This document shows positions 1 to 64,000 of a stretch of 64,000 nt of DNA, piece after piece (positions within the stretch are counted from its first letter, which is position 1; every line of letters starts with the position of its first letter). Made by a program: the position numbers and the translations under genes. The notes beneath the pieces are model-generated. The model was not told the DNA's origin. It saw only the letters and a list, made by a program, of their open reading frames with translations, and did no database searches. Source of the stretch: Glutinoglossum americanum (lineage: Eukaryota > Ascomycota > Geoglossomycetes > Geoglossales > Geoglossaceae); assembly GCA_020080175.1 (NCBI GenBank), contig JAGHQL010000083.1:49168-113167 (forward strand), read 5' to 3'.

Positions 1-1877
1 ACCCCCACCAGACTACGCATCAGCAATGTCACCACGAACGCGATTCGGCATAGGTAGACCCGAGATCGACGTTAGTGTTGTGCGCGTGTATCTATTGAGT
101 TTACTTGTAATTTTTCACGCTGCATCGCAGCAGTCCTCGAGGCTGCATAACGCTGCTCAGAGTGCTAGTTTTTCCCGGGACAGACAGGCTTTCCACCTCC
201 CACCGTAATGAGGAGGCAAAAGTCCAATCGGTTGGTAGAAGGACGATCAATTGAAGTGGGAGCCTCGCCAGTGGGGGCTGCCCCTGCCAAGCCAATGACT
301 AATCGCTACCCGGTATTGATACTGCATAAATTCCAGTACAGTGCAGGCACAAAAATAGCCTCCATAGTACTTGGCACAACCATTAGTTAATTAAACCCGA
401 TATGAGGCTTAACGCTATTGCGGTTTCTCATAGCTATCGAGTTTTATTGCATCCAGAGACTCCAGAATGACCAGAGTAGGTGCTGAAGCGAATAGAGCGA
501 TAGCAGCCCGATTGACTGACAAGCGCGGGAGGAAACAGGAAGACGGCAGGTGCTAACACGATAGGTGCGCTCCATGCAAGACTAATCAACACCGAAGCTG
601 TCAGCATTGGCTCTCGCAGAGACGCCAACAAGTAACTATTCTTTTTCTGCTGCGCTCAACCTTTGCGATAAGTCATGCGTCGGAATACGGTTTGTTAGTC
701 AGGAAATCCCGGATGGCGAAATTGGCTGGAGGCGGCAGCGACCAGTAGGCTGTGCGACGCAAATTGGCCACCACGCGACATCACCCGCCTGCATAACACA
801 TACATAGCACTTCTCAATCCAGCCCGCGCTCCGACCGTTCGGAAAACACAATCACCCGATTCTCTTATCCTCGGGATGGGGTGTCTGCGGCAGTCTCGAG
901 AGAGCCAGCCAACCAAAGATCCCAGAGGAGGATGCGGTGCTCACTCATTCTGACACAATATAAGAGAAAAAAAACAAAAACATCCAAAAATCCTGGTCAA
1001 GCAATCCCTTCCCAAGCCCTTCCCAAGCCTTTCCCAAGCCCAGCCCCTCTGGACACGCGCACAATCCCACATCCCAATCGCACAACAAAAACGGCGCAAC
1101 CGAGACAGTTAAACGACCCCGCACGGACAAACCAAACGATTCCAGCCTAGCGGCTTGGCCCTCCCTCTCTCTCTCCCACACGCACACGCACAAGAAAAAA
1201 CACCAAAAAAAAAAAAATAAAAAAAAATAACGGAAATCCGCCCAATCGCGGACCCGTGTCGAGCACGGCCGGCCAATGGACGGGAGGCCCGGCACACCAC
1301 CTGCCGTGTCCGACGCGTCGCCCGCGGACAGCAAAAACTTGTTTTGGGAACCCCCGGACCCTGGTGGTGAGACGGCGCCCTTTTTCGATGCAACCTACCC
1401 CGCCATCGACGCCCTTTCTCGACGCCGGTCAGCCGCAGGATGCCGTCCAGCACCGCTTGGCCCGTTCTGGGCGAGCGCTCTTTTTTTTTTTTTTATTGGG
1501 GATTTTAATTTAATTTTTTTTTTTTTTTTTTCCCTCTGCGATAGCGGAGTGGCTGAGCGCGACTCTGTGCTCTGGAAGTACAACCCGCTAGAGGTTGTTT
1601 GGGTTTTTGGGGTGGCTGGGGTGCAGTACCGGTAGTGGACTCTTTTGGTCGAGATTTGAGAGTTGGATGGAGTGGTGGTTTAGCGGGTGATTGAATCGAA
1701 TCGAATTGAATTGAATTGATATTATACACCGAGTGGGTGGCTAGCTGGTTGCTGGGAGTTTGATGCGCTGCTGTGATCGGGCATAACCAACCCTAGAATA
1801 CAAAACCCAAAAAGGCCGACCGAGAAAGAATAACTCCAATGCTCCTTCCGACCAAAGCCCATGATGGTGACGCGACG
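1..1877. other. Gene-free stretch with simple-sequence runs
   Basis: I see no convincing protein or RNA gene here. Open frames are short, overlap on both strands and consist of low-complexity translation. Between about 1000 and 1550 there are tandem CCCAAGCC-type pieces, CA-rich tracts, an A-rich run near 1200-1230 and poly-T runs near 1482 and 1513. A segment near 203-255 resembles one at about 34105-34150 and may be part of a dispersed repeat. The right part is the 3' flank of the minus-strand gene that ends at 1878. Confidence 0.5.
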
Positions 1878-3859
1878 CTACCTCCACGACGTCGACCTCC
1901 TCCGCCAATTGGCTCCCACCGCCTCCTTCATCGAAACTTTGACCTGCTCTTCGCCAAACCCCTGCCTAGCCCCCTCTATGAGATCCTTCTGCAACGACAG
2001 GATCCGCTCCTGCCCTACTATCCTCGGCGCGCACCTCGACGACTCCGGAGTGGTAATCAGAAGCTTAACCACCCCGGTGCCCTTTGGATCGTTCACCGCT
2101 TTCATCAGGGACGTCAACGCCGTCTTGAGTCGCTTCTCCCATCTCGCAGTCTCGAAAAATGAGATCCCGTCGATGATGCAGAAGGTCACGGATTGGTGTC
2201 GCTGCCTGACCAGCAGCTCACGGACCGTTTTTCGAACGGCCTTGTCACTCTGAGGCAGCTTCTCCATTGTAGATTTCTTGAGCGAAATGTAGCTTCTGCC
2301 ATTAACCGCCAGAAGCTGTCGGAGCAATGCCTGCATCATCCCGTCCGGGCCGTTAAAATCCTCTGGTTGGGAGTTTCGGTGCAGGCCGCAGATGAAGTGG
2401 ATCACCGGGAGATTGAGCTTGCGGATAGAGTCTACTAGCGTGGCTGAGAAATAGGAGATTGAGGAGTTGGTGTCGTGAGTGCCGGTGTTACCTTCGAGGA
2501 GTAGGGCTGTGGAGTCTGGGCTGGAGAAGAAGAATTTTAGCTGGGGAGATTGGACGATTGCTTGGACTCTGTCTTGCTCCCGGAAACTCAGATAGGCGTC
2601 TAGAGACGTGCGGATGTCCGCTTTTGCTATCGCTGCAAATGGGGAGTCGATGCGGGTGAGGAGTTCATCTCGGGTAATGTCTAGTGGAGCATAAGGCGTT
2701 GTCAGCCTATGGACAGGGGCCTCCTCTCACTGAGGAAAAGATTATTTACCCTTCCGCACTGCTTGAGACTCTGGTGGTGGCCCAGGTCGGCCTAAACTAG
2801 TAAGTCTCCTAGTTATCGAGAAACGCCCTCCAGATCGCGGCTCTTCCGGCCCTACTCTATGTTAACGCCCGCCCTCGACAACAGATTATGGACCTTTTTC
2901 ATACCCTTGCTACTTTCGACTTGAAGCTGTGCTTGCCGTATCAATAACTGCATCGCCGGGCTATTGATGAATAGGCCATAGAGGTCATTCAGAATGTCCG
3001 ACCTCAGGGCTGCCGCCTGGTTGGCAAACGTTGCGCTTATGTGTTCCTTGATATTTTCGCTCGAGAAAAGGATTACCTCCGGTAGGCCTGTAGATAGACG
3101 TTAGCGTCCATTGCTAGAGACATCCTAACGAGATAAAAGTCTGCTGCCCACCTATAGCCAACTCTCCCAATTTTTTATTGGTATTCAAACCTATCTCTTG
3201 CTGACATAAATCGGCTTCTTTCCGAACTGCATCTGAACACTTCCTGACGTCCTCAATCTTCGCGGTGAGACTCTCGTCGTACTTTCTTGACTCGAAAAAT
3301 TTTGCTTTCTCTTTGTCAGGCAGGCTTTTTTTTTTTTTTTTTGGAAAACTCAGACGCAGGAGGCCATACTTGCAGCATGTTTGCTAAACCATGACAGGAT
3401 ATGCTCTAAGGCCAGAAGGGTGGCAACATGGAGTACTGAGACAGCGTTTTTGAGCCTTGGGGAATCCTTATACATGGCATCAAAAATGCTGGCACTCGAT
3501 AAGATTTCCGGTAGCTCGGTCAGAGCTTCTAGTACTCCTTCGCGCGCATGTCCCAATCTAGATGCCGCTTTCAATATAACAGCAACTCCGCCATAGATGA
3601 GTGATCCGTAGGAATCGCTAGGGAGGAATTCCAGTAAGAACGCGAGGGACTCGGTGTTGTCGCTAAACCTCCTCAAGCAGCCCCGAATTCTGTTTTTAAG
3701 CCCATCTTTCGCTCGGCCTTTAGCAAGATATACCTCTGTTGATTCCGAAATATCTTGGAGCGCCTTCTCGATGTTGAAAGAACCGGTTTTATCTAGGTCC
3801 CACCGCACGTGATATTCTTCTTTGGAACTAACTTCGTAGGCCCTGATGGCCGCTTTCAT
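1878..3859 (-). CDS. DUF7708-type N-terminal domain protein with degenerate STAND-like ATPase region
   Basis: Five exons join in frame on the minus strand: 3859-3370, 3310-3152, 3087-2905, 2854-2750 and 2680-1878, giving about 579 aa. Residues about 1-165 carry the pattern of the fungal DUF7708 domain that heads many STAND/NLR proteins, including the DSYGSLIYGGVAVILKAASR segment and the helix ending LALEHILSWFSKHA. The C-terminal half resembles the NTPase-like part of this family: FFCGLH-type strand (here VIHFICGLH), then TFCIIDGISFFE as a Walker B-like strand, then VVKLLITTPESSR. The expected P-loop position reads LLLEGNTGTHDTNSS, with no GxxxxGK(S/T), so nucleotide binding by the usual route is doubtful. 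It lies head to head with the AAA ATPase gene starting at 4615. The start at 3859 is the first ATG after an in-frame stop; a further 5' exon cannot be excluded. Function is unknown; a role in non-self recognition or its relics is inference. Confidence 0.72.
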
Positions 3860-4614
3860 GCTATCTGCCTGCTGGTCGATCGTAACGCCAATGTTGGTAT
3901 GTCTGTTCTTGTGTCAATCATAGTCCCATCAGGGGCCAAGGGCCTCAGCTCAAGACTCACAATTTCGGGCGATCCGCCTCTCGATACATGACAACACGGC
4001 TTTTGTCGTCGAATTCGATGGTACCACCTCCGAATATAGGTTGGAAGGTCTTAGTTTGGCTTACTCGTCTTTCAATATATCTTGCCGGAATTCGCTCGAC
4101 CGACGAGATTTCTTCCATTACAGCGAAAGCGATGAAGTTGGACTGGTACCCGGATATTCCTCTCCTGAGATCCGCTGGAGAAACTGGTTTTATCTATTAG
4201 ATTCATAGAATGACCGATAGTGTGGCTTGGAAATGACTTGTCCGTGAGGTTTCAGTATTGCGAAAGCCGATCACGGTCGGCTGTGCCGGCACTAATGATC
4301 ATGCAATGCGGGCTGGAAACGGTAAGACCGCTCAGCCCCGAATTTCAAAATCAACCAAAAAAACAAACTATTAGAGTGATTGATCCTAGTAGCGTTACGA
4401 ACGAAATCGAGTCCACGGGCAAGTTCAGCCCTGTTCGGACTGAGGGGCCAATCGCGATCCTGTGCACCCAACACGCAGTCCCTCACGGGGAAACTATGTC
4501 AGCACACCACGGCTGCATAAAGAGCCTCGGTAGACCCATATATTGCAGCCTCCTCTTATTGGGGAACCTTTTCCCTGCTACAAGTAATCCTATCATCCAT
4601 AATCGAACCTCGCA
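3860..4614. promoter_or_regulatory. Divergent intergenic region between the DUF7708 gene and the AAA ATPase gene
   Basis: This 755-bp interval lies between two start codons pointing away from each other, so it should hold both promoters. I found no recognisable protein gene in it. Short open frames on the plus strand near 3988 and 4220 show no family resemblance. No specific operator or TATA element can be assigned with confidence. Confidence 0.4.
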
Positions 4615-7600
4615 ATGACAGCCGTGTCACGCAACCCGCGGGACCCGCCTACACCCCCTCACACTTTATTTCCCGACGAGGAAGAAAGGGAGGAGCCGAA
4701 CACAATAATGGCTGGAATTGATGGCAGCAACACGCCTTCGAATGCTCTGAAAAATGTGTTGAAATCTATAGGTAACAAGCGCGATTTGGAGCCTACAAGA
4801 GTCGAGGCGAAGAACGGCAATGATACGAAACCTGGGGTCGAAGATGGCTTGGGGAGTGATCCCAGCAAGGCTTTGGATCATCCAGCTACCAGAGAGGCAA
4901 GAAGCCCAACTACGGAAGATGACCTCTCAGACGACCAGTCCGAATGGGCGTTAGAACGGGAGGAGATGCTCAAAAATGAGTCTCTGGAAGTTCGTCAGAG
5001 GAGGGGCCGAAAACATTTCCTGCAGACCACCAATTATATAAGGTGAGCTGAAATTGGAGCATGCTGATGTCTCTGGATGGATGGTAACCGCTGCTCTTCA
5101 GACTTCTAGAAAACCGTATCTCGTTTCTCGAGGACGAGCTTCGGGACCTCAGAAGGCTTCCACCTACGGAGGAGCAACCTAGGGATGACCATGGACCGGA
5201 CTCGAGGGACGTCGGCGCACAGCCGCAGAACCCTGCACCACCGCTAGTTCCCGGTGAGCATGATGGCCCTCTGATGAAAATCGCCTACCATGCTTGGGAG
5301 AATTTCCAGGAACCCACTCGTAAGACGGCGGTTATTGAGGTTCTTGTTGGTGAACCTGGAGTACCAAAGAAACTGAAGGAAGGCAGCCTCGAATTCAAAG
5401 AAGCAGCTGCCAAAAAGGCAACCGAGCTAAAAATTTCCGCGGAGACACTACTAGAGAGCAAGACGAGGCTTCCCAACAGAATACGGTATGTATCGAGCTG
5501 TCTTGGCGGCCAAGTTAATACCTATCACTGATCGATAAAAGTGTCCGCTCACCTCACATACTGAAAACGTTGAAGAAAGTGTCCTCAGTTAATCCCCAAT
5601 CTGAAGACACAGTTGTATTCCTCAGGCCCTTCAAGACTCTTGTTCACTGCGAGGAAAGCATACGTGACGAGATCAGAACGCTGGAGAAAAGGATCAGTTT
5701 GGCTAAGAAGGGGAGCGCCATAGACGGGAAGAAGCAAACTAGTACCCAAGGCGAAGAAAATTCCAAACCGGACGAAAGGCCACCTCTCATGGATTCCCAG
5801 AATAAACAAGGAACTAGAGATAGTGTTCTATCTCAAGAAGAGATCAACGGAGCAGAGGAAGCCTTGGCCCACCTTCGATTATTAGAGCTGTTCATCGACA
5901 GAGAGCTTCAATCCGTTCTTGACCTCCGGCTTCGGGTGGCAAGTGGGGACGTCAATACAATTGCATTCGATAACCTCTGGTTGCTTTTCAATCCAGGAGA
6001 CATCGTTTATAGCGAGGGACAGGCATTTGAGGTCTTCTCAACATCGGGCGGCCAGCCACTGGACAAGAAAAAAGTGCACCAATACCAAGCAGTGACAGTG
6101 GATGCCAATGGCCACCAGCTCTACCACGAACATGAGACGATGAGCCCGTTTTTTGTGGACTGCTATTATATTAGCTTCGACGGCAAAAAATACGGCCCCG
6201 TTCAAAAGACGTTTAGAATCTCATCATACGATGGCGAAAGGCCAATCACAAGGCTTCCGGTATGCCCTGCGGCATTCTTTGGCGATGACCGGAGAAAGCA
6301 CTTAGTTGAGAGAGGAAAATCATTTCTCTCCCTCACGGAAGATGGTGTAGATTTCGTAAGCGATCTTTAAAGTCATATACGGTGGCATAATGTCTAATGG
6401 TCACTTTCAGGCGCACAGGCAATATGATGGCTTAGTGTCAACACCAGATGGGGAGAAAGAAGAAGTATGTAGCTTCCTGCAGGATCCGATAGACTGGTGA
6501 AACTAACAGCATTGCACCTAGGTTAATAGCCGCATAATCATCGATTTTACTACCGCATTTAGAATGAACCCTAAATGGTACCCGGGACTTGGTCTTAAGG
6601 GCGCGTCAGCTGCAGATCCTAGGGAAATGTCAAGCTGTGGGGGTCTCTTAGGCAGCCACGAGGATTTGCTTTCTTGTTATCACTGCTATTACGACTGGAT
6701 ATGGGAAGACCACCGATTGGAACAACTGCGAGATTCAAGCTATATGGAGCGGTTGGATTCAAAACTTAGAAGGCTTCAACACGCTGACAACCCAACAGAC
6801 GAACAAGTCATTTTACTCCCGGATACTGTTTACGGGTTTGTTCTCCGCAACCGGAGGTGGGGTAGGCATTTTTCGCGCGAACATGTCCCCTTACATCCCT
6901 TAGCTAATGCTCTCGTTTAGTCGCTTTCACTGTTGACTATATCAGCGACCTTGTCCGGACCGAAGAAAACTTCAAGGACTTGGTGATTCCATCAAGGCAC
7001 AAGAGGATCGTTGAGGCGCTTGTGGAAACGCATTCACGAGGGTCCAAAGCCGCTAGCCGGAAGGAACACCCCCAGAAGGGAGTTACTAGACACGCTACCG
7101 ATCTCGTCCGCGGAAAGGGGGATGGGATAATCATGTTATTGCATGGTCCCCCCGGAGTTGGGAAAACCTCCACTGCTGAATGCGTGGCAGAACTTTGCGA
7201 AAGGCCGCTATTTCAGATAACTTGTGGTGACATCGGCACCGAGCCTAAAGATGTGGAAAAGAACTTGGATGACAACTTCCGTCTAGCTCATAGATGGGGA
7301 TGCGTTTTGCTATTAGACGAAGCCGATATTTTTCTCACCCAGAGAGGCCAAGAAGACCTGAATAGGAACAGCCTTGTATCGGGTAAGCATGTAACTCTGG
7401 TACTTGGATATTTGGGCTGATGTAGGCGATAGTATTCCTAAGGGTTCTGGAGTATTATCCTGGGATTCTGTTCCTAACAGTAGGTCACCGTCACCGTCTT
7501 TGATTTCACTAGAGCTTCATTAATCAGAACGAAAGACAAACCGTGTAGGACTCTTTGATGAAGCCTTCAAGTCGCGTATCCATGTCAGCCTACAATACCC

Positions 7601-8468
7601 CAAGCTAAACGAAGAGTCTTCCATGCTGGTATGGGAAAATAACATCCGCCGAGCAAAGAGAAGATACGATGTAAATGACAAGAAAGTCATGAAATTCGCG
7701 CGACAATCCTTCGACCGTCTGCACTGGAATGGCCGACAAATCAAAAACGCCTTCCAAGTCGTCATTGCACTCGCCGAATTCGACACGCTCAACAACTCAA
7801 AGCGCACACAAACACCAGAATCAAGAAAACCCGAAAAAAAGCCCGAAAAGGTCGCACTAAAACTCAAATGGTTCAAGAAGGTCACAGACGCATCAACTAG
7901 TTTTGATGAGTATATCGAAGAAATGTACGGTGGTACCGAGGAAGAGCGCGCGCTCAGATTTCGCTATCGATACGATGGGTATAAATCCAAAGAGTATGAA
8001 GAAACCCAGCGAAGCAAACCCCATTCAAAGCCAGCGCCCCCGCCAAAAAGGCCACTCGACGACTCCTCTACCTCTTCCTCCTCCTCCGACTCATCTACCT
8101 CCTCCACTGACAAAGAACCCCAGAGAGCCACAAAGAAAAAGAAAGCCAAGGATAAGGATTCAGCAAAGTTGAAGGAGAAAGCGAAACAGGGTCATGGCAA
8201 GGCATTTAGTGCGTCGAAGAGCGATAAGAAAAGGGAAAAGGGAAAGGAGGAGAAGAAGAAGAAAGTTGAGTCTTCAAGCGAGGAGGAGTCTGAGACTGAG
8301 GAAGAGAGTTCTGAAGAGGAAGAGGGGGGCGGGGGAAAGAGGGAGATGTTGGTGGTGGGAGGTGAGGAAGAGGAAGAGGAAGAAGAGGAAGAGGAAGAAG
8401 AAGAGGAAGAAGAAGAGGAAGTAGTGGTAAAACCCAAGAAGAGGGCTAGCCGGAAATTGAAGAAGTAG
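4615..8468 (+). CDS. AAA-family ATPase with DUF7025-like N-terminal region and acidic/lysine-rich tail
   Basis: Eight exons keep one frame: 4615-5042, 5102-5485, 5542-6355, 6411-6464, 6522-6861, 6921-7382, 7433-7479 and 7536-8468, about 1153 aa. After a charged, disordered N-terminus comes a region from about residue 420 to 535 starting FNPGDIVYSEGQAFEVFS and holding FFVDCYYISFDG, typical of the DUF7025 part of fungal AAA proteins. The AAA core follows, with Walker A GPPGVGKT near residue 748, Walker B VLLLDEAD near 802, and the sensor region LFLTTNRVGLFDEAFKSRI rebuilt across the last intron. The C-terminal lid is followed by a Ser-rich stretch, Lys/Glu blocks and a long glutamate run ending KPKKRASRKLKK. 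Such proteins are predicted unfoldases or remodelling ATPases of unknown substrate. A shorter product could start at the ATG at 4708. Confidence 0.85.
8340..8425 (+). repeat. GAG/GAA microsatellite encoding a polyglutamate run
   Basis: A purine-only tract built of GAGGAA and GAAGAG units lies inside the last exon of the AAA ATPase and encodes an unbroken run of more than twenty glutamates. Length variation by slippage would change the acidic tail in steps of one residue while keeping the frame. Confidence 0.8.
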
Positions 8469-10548
8469 GGTATCCTTTCGTTTTGGGGAGGGGGGACCGA
8501 TCCACAATTTCCATTTACCCTAGTTAACCAGTTTTCATGCCAATCGATGCCCGTAGCAAGTCACGACTTTACGGCCCTAGTTAGTTGTTTAGCTTAGCTA
8601 TCGAGATAATACAGAATCGTAGCGCTTTGTTGTCCACTGCGAACCCTTGATGGTCGAGCCCTGAACCAGTGACCGCTATCGTAAATACAAGGTAGAAACT
8701 AGGCTTTTCTAAGCTAATAGTAAGATTCACTATATAATACCGAAGAGACCCTGCCTACAATTCACAGTTCAAGAATCCGCGCATTTAGCATCGCCTTGTT
8801 TGGAAGTACGCCTAGGCTATGTTTCTCGGTAGGGCTTCCTCGACATCAACCCCGTGGGTGGCTGTGTATATTTTGACGATAGCGGGGCCTCTCCCCGGCC
8901 CTCCAAACCGACACACTAAGCAGCGTTAACTCGACCTCCTGGTCTGCAACATAACCACTCAAAAGCGATGTCTGTGTTTTGAAGAAGCCTTTACTTCAGA
9001 GTGGGGCGGTAAGATTACGGAAGAGGAGTGCCTTGGTCATCTGATAGCACACCCTCGGGGAGTTCGGCACCCTCAAGATGACGAGAGAGACGTCCCGTCG
9101 AGGCTTGAGCCTCTTGGAGCTTCGATCCGGGATAGTTTATAGCTCTCCAGGCTAATTACTGTAAACGCTCTTTAACGGAGGCCTCAAGAGCAGGTCTGGT
9201 GGTGAAGGCTACAACAGGAGTCATGTGTGACTCAGCACATCCCCGCTGCCTCCACATGGCGGCGATCTATGACGTCATAGTGGTGAGATGACTCTGCTTG
9301 CGGCAAACGCCGAAGAGAATTTTCGACACTATGAATCGTCCTAGAGTGATAGCATGGCCCTGGAGGTTTTGGTAATTCCGTACTAATACCTGATTGGCCG
9401 TGTAGATACGACACCAGATGAGATGGTGTTATCCAACTGTCTTACGGGAAACCCCGACCGAGTCGGATCCAAATTAGCAAACCATCAATCTTTTCGAGTT
9501 CCTCTCCAGCTCCTCACCGCCCTCTCAGCCTCCAAAGCGCATGTACAATTTTGTCCCAGGGAGGGTGTCATCCTCGGCGTTGACCTCGATAGGGCTGAGA
9601 ACTCGGCGCCAAGAATTACCCCTTGCTGACCACCCCTCAGCCCGCAAACTCGCAGCCCCCAACAAGACCAGTACTAACTAGTTGCGGACACCAGCGGCGA
9701 GGAAGCTACACGATAATGGGCCGACACCAGGAGGTGGCATGAAAGCGCGAGGCGAGCGCCGCAACGCAACGAAAAAGCGGCACCCAAAATCCAAGGAATA
9801 ACCACCAAGTGGACCCCAGAAGCTACACATGACGTCCAGGGCTACTTCGCCTTAGATTTTCGAAAAATATGAAAATACGGAAACTGATAACCTATTTAGT
9901 GCTGTGGAGGATATTTTTATACTCGCATTTATGCTCAGTCATAATACAAGCTTAAGTATTAGTCATTAGCTTGGCAGCAGCTCACCTCGTCCGATTCGAC
10001 GCACTTTTGCCTCATCTGTGCTATCACCGGTCCTTCCAGAGGCGGTTCTTTGGAATGCTGCCGGTTCCTGCTTCGGGGCGATGGCCTGGATCCCCAGCCG
10101 ACATGTCCGCCTTCCTGTATTCTACAGCCAAGCACTGGACGTTTCGGGTTCGCCTAGAACAAATGGAAATAACTCTCTCATGCTCTTTCGCTGCTTTCCA
10201 TTCCAGAACACTTTCATCAAAATTTGAAGCACTGTTATCCTAGGCCTGCTTTCGCCTGGTCATATTGTTCGATTAACCAACTCGCCAAACCAGCCTCGAT
10301 TCACCACTAGCATAGGAGAGGAAGATTTTGACTCTCTGTAAGAGCGAAATTTCTGCGGCCAATAACAGCTCTCCATGTCCCTCTATGAAGAACTTTTTAT
10401 CACTACGGTCTCTGATTCGTCATAGCCACAGCCACATACTTTGCGACCTTGGCATCAAGCGACTCACCCCCAGCGCAACGTCGCACGATGAGAACAAGAA
10501 CACCATTAGCACATCACGTTCGCACGCTCACACGCTGTTCATGACAAT
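8469..10548. other. Gene-free stretch
   Basis: This stretch runs from the 3' flank of the AAA ATPase to the 5' flank of the DUF3433-like gene. Open frames are short and unrelated to any family I know. No tRNA, terminal repeat or transposase fragment was recognised. Confidence 0.45.
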
Positions 10549-12693
10549 ATGGAATCGGCATCTACTGCTCGACACGCAAATGAAAGAGTGGAGAATTCTC
10601 CAGAGAATGACCTAGTAGGTAATATTGCTATAAATCAGGCTGAGCCCAATGACAGCTCAAATGCTACAACAGCTCCTGCGGCAGGTCACGATGCGGGCGG
10701 CAATGGCATTCGAGAATCACAACGCAAGTCTCGTTTCTTTCCACTATCCGACATCCTCTAACCGGCCAAGTATAGATATAGCCCCCTTCCATCTGTATAG
10801 AGTCGGCGATAAGGAGCGGAGAATAGAAGGCCTCAAGCGGTTAAACTATCGGCCTCTATTGCTCCAAAACTGGGTATTGCTTACCCACATAGCCATAATT
10901 CTCGGCTGGACAGGCTTTCTTATCTTCCTTCTCTTTCGCGCCCGCCCGTTAAGGGGCAACCCATTCACTCTAGATGGGTACCTTTGGGGATACATATCCA
11001 CCGGCATCAGATTTCTAGCGCAGCAGCAGTCTGTAAACCTGGGAAAGATCATGCCATACTGCAGCATGGCGTCCTCGCCAGAAGATCGTGGAGGTGCCAA
11101 AACGGTTACCGCTGATTACTATCCATACGACTGGCCTGTCCCAAGATTTCGACTTTGGCGTAACGGGCACCGGTTCTACTTCCTCACCGAGCTCTCAACC
11201 TTTCTCAGCACGTTCGCGCTGGTGCAGTTTTCCAGTAACATCCTCCGGGGGGTGTGGGGTGGCGATGACTTCCTGGGGTATCTACCGAATAAGGGCATTG
11301 TGTATATCGTTATTGCCTGCAATGCCGTGCTCCTCCTAAGCACAGTTTCTACGTTTCTATGGCTGTGCACCCACGACACGGGACTCTTTGCTGAACCGGG
11401 CTCTCTCGCTTTCCTGATCGGCATGCTGCAGAATTCAAATGTCCTCGACGACTTCTCTGATATGGACCGGGACTGCTCCGCTCACGAGATGCGGAAGAGG
11501 CTCAAGGGGAACTACTACAGCATAGGATATTTTAGGAGGAGTTCCGGCTCTAATATCGTTTATACCATCGGCATAGCTGACGATGACCTCACTCCTAAAA
11601 CGCGAAGTAAGGTCTTTCGGATGAAACCACGTGAGAAAGCCAGAGCTAACCGGTAATAGTGAATCCGGGCTCGCAAAACGGCGGAGATGCCCCTAGGACG
11701 CCTTCGCTGCAGCAGCCGGGCTTCTTGCCATGGTTTCTAAGCCCCCTCTGCGTTACGTTATGGATAGGACTCGCTATCGCCGCACTTAGCGTAGCATTGA
11801 CCCTATTAGTCCACGACAGCATCCTGGACCAAGGCTTCCCGCCCCATGCGCCCACCCGAGCCTCGCCAGTCCTCCAAATGTCAGCAGCTGGGTTCCTGTG
11901 GAGCTTTGTACCAGCTTACGTCGCTGACCTCTACCGATTACTATGGAAAAACACGGATTTGTTCTATCGCATCGTGCAACCTTATGCGGATCTAAGGAGC
12001 CCACGTCCAGCAGAGGAGTCCAGCCTGATGTTGAATTATACTGCATGTCTGCCTGTTGTGATCACCCTAAAAGCGGCGTGGAATGGGCACTGGAAGATCG
12101 CTTTGGTGTCTCTGCTTTCCTTCTTGTCATCGTTCACAACGTCGTTAGCGGCTAACATGTTTTATTTGGACTGGTTCTCGGACCATCAACATGGGCCGGT
12201 TTACCCCTGGATTGTCGTTAATCGGATTCCTTTTTTGATCATGACGGCGTATTTTGGTATCATTGCTATTGCGTTCTCGATTCTGATGCCTGATCGGAAA
12301 AGGAGGCTGCCGCACGATATCGAGACTCTGGCGGATCATATTAGTCTGCTGTGTCGAAGCAGTCTACGGGGGTGGGAGGCGTTCAGCCTCGGATCGGCTA
12401 TGAAGAAACCGAGGGAAGATAACTTCCGAGGAAAGTGGTTAGGCAAGCTGAAGGCAGCCAACCCACTTGATCTATTTCGTGATGGAGAATATGAGAGGGC
12501 GGTGAAGGGGAAGCTTGCAGAAGAGAGTAACGGAGATCCCGGATGCGAAAACACGGAAGTCGCACTTGGGGTATTTAAGCACGAAGATAATACCTGGCAC
12601 ATGGGAATTGATTCTCGGGGAAAACTGGAGTTCCTAATCGATGGACCACACAGGGGGCAGAGCCTCTGGAAACGATTCGTACGTAGGAAATAA
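10549..12693 (+). CDS. DUF3433-like multi-pass membrane protein
   Basis: The main exons are joined by a clear 53-nt intron at 11607-11659 with branch GCTAAC. It fuses two adjacent open frames that are separated only by stop codons lying inside that intron. Exon 1 carries hydrophobic segments around VLLTHIAIILGWTGFLIFLLF, FYFLTELSTFLSTFALVQF and GIVYIVIACNAVLLLSTV. Exon 2 repeats the theme with a segment ending in a short LLVHDS loop, a W-rich block with RIVQPYADLRSP, and a GHWKIALVSLLSFLSS helix; this order is characteristic of fungal DUF3433 proteins. The 5' end is uncertain. One model starts at 10549 (MESASTARHANER) and needs a short 43-nt intron at 10728-10770, giving about 682 aa. The other starts at the ATG at 10649 without that intron, giving 663 aa. 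The function of the family is unknown. Confidence 0.75.
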
Positions 12694-13958
12694 GTGCTTC
12701 ATCGCGCGATAGCCCACTCGGCGTTAACACAGGTTCCCGCTTTCTTGTTAGTTAGTTAGTCTCCCTCTTTACATTCCACGAATGCAAGGATTAGCCATGC
12801 CCGTTCCACGTGGTAAACACGATAAGATAGCTTCTAGATCTCCCTCTCTGCGATTAGATTTTAGATAACAAACAACAGAGCGAGAAGAGATGAATGGACA
12901 TTCCTGCCGACCACAAGAGACGGAGTAAGCCATGCATGTAGGGTGTCTTCAAGGCCGTATGCAAATGAGCGGAAAAGGGGGTAAGGATCGGCACCAATAT
13001 ATTGGTAATCGGCACGGTCAATAGATCGGCGGCTGAGCATATCCCGACACTGTAAGATACCTGTTATTAGTTAACCGTAATTTATCCAAAGATGGATCAC
13101 ATCAGGGCCCCTTTGGCTAATATATTGCTAAGCCATTTCAATATTCTTGGCGTCGTTGCCCGGGCGACGGACAACGATTAGGTTTTTTCCTACCAATCGC
13201 AGGCCCTCCTGGGGGGCCTATAGTTATTTAGGAGTTCGTCCCGCTTATTCAAGGATTTTTATGCAAAGTCTTTCCTCATCCACAAAACCCAGGAACGGAC
13301 TTTCCCAACTGCTAGAAATGTATCCCGGCTACACATTCCCTGTTGCGGTTATGGGTCAATGCGGAAAGAGGTTGAAGGTCATATAATAATAGAATAAGGT
13401 GTACGCAAATGTGAATAAGTTAATTGCTATATCGAAAAGACCATGTAAAAGAGCGTTCGTTGGGATGTATTTATGCTCCTAGAACATTCCATTAATTGCC
13501 CGGCACATGCTGGCACACGCAATGGCAAATATGCAACCACCGCCGTCATGGTTGGTGTCACGATGTCATGACCCCATTTCACACATGTTGACATGGCGCT
13601 GCCATGGCTGGCACCATGCCGTCATAGACTCCTTTCACATGTTAAATGTGAAAACGGCGGCTTAGCATATGACAACGCTCCTGCTACATGCCCCTTAAAG
13701 TAAGGCTTGATTGATGATCTAGATATAAGGTCGCTAAGAATGTAGTACGTGATATATATCCATGGAGTAGCCCTGAAATATGCTTCCTAACAGCCACCAC
13801 TAGCTTCAGGGGACATATGTAGGCTGCACAGTTTGCCGCATCCATCAGATGCCGCGGATATGTCAGTCGTGTGACCCTAGTTAGCTCCGGTATGCGCGCT
13901 CGCATAGCCGGGCGGTATTGTTAGATCCTGGGATATCAAAACATCACCTAAACACATG
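12694..13958. other. Intergenic stretch with one copy of a dispersed repeat
   Basis: No gene is supported here. The segment about 12940-13050 matches one at about 33960-34065, sharing a core that reads AAGGATC-GCACCA-TATATTGGT with transitions at the variable sites. The rest is AT-rich, with short stop-riddled frames and near 13560-13640 some short repeated words such as ATGGC/GTCATG. Confidence 0.5.
12940..13050. repeat. Dispersed repeat, copy A
   Basis: About 110 bp align with 33960-34065. Most differences seen by eye are C/T or G/A transitions, for example CGGCACCAAT against CAGCACCAGT and GGTAATCGG against GGTGATCGA. This is what repeat-induced point mutation leaves in ascomycete repeats. 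The parent element is not identified. Confidence 0.5.
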
Positions 13959-14995
13959 TTAGAGCTCATAACCCTTCAACTCCAATGGGCAACCGAACGG
14001 TCCGGACTCACCCCAGGGGTTCAACGAGAAGGCGAACTCGACCAGTGGAACCAAGAATAAGGTCAGCGCCAACACCTGCCCAAACCCCCATTCCGTCTCA
14101 CCTGCTGCCGTGATCTCCAAAAACTCACCCCGCAAGCTCCAAATAGAGATGATGTTCACGACTAGGAAAGCCACCGACCACAAAATCATTCCCCAAAGGA
14201 GCCACCGATATGATAGGCAAAAAGGGAGAGCGCCGCATGTGATAGCCCATGAAGTCCAACACGTCCGGCAGTGCTGCCCAACTCTGTCCCAGGAAAAAAA
14301 ACTCATGCCCCGCCTCTCCCTCCACGGCTCCACAAAGATCGCAAAGAGAATCAGAAATACCGCTTGTACAGGGATCACATTCCCGTACACGGACCCCACA
14401 GATGCACCACCCCTCTTCAGGCACTTCAACTCCTTCTTGAGCTTCTCATTTACCCACCACAGCCCAAGAACCAACGTCGCGATCCACGCCCCCAACAGAA
14501 TTAATAGATACACCCACCGATGTCGCTTCCACCACAACACCGCTTTAAGCCCCTGTGCGTCATCTCCCGATGGTGGATCTCGAGTCTTCCAAACAAAGAA
14601 CTCAACAAGGCCTACGGCGTAGGTGTTGAGCGTCGCGAGGTAGGAGACCATGCGTAGGTGGTAGGCCGATGCTCGAGTTCGCCGGATAGAGGAGCCAATC
14701 ACGAGCCCAAGGGTGAGGACCACCATGGCGTTGACGAGGTCGGTCATGAGCTTGTAGATGGCGGCATTGAAATTGTGAATTTTTGGATGGGTTCCATAGG
14801 AATTCCTGTAGATTCTGTGCAGTATGCAGTAGATAGCGCATGCGACGAGGGAGCCGACGGATTCGAGGATGAATGCATAGACTACCTTTTTGAAGTGCTG
14901 TGAGATGGCTCGGGTGAAGGGGGGTTGGTGGAACTTACGCCTGGACCGCTGATGTCGGGATCCGGCTTGAGATCTTGGCAAAAGTCTGAGGACAT
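13959..14995 (-). CDS. Fungal multi-pass membrane protein of the PDISG-type family, function unknown
   Basis: Two exons, 14995-14939 and 14885-13959, are joined by a 53-nt intron and give 327 aa. The first exon encodes MSSDFCQDLKPDPDISGPG. The join to VVYAFILESVGSLVACAIY restores the PDISG-x-GV start shared by a family of fungal integral membrane proteins, which decides both the start and the acceptor. At least seven hydrophobic segments follow, including LMTDLVNAMVVLTLGLVIG, a WVYLLILLGAWIATLVLGLW helix, VIPVQAVFLILFAIFV and a C-terminal VLALTLFLVPLVEFAF. No catalytic motif is visible. The neighbour at 10.5-12.7 kb is also a membrane protein, but it is unrelated and convergently oriented. 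Confidence 0.78.
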
Positions 14996-17076
14996 GGGTT
15001 TTGAATAATACGGTGGCCGTTTCTCGTTCCTCGGTGGAGGCTAGTCAATTTTTTTGGAATAGTTGCGCGTCTGTTGCCTGTGGAGTATAGCAAAGTATTC
15101 TGATTCCTTTGTCGATCCTATATAAATGTGCAGTAACTAAATCGTATCCAACCCCCCTAGCTAGTAGTTAAGTCGGCTGCCCCAAGTTCCTCCATGCAAA
15201 GTAATATATGATGAGCATTTTGGGCCTCGGAAATGCCTCAGGCCAAGGTCTGCCATCCCCAGACCGTGAAACTTCCAGTTACTCTCACGCCCTGGCTTAG
15301 TCTGATAGGCTACGCGCAACGAATCTTCGCGATGGCCAAGGCGGCTCGATCCCGAGCGATATGGCCCAGACCAGCCAAGATCGTCTAGAAGCGGTCTAAC
15401 ATGCAGATATTGACGGTTTTGGATGAACATTTCTAGGCGCAAGGCTTCTTTACTCAGCAGCATCCAAAGCAAATGCCCGATAAGGTGTAGGGTCGCATGA
15501 CTTTCTAGATCTGAACAGTTGACGGGGACAGAATAACCAATTCACGGTAGAGAGTTACCCCATTTAACAAGGCTGCCACCCGACCTGCTTGAGTGATCAT
15601 CGGCATGCATCTGATGGCGGCCTATGAAATTCGCGCTACAGTGGCTGCCAAGGAACAGCGCCGATTCGAGACCCACCCTAACCTCAGCGCGGGCGAGGAT
15701 GGGAAGCCTTGGCTTCCGTTCGAGAACGCTGAATAACATGGAGGCGTTATTTCTCATCCTGGCGGCATAGCAGCTGACTTATAGCTAGATCCTTAAGATG
15801 AGCTGAGTAAAAGGTGCAAAGAGAATGCCGTAGGTGGAGAGCGTTTATCGAGGCCTCGGTAAATAAGACTCATACTTTTGATCCCACCGTCAATATCTTC
15901 CCGCCTCCGCACACAAAAACCATAAAACGCAATGTTGGAAGTAGCACTCATGGTGCGACACGGAACGTGGCCCGTGCCAAGGCATAGGGGCAGCGGAATT
16001 CTGGTGGCCCCTATTTGGGTGGCTGGGCTAAGCGACCCCAACACATATAGGGTGTACGTCCACATCATGTAGTTAGATAAGGTGATTCATAATAGACTCA
16101 ATTCTATCTACACGAGGTTATACTACACTATTCTATTACGCAAGTTCCAACAAAACCTACTTGACCCTCGTACAAGGAGTCTACTAAAAGATAGATACCG
16201 TCCTAAAGAGTTATCAGATTTGCCTACAATTCTTATTAGCATTGCGTTCCAAGACATTCCGGTCTTGGCGCCAATATCCCGCTACCTAAATACTTTAGCG
16301 TCGAAATATAGCTGAACAGACAGGCATAGAGACGTATATGCGGGACTATCTGAGCTTTCTTAATATCGAATTGTTAGCAATGGAGGCGCTTGCGCCTCCC
16401 TATCTTTTTGAACCCCGACAACCAAGATTGATAGGGGGAATTTGGCGTCTCGGAAACAGTATCAGCACTCATTCTTTGTTACTATTAGGCGAGATAAATT
16501 CCCTTAGGAAGGCCCCTATGTAGGGGCCTCAACAAATAGTATGATGTGGTAGAGCTCATGCCTAAACGAGGCCTAGCGAGAACCCCGCTTTACTGCTGTT
16601 AATAGTGCTCTCATAGAAGGTATGGAGGAAAACATATTGGGAGAAGCCATGGCACTCAATGAGCGAGGGGAGCTGTACGGTGTTATATAGGCTGTTAGAA
16701 TTAGATGTCAGCGTGAGATTAAAGAACATTTAATTACTCGCATACTCCCTAGAAAGCCACATCTATAATTAACTAAGTTGGAGCACGGTGAGGACAAAAG
16801 GTAAAACACTCATAACTATATGCAGCGTAATGTATAGGAATTGTTAGAAGGCAATTTTCTCGGGAAGTTCTATAGACCCAATTGAAGTTTGTGACCTATA
16901 AATTCCTAATTAAGAATGGCTATAGAGGTTGCGATGCGGGCGGTATATCTGAAAACCGCTGACCGTAATACTAACTGCAGCTTCGCCTAGATATCTGGCA
17001 TTATAAATTGCGTACTCAGATGCAGAGCAGGCGAACACCAACTCTAAGCAGACTTCCTCTTTAGGATGAATTACCC
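14996..17076. other. Gene-free, AT-rich stretch with repeat-like scars
   Basis: No protein family is recognisable. The AT-rich part from about 16080 to 17040 contains many stops in all frames and a perfect inverted repeat at 16382-16399 (GGAGGCGC, two bases, GCGCCTCC). It looks like decayed mobile DNA, but no transposase or reverse transcriptase motif survives. Confidence 0.45.
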
Positions 17077-18816
17077 TTAGGCTTTGCATTCCTCCAGCTG
17101 CTTAACAATGTGCCATCTAAACTCCTTCAGAAACTCCATCTTCGGTTGCACAACCTGGCCCTCCTTTACCTCGAATTTATCGGATATGCAAGCAAGGACA
17201 ACATCACGATATATAGCACCCATTGTCACGCCCAAGCGGGGTATGTATGTTTCCAGAAGATTCTTACGTAGAGTATGGCGATCATCCTCACGCTTGAAGT
17301 CTTGGAGAGGCCGCCAAGCACCTATCTCAAAGAGAACGAGTCCTAGAGCGTAAATGTCGTACTCCCGGCGATACTTGAGTTCTGATGTCTCATCTAGGGT
17401 ATCGCGGTCTTCCGCGGTCTGATAGTCGGGGTGGCGATAGAGATAGTCGGACTCGGGCGGTTCAGTGTACTCGCTATCCTGGTCCAGGCGAGAATATTCA
17501 AACCCGGTAAGGAATGGAGAGAGCACATCAATTTCGCCATCGCGTTTTTTGAAAAAAAGGACGTTTTTCGGGTTAATGCTCTTGTGGAACCAATTGGCAC
17601 AATGAAACTCGTACACGGAGTTGGAAATAAGGGCCGCAAGGCTAAACCTCTCCCCAAGGAGAAGTTGTTTGTCCTTCTTCCGCGCATCGTACAGCATCCT
17701 CAGGGAAATCGGATTCGAGAGGGGATCGGACCCAGGCGGGTGCCCGAATACAAAGCCAAAGCGATCTTCCTTGCTGTCATCAAAGAACTTCAAACAATTC
17801 AATGTCAGAAACCCCTTGGGCTTCGGGTCCTGATGGAGAGCTTGCGCAATATTCTCGATCCGTGTCAAAAGCCTCTTGAATTTGTCCGGATTGGATTTGA
17901 GATCTCCTTTATATTTTTTCCATTCAATAAGGATACGGACATCTCCTGTAGGAGAAGTGTAGGTACCAGTCACTGCGATTGGGTTTTCCGAATCGATTGC
18001 GATCAGTGAGGGAGATATGGAGAGGTTCTCAGGGCTCAACCGACTTAGCAACGCAGAGCCTGCCCGGATAGCCACTTCCTTTGCCGTAGCCATTGTATAT
18101 ATGCTGGCGTTCTGAGACTTTGCTGCCTCAGCAAACTTGTGCAATACACGCCACTCTTCGGTGGAGGTAAGCTCCTCAACTACGGCCCGGCCGACGTCTT
18201 TGCAACATGGATATGGGAGAAGAGCAAAAAGCGAATCGTTTATATCTTTGAGTTCCTTGACAAGTCGCTCAGACCTTTCCTGCCCAGTCACAGCCCAACG
18301 GATTTTCCCTCGTGAGGGGATGAGAGAGGCCATGCGCTGAAGCCAAGAAGTCATCTCTGCTGTCCCACTTTGCGAAGCAATAATAGCTGCGGTCACTGGA
18401 GGCGGCAAAGTACTGACACCGGCCGGGGCAGCTAATGCAGGACCTGCTGCAGTGCTAAGGCCATAACGTGACTTCAAAACCTCCAGATCGCTAAGCAAGA
18501 CTTGGATAGCCGATGAAAGGAGGACCAAGCTAGCATCCTCCAGGGGGGTCTTCTCTTTAATCTCGCTGATCTGGAGGTATTCTGCTACATCAGGAAGAGT
18601 AAAGGTATCTGGTATCCCGAGCGCATCGCCCCATCGCGAGAGCCTACTTTCTTCAATAACAAGCTTTGCCTTCAGAATGGCCGAAGTATCGTCAAAAGAG
18701 AGTGCTCCGGTGTAGGTGCTAAACGCTCTCTTTGCAATATGGAATAGTTGCAACGATAGCCCACCAATCCCAATATTTAGGGAAGCAATCCCCAGGCTGT
18801 GGTCAAAGGAAGACAT
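17077..18816 (-). CDS. HeLo domain-pseudokinase fusion (MLKL-like architecture)
   Basis: A single exon encodes 579 aa. Residues 1 to about 210 fit the HeLo domain of HET-S/LopB-type fungal cell-death proteins: a hydrophobic N-terminus (LGIASLNIGIGGLSLQLFHIAKR), then the pattern KAKLVIEESRLSRWGDALG at about residues 49-67, then helices reaching ELKDINDSLFALLP near 187-201. From about residue 285 a protein-kinase-like fold follows, with VRILIEWKKYKG as a strand and EYDIYALGLVLFEIGAWRPL as the F-helix region. The catalytic loop reads HKSINPKNVL (411-420), so the HRD aspartate and the catalytic-loop lysine are replaced. TGF (437-439) stands where DFG is expected. It should therefore be a pseudokinase. 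HeLo domains act at membranes and execute cell death in known family members; control by the kinase-like part is inference. It is divergent from the kinase-ankyrin gene starting at 19081. Confidence 0.85.
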   Translation of the reverse strand: MSSFDHSLGIASLNIGIGGLSLQLFHIAKRAFSTYTGALSFDDTSAILKAKLVIEESRLSRWGDALGIPDTFTLPDVAEYLQISEIKEKTPLEDASLVLLSSAIQVLLSDLEVLKSRYGLSTAAGPALAAPAGVSTLPPPVTAAIIASQSGTAEMTSWLQRMASLIPSRGKIRWAVTGQERSERLVKELKDINDSLFALLPYPCCKDVGRAVVEELTSTEEWRVLHKFAEAAKSQNASIYTMATAKEVAIRAGSALLSRLSPENLSISPSLIAIDSENPIAVTGTYTSPTGDVRILIEWKKYKGDLKSNPDKFKRLLTRIENIAQALHQDPKPKGFLTLNCLKFFDDSKEDRFGFVFGHPPGSDPLSNPISLRMLYDARKKDKQLLLGERFSLAALISNSVYEFHCANWFHKSINPKNVLFFKKRDGEIDVLSPFLTGFEYSRLDQDSEYTEPPESDYLYRHPDYQTAEDRDTLDETSELKYRREYDIYALGLVLFEIGAWRPLQDFKREDDRHTLRKNLLETYIPRLGVTMGAIYRDVVLACISDKFEVKEGQVVQPKMEFLKEFRWHIVKQLEECKA

Positions 18817-19080
18817 GGTAAAATCATCCGGCAGCAGATTGCGGACCGAATTGGTGCGGAGGTGGTGGGCCGATGTCGAAAGAGGTTGGGGATCGGGCGG
18901 TCACGCGATAATATGTTAGCGTTATTGCCTTGGCTTGTGTAACAACGGCGCGGGGTCCAAAGGCGCAACTGGGTAAACTTTGGTTTACGACTTTCTGCTA
19001 CATAGAGCTGAACACACATTTCGTGTCAGTCAAAAGCTCTCTTCACCCCACACCTTCTTATTCTCCGATACTCCGCCGAC
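18817..19080. promoter_or_regulatory. Shared bidirectional promoter of the HeLo-pseudokinase and kinase-ankyrin genes
   Basis: Only 264 bp separate the two start codons, which point away from each other, so both promoters must overlap here. The last 50 bp before the ATG at 19081 are pyrimidine-rich, as is common upstream of fungal starts. No transcription-factor site was assigned. Co-expression of the two genes is the natural inference. Confidence 0.55.
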
Positions 19081-22000
19081 ATGAGCCGGGTTGAAGAGTT
19101 ATGGGGTGACATCCTCACGGCGAAGACTCATCCAAGTAGTAACGTTTGCGCCACTCTCGGAAATGGAGAGCACCAGGCCGACCTAATCTCGTTCATATCA
19201 AATTCCTACGAGCTAGACATTCCATTGCTAGACACGAGCAGTCCTAATATCTTGCGATGGCTTGGTGGAGGTACCTCTTCCACTGTCAGCTTATTCCGCC
19301 TAGGGCACAAACAGGACCTCATTACGTGGAAGAGCGCAAAAGCCTGGAAAATTAACGAAAGGGAAGAAATTGCTATCAAAAGAGCTGTCACCCTCCAAGA
19401 TAGGAAGGCCATGCTCAACGAGCTCAGGATCCTTTCTCACCCGCCATTACGCCAACATGCAAATATCATAGACATTATGGGTTGGTCGGTCAAGACTGAT
19501 AACAGCCCCTTAGAGCCACTACTCATCGTCGAAGCATCACCGTGTGGGGATCTTACCAAATTCATCCTAGACAGGGTGTCCAGCAATACCGGTAGCATCG
19601 CCTCCGTTTCGATTGATATAGCTCGAGGCTTGTACGCTCTGCACTGCTCTAGTGTGATTCACGGTGACATCAAAAGTGCCAACGTCCTCCTATTCGCCAA
19701 TCCGCAAGGGGCGGGCGAACCATATACAGCCAAGCTATGTGACTTTGGCTTTTCTGTGATAGCCTCCGACCGCTCTGAGAACACGAATGCAATATCACTC
19801 CCACGAAGTGTTCCTTACAACGCTCCAGAATGTAGAGCAGGAAAAGAGATTCCATTTTCAAGCGCTTACCTGGCAGATATATACAGCTATGGCATGGTGC
19901 TGTGGGATATCTGGTCCGGCGGCTGGATTTTGAGGAATGATAAATGGCAGCTTGAATCCCGGAAACAAAGCGACACGCTGATGGAAGAAATGCATCGCTC
20001 AATAAACAACCAGGCCGACCTCCAGGATTTACAGAAGACGTTAATATGTGATATACTCTCCGGATGTCTTCGAGGAAAACCTGAAGAGAGGACCCGGTCA
20101 CTTGAGCATTTGCTTCCAAAGCTTGAAAGTATCACTCCTGGAGGTCATGGAGTGGACCGAGATACCTTATCTGACAAACCTCCTACAAATAAGACAGCGC
20201 TCGCTTCGGTTAACAGCGGAAAACGTGTTGCTGAACTAGCCCCTCTCCCTGCAGATGTAAGTATATATGTGCATATATACCACTCAAGGTTCTATACTTG
20301 GCAATATCTGACATACGATAGGGCAACATCCTGGTTCAGTCAACGCTCACTCTTGGACGCCGTGCCCGAGCTGCCATTCTAGATAGTCTCGAAACGAGAG
20401 TAAAGGCAGATCATCCGGCAGGACTTTTCGCTGTTCATTACCTGCTGTCGTTCTGCTACCTAACGGGGTATGGAGCCGATCGCAACTTGCCTCTGTCTGT
20501 TGAACATATGGCCAAGGCTGCGAAGAATGGCTCGCGTAAGGCTCTTTCGATACTTCCACGGTACTGCTTCGTTCTGGGTGTGCCATTCCCGGCGCATGTA
20601 GTAGGTAGCTCAGAGAGTGGTGCTATGGCTTCTATAGCTCAACTTGAATTAGCATACGGATATTCAAGTCATCCCAGAATTGCAGCTGATATTCGCGGTG
20701 CTGCAGTCTCGCTCTCCCTATTGGAGCTTGGTAAACGCAAGGGGTTGCATTTGAGTACCTCCCGTCCTGTACTAAAAGATAAGCCCGAGGAGGATACAGA
20801 CCCCACCCGCTCTAACGCTCAAGTTAAGGCCATCAAAGACCACGGATATACTCAGGTGTTAAGGGAACAGATGGACAAGGTCGAAAACAGAATTGACGCA
20901 AAGAACTCTGACAACAGCCCCGACATAAACTACCAAGACGGCGACGGAGACTCACTTCTACATTATGCCTGCTTTTTTGGATTTGCCGAAGCAACAACCC
21001 ACTTGTTAGGGCGAGGGGCGAAACCCTTTGCCAACAACGAGGGCATAACTCCACTTCACTGGTTAAGTCAATTCCCTCACGATTCCATTGAGGCAATTCT
21101 GGGTATGCTCCTTAAGTGCGGAGCCGATTTGGATGCCGCCTCAGCTGGCACTGGAATATGTAGCCTTCATCCAGCCAACTGGCTTCCTCCAGGGACGCCC
21201 TTATCCTGGGCCGTGGCGGCCAGGAGAAAAGATATCGTGACATTACTTCTATCTCATCAAGCTGACCCCCTACTCCCCGCCTATAAATCCGCGCTGGCGA
21301 TTGCTGCGAACTATCATGAGAACGAAATACTGGAGCTTCTCTTAGATCATCTGACAACGACCGCTAGGAGTGCGACTAGCGACAGCCAGGAGCTTAGCTT
21401 GCTCGGAATGGCTATAAAATCGATACCACTCACAGATAGGATCATTCGCCATGGCGAAGCATATAAAACCGCAGCTGCTCTTACAATAGGCCTCCTTGTT
21501 AGTAGAGGGTACGATGTTGCTGCGCAAGTCATCCACGGAGCGACTTCAAGTGGGCTCAGGTACTCGATCCTCAATGACCATTCTGAAAGTAATATGGATA
21601 TTATGCAATGCCTACTCGAGAATGGTGGCTCTGCTCCTGAAGTACTAGAACTAGAGGATCCGACTGACTTCCTTCCTCCAATCCACTGTGCTATGTCAAA
21701 CGCCGCAAGGCATCTATTCAGAATATTAATGGAGCATGGCGCAGACGTGAACCACGCAGCGGGAGTTCGAAAATACACCTGCCTGCATGCATGTTCAAGA
21801 AGCGACCCCGACGATTCTCTTTATTTCGCAAGAGAGCTTTTAGAAGGCCATGCACTAGCCGTAGTACCTGAACTCGAAGCGGGAGATATCGACGGCGCCA
21901 CACCATTCATGCTTGCATGCCGTTTCCAGCGCGTCGAACTCGCAAAATATCTCCTCAGCAAAGGCGCAAACCCCTACGCCACCGACAATGAAGGCTATAC

Positions 22001-22463
22001 TGTCACTAGCTACTGTCTCTCCAAATCCTCCTTCACATCTCTTTGCGAAATCCTCCCCGACCTCGCTGATCACAACTTCATCTGCCACCCGGGGATGGGC
22101 GTAACAGCACTCCATCACCTCACCGAATGGGACGAAGTCACTGAACCCGATGCACTAATCCTGCTCAACGAAATTTTCTCCCATTGTGCTCCCGACCTCG
22201 TAAATATGCCCACGCTCTTGAATGGGAGAACAGCCTTATTCTCTGCGGTAAGGAGAGGGAATGTGAAAATGGCTAAGCTGCTATTGGAACATGGAGCTGA
22301 TTTTGGTGGGATAAGGGATAAGGATGGGATTACAGCGGGGGAGTTGGCACTGGCGATGTATCTTGGGTATAACGAAGCGGGGATGAAGGATAAGGAGGAG
22401 AGGTTAGGCGCTGTTTGCCAGATACTCGGTGAATATGGGAACGGGTTCATAGAGTTAGCCTGA
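19081..22463 (+). CDS. Protein kinase with C-terminal ankyrin repeats
   Basis: Two exons, 19081-20256 and 20322-22463, are joined by a 65-nt phase-0 intron and give about 1105 aa. The kinase domain keeps every key element: glycine loop GGGTSSTV (residues 62-69), AIK lysine K100, helix-C glutamate in NELRIL, catalytic loop VIHGDIKSANVLL with D196, DFG at 221-223 and APE at 248-250. The HGD variant of HRD is seen in other active kinases. After a linker with TPR/SEL1-like helices (LFAVHYLLSFCYLTGYGADR), ankyrin repeats run from about residue 600 to 1080, for example GDSLLHYACFFGFAEATTHL, GATPFMLACRFQRVELAKYL and GRTALFSAVRRGNVKMAKLL. The order resembles animal RIPK4/ANKK1. It shares a promoter region with the HeLo-pseudokinase gene, which makes that protein a candidate partner or substrate (inference). 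Confidence 0.88.
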
Positions 22464-24523
22464 CCGACCAAAAAAACAAGTCCGCGCCAGCTCTAAAAAA
22501 CCATCTTGCTAAGTAGTTGCCGTACTCTTATACATAACCCTTGGGTTTAGTTTTGGTTCGGCTCTAGTAAGTGGCAAACTCGAGCATAATATTCCCACCC
22601 CCGGGTACCGCTAGATGCAGTATAGGGGCGTGACTAGACAATATAGAGAAAACACCGCAAATTGCCACAAAAAGTAATCTTATTTACTCCACTGCTATGG
22701 AGACTCCACAAAACGGAGTGATTACGGAAACCACAGATAACTAGGGCTAACGTCGACACCGAGGATAACCATCATCAGTGGACGCCGTCACCCTATAGAA
22801 ATATCCTATAATATATGAATTAATCTAAGCCCATATAAATACCATCTTAAGAGACTTTTGCTGGATGGTGTCTGGCTGCTATGCCGCCCTGCGGAGGGCT
22901 CCAACTTTTTTTTTTGGCGGCTGGGCCGCGGCTGCTCTCTGGCGTATAAGCAAATGTTCTCATATATCGATAGTCAATAGACAACACCTAGCGTAGGCTA
23001 ATAATTGGATCAACTCGTTCCTTACCTACATTGAACGCCTACCTTGTTCCCTCATTCCATGGACTACTCTGAATTATGCAGCTTCGTCCAGGCATTTAGG
23101 TGCCGGGTTGACGCTCTAGAAAATAAAAGGACCACAAAACTTCTAGTATCTCGCCTTCAGCCAAAAACTAGAGATCACTCGCGAACTAAGATCACGGGTG
23201 TTTTTGCTTCTCCCAATTAAAACGGTGCTATTTCCGAATGCTACCCAAAGGGAGTGGTCATTGTGAAAGATATAGATATGATGTCGTATATGCGCAGCCG
23301 TGCTAAGCCTTCTCTCGTTTCGTTGACCGCATCAATCTTCTCGTAGTCGCTTGAGGATTTTCACGAGCTTATTTAGGCGTTCGCTAGGCGAGCTTGATAG
23401 TAGGGTTAGTTACTCGTATAGCACATTTTTAGATTCTTATTTACCTCGTGTGGCACAATGTTTACTGATCCAGCACAAATTTACTGCTGCCTGTCAAATT
23501 TTGCGCAGCGGTGAACATATTCACCTCACCTTTTTAAGTCATGCCACTTGATCGATCGCCAAACGTAATAGCTAAAGCTACGTATATTTGGGCTCTCTGG
23601 TAGGCTTCATTTAGGCTATTCCACACTAGGCTTTTGGCGAGGTGGGATATCGATGGACTTCTTAAATTAATGTTTCGTTAAGAGTGCGGATACTTTCAAT
23701 ATGAGCCTCTTGTCATGACAAGCAGTATCCTCTAGGCATTTGGAGCCCGCATTGATCCCCTATGAATTGAAGTCGCTAACTTTATGGGTAGTTAGGCCCG
23801 AAAGTTGGAATATGCAGCACGTGTTATACAAGCAAATAAGTTCTAAAAATGTGCGATACCAGTAATTATTCTTTGAAGGAATGGAGTTGACCTGTAGGGA
23901 ACGTAAGTATGCCGTTGACCTACAGATCGCGTTAAATTATAACGTAAACTATAGAGCTAGTTTTAAAGAGGGTAGAGATAGCAGAGGGATACGTGCCGAC
24001 ACAATCAGAAAAGTTCATACGAATTCGCCACTAATGAGATCCACACATCAGTGCGGTCTATATGCTCGCACGATCTGGAGGTCATGCGAATGCGGTAAAA
24101 GAGCTTATCTCACACACCTGGATAGGCCAATATGCGAGGTTGCGAGAATGCAGCACTCATAACCCACATCTAGCCAATAGCAACCCTACATACCTCGCCA
24201 TCTCGTATAAAATCCTATCTATTTATTATTCTATATTAACCCGTTCTATTAATTCCAGCTACACTACTATACCCTATCAGAAACCAACGTGCGAACATGC
24301 GGGTCACAAAGTGGTCGGCTGGGACGTAATGGCGACGTAATCCCGGGTTAATAAAGATGTGTATATAAAAGGGCGAGCTGGCGCCCTACCTCCCAGTCAT
24401 AGACACAGCGCGACATTCCTGTTCGGACTATAGTGCAAAAATTTTGTCCTCCCTTGAATAGCATCCACTAAGACACCTCGACGACATACATTAGGAATTA
24501 AACGCCAAATTTAATCCGCAAAA
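22464..24523. other. Gene-free, AT-rich stretch with decayed fragments
   Basis: No intact gene is seen. A short frame near 24045-24115 reads like an ankyrin repeat fragment (VYMLARSGGHANAVKELI) without start or continuation. The rest, especially 22,700-24,350, is AT-rich with many stops and TA-rich words, consistent with mutated repeats. A poly-T run lies near 22905. Confidence 0.45.
24051..24115 (+). pseudogene. Possible ankyrin-repeat relic
   Basis: One frame reads ISAVYMLARSGGHANAVKEL, which fits the helix pair of an ankyrin repeat. Neither side continues the pattern and stops are close. It may be a scrap of a decayed ankyrin or NLR gene. Chance similarity is possible. Confidence 0.25.
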
Positions 24524-25005
24524 ATGCCAACTGGGAGCTGCTTCTGCGAGAAAGTCAAGTATGAGTATTCTGGCGATCCTGCCATGAAGGTAACCAAGCA
24601 TTTCTCTAACCTTTTGCTCTACACCCACTGTCCACTCTGCTAAGGCCTTGTTAGGCTACCTGCCATTGCCTTGCCTGCCGCAAGATCAGCGGCAGCTCCA
24701 ACACCCTCAACTTGCTGGTTCCCAAAGATAGGTTCCAGGTGACTTCCGGCACGCCCAAAGAGTTTTCCAAGACCCACGAGAGTGGCATGGAATTGACAAT
24801 CTTCTTCTGCGACAACTGCGGGAGCGTTATAAGCAAGGAGGGCGATGCGGATGCGTTTCGTGGTGTGGTGATTGTTCAAGCTGGAACGCTCGATGATGTG
24901 GAAGGACTTGATATGGGAAAGCCGGGGGCGGAGCTGTATGTTAAACATCGTGCCTCTTGGCTTCCCGAAGTCGCTGGTGCGGGGCAGATGCAGGAGTTCT
25001 CCTGA
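24524..25005 (+). CDS. GFA/CENP-V domain protein (glutathione-dependent formaldehyde-activating-like)
   Basis: Two exons, 24524-24589 and 24655-25005, are joined by a 65-nt phase-0 intron and give 138 aa, the usual length for a single-domain GFA protein. The zinc ligands expected for the fold are present: SCFC at residues 5-8, CHCLACRKISG starting at 25 (created exactly by the splice), and FFCDNCGSVI later in the chain. The C-terminal AELYVKHRASWLP matches the family end. Family members bind zinc and some act on S-hydroxymethyl-glutathione or similar small thiol adducts; the substrate here is unknown. The gene ends about 145 bp before an assembly gap. Confidence 0.9.
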
Positions 25006-25110
25006 TCAGGATGAATAGGATAGTTAGTGTTTTAGTGTTGGGTGACAGAGGACCCTGTTTCTTCCAGTGTGTGGCTTCTTGGGAGCAGGAGGCGGGGGAG
25101 GTGGGGGGTG

Positions 25111-25149
25111 GGAAGGATCTGTTCCTGTTTACGTTAGGAGGGCTTTCAG
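25111..25149. repeat. 39-bp direct repeat, left copy, next to the gap
   Basis: The 39 bases just left of the N run recur exactly at 25280-25318. The two copies bracket the gap and a foreign-looking segment. This is typical of one contig end present twice around a bad join. Confidence 0.85.
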
Positions 25150-25159
25150 NNNNNNNNNN
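25150..25159. other. Assembly gap (10 N)
   Basis: Ten undetermined bases mark a join between assembled pieces. The true distance is not known from the sequence. Sequence to the right (25160-25274) is unlike its surroundings. Confidence 0.99.
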
Positions 25160-25274
25160 GTGATCCACTGCCGTACGCGATCGCCGAAGCGCTTCGCGAC
25201 GAGCTGCGTGTACTCCTCGAACCATCGCGGCGAGTCCGCGTTCAGCCAACCGCCGCGGCAGTACAGCTCGTACG
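25160..25274 (-). pseudogene. Bacterial-like GH1 beta-glucosidase fragment, probable contaminant or misassembly
   Basis: Read on the minus strand, one frame is open throughout and contains CRGGWLNADSPRWFEEY, followed by a segment ending GDRVRQWIT. That is the stretch just before the conserved NEP of glycoside hydrolase family 1 enzymes. GC content and codon use (mostly C or G in third position) are bacterial in style and contrast sharply with the flanks. Only about 38 residues are present, between the N gap and the second copy of a 39-bp fungal repeat. A genuine transfer is much less likely than a chimeric join. Confidence 0.75.
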
Positions 25275-25279
25275 GGGGG

Positions 25280-25318
25280 GGAAGGATCTGTTCCTGTTTA
25301 CGTTAGGAGGGCTTTCAG
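25280..25318. repeat. 39-bp direct repeat, right copy
   Basis: Identical to 25111-25149. After this copy the fungal sequence simply continues. Deleting 25150-25318 would give a seamless join, which supports an assembly artefact. Confidence 0.85.
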
Positions 25319-26420
25319 TTTCCTATAGTCCTTCGTTAATGGCAGACCTACCCGGTCTAAGAATTCACTCGTTATTAACGCTAAAGGGAGACCGCATTAT
25401 TCCCTGACATTCTTAGTTATAATAAAACTCAAATAACGGGGTTGGAGTAATTCTTGATACGTAGTTGCGAAATCTAGTCTTGTCAAAACTCTGATTAAAT
25501 TTTAATGACCATAAAGGGACAAGGTCTAAGGAGGGCCCGAAGTCGCTGCGAGTGACAGTAATTAACGGGATGGTGAGATATAGGAGAAGGGGCCCTATCA
25601 AGAAGTTAGCTGATGGGGGCTAAAGGGACAAATTTCCAGGGGCGGGCACTCCTTTTTGCTCAGGCTTAGGCTATACCCCACCCAAATTTGGCAGAGACTT
25701 CGGAGGGCCCATTGAAGGTCTTCAACCCCTTAACTAGGATTTAGCTAAGCGACTCACTGAATTCTAGTGGGTTATCATGGCCTGGGCGACAACAAGAAGG
25801 TTGTGCGGGTGGCCACACTAGAAAAGATGCGAGCACTTTCTGTATTCGCCTGCAAACACGGACTATTTTGCTATACAGATTAAATATATTGAGGATCTGA
25901 TTGCTGCCACCTTGGTGCGGACACCTGCTATTCTATATAAAAGAGGCGTTCCCACCAATGAATTCACACTGAGTCTCCTTTTCCTGGGAGCTCCACTCGA
26001 TAGCTCCCTGGAAAGAGCCTCTAGAGATAGGGTAGCATAAATAAGCGTGTGGTAGTTAAAGCGCAGACTACTAATTTTACTAGACGCAAAAGCGAAGAAT
26101 AGAGACACTGTTATTAACTGGTCACATCTGCCCCACTCGGATAAATGCACCTTGCGGTGGTTATGATACGGAGTAGGGATGGAAACAGTGAGCTTTCAAT
26201 TGAGGAAAGAAACGACTCGGTTTTATTTATATCGACTATGGGAATGATATTTGACCTATATAGTAAGGGCTAGCTACAGTTATGCGGTGGAAGAGGGTCT
26301 GGAGGCCTCCGAGTATAGCTTGCATAGGCTATTGTGGGCTCTGACATGGTACTGTTGTAGCGGCTAAGCGTACTTGCAACACTTCCGCACCCCAGCTTCC
26401 ATCTCTCACCAGTTGGCCAA
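25319..26420. other. Gene-free, AT-rich stretch
   Basis: No gene family is recognised. Frames are short and rich in Leu, Ile and Ser, as expected of AT-rich non-coding DNA. It may be decayed mobile DNA, but no terminal repeats or transposase motifs were found. Confidence 0.4.
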
Positions 26421-28719
26421 CTACGAACTCACCCTCATATGAAACCTCCCGCCCTCCAATTTCTTTAGCCTCCTCCCCAGTTCCTCATCATCCGCATGGA
26501 AAAATGTCCGATGTTGCTCGTGAATTGTCCTTGCCTCCCCCGTACGGTGCTGCAGTGATGACAAGAACGATTTCTCCCTTTTCCCAGCGTCCTCTGAGCG
26601 TTTCTGGGAGATGGTGCGGGAGGATTCGTGGATGGCGTTGTCAAGGAGGGTGCAAGAGACTTGGAATATTTCTTGGATTTGATACTGTGGGAAATTAGCT
26701 GGCGGGGTAGTGTGTATGACGGAGATAGGATGGTTGTCAACCATACCCAATTTAACTCCTTTTTAATCCACATAAATCCTATAGAATCTTCGAAATACGG
26801 CCAATTTAATGTGCTCAACGTCTTCGGCATTGCCCATGGCTTCTCTACCACCGTCCACTCCACCTTGGACGTCTCATGCGAGCTCATATCATCGGGTATC
26901 ATCCTGATAGTGTAGAAACTGGTCTTAGACGCTCCGTGGAAGAACTCGTAGGTGTCCTGGGAGGCCTTGAACCAGAGAAGCGGGTAGGAGGCCATGCGTA
27001 GGACATGCGTGAACGTGTTATGGCCATCGAGGAAGGGTTGGGGGGCTTTCCAGGCGAGGCGGGAGCAGTGGATGGGGAGGGTTTGGTTGGGAGACGGGAA
27101 GGGGTAGCTTGAGGGTGGCGGGGGGGGCGAGGGGGGGAGGGGGATGTCTGGTGTCGGGATGGGGTCGGCGGGGAGTTCAGCGGGCAGTTCTGTGGGGGTT
27201 GAGGCGGGTGGATATGGTGTAGTTCCGCGCTTAGTGCTTCGTTCTTCGTCCTCGTCAGGATCGGAATCTATCGATTGAGGGTCCTCCTCGAGCCACTGCA
27301 ATGAGACTGGGGGGCGGAGAGCTGGCTTTCCTGGAGTAGTTGGGTGTGGTTGAGGATAGGGAGAGGAGGCACCAAAACGGTCTTTATACTTCTCGTCCAT
27401 CCTCTGTTTCTGCTTTTTCTTGAGTTCTTCCCTCTCTTCTTTCTTTCTTGCGAATTCATGTAAGGCCTCCGTGTTCTTTTGAGTCAATGATTTGCGGAGT
27501 TCAGCGAAAGCATTCAGTCGTACATCGCACTGCACCTTCTGCTCACCCAGCTGGGCCATTTCATTATTTAATCGTGTGAGAGCTCGACCATCTATTTCGA
27601 GCCAGCCGTTTTCTCGTTTCTTAAGCCGCTCTTGGATCGCTTGAAGCCGTTCTTCGAATTTCTTTCGATCTGTCTTACATCTATGCTCAGATGCATCCAA
27701 GGAGGAAATCTCTTCGTCGAAAGAGTTCTTTATTTTAATCTCTTCAGCGATTTCATCGCCGCTATTGTCGCCGCCGTCGTCGCCGCTGTCAATAGGAGAC
27801 TCCGTGCTTGTAGTGTCGTGTTGTGTGTGATTCGGAGAGGGGGGTTGCACCCACTGAGTGAAAATATAGTCGATGTTTTTAAGAACACGTTCCTCCCAAA
27901 TTGGGTATATAGCGCCAAGAGTTTTTTCGAACGAGCCAGCCCATGCGACCGAGTTTGGAGTTTTCTCAAGTGGAGAACTGGGCTCCTTCGAGTCGGGATA
28001 TGCACCCGTCTGGTGTTTGGCTGGCGGCGAGGGAACAACTTCCGATAGGACTTCTGCTGTTGTATGGGAGGAAGTTGTATGCGGGTTCAGTTGAGCGGAA
28101 GAGCTTTCTAGTGGAGACTGTGGTGCCGCTTTCTTCTCCTTGTTTTTCTGCTCAATATCGCGAAGCACTCTTACAGAGCGCTGCTGGGATCGTAGTAGGT
28201 TCCCTAATGCTTGACGGTCGTCTTCCTCGAGCTGCCGACTACTATTATTAGACTCTGTTGAGAGAAAATGCGATTGAGTCTAACTTACTGATGCTGTGCT
28301 ATGCTAAGAGTCTGCAGCATAAAAATTAAAGTAATCTTTAAAGAATCTAGCTTGGCTTTGATCGCTTTGACTTTCTTCTCCCGGAATACCCACGCAACCT
28401 TGGTCTTTAGTTGTTGTTTCGGTACGCCGGACGTCTCCTTGATCATGTGGTTGATCCGCCTGAACAGGTCCTTGCATTTCTGGATGACTGCCAGCACGCC
28501 CAAGCTGAGATTATCGGAATACACTCTCTCTGGCGCTTCAAAGACACTCCCGAGCTGATCAACTACAGGGACGAGGTAGCTTAGATCGCTGGCAATGTCT
28601 TCAATCTCCTCTTGAGCGGAGCCAATGGTCTCGCAGATATTGTGAAGTGCAGATGCCAGTTTCGTCCCCGCCGCGACGATCCCGATTACACCAGCAGCGA
28701 TACTCAATGGATCGGCCAT
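26421..28719 (-). CDS. Helo_like_N (fungal STAND N-terminal) domain protein without a nucleotide-binding domain
   Basis: Three exons, 28719-28289, 28241-26747 and 26684-26421, keep frame and give about 729 aa. The first 140 residues begin MADPLSIAAGVIGIVAAGTK and match the Helo_like_N domain found at the front of many fungal STAND proteins: a hydrophobic start, then helices with DIASDLSYLVPVVDQLGSVF. In place of a NACHT or NB-ARC domain there is a long charged region with coiled-coil character (about residues 290-400, rich in K, E and R), a Pro-rich linker, and a compact domain around PLLWFKASQDTYEFFHGASK. I do not recognise this C-terminal domain. The C-terminus is highly charged (TFFHADDEELGRRLKKLEGG). 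The N-terminal family suggests a signalling or membrane role; the rest is unknown. Confidence 0.75.
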
Positions 28720-31293
28720 TATGACGAAGGGAAATCGAACAATTGACGCCCCGATGCCCTCAGCCTATCGGGGTTTAGTGATGCATCCACGCCGAGCTCC
28801 ACCCGAACAGGATTCCGGCGATGGCTTCACGAGGCTGAACTCCTCGTTAGATAGAGGTTGAGGCTAAATTCGCTTACATAACTTGATGATATATATATTC
28901 ATGAACCAATCATGAGCCCAACACACTGCCTAGGGTCTTGGCAAGCACCGAGCACGGTTCGCCTGCATATTGTAAAACAAAGATGCAGAACAACCACCAT
29001 GACTAACCCTCCGAGGACCCAAACGGAGCACCAAGACTAGTATGCAACAGGAGAAGGCATTTCACTGACAGCAGACTTTTCGGCTGCAGTATAATAGAGA
29101 TGGGTGGGAGTAGGCATTCTAGCCAATCGAATGTCGTCTCATGCTGAGTATTTGTGATATCACTGCATCGCGATACATTTAATTGATTCCACCCACGCGC
29201 TCTTGGTAGAGATGGTAGGTCACCAGGGCTGAAAGAGCCGCTCCGCAGGGATTATGGAGGATTTGCGAAGGTCAAGGCAGGGGGAGTACTGACTTCGACC
29301 CTGTGGGATCGCAACTTATAGGGGGTTAAGAAATTAGCCGGGCAAATCGGAAGCGATAACTGGCCGGTGTTGGCAAATAGAAGCTAACGCTCCCACACTT
29401 TTGTTAGCTACCCGATTGGAAAGCTAGGGTTGGTCGGTCGGAGATACAGATGCCTCTTTCACTCTACCTCGACTTTCGATAGCTATTCGAGGCATACTGC
29501 ACCTTTTTTGCTTGCTCGAGCGGTAGTCACAACTTCTAGTCAAAAGTTATTGACCTTGCTTTCATCTAGATGGCGCTAGGTCCAAAGAAGAGGGACTTAG
29601 GGTTTGGGGGTACACAATTAGATTCACTGTTCTTCGGCAACTCTTATCTCTACGTATGCTACCGTCTTTGCGACTCACTAACTCCGTCTGGTATTTCCCG
29701 ATTATTGATCCCTACCTAATTCGACGCAAGGGAAGGATATAAAAAGGAACATTCTTCTTAACTCTTGGTACTCTTTACGCTCCCTAGTTACCCGATTGGG
29801 TACGTTGACGCATGTTGAGATGTGGGTTGGAGGCGGGTCGACGTGGATATGTGTATTAACGTGGCGGGTGCAAGCTGCGTTGGGAATTTACTCTCTTGGG
29901 ATTATTTTCGGGATAATGGGATCTCGTGCGGGGTCTTGCAGCAGGGCGGCGGTGGGACACCGGCCCACGGGGCGTCAACTGGGTGTGTGGCTGTGACTGT
30001 GGTGACAGGTAGTATCAGGGAAACGCACATTTTAGTGGCTCCTCAGCTATAAGAGCTCTAGGAAAGCCACTGATGGGAATAAGTTCCCTATCTTCTAAAC
30101 ACAAGGCTATGTTGTTGTCATAACCTGCTGCTCCGATACAGTCATCTCCAGTCGCGGCACGCTAAAACCGGCAAAGTCAACCATTTTACCGATAATCTCT
30201 AGTGTGATGGTAACCATTTGTGACGGTTCTATCTAACCCTCTTCCTCTCCCTCTTCCTCCTCCCAGATACCGAGGTATGGCCGGAATGTTAATATTTGCT
30301 GCGATTTAAGGAGTCCTCCTAATGCCCAAAATTCCCTATTGAACGCTCGAACCGGCAACAAATCCCACCCAGATCAGGAAATATTAAAGCGGACCACACG
30401 CGTCTTGGAGGGGGTTCAACCCTTTTCAGGAATCAGGCGTTGCTGAGAGCCTATCAAAAGAGAACAAACTTGTTACAGGTTGGTGTGCAATTCTCCCGAT
30501 TCCCGATTTTAGGGTTGTTTCCTTCAATGCCTCTAACAGTTTTTTGCAGCTGCTCCAACCTACCTTTCATACAGTCGTAGAGGACCATAACCCGGACCTA
30601 GATTTAGACACTAATAACGTCTCTCTTGCAATGCGGAAATGCTCGCTAGAAACCTGTTCCAAGCGATATCGCAATCTAGAATGCTGTCGACTGGATTCAG
30701 TAGTGTTATGAGGCCTAAGCAATATATTAAGGTATTCCCGGTGCCAACCCATAAGAATGTAATCTCCAATATGTTGGTGTCGACCCTTGCCCCTTTTCGT
30801 TTGTTTATATACAGTCATACCAACCTCTCATCCTCCCATGTGCATCCCGTGTGCATAAGCGCCCCCAGGTTCGCCCATTGTAATAACTAAACCAATTCAA
30901 TTCATCCCATGACCACTGCACTAATTTACATAGCCTGCTCGTAGCACAATAGAGCTGTCATTGCCACCGAAGTGAAATCCAGTAAGTATAGGGTTACAAC
31001 AACAGCCAGCATGCCGGATTCACCTAGAAATGGAGCTCTTAAGGGAAGCCTTCAGGGCACTATCCCTAAACTGAGCGCGATCCTCTACCGGGAATTGTAA
31101 CACTAGGGACCCTAGAGATTACCAAGAATGCCAAAGCGAAAGCTAGAATCCTGTTGGTAAGAAGATGCTGAACGAGATAACTGTTATAGTTCTGCGCTCA
31201 GGAGAGGATCAGCCGTGTTGTTATGAGCGGGTTGCGGGCGCGATTCTGCGCATGCAACGCGCAATGGGAGTATTTTGGTTAGCGGCCATTTGT
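28720..31293. other. Gene-poor stretch
   Basis: No gene can be supported over about 2.6 kb. A small plus-strand frame at 29822-30052 (76 aa, with CINVAGASCVGNLLSWDYF) is fairly well composed, but it has no recognised family and no signal peptide. I leave it unassigned. AT-rich words and stops dominate the remainder. Confidence 0.4.
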
Positions 31294-33159
31294 TCAGCTG
31301 GCTCCCCAAACACCCAATGGGTCGCTCTCTTCAACATTTCCGGTCATACCACGCCGCAGCCTTTTCATCCTCTTGATCACCAGTCCAACAGATGCAGGCC
31401 CAATAATCGTGCATAAGACAAGTGCCCAAGCCACAACAAGGTAGATCTCTGACCTTCCGCCTGTGGAGGGACCCTCTGTGGAGTCTGAGAATATCCCGGC
31501 ACTCTCTGCTAATGATCCGATGAGGAAACCGATTTCCCCTCTTGAGACCATAGCTAACCCAAGGATGGAGGCCGGGTAAATGGACAAGGGCCTCGATATC
31601 CGGAAGTATTTCGGTCTAGCGGGGCCTGAGGTCTGTTGCAGGTCTTCCGATGAGAGGGGCGCCATCCGCCTTTGCGTCTCCCGCCCTGTTCCGAGTCTCT
31701 CTTCTGGTAATCTAGAGTTGTCCGAATGCAACACAGGATTTCCAACCGAACCCGCCCCCCTCCTTAGACCCGGAAAACGCAATCCCGCTAACGGTGACAA
31801 CTTCAGCAGCTTCGGAGAGTTCGGCCAACTAAACGAAATCCGTGCAAGCCATAAACCGGTGAGAAGTTTCCCCAGAAACATCAGTATCGCGTAAACGGTA
31901 CCACGCCACACAATAGCCCTAGCAAATAACTTCGTTATAGGTATGGAGAACCCAATTGACGCCTGACTTGTAATCAACATAAGATCCCAGAATATTAGAA
32001 GGGCTTAGTCTGTACGCACGAAGAAGAAAGGCTTCAGTATTCTGCTAAGTACCACTGAGTAGTAGTCCCTAAAAGTTGACTGCCCGGTTGATGAGGTATA
32101 TGCCAATGTGATGTCGGTTCCATCGCTCGTAGGTAGGTGCTCTTTGATTGGAGTCACCCCTGTATTGCCTTGAACTGAGAGGTCGCGTCTACCCACACCA
32201 ATACCATCTTTGTTTGGGCGATGCGGAATATCACTGTCCCACCAACTGATCGAAGCTCCCGCAAGATAAGCAGCAAATAGGGAAGATGTTCCAGCAAGAG
32301 TCGCTCCGGCCGCCATGCCAATGAGAATGAGAGTATGAACAATGAGAGCCGTATATCTGTATTGAAGTATCCAGTTCAAGACAGTAGGTGAGCTATTTCC
32401 CAGTCGGCCATTCAGCCAGAGGGTCAAGGGCTTAATAACGAAGCAGCAACTAAGCAGTAGTACGAAAACCAGACCAACAGAGACAACAACCGGCCTAACC
32501 ACCGTAAGACTACTGAAGGATGAAGACGAATTTCCCAGGTTTGATATGACTTGAACCATGATTAAGCCAACAACATCATCCATCATTGCCGCACTAGTTA
32601 GTATGGTCCCCAGCCTGGTTTCTGTCAGCCCGCTAGTACTAAGAAGCGTAAAGGTGGTTCCGAGGCTAGTGGAGCACAAAGCCGCACCTGCAGCAAACGC
32701 CTGAAGTGGCGTTGCAACCATGATAGCCGATAAGACGAACGAGAGCGCCACCGGCAATACAATTCCAGTGACTGCTACAGCAATCGAGAGCATTACATTG
32801 GCCTTGACGGATGAAAACGACATCGAAAGTCCGCCTAGGCCAGCAATGTCAACGCGATTGCACTTTAATATCACGACCCCCTGATGTGTCTAGTAAAATG
32901 CATCACCTTCAAACACTATCAGAATAAGCCCCAAATACCCCATCTGTACAACCACCTCTTCGGCCCCCACACCCAGCCATTTTGCTCCAGGAGTGCCCCA
33001 CGCGACACCGATAAGCACTTGACCGAGAAGTCCACAATAGATCCAGCTGTCCAGCAGATGGTTCACGATATTGAGGAGGAGGAGAAACGAAGATTGGATC
33101 AGGATTATACGGATTTCGGGCTGGTGGAAAGGCAGAGCGGCGATGGCGGGTTCCGACAT
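31294..33159 (-). CDS. Monovalent cation:proton antiporter (CPA family)
   Basis: Three exons, 33159-32907, 32834-32020 and 31962-31294, sum in frame to 578 aa. Both splice joins fall in conserved places. The first recreates GLILIVFEGGLSMSF and the second recreates LKPFFFASIGFSIPI, both hallmarks of Na+/H+ and K+/H+ exchanger-type transporters. Further family marks are GQVLIGVAWGTPGAKWL, SLGTTFTLLSTSGLTETRLG, AAMMDDVVGLIMVQVI (with the paired acidic residues needed for transport) and LGLAMVSRGEIGFLIGSLAE. About a dozen hydrophobic spans cover the protein apart from a hydrophilic loop around residues 300-345 and another near 420-470. It should exchange Na+ or K+ for protons at a membrane. The start at MSEPAIAALPFHQPEI fits the family length. 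Confidence 0.9.
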
Positions 33160-33959
33160 CTCATTCACTCTTGCATTTTGTCGTCTCGGCCGTGCTGTAC
33201 GGGCCTTAGAGTAGGCAGTATAGAATATACAGAGACCAGTACCATTTCCACTTAGGCTTGCCTTAGGTGGCTCCCCACCAAATTTCGGTGAAAACTCCCT
33301 CGTTAGAGCCGCAGACCGCACTCTAAGCTTAGGCTAAGAGAACCTCTAAGTTGTTTCACTTTAGACAGTCCATCCCACAAGCCCGATGACTATCCCTGTA
33401 TGGGTATCAGTCATCGCCCCTTTATCGCCTGGTAGATTAGCCCACTTCGTTCATCGGTTAAATTGCAGGGGTCCACACCACTAAAAACACTTCCTCGACC
33501 TGCAGTAGCCGCATGATGTCATACATCACGTGCGCGGGGAAGCGAACGATAATATTTCCATTCCATTTCCGAGCTATCAATGAATTGCGATTGCGCAGGC
33601 CTCCCTGCTCTCCACTCTGTGGAATGGGGTGGAAGATCTCGGGGCTGGGGACCGATTTAGCCTTCCTATACAATGGCGTCGTCCGGTGGTAGCTTACAGC
33701 AACTCTATAGGGATTCATTCGAGAGATTTACCCAAATAGCACAATTGTACTACGTGCAACAGGGGTATTTTTCTACCAGCTTTGCACCTGTTCAGACTTC
33801 GACTCGCAGGATCTTAGCCCCCGAGGATGCTACTTTGTGATATGCTCCGGAAGGCCCACACCAAGAGTAATCTGTCTCAATTAGGCTACGTATGTCACAA
33901 TTGTTAAATAGCCACCGATTTAGCTGTTAGAGCGTGCGAACCCGAGGGTCCTTATACAT

Positions 33960-34150
33960 GTAGAATGTCAGCACGGCTGTGTGTAAATAAATGAAATAGT
34001 GATAAGGATCAGCACCAGTATATTGGTGATCGATGGTCTGTTGGATTGGCGGCTGGGCATATCCTAACAGGATCTAATTCTTAAACCAAATATTCACGCA
34101 GGGCAATCGGCTACTATGGAGGCAAAAGTTCAACCGGTGGGTAGAAGGGT
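33960..34150. repeat. Dispersed repeat, copy B
   Basis: The left part aligns with 12940-13050 and the right part (GGAGGCAAAAGTTCAACCGG) with about 210-255. Copy B therefore seems to hold more of the element than either partner. The differences seen are mostly transitions, as left by repeat-induced point mutation. No coding capacity or termini were identified. Confidence 0.5.
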
Positions 34151-34590
34151 GATTGATTCTAATAGGCCGCGAAGCCGCGAATCGGTCTGCTCGTACCAAG
34201 ATGATTACTAATGAGCGGGCTCGGAATTGCCCTCCACACTACGTAACAAGACTGATTACCGATATGAGAGAGCAAGAAGGGGACCCTAAATTGTCTTTAG
34301 CTGTTATATGTAAGATGGCTCTAGCGGAATGCTGTAGAACTGGGCAGGTGGTATGAAACTTGCACTAGGTCGTTAAATATGCTATAAGAGTGGATCTCCC
34401 AATTTATTTTGGAGGCCGGTATTGCCGCCGGGACAAATGGCAGCGCCACTGGAGATTAAGCGGCAGCCTATAAGTGTGAAATCAAAAAAGGCTTCAAATT
34501 CGAAATTTCATGCACAAGTTAGATGTGTGTGGTACAAAGCAGAATATATCTAAACGTTATATAATTGGGATTTATTTTTTAAGGTGGTTG

Positions 34591-34616
34591 TTATGACCTA
34601 TAGTGCTAGGTCATAA
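34591..34616. repeat. Perfect 10-bp inverted repeat with 6-bp loop
   Basis: TTATGACCTA at 34591-34600 pairs exactly with TAGGTCATAA at 34607-34616. It lies in gene-free AT-rich DNA. It could be a remnant of an element end; no function can be assigned. Confidence 0.5.
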
Positions 34617-35345
34617 GTTTTAGATACAGCTTTCACGAAATCTTGGTGTATTAGGGCCTTTAACCCATACTTTAGATCTCAATGCTTTCATGCGAAGCCT
34701 GGAGGGGGACCCCTTTAGGCGTCTGCATCCCTACGATCGCGCCTGGAAATTAGCGAGCGCCACCTAAAGTTAGTTAGTTATAAAATTATATTACCAAGAT
34801 CCCAGCCACCAACGCATGTCGAAAATTCTGGAACAAGATGGCTAGTATTGGCCAGGTATTTCTTAATGTAGAAGCAAAATTTCCAGCATCTTTCATGTAC
34901 TTTGGCGTTGTAAAAATAAACAGTCCGGGTGGCAATACCTGCCCCCTATATTTTTTTTCTAAGCCTAGCATGCGGCGTAGCGTATGGCGAGGTCAGTTGG
35001 ATGGGACCTCCTTCTCAGGACATAGGGAAACATATATGTCGTTAGAAAATTGGTAATAAATGTAACAGGGAAATATAGAGCGAGGCCATATGGCGGTGGC
35101 CTATCTTCAGGACGCGTATGGAAAGGTATAGAAAGTGGGTCTAGTGAGGATGTCCTCTGAGCGAAGACATAGGAAAATGCACACGTCATTAGTGGAAATG
35201 ACAGTAGCGTGTAAAGGCAATAGGAATCACACTGCGAGGATATGTAGTGGTGCGCCTCCAAGACGTATATGGAATCGTATATAGTGGGAGCGCATAGGCT
35301 GTGATGGGCGGGTATGATGGGGATGTATGAAAGAGTAGTTTAATG

Positions 35346-37049
35346 TCAGCCTGCTGTATGCAACCTACCAAAGTCCGACATAGAGATGTAACCCATCTGA
35401 AGTTCCTCATCTACCGATTCCATAAAGTACCGACTATTAAGGTCCATAGCCTTCTCATCCAAAAGCCGAGCAATCTCTCTGTGTCCATTTTTTAGTGCAA
35501 GATCCCTCGCTGTCTTGCCGTCACGGCTCCGTATATCACAAATAGACCTTACTTCCTTGACATGCCCGAGTAAGATCCTAACTGTATCAATATGTCCACT
35601 TTCCGCAGCTGCTTGGATGGGAGTAGACCCGTACATCGAACCCTTGATGTCGGGGTCAGCCTTAGCTTCAAGCAATTGCTTAACCACAAGGTTGTGTCCG
35701 CCTCCAGCTGCCACTTCCATGGTGCTGCGGCCATCAGCGTCCCGGTCATTAGCGTCAGCACCGGTACTCAGCAATGCAGCCGTTACTTTCGGGGCCCCAT
35801 ACTGTGCGGCCACGAACAGTGGGGTTCGGGAGAATATGTCCCTCTCATGGTATTGTGGAGTGGATCGAATGTAATGCCCTATCCAGCTCGCGACATCGCC
35901 AGCCCCTCCAGGCGTGTCCGGGGTAGCCGCTCCGTTGGTGGGGCCTGGAGACGTACACAGAGAAGTAATTGCCCAATGGAGGAATGGAACTGGGGTTTTC
36001 ATATCAAGCCGACTTAGACTAACCCATTCGCTTAGTGTCGGCAAGTGAGAGGGAAGTGTTTTGGAAAATGTTTGGTAGCTGCAAGCCAGATCGGCAATGA
36101 GATTCTTGGGTTCCAGTTTCGATAGTTTTATCAAACATTCTAGTGTCTCATTGTGATCACCGAGCTTTTTGTAAAATAAAGCCATTTTTGAATAGAGGGA
36201 TACCGTGAATTCTTTGTCGGGGTTGCCGAGACGGTCCGACGCTTTGAGAGTGCGAATATATGTATATCCCGCCAGGTCATCATATCCATTTGTGCTAGCC
36301 CTATCACCGAGCGTTGTGAGCTTCTTGAGGATCGATATATATCGTTCCCTGAGAACTCCATCCAATATCGCGAGGCTGGAACGTGCTTCAGAGGTCCGCA
36401 TTGGAGAGAGCACCTCCTTGAACAAGCCCAAAGTAACACCGAGCTCGCCGGCTTGGTTAAAGCTGTACAGCCGTCAGCATGTGCGCTAGCAGTGACGCTC
36501 ACTGGGGGTCTATACTAATTTTGTGCCTTGGAACTTAATCGGGCTTGTTCAGTTTGTGGTTTCTCTGGCGTCTTCGATCCGCTAGGTCGGGACTTTTTGG
36601 AGATAGAGATCGAGGTCTCTGGCACTTCCGCTCCGCTAAGTCGAGGTCTTTTCGCAGCAGAGGAGTCCAAGCTATCGTCGTCATTGGGCTCAGCAAGCTG
36701 GCCTCTGAGAGTCATCGGGCGAATTTGTTGGTGACTAAGATCTCTGTCGCCAACCTCCGGGGCAGAGCAACCTGCTATTTTATCCTCTTCCTTCTTCGTG
36801 CGACTTGGTGAACAGCCATTACCATTGTTTTCACATGAATCACATTTTTGTGGCCAGATACGGCCCTCTGGTAGACACTATCAAGTCGTTAACCCTAAGA
36901 GCTACTCCGTAATTTGGGCCAGGATACACAGACTTTGATTTTCCGGTGTCTGCATAGCCGACATTTCCGGCTGGCACGAGAGATGCGAGGGCGAAGACGA
37001 TTGCCCATATTACCGATAGGGGGATCATGTTTTGATTGCTGCCGATCAT
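35346..37049 (-). CDS. Ankyrin-repeat protein with TPR-like helical region
   Basis: Three exons, 37049-36930, 36877-36516 and 36462-35346, sum in frame to about 532 aa. The last exon is firm. A helical, TPR-like region (FTVSLYSKMALFYKKLGDHN, then ETLECLIKLSKLEP) leads into about four ankyrin repeats such as RTPLFVAAQYGAPKVTAALL, STPIQAAAESGHIDTVRILL and KTARDLALKNGHREIARLL. The middle exon is joined by a good intron (GTATAG donor, TGCTGAC branch, TACAG acceptor) and encodes KCDSCENNGNGCSPSR, a Cys cluster, then a disordered Ser/Pro/Lys stretch. The first exon encodes a hydrophobic leader (LSVIWAIVFALASLVPAG). Its join is less certain, because a leader ahead of a Cys cluster is unusual. It is divergent from the NLR gene starting at 37427. 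Confidence 0.72.
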
Positions 37050-37426
37050 CCTGTTGTGGAGGTAACGGCATGGCCGGAATTAGATCTGTTGTAGGCGTTT
37101 CGTGATCGGAGAGAGTTTTGAAACTCGGAGAATTCGCAATCTCGAGCGTAAAGGCATCCCTAGGATAAGCTTGTTGGTTTCGGGGAGGGGCAACCTTAAG
37201 GGCTCAACCAGCCTCGAGCTTCGCATACTCGCATATTTTCATATTCGCATATTCGCCTATAGTTCGCATATCCCGGTGCTTGCTCAATCCATGCTTATGT
37301 CAAGACGGAAGATTCCGTCGGAATATCCCGTCGGAATATCCCGTCAACTGTGGTATATTATGGGCAGCCGGTCTCCGTCCATAGCCTACCAATTTCAGTA
37401 TTTTTGCCGTTTCGCCCTGGGTCACA
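37050..37426. promoter_or_regulatory. Divergent intergenic region between the ankyrin gene and the lipase-NACHT-ankyrin NLR
   Basis: These 377 bp lie between two outward-pointing starts. Two short-period repeats are visible: TCGCATAT-type words around 37225-37270 and three CGTCGGAATATCCCG-like words around 37310-37345. They could be regulatory or simple tandem decay. The left edge depends on the first exon of the ankyrin gene. Confidence 0.4.
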
Positions 37427-40400
37427 ATGTATGATCAAATCGGCTTAGAAGTAGTCGAAGAGGGCAGAACCCCTTTCATAGAGTAGGTGGAGAGCAAAGA
37501 TTTACCATCTGAAATTAAGTTAACTCAAGCTGGACAGTATCGTGAACGTCGGTATCACGTTTGATCCTTCAACCTTTGGAATGTGGATCAGGGATCCTCA
37601 GTCGCCTATACCTAACTCACGTATCATGTCGTATGGATGCAATGCCAAGATCTTTGAGCATCTTTCTTTGCCTGACGCGGCCGACAACTTGTTGTATTCG
37701 TTAGGGCAAAATAGGAAAACCGTAAGTTCCCTTTATTGTATACATATACGAGAGCTGATGATTCAGGTTAGGTTGGGGAAAGGCCTATTATTTTTATAGC
37801 TCATAGTCTGGGCGGCCTGCTTGTCAAAAAGGTACGCTTGCGCATGCAATCTTCAAACGCAGCATCTAAAGTCATTCAGGCGATATTGCTCGCGCTTAGG
37901 AACCCGCATTCACGATCAATTGCGCTATCTACGGCTGGGATGGTATGCTCGTTCGTTCCCAGGCCTAAACCCATGACTGAACAGATCTGACAGGTTTTCC
38001 TCGGTGTACCGCATAGTGAAACTGCTTTCATTAATGCGGACTATCGGTACCAAAGTCCTGAGGGCCATTACCAAGCGATCAGGGGTGATCATCCTTGCTG
38101 CCTTACCGAATTCGAAAGTATTATCGGGACTATGGGCATATCCGAAGAATTTCGACGTGTAGCTTCTTTATACAGGATTGTGTACAGCATGCCCGGTTCG
38201 CTCGGTTCTTGCATTTGGGTAAGCTCCTAGCCTTATTCAAAATATGCTAAGATGCAGGTCGAAGTTGTTGATGAATATTTTCAGATGCCAGATCCGACTC
38301 GAGAAGCAAGCATGGAGCTGATGGAGCTCAGACAGAGCGCTTTACGCATCATTAGCCAAACGGTCACGGGTAAGCTCTCCTACATCTTTGAATCCCCCCA
38401 AGCTGACGGTTAGCCTTAGACATTATTAGAGAAGATCGAGAAACTAACGATAACCTCCCAATCGTTGGCAGGTGCCCTGAGGAGATTGCTCAACGAATCC
38501 CAGGTACCTGCGAGTGGCTTCTTGAAGCCAAGGAATTCAAATCTTGGCTCACAGACGACTCTCCTATCTTATGGATCACGGGAAAGCCTGGTGCCGGCAA
38601 ATCCTTTCTACTATCATTTCTGGTGGAGCATTTGAGAAAACCTCAACATCACAGGACGGCCACCGCGTTTTATTTCTACGACGGTAGAAATGAATCCAAG
38701 AGCTCCGCATCGCAAGTGCTCTGGGCGTTGGCCTGCAACATTATGGTCCAACGGAGTCAGCAGTATTCAAATTCCCGATTCTTCAGGAGAGTTGCCAGTA
38801 TGGATGCCAGTATGGTGACCTTTCCAAAGGCACAGTACATCTTTGGTGTAATTTTAGACAGCTTTGGTAACGATGAGAGGCTTTTCTTAATCATCGATGG
38901 ATTAGATGAGTGCGGCCCATCACAAAGCCTTTTGTTGGCCGAGACGATCAAATCAGCTTGCGGTCAGAGGCCATCCCAGCGTATCAAATGCCTTATCTCC
39001 AGCCGGCGGTCCCGCAGCATTGGGCTGTGCCTGGATGGTGGCCACAAACTGGATCTGAGCAAGGAGATTCGAGTCAGGGGGGACATCGCTGTCTTTATTC
39101 GGTCAAAGGTCTCCGAACTGTTACAGAAGGCACCCCAATACGAACTTCACCAAAAGCGCCTCAACGAAGTTCTGCGACGCGGAGCCGGCGGAGTGTTCCT
39201 CTGGGTTTCGCTGGTGACTGACCAGCTATTGCTGGACGCCCCGTCTGACAACGAAGCAATTAGGGCCAGGATAGATCATTTGCCTATGGGGCTCGAGGAA
39301 ACCTACAGACGAATACTACAAAATATTCGCCAATCGGACCTATGGAAGGCAAAAAAGCTCCTTTCGTGGCTTTTATTTGCGCAGAGACCTCTGCATTTGG
39401 CTGAGCTAGAGCGTGCACTAGCTGTCTATGCTGATGGTGAGTCCCCTGAGTTTACTGCCAACCAGGTGCTCCTCGATCCGGAGAATATCCGTCGAGCTTG
39501 TGGTGGGCTTGTTGTTGTTTCAGGAAATGGTTTAGTTCATTTCGTTCATCTAAGCGTGAAGGAGTTCCTACAGTCAGTAAATGCTAGGCCTATTTGGATG
39601 CGGAACGCCGATTTTTGGGCCAACGAAATGATTGCTAAGACCTGCTTACGCTATCTTATGTCCGAAGATGTGGATCAGGATCCGAAATTCACATCTCTTA
39701 GCCGGAGAGGATGCATTCCCCTATATCGTGAGGACTCGACATTCCTAGGATACGCGCTCCAATTCTGGGCTACACACTACCGCTTAGCAGAGGTAAGGAG
39801 CGGCATTTTACCAGCCTTGCTCCAACATTTCCTGCAGTGGAGTCAAAAGAAATGGAGGGCGAGTGACCAGAAGCACTTCAAATGGATCGGAGATAGGACG
39901 CCAATAATCTCTATGGAGACCCCTTTGCATATATGCTCGCAACTTGGCTTTGCAGACCTAGGCAAAATGTATATTCAGATGGGCGCAGATATAGATTGTG
40001 TGTCTCAGAGTTCTGGAGAGACACCGCTACATATCGCGGCGGCCAACGGCAATCTAGAGGTGGCAAAGTTGTTGCTAGACAGGGGAGCAGACGTTGGTAC
40101 GATTACGCATTCCTACGGAGAGACGGCCCTGCATCTTGCGGTAGCTCACGGCCATTTCGAAATGGTGGGATTGCTGCTGGAAAGAGGATCGGACATTAAC
40201 GCCGTCACATCCATCTCTAAATTGCTGCCGTGGCAGTTGGCATCAGCTTGCGGCCACGTCGAGATCATGCGGTTTCTAGTGGAGCTACAAGGCCAGAAAG
40301 TCACTCCATATAGCCTCCCAGGAATTTGGACTCAATTAGTGACAACTCGCCTAGGGGGATATCTGCCAGAGGAGCGGATGGCCACAGTAGACGCCTATGG

Positions 40401-40614
40401 AGGAAGCCCATTTTATATGACGGCTCCGGATGGTCCGCATTGGTTAGCCACTACGCTATTAGAGATGGTGCCTAACCCAGCGCCTTCGCAGGCCCCAGAG
40501 ATTGTAACACAAGAACATTGTAGTGCCGATAGTTGGACGATTGTCCTCCCTCTTCGGCCAGGGCATGATGATTATGCCATTGCAACTTATGATGAGTATA
40601 CCACTAACCTCTAA
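37427..40614 (+). CDS. NLR: degenerate SesB-like lipase domain, NACHT, ankyrin repeats
   Basis: Six exons, 37427-37482, 37538-37721, 37772-37942, 37994-38218, 38258-38369 and 38420-40614, sum to about 980 aa. Residues 15-230 follow the SesB-like alpha/beta-hydrolase seen in fungal NLRs, with the nucleophile motif RPIIFIAHSLGGLLVK and the GMVFLGVPHSE strand. The family VHGL oxyanion region reads IVNVGIT, and the usual C-terminal Asp-His motif cannot be found, so enzymatic activity is doubtful. The NACHT domain has Walker A GKPGAGKS near residue 303 and Walker B LFLIIDGLDECG near 403, then GGVFLWVSLVTDQLL and GLEETYRRIL. Ankyrin repeats start near residue 744 (ETPLHIAAANGNLEVAKLLL, ETALHLAVAHGHFEMVGLLL). 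The fourth intron, at 38219-38257, is only 39 nt. Such proteins act as non-self sensors; the ligand is unknown. Confidence 0.87.
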
Positions 40615-42074
40615 AGATGCTCTCTTTATAAGGCAATTGAGTGCCTCAGTTCATTGAGTCCGAGCATTTTCTGTAATGCTATAAAATTTCCGCTTATGTT
40701 ATTTGCACGCTGTCACCCTTCCGCTGGATCTAGCTAGAGTCCTTTTCTATAATGAATTCAAAATGATTTGAGCCCCTATCCATTCTACTTAACTAGCGGT
40801 CTCCCGTGGATGACTTAGATCCCTCAACAAAGTTTCGCACCGGCTTCATTTCGCGAGATGGTCACCCTCATACTTTGAGGGCGGAAGAGCTCAATTCCTG
40901 TGCGATTAGGACTGTTTAAGATGCAGACAAAAGGTAGAACGATAGAGAATACAAAAATAAAACTACCATCGTGTTATGGCCTCCTTTTGCTTTAATGCAT
41001 GCTTTCATATGATCGGGCATACTATGAACCAACCTATCAATATGCTGAACATCCGAACGCTCCCATTTTTCTCGAATCGCCTTAAGTTCTTTATTTTGAG
41101 GAATATGAGCACGATTATTTATCGCCCATTTGAAAACTTTCTAGATATTTTTAATCGGATTCGGTGAACAAGCTAGCCAATCTATCAACAAAACCCCTCT
41201 TTTAGAAAAGAACCCATTCGCTACTCTAGCTCGATGGCATGGCGCACCGTCATGCATAAATAGAACTGGTCTAAGAGCTCCCGACTGTAGTCTTGTGGTG
41301 ATAGGATCCTCTGAACTTGTCTTGTACATTTAAGAGCTCGAGTAGCCGTTGATCTATGTAGGCCGCCGGTCAATTGTCCAAATTGAGAATGTAACTTTTT
41401 GAAGCATAATTACTTCATATGCTTGTCTAGATGAGATATATAAATAAAAAACCAGTAGTACCTAAATAACTATCCTCATCTACTATTAGTTTATGATTCA
41501 GCTACTCAGCTGTTGTATCACAAACTGAGTGCTAGCAGTGTATTTGTCATAGCATACTATCTTTATGATAAAAAGTATTGCTAAGGATCCTAACATACTG
41601 GCGTGTTTACCAGTCAACTAGTACGACTATACTATCATAATATTAGGCACGGTGCAGCCTAAACGCAGGTACTAGTTGGTGGGCTGAAGAGAATTGTGGT
41701 ACGCGAGGAGATTTTTCAAAAAGTGTGGTACGTACGTTATTTCCCATAAATTTAATTATACTAACTATGGCGCAATGATGCAGCGGTAAGAAACCTCGTT
41801 GTGGGACCTGTGCTCAGCTTAACTGCCTAAACAACTAGGATGGGGAATGCAGCACAACCACCTATCTCACTTAGCATTTTTCCCATACTATCCCTGAAGC
41901 AAGCACAGAATGTCTTACTAATCAATTCCCCAACGGACCATTTTAGCGTCGCATGCACACCCCGCAACCAAAGGATTATCCAACATAGGCACGAGTACCT
42001 AAGCCACCATTTCTAGAAACCTCACCCTCTCCAAGACCTTCGCATCTGTCCCACAGCTCTTCCGAAGCGACAAA
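40615..42074. other. Intergenic stretch holding a dead Tc1/mariner relic
   Basis: Apart from the transposase remnant at about 40975-41330, this AT-rich stretch has no recognisable gene. It separates the NLR from URA4. Terminal inverted repeats of the relic were not identified with confidence. Confidence 0.5.
40975..41330 (-). pseudogene. Tc1/mariner transposase remnant
   Basis: The minus strand reads VLFMHDGAPCHRARVANGFF, then LLIDWLACSPNPIKNI, a TAG stop, and KVFKWAINNRAHIPQNKEL on to MPDHMKACIKAKGG. This is the C-terminal half of a Tc1/mariner DDE transposase. The stop replaces the expected Trp codon (TGG to TAG), and the SPDLNPIE box has lost residues including the acidic ones. The N-terminal half is missing. 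The element is dead. Confidence 0.85.
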
Positions 42075-43769
42075 ATGAAATTGAAATCTCTCTCTCACCT
42101 TGAGTTGCCGCCTACAGTATGCAAAACCATACCCTGATACAAATACCTTCATTTCTAAAGCTACTCGGCCACATATACCTGTCTTTTGGAGGGATTTGTA
42201 CGCTGACTTAACGGCTCTTCCTTTTGGCTCTAGGCGGACTTCCATTGCCACCTTCGACAGGAGGCGATGATGGAGCTCTGTGCGCCGCTAGTGAAAAATG
42301 GGGGATGTGATATGGTTTATGTCATGCCTAATCTCCAACCACCGATAACTCAAGTCTCTGACGCCGTCTCTTACCATGAGAGACTATCTCGCCTGGCTCC
42401 TGGTGTAACGTTCTTGATGTCTCTCTTCCTCCATCCGGGCCTGGACGCAGCTGCCATTGCCGAGGCTGCTCGGACGAAGATCATATATGGGGTAGGCGTC
42501 CGCATTTCCGTACAAAACCTTCTAATTCCTAGAGTATTCTATCATAGGCTAGCTGCACCGCACGTCTCATCCCCAGAAGGATTTGTGTACTAATTCAGCT
42601 CTAGATCAAGCTCTATCCAGCCGGGGTACAGTTCAACTAGACAAGCTTCCCAATCTAGGATCTAGACGAGCTTACCCAGTGGAATCGGACGCGGCTAATC
42701 CCTGCAAGTAGGTAACCACTAACTCCCAAGACGGGGTACTGGATATAGAGCAATACTACTCGGTCTTTGAGGCGATGGAAGCAAACGGCCTGGTCCTTAA
42801 CTTGCATGGTGAGGCGGTGAGCTCACCCCCCGTTGAGTTTGCCAAATCAGATGGGACAGCAGCCGTGACGGTGCTCAATGCTGAGCCCATGTTCTTGCCT
42901 CAATTGCACAAGTTACACGCGGCGTTTCCTGGATTACGAATAATCCTTGAACATGTAAGCACTCGTGAAGGGTTAGACGCGGTGCGGCGATGCGGGCCAA
43001 CGGTATCGTTCCCCAGGAAAGACATTATGCAGAATATACAAGCCCAAGAGAAAGTGACCCCGCTAAGGTTAACCGTAGGTGGCGGGAACAATCACGGCAC
43101 ACCATCTATGGATGACTACCGATAGCTGGTGTGAAGATGTTTTCAGCTTCTGTAAGCCTGTTGCAAAAGTACGCTTCCTTTTTCCCTCCGATTTTAGGGG
43201 CTCGGGCTACCTAAAGTGACTACTCCTAAGTGAATGGGCGACCTCGCAGTATATTTCATTCCCTAGAAAACCCTACATACTAACCCAGCACCAGACACCA
43301 GCAGACCGCGTAGCGCTGGTAAGAGCAGTGACAGAGGGCTCAGGAAAATTCTTTTTCGGTACGCAGACCCCCAACACCCACCACCACGCATGAACTAACA
43401 CCCGGCGAAGGAAGCGACTCGGCACCACACCCCATCCAATCGAAGAAAGGACCGGGCGCCACCGCAGCAGGCTGCTTCACCCAGCCCTGGTGCACAGCCC
43501 TCGTGATCGGCGCTCTTGAGGAAGGAATCGATCAAGGATGGGTCAAGGAGGAAGACGTCACGCGCGAATCGCTCGAAGGCTTTCTCTCAGGCTACGGACG
43601 GGCGTTCTACGGAATTTCCAGGCCGCCTGGAGCGGGTGGGTCGAGGATTCGGCTTGAAAGGAAGGGGGAGGTCATTCCGGGGGTCGTGAGTTCTCGGGAT
43701 GGGGCTATTGAGGTGGTGCCGTTTAGGAGGGGGAGGGAGATCTTGTCGTTGTCGTGGGAATGCTATTAG
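42075..43769 (+). CDS. URA4: Dihydroorotase, class II (de novo pyrimidine synthesis)
   Basis: Seven exons, 42075-42116, 42234-42491, 42605-42625, 42712-43002, 43079-43168, 43295-43358 and 43411-43769, sum exactly to 374 aa, normal for fungal URA4. The enzyme closes carbamoyl-aspartate to dihydroorotate, the third step of pyrimidine synthesis. Metal and active-site elements appear in order: DFHCHLRQ (HxH), VMPNLQPPIT, GIKLYPAGVTTNS (the lysine that becomes carbamylated), LVLNLHGE, IILEHVSTREG, GTITAHHLWM, and FFFGSDSAPHPIQ, ending with IEVVPFRRG and LSLSW. Several of these are created only by the splices, including a 21-nt exon encoding IKLYPAG. The start MKLKSLSHLELPPT gives the expected short lead before ADFHCH. 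It appears intact despite its repeat-rich surroundings. Confidence 0.9.
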
Positions 43770-44523
43770 AGACGTCTCGTTTGTTATGGATCCATTTCTA
43801 GCCTAGTGCGCGCTGGACCGACTGGGTGGCTATATAATTAGCGCTTGTGAGCGGATGCCTTGTCATATTTCGCCCTAGTAGCTTGCGTGGTGGAGAGCAA
43901 CTGCTTGCTGCGTAGTCCCATTTCAAAACCACGCATTGAGAAATATTCAATTCCTCCTTCCTCCGTACATGATCCTTCATGGTCTCGCCCCCCCCCCCTC
44001 CCCCTTCCTATCAATGCCAAGTTTTCCATTCATCGATATCTTCAGTTAATGAAAGATATAAAAATATCCGCAGCTTTAGTTCTTTCATAGTCCACGATGG
44101 GTTTTCAATTAATTTCCTAATAATAGAAGTGTGGTCAACCCTTCTTGCTAAGTGAAGGGGCTTCCTAAAATCAGTTTTCGATCTCGTTAATAACTATGGT
44201 GACTAGGTGTCTAATACCAAAAGTGTATGTTTCGTGAGGTGATGATTTGGGGGGTGGAGGTGTGGTAGAAAGAGGCCGGGTGTTGTGTGGTGTCTCTATG
44301 ACTTCTCATAGTATAGGGGGGATGAGCAAGATATGTGTATATGAGGCATGAGTAAATGTGGGGATGGGTTGCGTAATTGGTAGGAGGGTAGAAGGGTGAC
44401 GAATTGAAAATGAGGGCAAGCCTCGTTAATAAAGCTACCCCTACCAAACTTATGACAAATAGCTAGCCAATACTAATACTACATAAGAGCATAAATGCGA
44501 GCATGGAAATATCCTCCACAATA
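43770..44523. other. Gene-free stretch between URA4 and the NB-ARC-TPR gene
   Basis: This is the interval between two 3' ends that point toward each other. It is AT-rich on the right, and a C-run lies near 43987-43997. Nothing else was recognised. Confidence 0.45.
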
Positions 44524-47500
44524 CTAAGGGCTCGTTTCGCTTGGTACTCGATTCGCAAGTCGCTGCTGTACCCATGTGTGGTGGCGCTGATATAGGGCCT
44601 CTGCCTCTGCGAGCTTACCCTGGCCCTCGTAGAGGCGGCCTAGGCAATTAACTGTGAGTAGTGTTGAGCTATGGTCAGGGCCCAGCACCTTCTCACAGCC
44701 CGCCAACGCCCGTTCGTACATGGTCTCCGCCTCCACGGCCCTGTCCTGGTCCTCGTAGAGGCTGCCCAGATTGTGGACAACATCCAGTGTCGAGGTGTGG
44801 TCTGAACCCAGTGCCTTCTCCTTACCCTTCAGTGCTCGCTCGTACATGGCCTTCGCCTCCTCGAGTTTGCCCTGTTTCAGGTAGAGGTTGCCCAGATTGT
44901 CGACAGTGTCCAGCGTTGAGGTGTGGTCTAGGCCTAACGCCTTCTCCTTGCCCATTAGTGCTCGCTTGTCCATGGCCTCCGCCTCCTCAAGTTTGCCCTG
45001 TTTCAGGTAGAGGTTGCCCAGATTGTGGACAACATCCAGTGTCGAGGTGTGGTCTGAACCCAGTGCCTTCTCCTTACCCTTCAGTGCTCGCTCGTACATG
45101 GCCTTCGCCTCCTCGAGTTTGCCCTGTTTCAGGTAGAGGTTGCCCAGATTGTCGACAGTGTCCAGCGTTGAGGTGTGGTCTAGGCCTAACGCCTTCTCCT
45201 TGCCCATTAGTGCTCGCTTGTCCATGGCCTCCGCCTCCTCAAGTTTGCCCTGTTTCAGGTAGAGGTTGCCCAGATTGTTGACAGTTTCCAGCGTTGAGGT
45301 GTGGTCTAGGCCTAACGCCTTCTCTATACCCATTAGTACTCGCTTGAGCACGGCCTCCGCCTCCTTAGGTTTGCCCTGTTTCAGGTAGAGGATGCCCAGA
45401 TTGTTGGCAGTGTCCAACGTTGAGGCGTGGTCTAGGCCTAATGCCTTCTCCTTACCCTTCAGCGCTCGCTCGTACATGGCCTCCGCCTGCTTAGGCTTGC
45501 CCTGAACCATATAGAGATTGCCCAGGTTGCTGATAGTGTTCAGTGTCGAGCTATGTCCTAGGCCCAGTGCCTTCTCATAACCCGCCAGTGCTCGCTTGAA
45601 CATAGCCTCCGCCTCCTTAAACTTGCCCTGTTCCAGGTAGAGGTTGCCCAGATTGTTGACAGTGTCCAGCGTTAAGTTGTGGCCTGGGTCCAGTAGCTCC
45701 TCCGCACCCACCAGCGCCCGTTGGTATGTAGCCTCCGCCTCTGTGAGCTTGCCCTGACCTTGATAAAGGATGCCCAGACGGCTAAGCGAGGAGTATATTG
45801 CAAACTCCCGTGGATTATCTTGAAAGGACCGCCAATCTATTAGGCTCAAGATTTGGTTAGCGTGTGGCAGGAGTCGTTGTTGTAAAAAATCGTAATGCCA
45901 CTCCTCTCGCGTAGGGACCACAAAGCCAATTGAGGCCAGAGCAGTCACGATAAACTCATCACTCTGGCCCCTATCGAGACGCTCGTTGCACCAATCCTGA
46001 ACAACGGGATGCATTGAGTAGCTCTCGCTATGTCCACTACTTTCTTTCGCTTCGATCAAAGAGTAGTCCAAGAGCATCGCCATATACCCATAAAAGTTGG
46101 TCTCACTAGAAACGATCTTACGAAACCAGCCTGGTGCATGTAGATCATATTTACCATACTCCAGTAAACCAAACCAGATATCCTGATTGTCAAAGCAGGC
46201 TAAAAGAAGCAAAAGCTTTGCGGCGACCACATCTGCCTTTTGGATCTCTTCGTAGGATATTGTCCAAGTGGTCTCAATGGTTCCATTCGGGTAATGGTGT
46301 CGAGGACGCGTCGTTCTTTGGAGATCTCGCCACGACTCTCTGTACAGCTGCAGGTACTTTGAAACACTCGTTCCCCTCAGGCTGATATACGATCCAGCCA
46401 TAACTATGGCAAGTGGAAGACCATCTAACCTAGTAGTGAGTTCCATAGCATCTGTATTTCTGTCAGCAGGCGAACGTGTCTCAGAAATATAAAGCGAGCA
46501 TCAAAGTTCATCCTCACCTGCACTCCAGCTACTCCTATCATCTTCCTGGAGAATAGCTCGCCCTGCGATTTCGGCAAGAAGTTCTAAAGCCTCTCCCTGA
46601 CCCAGTATTCCAACTGGAAGGGGTTTTCCAAATTCCCCGAGACGCTTTAGACGCGTTGTGATGATAATAGATCCTTGGTCTGCCCCCGGAAAAAACGATT
46701 CTATACAATAAGCTTCTTCATCCCCGATTCCCAAAGCGTCATCTTTATCGATGTTGTCAAAGATCAATAGCCATTTAGAGTTCCCTTCTAACGAGAGCCA
46801 GCTCAAAACCTCCCTTGCTTTCCTTTCTACATCTTCGGGTTCTTTCAAATCTACTACGGCAGTGGTTGGTTTCTGAGCATGAGATAGCCTCTTAGCAATA
46901 GCCGCAATTGAGCGGACCAAGGCCTCTCGAGTCTTCCCATTGAGCCAAAAGATAGCGGAGAAGTTGTCTCGATGCCGTCTTGCAAACTCGATGGCAAGTT
47001 GTGTTTTTCCAATCCCGCCGAGCCCGTGCAGCACAAGTACTTTACGCCTATCAGGTCCAACCGAAGGCAATATTTCTCGGAGTTGTTCGATTTCCGTATC
47101 CCGCCCGATAAACTTTGCGATGGCCGGTACTCCAGTCAAGTCGAATGGAACCTTGAAGTCAGCTTTGAACTGTCCTGAGAGTGCTGGAGCATCGTTCGTC
47201 AGCAAACCTAGGTCTCGGGTGGAGAAGTAGCTAGCGACATAAGAAGAGCATCCCAGAGTGTAGATACAGACTTGGTAATAAAGGGGGAAATGAAAGAAGG
47301 ATATTCCGCTGCAAAAAACATTCAAAGGGGCAATTTCCCAATTGCCACGGATTTCATTCATCCTCTCTACCCAGATACCACAAAAAGCCTACCACACAAC
47401 AAATGCGCAAAACACTACCGGCATTATAAGTTGCAGATACTAAGGAGAGATCCCTATAACTGCGGGCATCCCCCTAAGAGCCATTGCATCATGGCGCATA

Positions 47501-49438
47501 TATTTGGGATGAACTCCCATAACCTCAGGTAGGCTCCCAGGTGCCACCACCGTATCACAGCACATACAGCCGGGAGGAACTCCGATAGCCCAGGGACTAC
47601 CGTTAGGTCAAAGCGCATATACCCAGGAGAGGCTCTCGTAATAATAAGTACGCCCCTGGAGATTGAAAAGAGGATATATAAAAGGGATACATTGGTAGAG
47701 GAATCAAAGTCAAAATCATGGTATGCTAATAAACTCTTTGTGGTATCCAAGTAAATGAAATCAAAAGCCGTGGCATTTAAACAATTAGCTCCACTTAAGA
47801 ATCGCCTTTGAAAATGACAAGCTATCCTCTCACATATATCCCACACATTCCCCATGTTACATACCTTTTTCGACATTTCCCTCATCCCTCCAGTTCATCT
47901 CGATCTTGCTAGTACAGCCATTTGCCATCAGCAAGAGATGCCCAGAGACCTTGCGAAATTCACTATCTTCCGCTGAGGGGTATTTTGCCATATTGATATG
48001 GTCAGCCATAATAGCAATTTGCTCGGCATCGACGGCACCTGGAATAACAGCAGAGGATTTTGGCACGACCTATAAACTAGTTAGCAGAGCTGCTTGAAAA
48101 GCTCATAGGACATCAGAATTAGTGACAGCTTACAACAGATTTGCCGAGAGGTGTGGGTGTGGGGTAAGTTTCGTAGGCAAACCTGGTAACAAAATCGTTG
48201 CTGATGGCGGCATACTGCTGGGACTGTTGCTGCGACCACTCAGAGTCCTTTTCAAGATGTCGAAGTAGGCTCTTGTTTGTCTGGGCGAAAATTGATGCTA
48301 TGTATAATAGTATTTTACCCCATTCAACGCCAGCTCCTCCTTGGTGCGGGGTTCCGAGGAAGAGAATTCCATAGGTAGAAATCTTGATTGCGCGCTGACT
48401 TTCAAGGTGACCTTTCCGAGCAGAGTCTGAATGTATAAGAGCCTATTGCAATTAGATTAACTTCACTTATAACTTAAGGGGTTATCATTCAAATACCACG
48501 ATCTCTCGTTTTATTTGCCCAGATAACGCGAAAAGTTTACTGACACCACAAGTTCGGTCGTGGCCTGCCCGCTGCCTTTCGAGCACGTGGGCTATCTTCC
48601 CCTCCTCTTTCCTCTTTCCACCCCTAGCACTATCAACTAGGAGCACGCCCATGGGCTAGGCAGACCCTTTAGAACTAACACGCTGTGACGTGACGACTAT
48701 CCTCAGGGCCTTATCCGCAGCCACAGGAATCCCCAGCACACACAACTTCGCTGTGCTCTAGCCAGTGGCTAGGGGTGGTAGTATTGCAGTATTCTAGTAA
48801 ACCTTTCGTGGCATCTAAGTAAATGAAACGATAACTCATGGTATTCCAGTAACCACCCCATGGCGTAAGGGAGGACACCCTACACTCTTGACGACAATTC
48901 CTCCAAGGCTATGAGCAATAAAAATTATCGGGCGTCGTTCAGTCTGCACTAAGGGTCAGCTGTGCAAGTGGAATCTCTGTATTGACACTGCGATACCCCA
49001 GTCAATTGTCTCTCTAGACCCAGATCCGATACCAAGGCCGTTGAATGGTCGTATAGATATTGAACCGAGACGGGCGATCTACTGTGTGTATTTGCGCCGT
49101 ATCCCCAGCTGAAGATACGTGCTTTTGGTATCACCTCCGGTAGCAGATCTCTTAGCCAGTTTACATTGTTTTTGGCAGTCCAGGACTTCTCGCGGTGGCC
49201 ATTAAGCCCGTGAACAGCGACAATGCTTCAGATATAACATACTTCGTTAGCAGTATATTCAGCGATATATATGGGACGATGGAACTCACTCTACAGCTGG
49301 GTCAATCCCCTTTGCGAGCTCCAATAATCCTAAAGGTGGTAATTCCACAAGGTTTTGTCTCGAGGATCCCGAAGTGGTGTTTCCGAGGCGGACCTTGATC
49401 TCATCTTTTTTCCGTTTCAAAAGACCCGAAAAGGGCAT
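44524..49438 (-). CDS. NLR: SesB-like lipase, NB-ARC, TPR repeats
   Basis: Seven exons, 49438-49290, 49225-48997, 48943-48884, 48442-48134, 48069-47865, 47270-46518 and 46451-44524, sum to about 1210 aa. The N-terminal hydrolase keeps the family marks: VDIVAVHGLNGHREKSWT, ARIFSWGYGANTHS, RRPIIFIAHSLGGIVVKSAL, STYGILFLGTPHQGGAG and a C-terminal DAEQIAIMADHINMAKY supplying the Asp-His. The lipase-like triad is therefore complete. NB-ARC follows, with Walker A GLGGIGKTQ, Walker B KWLLIFDNID, GSIIITTR and LDGLPLAIVMAGSYI. The C-terminus holds about ten 42-residue kinesin-light-chain-type TPRs (NLGNLYLKQGKLEEAEAMDK). Introns 3 (441 nt) and 5 (594 nt) are far longer than the rest, and each contains a MITE-like insert. 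The acceptor of intron 5 is the least certain join. It should act as an intracellular non-self receptor with a lipase-like effector. Confidence 0.86.
44763..45272 (-). repeat. Two nearly identical 252-bp tandem units in the TPR region
   Basis: The segment 44763-45014 recurs at 45015-45266 with no difference I could find by eye over most of its length. Each unit encodes two 42-residue TPRs that differ from each other, so the repeat period is a pair. Near-identity at the DNA level points to recent unequal crossing-over or gene conversion. Confidence 0.85.
47338..47782. mobile_element. MITE-like insert in intron 5 of the NB-ARC-TPR gene
   Basis: The left end near 47341-47389 (ATTGCCACGGATTTCATT, then CAGATACCACAAAAAGCC) is mirrored on the other strand near 47731-47780 (TGCCACGG, then GATTTCATTTACTTGG, then ATACCACAAAGAGTTT). 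These imperfect terminal inverted repeats enclose about 440 bp without coding capacity. The element lies wholly between the donor at 47864 and the acceptor at 47271. The exact ends and target duplication were not resolved. Confidence 0.6.
48490..48848. mobile_element. Related MITE-like insert in intron 3 of the NB-ARC-TPR gene
   Basis: The left end at about 48491-48540 (AATACCACG, CTCGTTTTATTTGCCCAG, ATAACGCGAAAAGTTTA) matches the reverse complement of about 48800-48848 (AATACCATG, ATCGTTTCATTTACTTAG, ATGCCACGAAAGGTTTA). Its termini resemble those of the insert at 47338-47782, so the two belong to one family. It accounts for most of a 441-nt intron that splits the hydrolase domain right after the nucleophile motif. 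Confidence 0.62.
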
Positions 49439-51436
49439 ATCGGGCAGTTCAGGGTATTCCGACCTAATAGGCTAAAGGCTGGACACGTAAAAGCAATAAT
49501 TCATTGAAGAGATTAGGCCCCGTCAGGCTGCTAGTGGGTAATACAAGTCGAACAACAAAGATCTGTATAGAGCGTCGCAACCATCAAAACGACTAATAAA
49601 TACTCTCACAAAAGAACGCTATACAATGCTGCAATTTGGTGGGGCCCAAGAACGTACCTTGAAGACAAAATAATCGCTGGCGGAACCGCCAACGCCGTTG
49701 CGGAAGACAGAGGTGCAGACAGTTTGCAAAGCCCTGTGTAGCCAACTCCACGAGGGTGGGGCTGAATTTGCTTACGTAATTTGACAGTAAGGCGCCAGAT
49801 TTTCCATTTGGTTTACTGGAATACCACAAAATTTTTACGATTTTCGGCCTATCAAATGCATCCGTTTCATCTATCCTCTTTCTATTCTCCTGGGGCATGC
49901 CTAATAACTATAGGAGTCCCCCCGGGTATATGCACTTATTACTGCGGGAGGCTCCCCCGAACATATGCACCACGATACGGCAAGTTTGTTGCAGCTTTTG
50001 CTACGACATATGTTAGAGTGTTTAAGTAATCTTACACTTTTCTCCTCCCTATCTATCGCTAACACAGTTACAGGCAAGGCCGGATACCTTCAAAGGCTCA
50101 CCTTCAATGGAATATCCACCAACCCACTTTCTTCTCAAACGGGAGACTAAGGCCATTAAGGAACGTCTAATGGATATATCTCCAAAAGAATCCTATGCAA
50201 TTTGAGGGGGCGGCATGAGCCTTGTGTAACCAACTACTCGAGTATTTGCTTACGTAATTTGTCATATGTAATCCCAGTCTCGCCCAGGACCAGCCCATCG
50301 TTCTAATATGAAAATTCGCCCACTTTTCCTACAACACTTTGAGATCGATATCGAATCGACAGAGGTTTTGCCAGAGCGCCCAGAACCCAATTCACCTTTA
50401 CCATAGCGATAGGTAGATCAAGAGGTAATATACGGAGCTGTCCTGTATCCATTCTTACAAGGCGCCGCTAATCCATTTTGGAGAAGTGCGCCGATGCCGC
50501 AGCACTCCTTTTCCTACTGCAGTCACCGGCGAAACATATAACCTACCACCTCCGCTTCGCTCTGCTTTGCTACCCTCAGACCGCCTCTACTCTCCAATTG
50601 CCGCCCACCAACCACCACGCCTTTACAGAAAGCAAACCACGATACCCCGCACACTGCTAAGACCGCGCGATAGAATATTCGGGGTATTCTACAGTATTCC
50701 GGGTCGCCATGAGTTCGATAACTGGCAACAATTCGCCAATTCCGGCCCACGAATATGGTCGGTTGCGCTCTTCTGTCTGGCAGAAGCGCAGCCAAGCAAG
50801 ATCGCTCTTCGCTGCCCTAACCAATGCCTGAAGACTACACCCCGGTAACTTTCCAACAAAAAAGAAAATATGCCAGGGCGTATGCCAGCACAGCCAATGC
50901 CAACGGCGACGACAAGACAACTTCCACCAGCTCTCCTCTGCTATTTTGCGGGGTACAAAGGTACTTACATTTTACCTCTTCTCGCCAGACATTCCAGGGT
51001 TCACCCAAACCTCGACCTCCCACTCCGTTTTCAGACTGGCATTAAGCCCTTAAAAGACGCCTTTTAGATTGCCTCCTCAGCCGGTTGCGTCGATCAAACT
51101 CATAGAATCAATTAACATTTCAACAACCGTACCTGACCTCGGCGGTCGTGGAGGGCCTCTAGAAATCGCAGCGAATTAGTATCTCCCTAGGTTTTGCGAC
51201 ACCTCTTTCACCGCCAGGTACGAACAATTCGTAGGCTATCCCGACTCGGAGTTTAGCCTAACCAGACGAGACTCCCAACAGTTGACGAGCTCGCGGGCAG
51301 ATTGGTGATTGCAGGTAAGTTACATCTGAACTCTGTTGGAAGCTGGAGATCCTGCTAAGCTGCCTACCCATCGCTTTCCTAGAGCTCGACCACCGACAAG
51401 TCACAGGCTTTCACCACCGAACTTGCAATTGAGGAT
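49439..51436. other. Intergenic stretch with duplicated and repeat-like segments
   Basis: A segment around 49615-49790 is partly duplicated at about 50165-50270 (shared words AAAAGAA, CAATTTG and TTTGCTTACGTAATTTG). At 49803-49820 the sequence TTTACTGGAATACCACAAAA resembles the MITE termini found in the neighbouring gene. Frames at 50478-51045 have no recognised family. No gene is supported. Confidence 0.45.
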
Positions 51437-53537
51437 ATGGCTACCGCACGAGTCACTAGGGTAGATAAGACCCCCGCAGTACGGAATATCAGACAGGCAC
51501 CGCATACCATGTCACCTCGAACCCCCAGAAAAGAGCTGGATAATGGCAAAGTGGACCCGACCCTCGCTGGCCCCTCCGCCGTCGCACCCAAGAAAACAAA
51601 CAAAGCTTTGTCATCTCTTGGGTCTAGCTACAAGAACACATACGTTCAGGGGTCTCTTGCTTCAGTTCTGGACACTGAACCACATTTCTCTAATCTTTTT
51701 AAGTTTCTTGCTCTAAGCCCCACAGACGAGAAAGGCCAAACTTCTCACGAGGCCGCTGGTTTTCTCAAATCCATCGGCGCTTGGACTTTTCTATCCTCCT
51801 GGTCGAATGTGGTCGGGCAAAATGGTCACCAGGATGGTGACTTAAGCGGGGACATGACGCTGCGAACGCAATGCCCATACCATAGAAACCATGACGCAGA
51901 GCCGATAAATGCCGTGCTCTGTCAACGCTCCTTTCACGGAGCCACCGCGCCTAATTGCATTTGTCGAGACAGCCCAACCGCTGCCGGTCTCGGCCTCGGA
52001 GGAAGAGGCCATTCACCCACGCCCGATGCCGTCAACGGCTTGAAACCCCAGCCAAGACTCTGTCACCGGTCCCCTCGCCAGAATCCGCACGACGCTCACG
52101 GACAGCACGTTCCGACCGCGCCACGCCTCATACATAGCGCCATCGATAACGCTCCAAGACCAGACACCACAACCGCCAAGTCTTCAACCAGCGTCATCCC
52201 GATTTCCAGCCACGAAGGCTCCACGACGCAGTCGCCTAGGGATGCTCCAGGCGGCACCTCACCTTCATTCCCGGCCGGCACGGAAGCCAGCCCGGGGGAC
52301 TCAACTGCGCCCTCTTCGGCAAGGCAGGCTTTGACGCTGACCACCGTGTCGACCAGCCCCAGCAACCACAAAAAGAGAACCAGGAGAGATGATTCCCAGA
52401 GCCCATCCCGGGGCAAAAAGCCCGCGTCCCGCAATCGCAACACCACCCGGGACAGGTTCCCTTGCATATATTACGTACACGACCCAATAAAATTCAAATC
52501 CTGCGAAGAGAGAGACTTTCCGGGCTTCAAAACCCTAAAGTGAGTACCAGTCCACCCCCTCTAAACCCTCCACCACCTGGGGCTTCCTCCGCTGACCAAA
52601 GGACCCTCCTCCTCAACTAGAGCCCACGTATTCGAGCACGTCCGCCGCTACCAATGCATCGGCTGCGGAATGCGAGTCGGGAAAGAAGACAACCTTCGCA
52701 AACACTGGCGAAACACCAAGCAGATATGCCAGCAGCAACCCCCGCAGGCCTGGCTGACCCCACCCATCACGTCCGAGGAGACCACCCGCTTCCTAACCAT
52801 CAGCGCAGCCGGCGAGGGCGGCCTGGAACGCGCCGTCTTCTCCCCCACCGCGCTCTTCGAGAAAGACAACGCGATCCGCTTCCACCAGCCGCGGAAACCC
52901 TCGACCGCGCCCCCGCCGCCGCACGATTCTCCATCACCGCCGTCGTCGCCGTCGTCCAGCGACCCCAGCCCGCCCCACCGGGAAACCCACCCCCACAACC
53001 CACCACCCGACGCAGCCCTAACCTGCCAGCTCAAATCCATGGCCGAAAGGATCGCCGCCCTAGAAGCAAAGACGCAAAGACCCCCCGAGCTCGAATTCAC
53101 GGCCGAAAGGATCGCCGCCCTGGATGCAAAGACGCAAAGACTCGAATCCACCGTCGCCCTCCTCCTCGAGCACATCCACGCCGAGAAACCCCCCCCGCAG
53201 GACCTCCGCGTCAAGAAGCTCGAAGACGAGAACCACGCCCTCAGGCTCCAGATCGCGCGCCTGCGCGACGACGGAGGCGCCGAGGCCGCCGCCGGGCTGT
53301 CGCTGGCCCCGGGAGATAGTACGTTCCCAACCCCCTCCCCCCCCTTTTTTCCCGCGCACGTGAGTTTTTGATTTGGCGGCTGACGGCGAACGCACAGCCG
53401 CGAACCACCACCACTACCACCACTCGGCGTACGCGAGGAGCAGCCCGCCGGATTTCGATTTCAGGGATTTTGTCCGGTCGAGCGGGGATGAGGAGGAGGA
53501 GGAGGAGGAGGAGGGGGGGGGGGAAGGGGAGCGATGA
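51437..53537 (+). CDS. C2H2-like zinc-finger protein with C-terminal coiled coil
   Basis: Three exons, 51437-52539, 52621-53318 and 53398-53537, sum in frame to about 646 aa. The first 330 residues are largely disordered, rich in Ser, Pro and Thr. Across the first intron the protein reads FPCIYYVHDPIKFKSC, FPGFKTLKAHVFEHV, then RYQCIGCGMRVGKEDNLRKH. This is the paired, divergent C2H2-type pattern of a fungal family in which a Cys-rich first finger is followed by a GFKT/H-x-H segment. It is probably nucleic-acid binding, but no target is known. Next come a Pro-rich stretch, a heptad-rich coiled coil with a duplicated unit (AERIAALEAKTQR and AERIAALDAKTQR), and a short exon ending in an acidic, Gly-rich tail. 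The first in-frame ATG at 51437 follows a long upstream leader. Confidence 0.7.
53038..53145 (+). repeat. Tandem duplication of a coiled-coil segment
   Basis: A block starting GGCCGAAAGGATCGCCGCCC at about 53041 recurs at about 53101, 60 bp later, and ends in the same AAGACGCAAAGA both times. The encoded 20-residue unit extends the coiled coil by an in-frame tandem copy. Confidence 0.8.
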
Positions 53538-54327
53538 CTGTCCCGGCCAAAAAAAGACACCCGGACCTTTTCACGTATATGTAATTTAATACCACACGTC
53601 CCCCATAGTAATACCCAAGAGCCAAACCCAGACGGACCACCTCTTTTTTTCCCACTTTCTCTCTTTCCTTCGGGGAGGGGTGTGTTATTCCCCACCCCGA
53701 TCGTGTACATACACACACACACACACACACAAGACTCAAACGACCGCACCACCATCCGCAAAGCCAGAAGCAGCGGATAGCGCGTAGTCCTTTTTTTTTT
53801 TTTTTTTTTTTTTTATCCCCCGAACCCCCATCGCCTGTAATCCCACAACCAAGCGGAAATAGAAACAAACGAAAAAAAAAAAAAAAGTCTAAAAAAAGTC
53901 TAAAAACCCATTTATTTATTTGACCAGTGACCATATTTTTTTTTTTTTCTATAATCTTTTTTTTTATTTAAAAAACTAGCTAGTTTTGTTTTTGTTTTTT
54001 TCCTCTATAGGGGGGGAAAGAAAAAAAATGAATAAAAAAAAAAATAAAGAATAGAGGGAAAAGGCTGGGGAGGGAGGGAGAGGGAGAGAGGGAGGAATTG
54101 TTTCTAGTTTTTTGGCGGCACTTTTGTTTTTACCTCCATTAGATAGAAGAAGAAGAAGAAGAAGAAGAAGGAGAGCCCCGGGGCGAGAACCATTTTTTTT
54201 TTGTCTAATGGGAAAAAAAAGAGAGAGAGGAGAGAGGGAGAAAGAAAAAGAAGAAAAAAAAAAAAGAATATATGAGGGTTGGTGGTGGTGAAACAGACTA
54301 GTCCCCCCCAAGTCGCCTTGACACTGC
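53538..54327. repeat. Microsatellite-rich intergenic stretch between convergent genes
   Basis: This interval is crowded with simple repeats: a (CA)n tract near 53708-53731, a poly-T run near 53791-53814, poly-A runs near 53871-53886 and 54031-54042, a (GAA)n tract near 54146-54170, and GA-rich runs up to 54265. It lies between two 3' ends and shows no gene. Confidence 0.7.
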
Positions 54328-55166
54328 CTATATCGCCGCCTTCTCAGCCTGAGCAATCTTCTCGAGCTCCGCCAAGCAGTCCTCAAACTCATGCCACTCA
54401 TTCATGACAACCTTTGCGCCCGTGGCCTTGAGGAGCTTGGCCATCTCGGCCTGCTCCTCCTCGCCGTCGTAGCTGCCCACGTAGCCCAGCACGGGGATGC
54501 CGGCGCGCACGGCGCTCAGGGTGCCGCTCCTGCTGTCCTCGACGGCGACGCACTCGCAGGGTTCCTTCTGTATGACCTTGCACGAGTACAGGTAGATGGC
54601 CGGGTCGGGCTTGGAGGTCGGCTTCTCGAGCGACGTCGCGGCGCTGAAGATGTGGTGCTCGGGGAAGTACTTGTCCTGGCCGACTTTCTTGATCGAGGCT
54701 TTGACGCGGCGGAGGGCCGACGAGGACACGACGGCCATGCCGTATTTCCCGTCCTGGTGGAGCTTCTCGAGGGCCTCGTTGGCGCCGATGCAGGGCTCGG
54801 CTTTCCGCTCCAGGGTCGCGATGACGCGGTCCTCCTCCATCAGGACGTAGGTCTCTAGCTCCTCGGGGTTGAGTTCGAACTCGTGGCGCTTCTGCAGGTT
54901 CACGACCATCCCGCGGAAGTTCTGGCCGACAAAGTCGGTGAGGAGCTGGGGGCCCGTGTAGCGATCATCGATTCCGAATTTCTCTAGGATCTGGTTGGCG
55001 AGCTCGGCGCAGGCCTCGAAGGCTAGCTTCTCGGAGAGGACGAGGGTGTTGTCGCAGTCGAAGAGGAGGTGCGAGGCCTAGAGGACGGCGGAAAGCGAGT
55101 CAGTCAGTCAAACGCACGGTCGAGGCGGAGGTGTCGACGCGGCGGAATAGAGCTCACCTTGCCCAT
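54328..55166 (-). CDS. HAD-superfamily phosphatase (haloacid dehalogenase-like hydrolase)
   Basis: Two exons, 55166-55158 (only MGK) and 55077-54328, are joined by an 80-nt intron and give 252 aa. All four HAD motifs are present: motif I FDCDNTLV with nucleophile D10 and acid D12; motif II VVSSSA; motif III lysine within SLEKPTSKPDPAIY; motif IV VAVEDSRSG. A helical cap lies between motif I and II. The arrangement fits small cytosolic sugar-phosphate or phosphoglycolate phosphatases of the beta-phosphoglucomutase-like branch; the exact substrate cannot be told. The tiny first exon is supported by the need to place the DCDNT motif close to the N-terminus and by clean splice sites. Confidence 0.9.
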
Positions 55167-58100
55167 GGCGAAAGTCGGTCTATCGGAGCTCTTTTTACTC
55201 TGTATCGTGTGAAATGTAGCAAGGATGGCCGACGCGAGGCACGCAGAACGCACGACAACAAAACACACGGGTGTTATCTAGAAAAAGGGAAGAGATTGAG
55301 AATCTAGAAGCTTGGATCCAAGGCAAGGAGAAAGAGAAAAAAAAAAAATCTAGCGCGTCGGGTTGGGGATTGGGAATTGGGAATTGGGAGGGGGAGGGAG
55401 GAAGGAGGGATGGATGGATGGAAGGAGAGGGATGGAGGGGGAAGGAAGGGATGTCGAGAATAAAAGCGAGAGCGGCGGGGGGGGCTGATGTGCCCATGTC
55501 GATTCACTCGCTTCGGGAACCCTAACCCGCACCTGCACCCACGTCACAGAGAGGGCTGTGGGCCACTGGAACTCTAATACATTCCCACGTGGGTACCTCA
55601 ATCTATCTGCCTCGAGCACCGGACCGTGCCGCCTTCGTCTACCGCGCCCGGGTCCGTCTTCTCCCGTGCTTCCCCCGTCCCTCGCGGCAACAGCCCCTAT
55701 TCTCTTGTCTCTCTCTCCGTCTCTCTCTCCCTCTCTCTCTCTCTCTGCGTCTCGCGTTCCTGTGCTACCCTGCCTAGCACACACACACACGCACACACAC
55801 GTAGCGCCGGAACCGGGTGCGCTCGCACACCGCCGCGTCGGGCGCGCTGACCGGTTCCGGACGCGCTGGAGCACAGAGGCACAGTCCGCGTACATGTAAC
55901 TAAAGCACGGTGGGGCACGCCCCAGCCGGGGAAACGCGCTGGCCTTGTGATTTTATTTTATTTTTATTTTTTTTTTTCCAATTTGCTCGTGACCCGGCTG
56001 GAGAAACAGTCCCACCCCCTCTGCCCGTGCCCGTACTTTTTTTTTTTTTTTTTGGCTGCGATGCACGGACGAGAGCTCTCTGTTCCTGCTTTGCGCGGTG
56101 GGCGAGGGGTGGCGGGTGATGCAAAAATCCAACTAAACCCCCCCCCCCCCACTTGCCGCTTTCGGTCCAAGTGGGCGCGGTCGCTGGACACGTATCTCAC
56201 ACCGCTCACGCGTAATACTACGAGTCTAGTGTGACCGCACCTGAAAATTTCTCAATTGCGGCTGCGATCCGGACGTGGGAGAGGCAGACGCGAGGGCGGT
56301 TTTGCGTCCAACCGGCTTGGTTGGTTGGTTGGGCGTTGTTCGATAGCTACCAACGTTCGCTCGAGCGTTGGATTGGATTCCATATTCCACATGCCGGGTT
56401 CGGGCTGCGGCGTCGAGTTGCGTCGCGTTGCATCTTCGCTTATCAGCCTTCCCACTCACGGACTCGACAACGGAAATAATTTTATGCGGAGAGGCAGGTA
56501 CTTTGTACTCTGTGCTCGCCCGTTCCAGACATCTCCAACTCCCGAGGCTTCTCCATCCATCGCCCATACCACCCACCGACACGCTAGCTAGTGATGGTGC
56601 CGTAATGCCCACCGCAAGAACCCCATAGCATTGGCTAGCCGTCACGTCGAGTCAACTTACGTCAAGTCCTTCTCCGTCACGTCCACTCGTCGCGTCCACT
56701 CGAACCCCAATCCCAACCGGGCAAGCCAAGCGAGCAAACGAGTGGGGGTCTTTAGAGTTTTGTCAGTCAGGCCATCAAGAGACGGACAACCCGCGTTCCG
56801 CTAAAAAAGCGTTGAAAAACTTCTTTTTTTTTTCTCTCCCCCAAGAAGCAAAGTAGGTCATCAGAACTGAAAGAAATTTCTCGGTCGATTTTTCCTTTCC
56901 TTTCTGCTGTTCTTGTTCTTGCTTGGTCCTTTTTTTTTCTCCGAGGATCGTTGGGGAGAGAACTCGTTGAGCGGTGATTCGGCCCAGTCAGCATGTTCCC
57001 GCTTTCAAAGGTTCTCGTTCGTTTGTCCAACGGTCAACGGCGTCCAACTGCGCGGGATGCATGCCTCTAAAATACATCGAGCAATTGGCTTTTCTGGGGG
57101 TTGGCGGCGCTGTCGGATAAACGCGGGGTGATTGGCCGATTTTTTGGATAAAGACTAAAGCGAAAATTTATAGTATAGTCCTCCATTTTATTTTATTTTA
57201 TTTTATTTAGTTTTTTTTAATTTTCCATTTTGTGGGTCACGCACGTTACACCCAAACCCAATCACGAGAATGAACCGCTTCAACATGCTTTGAGGCGCGG
57301 CGCGGCGGTGATGTGCTTTGGCTTGTCAGTCTGTTCCCAATTAGCCCGCTCTTACTTAGCGGTAAAGTGCTCTCCTTTCTCGCCCAGACCGAAGATTGCT
57401 CACAACATATCGTAAGAGCACCCTATTTTATCTTCTCAATTTTCCTTTCCCCCTCGCGCCAGTCGGATTCGCGTGTTTTGCGGCCCATTGGAGGAAATAT
57501 GGCGGGTAGAAGCACCGGATTGATGGACGACGCCGGCTTGGCGCCTTGGGATATCCTCTCTCCTCAGAACCGATCCGGGAGCGAAAGAACCATCTGTTTG
57601 CACTTCACACCCTTTCCTGCATAATGTCGTTGATCGGATACGGGGTAATTGGTTATTTGTTTATTTGTTTATTTTTTTTTTAAATGCATGACCCTCCAAA
57701 GCGCACCGCCCCAAAAGACGCCACGTGCACCGCCACACCACAGAGTCGACGACTTCCTCACCACTACCCGTCTCTTTCGATAGAAATAATCCGTATGGAA
57801 CTTCAATAATGCCAATTGAACCGGCGGCTAGACTGCCATTGTTTGTATTCCTAAATATATTCTTTTCCCGGCCAAGCCACTTACCCCTCTCGATTCACCG
57901 GGGTCAAACCCGCGATATTCCTATCTCACCATCGGCCCACGACCGACCGATCGCCCCGCATTCCCTCATAACCTCATACTTACACTGCCCCGATCCTTTC
58001 CTTCAACGTGTACTCTCTTATTTCGACCGATGGCGCCAAAACTGCATCTGCATCTGTTCAGAGGTCGGTTGTACTCTCTTATCCGAGGTTTTCGATCACC

Positions 58101-61059
58101 GATCCCGGGCTGGTGGTACCGATTTTCCTTCGGCCGGGGTGCCTACTGCCTCATGCCGAGGTAGTTTGCGGTATAACCAACCTGGCCCCTAGATAACTGG
58201 CCGGAGCTATTCGAAGTGTTTCGGGAGCAATTTTAGGTTGGCAGCTCTGGTCACTCAACCCCTGGGATATACAGGGCCGGAGTTAACTCAAATTTTTACT
58301 GCGGTAGCACCTGCAGTGGGGCCGACGATGTTGAGGTGAAGTAGGAGATGGTATGTGGCACTAACTGTAGGATATCTTAGCTTCCGCTAGATGAATTTTT
58401 ACTCTATTTCCTCCGAACCTGAACCGACACGGCCCGCGATACTAAAATTTGCCCATATGGTCTGCGGAGACGACGCGTGGATTTCTAAACTCCAAGGCTC
58501 TTGGGGGCGGGGGCTTATCTTCGAGGAGTATCGAGAAAACTCGCCGAAAACTCGCCGACGGTGATTCTGGAACACGCCACTAGTAAATATCGCCGGCTGA
58601 TTACATCCCTAAGGTGGGAATATAATAGCGCAATCCAAGGGCTGGATTAAGAATTGCTGGATATGTGGTCTAGCATTGGAAAATGAAAATTTATCCGGGA
58701 AGTTGGCTGGCCCGGGGTCCCCGGTCTTCAGGCGGTCGAACCCCAGAGCTACTGACGTCTGCTCTGCTTAGCAACCTTAGCCAACGGTTTCTACCAGGTG
58801 GGGCCTGCGACAGCGGAGCTCCCCAATTCTGACACTGTAGGCTTTGGTTTGCCTGCGCCGAAACTTCGGTGGTCGGTGACTGGGTCTCTTGAGTAGGGGC
58901 GATTCGAGCAACCAAGACCGCAGGGGACGCATCGCCATTACAGTCGCATGCTGGTAATCGCGCCATGGCCACGTGAAAGAATATTTGGTGTTTGAGCTAT
59001 TCGACATGCCTATGTCCCCGCCACAGGGAATCTCACAATGACACTGAAAGCATTGATACCGTATACCATCACTTTACGAGGTAGGGGAATGCCAGGCCGG
59101 CGAGATCAGAAAACTCGGAGACAACCCTCAGAAAGCTTTCACCTTCGCAACAATATCGCAGGCCCGCTGCTAGTGTCCCCCGAGGGAGTCATGACGTGTG
59201 TCATTCGCAATCCCTGATCATTTCAGGGTTGATTTGATAGCCGTGCGTGTGCGGTTTCTCAGAGCCCTACCGAGGTTGCGGATTTTATCACACGTGCTGA
59301 CGCCCATGCCGTTTGCTTCACTATAAGGAACGGGTATTTCGTCCTGGACTACATGGCTCGGGCATAATCCCACGTGGCGTAGCAGCGGTAACGGCGGTAA
59401 CACAACTCCTGGGACGCCACAACCATGGCCAAGACGGTTTCGACGAGATGAATATTTTCTGGGCAGAGCACGCGACCAAAGCCAAAGAGGCAGAACTAGC
59501 CATAGAGGGTTAGGGTCGGGCAGGCCTGAGTCGGATAGGCGGGCCAGGGACTATGCACCCCTCGGTATAAGGGGGACACTGTCCCTTGACTTCCTCCAAA
59601 CGCACTCATGTGCGGAGGCCGGCGATATAAACACGCCGGTAGAGATAGACTGGCGGTTTACTCGGCGCATAACCGGCCACTATACATTTCCCTAGGAATA
59701 CCTGTCAGCTGTGCAGTCCAAATTTCCCTTACGTTTGCGTGCTTACCGGCCATAATAGCAACGGGATGCTTATACCCCGCACTAATTATGGAATGATTCC
59801 TGAACGACCGTTCACTGTGGAAGCAAGAAATCTTGGGCGGGATCCGGCATGGATATATGCATGCGCGGTCACTGTACGGGCTCTATTCGGGTGTCCTAGA
59901 GGAAGGGGAGGGAGTGTTCCAGAACACGGCTGGCGTTCTAACGTAATGCCAATGAGGAATAGGACTGGGCGATTGGCGGGAGCTAAGAATACGCTCCGAG
60001 GAGAAGGGATGGGTAGAGGAGCGGTGGTCCGCGGACATATTGCGACTAAGTAGGTGGTGGGCTGGGTGGCGGTTCATTTTAGGGCCCTCCGTCATTGGGC
60101 GAAGAGACACGGTGGAGGAAAGGCGTTGAGATTCAACAAAACACGGCAACCCGTCAGCCGTTTCATGCAGACTTCCCCACAAGCTAGCTCTCATAAAACT
60201 CCGACCCCGCACCCGAAACTTGACAGCTCAGTTCCCCACGATACCCTCAATCTGACATCGCATCCGCAATCAGATGATCCAACTTCAATCATAATCTTAA
60301 TCGGATCAAGCATCTGCGGCGCTCGAACGAGGCCACGCGAGACGCCAAGATTTCCTTTTCGTGTGGATCCCATGCATCACGCCTGCATGCTGAAATGTAA
60401 CTGGGGGCCCTGCCGTCTCATCGGGTTATCTATCTAGAGCGCGATATATCTCTCGCGAACGTTTCCAGGGAGGGTTTAACGCACGTTTTTTCCCTAGCAA
60501 TTTATTGGGATATGCACCGCGCATGTACGTTGCGTTGGCAGATCAGTACATCTTCGACATCTGGCAGGCATACCAGCCAGTGAGGTGTGGGGAAGTACGT
60601 CATGTTTCGCGTTGAGTGCTGAAAAGAAAAAAAATTTTTTTTTTTCCTCCCTCTAGATTACCCCACGGGTTCGTTTCCGAATGGTGGCCTACCTCGAATG
60701 GGTGATTTTAGTTTTGCTTAGCTTTCCCACCCTGGCAACGCTCAACCCACCCACTTGATGACGCTGGGGATTTGGCTACAGATTTGCTGTCTTGGGCCAT
60801 ATCGATCCATAGCAAGTTCCCAAGAGTACGAGGTTTCTTTCCCTTCATCTCCGCATATCCCCGTAGTTCCAGGGTAAGGGGGTAGCGTGTCCTCCCTTTA
60901 TCCGAAACAACAAACTTTGGCTCTGTATTTATAAAAAACCTGGGTCTGCGACTCGTCTCTGTTGTCATTTATTTTTTTAGGGCCGTGTTGGCCTCAGTAT
61001 ATCGCTGGCGATACAAGACTAAAAATATTGAGGTTACGCGTGTCTCTCTGTACACGAAG
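55167..61059. other. Large gene-poor, microsatellite-rich stretch
   Basis: Nearly 6 kb show no protein family I recognise. Simple repeats include GGGAATTGGGA-type tandem words near 55365-55390, a (TC)n tract near 55706-55748, a (CA)n tract near 55779-55800, poly-T near 56037-56053, a C-run near 56137-56150 and (TTTTA)n near 57188-57212. The frames on both strands are short and low in complexity. It may include long promoters of the HAD gene and of the metal ATPase. Genes with many small exons could be missed here. Confidence 0.5.
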
Positions 61060-63933
61060 ATGTGCTCTCAAAAGAAGACGCCAGGGGGATGTTGTGGTGG
61101 TGGCCCCAGCAAGGGACATCATGGCGACGAGGAAGAGAAGGCAAAAAAAAGCAACAAGCGTAGCTGCTGCGCGCAACTGCGTTGCACCAAAGTTGGGGCC
61201 GAGGAGCACCCCGAGCATGGCAACTGCAAAGAACCCCATTCGCATGAAGTCGAAGTCGAGGAACACAACGACCGTGGCGGCTGCGAGCAGCCGCATAACC
61301 ATGGGGCCGAAGCTGACAGTGACGACGACCATGGCTGTTGCGAGCAACCGCATTCCCACGAAGCCGAAGCCGGTAAAGATGACTGTTGCAAACGACCGCG
61401 TTCACACGCCGCCGAACTTGGAGACGATGCAGCCACCAACACTTCCAGCATCTCCATCCACTCTGATCCCGAAAAGGGCAACGCGGGCTACGAGCACGTC
61501 GTCCTTAGTGTTCAGGGCCTCACCTGCTCCGGCTGCGAAAGCAAGCTCTCGCGCAGCCTCATCGCCCTCCCCTACATCCACAACATCCAGACCAGCCTCG
61601 TACTCTCCCTCGCCGAATTCGACCTCGACCTTTCCGCCGGCTCCGTTGCGGGAGTCATACGTGCTATTAGGAGGACTACAGGTTTCCGGTGCGAGAGGCT
61701 GTCGTCGGGGGCGGCAGCGTCGGGGGGGACGGGAGTCCAGGAGGTGGAGGTTGTGGTACAGGGCAGGCCGGAGGCGTTTGTTGCAGTTGCAGAGGAGATG
61801 AAGGGGGTTAGGGAGGCGGTCCCAGTGGATAGGCGGACGGTCCGGATACAGTACGACGCGAAGGTCATCGGCGTGAGAGATCTCCTGAGCAGCTTCCCCG
61901 ATTTCCTGGCGACGATTGCCCCGCCGCGGCCTCCACCTAGCCTTGCTGCTGGCAGAAGACACGTCCGGAGTACCGCGTGGATGACCTTCTTCTCTGCTTG
62001 CCTCACCATCCCGGTGCTGGTGATGGCCTGGGCTCCGCTCCCCGGCGATAAGCTGGCGTACGGCTCCGCGTCCCTCGCGCTGGCAACTCTGGTGCAGTTC
62101 ATCGTGGCAGGGCCGTTCTACCTCAGCGCGATCAAGAGTCTCATCTTCACGCACGTCATCGAGATGGACCTGCTGATCGTCATCAGCACGACCGCCGCTT
62201 ATGTATTCTCCGTCGTCTCGTTTGCCTTTCAAGTTCGCGGCCACCCACTTTCAACTGGGTCGTTCTTCGAGACTAGCACGCTGCTCGTGACGCTTATCAT
62301 GGTTGGGAGACTCGTCAGCGCGTTTGCCCGCCAGTGGGCGGTTGAATCCATTTCTATCAAGTCCCTGCAAGCAACGTCTGCCATCCTTGTCTCGCCCGGT
62401 GGCAGGGGCGAACAGGAGATAGATACGCGCCTTCTGCAGTACGGGGACATATTTAAGGTGGTGCCGGACTCGCGAGTGGCGACGGATGGAGAGGTCCTCT
62501 CGGGAGTCACGGAGATTGACGAGTCTATGGTTACCGGAGAAGCTCGTCTGGTCGAAAAACGGCCAGGAAACACCGTCGTTGCTGGATCGGTGAACGGTCT
62601 GGGCACGGTGATGGTACGTCTAACTCGTTTGCCAGGGGAAAACACAATCAGCGACATCGCCAGCATGGTCGACGAGGCAAAGTCCTCCAGGCCCAAAATC
62701 CAGGAGATCGCAGACCGCGTCGCCAGCTACTTCGTCCCCGCCATCCTCGGTATCACGCTCCTCACCTTCGTCATCTGGATCGCGATGGGCCGGCTCGTCT
62801 GGAGGGTCTCCGTCAAGTCCGCCACCATAACCGCAATCACTTACGCGATCCCTGTCCTCGTCGTCTCCTGCCCATGCGCCATCGGCCTCGCCGTGCCCAT
62901 GGTCGTCGTCGTGGCTGGCGGCATAGCGGCCGAGCGCGGCCTTATCTTCAAGTCCGCGCACGTTATCGAGACCGCGCGGAAGGTGTCCCATGTCATCTTC
63001 GATAAGACAGGGACGCTGACGCAGGGCAAACTTGCGGTCGTGGCGGAGATTTACTTTGCGGACTCGCAGGAGTTGAGTGCCGCTCTGGCCTACGGCGTCA
63101 CCATGGATATCAAACACCCCGTCTCCCACGCGGTGTCTAAGCATCTCAAAGCCCGGGGCTTTGCCCCCGCGCCGGTGGAGAACGTCAGCTCCATCCCTGG
63201 CAAAGGCGTCAAGGGCACATGGGAAGGCGAGACCATTCGTGGTGGCAATTCTCGCTGGCTAGGCGCCCACGACATCCCCAAAGTCCAATCGCTCCTCCGC
63301 CAAGGCCTGACCGTCTTCTGCCTCACGCGCAACGCCCAACTCCTCGCCGTCTTCGGCCTCGAGGACTCCCTTCGCCCCGACGCCAGATCCGTCATATCCA
63401 CCCTCACGGCCCGCGGCATAGCCGTCTCGATCGTGAGCGGCGACGACAAGGCCGCCGTGGGGCTCCTGGCCGCCGAACTCGGCGTCCCCACCCACCGCGT
63501 CCGGGCCGAGTGCTCCCCCAAGGACAAGCAGCAATACGTCAAGGCCGCCTGCGAGGCCTCCGCCGCCGAAACCGTCCTCTTCTGCGGCGACGGCACGAAC
63601 GACGCCGTGGCCATCGCCCAGGCCACCATCGGCGTGCACGTCAACGAGGGCACCGACGTCGCGCGGTCCGCCGCGGACGCGGTCCTGATCCGCCCCGCCC
63701 TGGCGGGCATCCTGACGCTGATAGACCTCTCCGCGGCGTCCTACCGCCGCATCGTGTTTAACTTCGCGTGGTCCTTCATCTACAACACCTTCGCCATCCT
63801 GCTGGCCACGGGGGCCTTTGTGCGGGCGAGGATCCCGCCCGAGTACGCGGGGCTGGGGGAGCTGGTCAGCGTGCTGCCCGTCATCGCCGTGGCGGTCGTT
63901 TTCAGGTGGACCGCGAGGAAGTCGTTGGGTTGA
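61060..63933 (+). CDS. P1B-type heavy-metal (copper-type) transporting ATPase
   Basis: A single exon encodes 957 aa from the ATG at 61060. The N-terminus is rich in Cys and His, with CCGGG, CCAQLRC, and three related blocks of the type CEQPHSH. One heavy-metal-associated domain follows, with GLTCSGC near residue 153. The core has the P-type marks in order: TGEA near 491, the metal-site CPC in VVSCPCAIGLAVP near 603, the phosphorylation motif DKTGTLT near 648, the HP dipeptide typical of P1B pumps in DIKHPVSHAV near 685, and GDGTND near 843. Hydrophobic segments fit the usual eight-helix P1B plan. CPC with an HMA domain points to Cu+ (or Ag+) export across the plasma or an internal membrane. 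An in-frame extension upstream lacks an ATG, which decides the start. Confidence 0.94.
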   Translation: MCSQKKTPGGCCGGGPSKGHHGDEEEKAKKSNKRSCCAQLRCTKVGAEEHPEHGNCKEPHSHEVEVEEHNDRGGCEQPHNHGAEADSDDDHGCCEQPHSHEAEAGKDDCCKRPRSHAAELGDDAATNTSSISIHSDPEKGNAGYEHVVLSVQGLTCSGCESKLSRSLIALPYIHNIQTSLVLSLAEFDLDLSAGSVAGVIRAIRRTTGFRCERLSSGAAASGGTGVQEVEVVVQGRPEAFVAVAEEMKGVREAVPVDRRTVRIQYDAKVIGVRDLLSSFPDFLATIAPPRPPPSLAAGRRHVRSTAWMTFFSACLTIPVLVMAWAPLPGDKLAYGSASLALATLVQFIVAGPFYLSAIKSLIFTHVIEMDLLIVISTTAAYVFSVVSFAFQVRGHPLSTGSFFETSTLLVTLIMVGRLVSAFARQWAVESISIKSLQATSAILVSPGGRGEQEIDTRLLQYGDIFKVVPDSRVATDGEVLSGVTEIDESMVTGEARLVEKRPGNTVVAGSVNGLGTVMVRLTRLPGENTISDIASMVDEAKSSRPKIQEIADRVASYFVPAILGITLLTFVIWIAMGRLVWRVSVKSATITAITYAIPVLVVSCPCAIGLAVPMVVVVAGGIAAERGLIFKSAHVIETARKVSHVIFDKTGTLTQGKLAVVAEIYFADSQELSAALAYGVTMDIKHPVSHAVSKHLKARGFAPAPVENVSSIPGKGVKGTWEGETIRGGNSRWLGAHDIPKVQSLLRQGLTVFCLTRNAQLLAVFGLEDSLRPDARSVISTLTARGIAVSIVSGDDKAAVGLLAAELGVPTHRVRAECSPKDKQQYVKAACEASAAETVLFCGDGTNDAVAIAQATIGVHVNEGTDVARSAADAVLIRPALAGILTLIDLSAASYRRIVFNFAWSFIYNTFAILLATGAFVRARIPPEYAGLGELVSVLPVIAVAVVFRWTARKSLG

Positions 63934-63945
63934 CGGATACATCGC

Positions 63946-64000
63946 ACACTACACTACACTACACTACACTACACTACACTACACTACACTACACTACACT
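63946..64000. repeat. (ACACT)n pentanucleotide microsatellite at the window edge
   Basis: Eleven perfect ACACT units run to the last base of the window, starting 13 bp after the stop of the metal ATPase. The repeat may continue beyond the edge. It is not the TTAGGG telomere repeat. Confidence 0.95.

What the first reader, a model, noticed from the sequence alone, without database searches (positions are those of the whole stretch)
17077..22463. Divergent HeLo-pseudokinase / kinase-ankyrin pair: a candidate fungal necroptosis-like module
Seen: a HeLo-like N-terminal domain fused to a kinase fold lacking catalytic residues sits start-to-start (264 bp) with an intact kinase carrying ankyrin repeats. 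Established: HeLo domains execute membrane-directed cell death in fungi; animal MLKL couples a four-helix killer domain to a pseudokinase and is switched on by a RIP kinase; RIPK4/ANKK1 have kinase-ankyrin order. Inference: the ankyrin kinase senses a signal and phosphorylates or otherwise releases the HeLo-pseudokinase. I know of no described fungal two-gene unit of this kind.
Basis: partly seen in the sequence, partly recalled or inferred. Interest (0 to 1): 0.9.

Follow-up and report, generated by a model that had tools for sequence, protein, structure and literature searches.

The report
Fungal HeLo-pseudokinase beside kinase-ankyrin gene
Two neighbouring, divergently read fungal genes encode a cell-death-type protein ending in a dead kinase and an apparently active kinase with ankyrin repeats, which could be a fungal counterpart of the animal necroptosis switch, but nothing yet shows that the two work together.

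Summary
Gene A (17077-18816, minus, 579 aa, one exon) has an N-terminal HeLo domain (PF14479, E=5.6e-21) and a C-terminal DUF7580 region (E=5.3e-11). That region is kinase-derived: BLASTP to the neighbour gives E=1e-8 and two kinase models match at about 1e-8. HRD is HKS and DFG is GFE. Gene B (19081-22463, plus) starts 264 bp away, needs one predicted 65-nt intron and encodes 1105 aa: an apparently active kinase, a weak Sel1-like stretch and ankyrin repeats. HELL domains joined to kinase or pseudokinase domains are already mentioned in a 2025 review (PMC12881547). I saw no described HeLo-pseudokinase plus kinase-ankyrin pair in the listings searched. No fungal genome could be searched, so conservation of the pairing, the decisive test, was not run. 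Single-sequence structure models were uninformative. The pair lies in a stretch rich in NLR-type genes, so adjacency alone is weak evidence. Most likely A is a HeLo executioner gated by its pseudokinase; that B is its dedicated activator is plausible, about one in three.

The parts
17077..18816 (-). Gene A, 579 aa, single exon: HeLo domain plus DUF7580 pseudokinase
18142..18774 (-). HeLo domain (PF14479), aa 15-225 of A
   Evidence: E=5.6e-21; coordinates
17089..17868 (-). DUF7580 (PF24476), aa 317-576 of A; degenerate kinase
   Evidence: E=5.3e-11; kinase matches; coordinates
17578..17586 (-). HKS, aa 411-413 of A, where kinases have HRD
   Evidence: alignment with B; position
18817..19080 (.). 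264-bp stretch between the two start codons; possible shared promoter region
   Evidence: of seven promoter words looked for, only one ATTGG at 18850 was found; no promoter function shown
19081..22463 (+). Gene B, 1105 aa after removal of one predicted intron: kinase, weak Sel1-like stretch, ankyrin repeats
19255..20097 (+). Protein kinase domain, aa 59-339 of B
   Evidence: PF00069 E=1.9e-27; coordinates
20257..20321 (+). Predicted 65-nt intron of B (GTAAGT donor, CTGAC branch-like, TAG acceptor)
   Evidence: one of 26 frame-keeping choices, chosen for its signals; not confirmed by RNA
20436..20534 (+). Sel1-like stretch of B
   Evidence: PF08238 E=0.0013, 19.7 bits against a cut-off of 30.7; coordinates
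20910..22304 (+). Ankyrin-repeat region of B (limits approximate, from two reported best stretches)
   Evidence: PF12796 E=2e-36, seven stretches; PF13637

Best explanation
A and B are a two-gene regulated-cell-death unit. Protein A is the executioner: its HeLo domain is held inactive by the fused C-terminal pseudokinase. Protein B is the upstream sensor-kinase: its ankyrin repeats receive a signal (a ligand, a foreign protein or a partner), the kinase is freed, and it binds or phosphorylates A's pseudokinase. A then releases its N-terminal helix, oligomerises and permeabilises the membrane. Shown here: the domains by profile, the loss of catalytic residues in A, their presence in B, the head-to-head layout, and the sequence kinship of the two kinase domains. 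From literature on HET-S: HeLo domains can kill by attacking membranes through their N-terminal helix. Inferred: inhibition by the pseudokinase, sensing by the ankyrins, and that B acts on A.
For: HeLo at E=5.6e-21 at the N-terminus, followed by DUF7580. Kinase ancestry and loss of both Asp in A. B has the key catalytic residues. By phmmer A scores 19.0 bits against B's kinase domain (16.1 against whole B); of 2000 shuffles of that domain 1062 gave a reported score, the best 3.7 bits. The best solved kinases gave A 13.9 bits (run with the tool's own filter settings), so A is at least as close to its neighbour as to any solved kinase found. Starts 264 bp apart, head to head. Both frames are open throughout. 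[quoted passage not shown]
Against: Adjacency is seen once. The stretch holds several other NLR-type or HeLo-like frames, so two such genes side by side are not surprising. No fungal genome could be searched for homologous pairs. The kinship of A's and B's kinase domains may only reflect a common fungal kinase group. The best single PDB hit of A is not a kinase (XopAI, E=0.085) and all its PDB hits are weak; aa 1-230 alone found no solved structure at E<=10. No phosphorylation, interaction, expression or toxicity data. No NLR domain links the two, unlike the known fungal HeLo pairs. In Sordariales only 13 of 225 two-NLR clusters are head to head (PMC12258605, passage), so this layout is not a known hallmark of fungal immune pairs.
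Confidence: 0.35

Rival explanations
1. A is a HeLo-pseudokinase executioner or sensor that works without B: it acts alone or with an NLR elsewhere, and B is an unrelated kinase-ankyrin protein that happens to lie beside it in an NLR-rich stretch.
For: Between 1.9 and 47.4 kb lie frames with NPHP3_N, DUF7708, PigL_N (HeLo-like), ankyrin, NACHT-ankyrin and NB-ARC/TPR domains. HeLo and DUF7580 are both curated Pfam families, so A's architecture need not depend on this partner.
Against: Divergent 264-bp spacing and related kinase domains fit a pair, though neither is decisive.
Confidence: 0.4
2. The pseudokinase of A is a decoy or sensor: it imitates kinases that invaders target, and its disturbance releases the HeLo domain; B is the guarded kinase or a negative regulator that keeps A off.
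For: Kinase domains in nine Sordariales NLRs are argued to be integrated decoys (PMC12258605, passages). A's kinase domain resembles B's.
Against: No data on targeting by any invader; the cited case concerns CHK2-like kinases in NLRs, a different protein kind.
Confidence: 0.13
3. A has no cell-death role: the HeLo domain here is a scaffold or membrane-binding part of an ordinary signalling pair.
For: A HeLo match is homology, not a toxicity test; the N-terminal hydrophobic stretch is moderate (best 19-residue mean there is 1.4, at aa 10-28; the highest in the protein is 1.67, at aa 96-114).
Against: The HET-S HeLo domain is essential for cell death and targets the plasma membrane (PMC12881547, passage).
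Confidence: 0.1

Closest known systems
Fungal HELL proteins with a kinase or pseudokinase domain (PMC12881547, passage in section 20)
   Same: N-terminal HeLo-type domain and a kinase-derived domain in one protein
   Different: The passage speaks of HELL domains and names no partner kinase; here the domain matches HeLo proper and a kinase-ankyrin gene lies head to head
Animal MLKL with RIPK3
   Same: Killer-type helical domain plus pseudokinase, and a candidate activating kinase beside it
   Different: A matches the fungal HeLo profile; B has ankyrin repeats; B's best solved matches are B-RAF, MLKL and IRAK4 among others, with no RIP kinase among the 60 of 817 shown
HET-S/NWD2 of Podospora
   Same: HeLo executioner beside a repeat-bearing regulator gene
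   Different: A ends in a pseudokinase where HET-S has its amyloid motif, and B is a kinase with no NACHT or NB-ARC match
Plant MLKLs and Pm13 (PMC10951266, passages)
   Same: HeLo-type domain plus kinase or pseudokinase
   Different: Plant domain families; Pm13 keeps its catalytic residues
RIPK4/ANKK1 (recalled)
   Same: Kinase followed by ankyrin repeats
   Different: Order only; no specific kinship seen in the part of the list shown, and B has a weak Sel1-like stretch between

Membership tests
HeLo domain proteins | HeLo (PF14479) at the N-terminus | tested here: met
   E=5.6e-21, aa 15-225; pairwise phmmer of aa 1-230 reached no solved structure at E<=10
HeLo domain proteins | Helical-bundle fold | tested here: inconclusive
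   Single-sequence models, mean pLDDT 34.5 and 41.1; 42 Foldseek matches at E<=10, none at E<=0.001
HeLo domain proteins | Membrane-directed killing | not testable with these tools
   needs expression or liposome assay
MLKL-like executioner | Pseudokinase following the killer domain | tested here: met
   kinase kinship; HRD and DFG Asp replaced; inactivity not measured
MLKL-like executioner | Match to an MLKL-named family profile | tested here: inconclusive
   no MLKL-named model among the six Pfam hits of A at E<=1; whether Pfam holds such a model was not checked
MLKL-like executioner | Switched on by a partner kinase | not testable with these tools
   needs biochemistry
HET-S/NWD2 type amyloid pair | C-terminal amyloid motif in the HeLo protein, matching motif in the partner | tested here: not met
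   DUF7580 runs to aa 576 of 579, leaving no C-terminal tail; no amyloid-motif Pfam hit in A or in B's frames at E<=1; no exact 6-mer and one 5-mer shared by A and B. The in-house PP and sigma signatures of the literature were not available to test
HET-S/NWD2 type amyloid pair | Partner is an NLR | tested here: not met
   B shows kinase and ankyrin, no NACHT or NB-ARC
RIPK4/ANKK1 (kinase-ankyrin) | Kinase then ankyrin repeats | tested here: met
RIPK4/ANKK1 (kinase-ankyrin) | Kinase domain closest to RIP kinases | tested here: inconclusive
   60 of 817 matched sequences shown, none a RIP kinase; best B-RAF 45.5 bits; the other 757 were not seen
Conserved two-gene fungal module | Pair adjacent in other species | not testable with these tools
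   no genome held for the window; four scans of viral contigs and one of genome contigs found no relative (36)

The most novel reading that the evidence does not exclude
A dedicated fungal kinase-to-pseudokinase death switch: an active ankyrin kinase and a HeLo-pseudokinase encoded head to head, whose kinase domains share an ancestor within fungi, so that fungi hold a necroptosis-like pathway wired by a kinase and not by amyloid templating from an NLR.
Probability: 0.22. Interest if true: 0.85.

Novelty: new variant of a known kind. Interest (0 to 1): 0.5.

Why it matters
The best-studied fungal HeLo executioners are switched on by amyloid templating from NLRs (PMC12881547, passages). A HeLo protein gated by a pseudokinase and driven by a neighbouring kinase would place the MLKL logic, killer domain plus pseudokinase plus upstream kinase, in fungi, and would make the age of kinase-controlled necroptosis testable in an easy laboratory organism.

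Tried and rejected
Searches for relatives: whole A, exon 1 of B, and the conserved cores of both in viral contigs and the core of A in genome contigs matched short patterns, but none encoded a relative by tblastn. These scans use six exact peptide words each and reach close relatives only. Four viral-contig scans and the second permitted genome-contig scan were not used. Structure prediction of A whole and of aa 1-235 without an alignment was of low confidence; a Foldseek search with the second model gave 42 matches at E<=10 and none at E<=0.001, which says nothing either way. phmmer of aa 1-230 against solved structures gave no match at E<=10, so the solved HET-S HeLo structure was not reached by pairwise search. 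Whole A in the PDB gave 11 weak matches, the best a non-kinase (XopAI, E=0.085); the two best kinases, 6ka4 and 6lba (E=0.11 and 0.12), I recall as plant MLKL structures but could not confirm it, so no weight is placed on it. I considered that the C-terminal half of A is not a kinase and rejected it. I considered a chance reading frame and rejected it: two Pfam matches above cut-off, and a 579-codon open frame has a chance of about 1e-12 with even codon use (arithmetic). For B, only one intron with a good donor, branch-like site and acceptor is needed (donors 20201-20330 and acceptors up to 20480 were tried). B's exon 2 holds no direct repeats of 30 nt or more at seed 9, so it is not a high-identity repeat array. 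A paper on fungal kinases and their associated domains (PMC2838846) was searched for ankyrin, HeLo, heterokaryon incompatibility, Sel1 and NACHT: no occurrences.

Full report
What is there. The window is taken to be fungal from its gene content (HeLo, DUF7580, DUF3433, fungal AAA lid and NLR-type families); no genome is held for it and the species is not known to me. Gene A reads leftward from 18816 to 17077 as one 579-aa frame. Pfam gives HeLo (PF14479) at aa 15-225, E=5.6e-21, nearly the whole profile (4-202 of 205), and DUF7580 (PF24476) at aa 317-576, E=5.3e-11. Scanned apart, the two halves give 9.7e-22 and 1e-11.

Is the second half a kinase? Pkinase alone is weak (E=0.11; 0.04 for the half alone). 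But A388-501 aligns with B171-282 by BLASTP at E=1e-8, 34 of 118 identical, and hhalign finds the same register. phmmer, more cautious, gives 19.0 bits against B's kinase domain and 16.1 against whole B; of 2000 shuffles of the domain 1062 gave a reported score, the best 3.7 bits. NCBIfam NF047741, a bacterial kinase model, matches aa 302-498 at E=5.1e-8 (31.9 bits, cut-off 460), and PADLOC MkoA matches aa 350-518 at E=1.4e-8, over profile positions that B's kinase also matches. These are far below what would name the protein; they serve only as evidence of kinase ancestry. Against it: in the PDB the hits of A are all weak and the best is not a kinase (XopAI, E=0.085; best kinases 13.9 bits, E=0.11). 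The catalytic loop is HKS (411-413) followed by INPKN, and the DFG position is GFE (438-440), by the alignment with B; the loop Asn is kept. So A carries a pseudokinase; absence of activity is inferred, not measured.

Gene B starts at 19081, 264 bp from A's start, in the other direction. The kinase frame ends early unless an intron is removed; 20257-20321 (65 nt, GTAAGT, CTGAC, TAG) joins it to the ankyrin frame and gives 1105 aa. Other splice choices keep the frame open too (26 donor-acceptor pairs in all); this one has, in my judgement, the best signals. Kinase: PF00069 E=1.9e-27, with Lys100, Glu114, Asp196, Asn201, Asp221; the loop is HGD, lacking the usual Arg. Solved relatives of exon 1: B-RAF first (45.5 bits), MLKL third (44.4), then IRAK4 and others (60 of 817 shown), which I recall as mostly TKL-group and receptor kinases. 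Then a Sel1-like stretch (E=0.0013, below cut-off) and ankyrin repeats (E=2e-36).

Surroundings. Among the open frames that I scanned (not every frame of the window) lie NPHP3_N (1881-2726), DUF7708 (3353-3913), DUF7025 (5519-6367), a fungal AAA lid (7524-8465), DUF3433 (10634-12690), GFA (24655-25002), PigL_N (28288-28764), Na/H exchanger (32008-32889), ankyrin (35349-36473), NACHT-ankyrin (38407-40611), and TPR plus NB-ARC (44527-46500 and 46504-47388). This is a stretch rich in NLR-type genes. [quoted passage not shown] the two right-hand NLR-type genes here would meet the distance part. Chance neighbourhood of A and B is therefore a serious rival, and I rate it slightly above the paired model.

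How it may work. See the best explanation. The shown steps are domains by profile, residues and layout. The step from HeLo to membrane killing rests on HET-S work reviewed in PMC12881547 (passages and the whole of section 18). The steps pseudokinase-as-brake, ankyrin-as-sensor and B-acts-on-A are inference by analogy with MLKL and RIPK3.

What is known. [quoted passage not shown] PMC9815663 (12 of 26 places seen) treats HeLo- and Goodbye-like domains as one MLKL-related superfamily. PMC5485727 (passages) notes that the amyloids of mammals and fungi do not act at equivalent positions in the pathway. PMC4986451 (12 of 20 places), PMC10197012 (passages) and PMC7889193 (passages) added no pair of this kind. 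I saw no description of a HeLo-pseudokinase with an adjacent kinase-ankyrin gene in the listings (one search found no paper; two searches listed 15 of 24 and 20 of 22; I judged by titles, abstract starts and the passages named here). 'DUF7580' occurs in no paper of the library. The library lacks most subscription papers, including the 2016 PNAS paper that linked HELL to necroptosis, so this is a limited negative. From memory, HeLo-DUF7580 proteins are common in ascomycetes; I could not test that here.

Verdict. The pairing as a functional module is an attractive, untested idea. I file A as a new member of HeLo proteins in an MLKL-like arrangement, not as an MLKL; B as a kinase-ankyrin protein, not as a RIP kinase; and the pair as a possible new variant of fungal two-gene death modules.

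Noticed in passing
44527-47388 (-): TPR and NB-ARC frames, probably one gene, whose TPR part has eight register copies at 126-nt steps, the seven others 68-80% identical to the reference copy: an NLR of the repeat-array type.
   Followed up: partly
38407-40611 (+): NPHP3_N/NACHT plus ankyrin gene, 735-residue open frame.
   Followed up: no
26468-28764 (-): PigL_N (HeLo-like) frame next to a 604-residue frame with no Pfam match at E<=0.01; possibly one gene with an intron. A second HeLo-type gene within 10 kb of gene A.
   Followed up: partly
25105-25318: Ten-N run at 25150-25159 right after a 45-nt stretch that recurs at 25274-25318, 98% identical, 169 nt on: probably an assembly gap with a duplicated edge.
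   Followed up: no
23407-23868: 27-nt inverted repeat arms, 89% complementary, 408 nt apart, between gene B and the GFA frame; possibly a small transposon relic.
   Followed up: no
52001-64000: G+C is 0.51-0.63 in 2-kb steps here against 0.45-0.52 before, with HAD hydrolase and heavy-metal P-type ATPase frames; the NLR-type frames lie in the lower-G+C part.
   Followed up: no
19255-20097 (+): Gene B's kinase scores 102.6 bits against PADLOC mad6 (E=6.5e-30) and 96.8 bits against Pfam Pkinase (slightly longer query): it resembles a bacterial defence kinase model at least as well as the general one.
   Followed up: no
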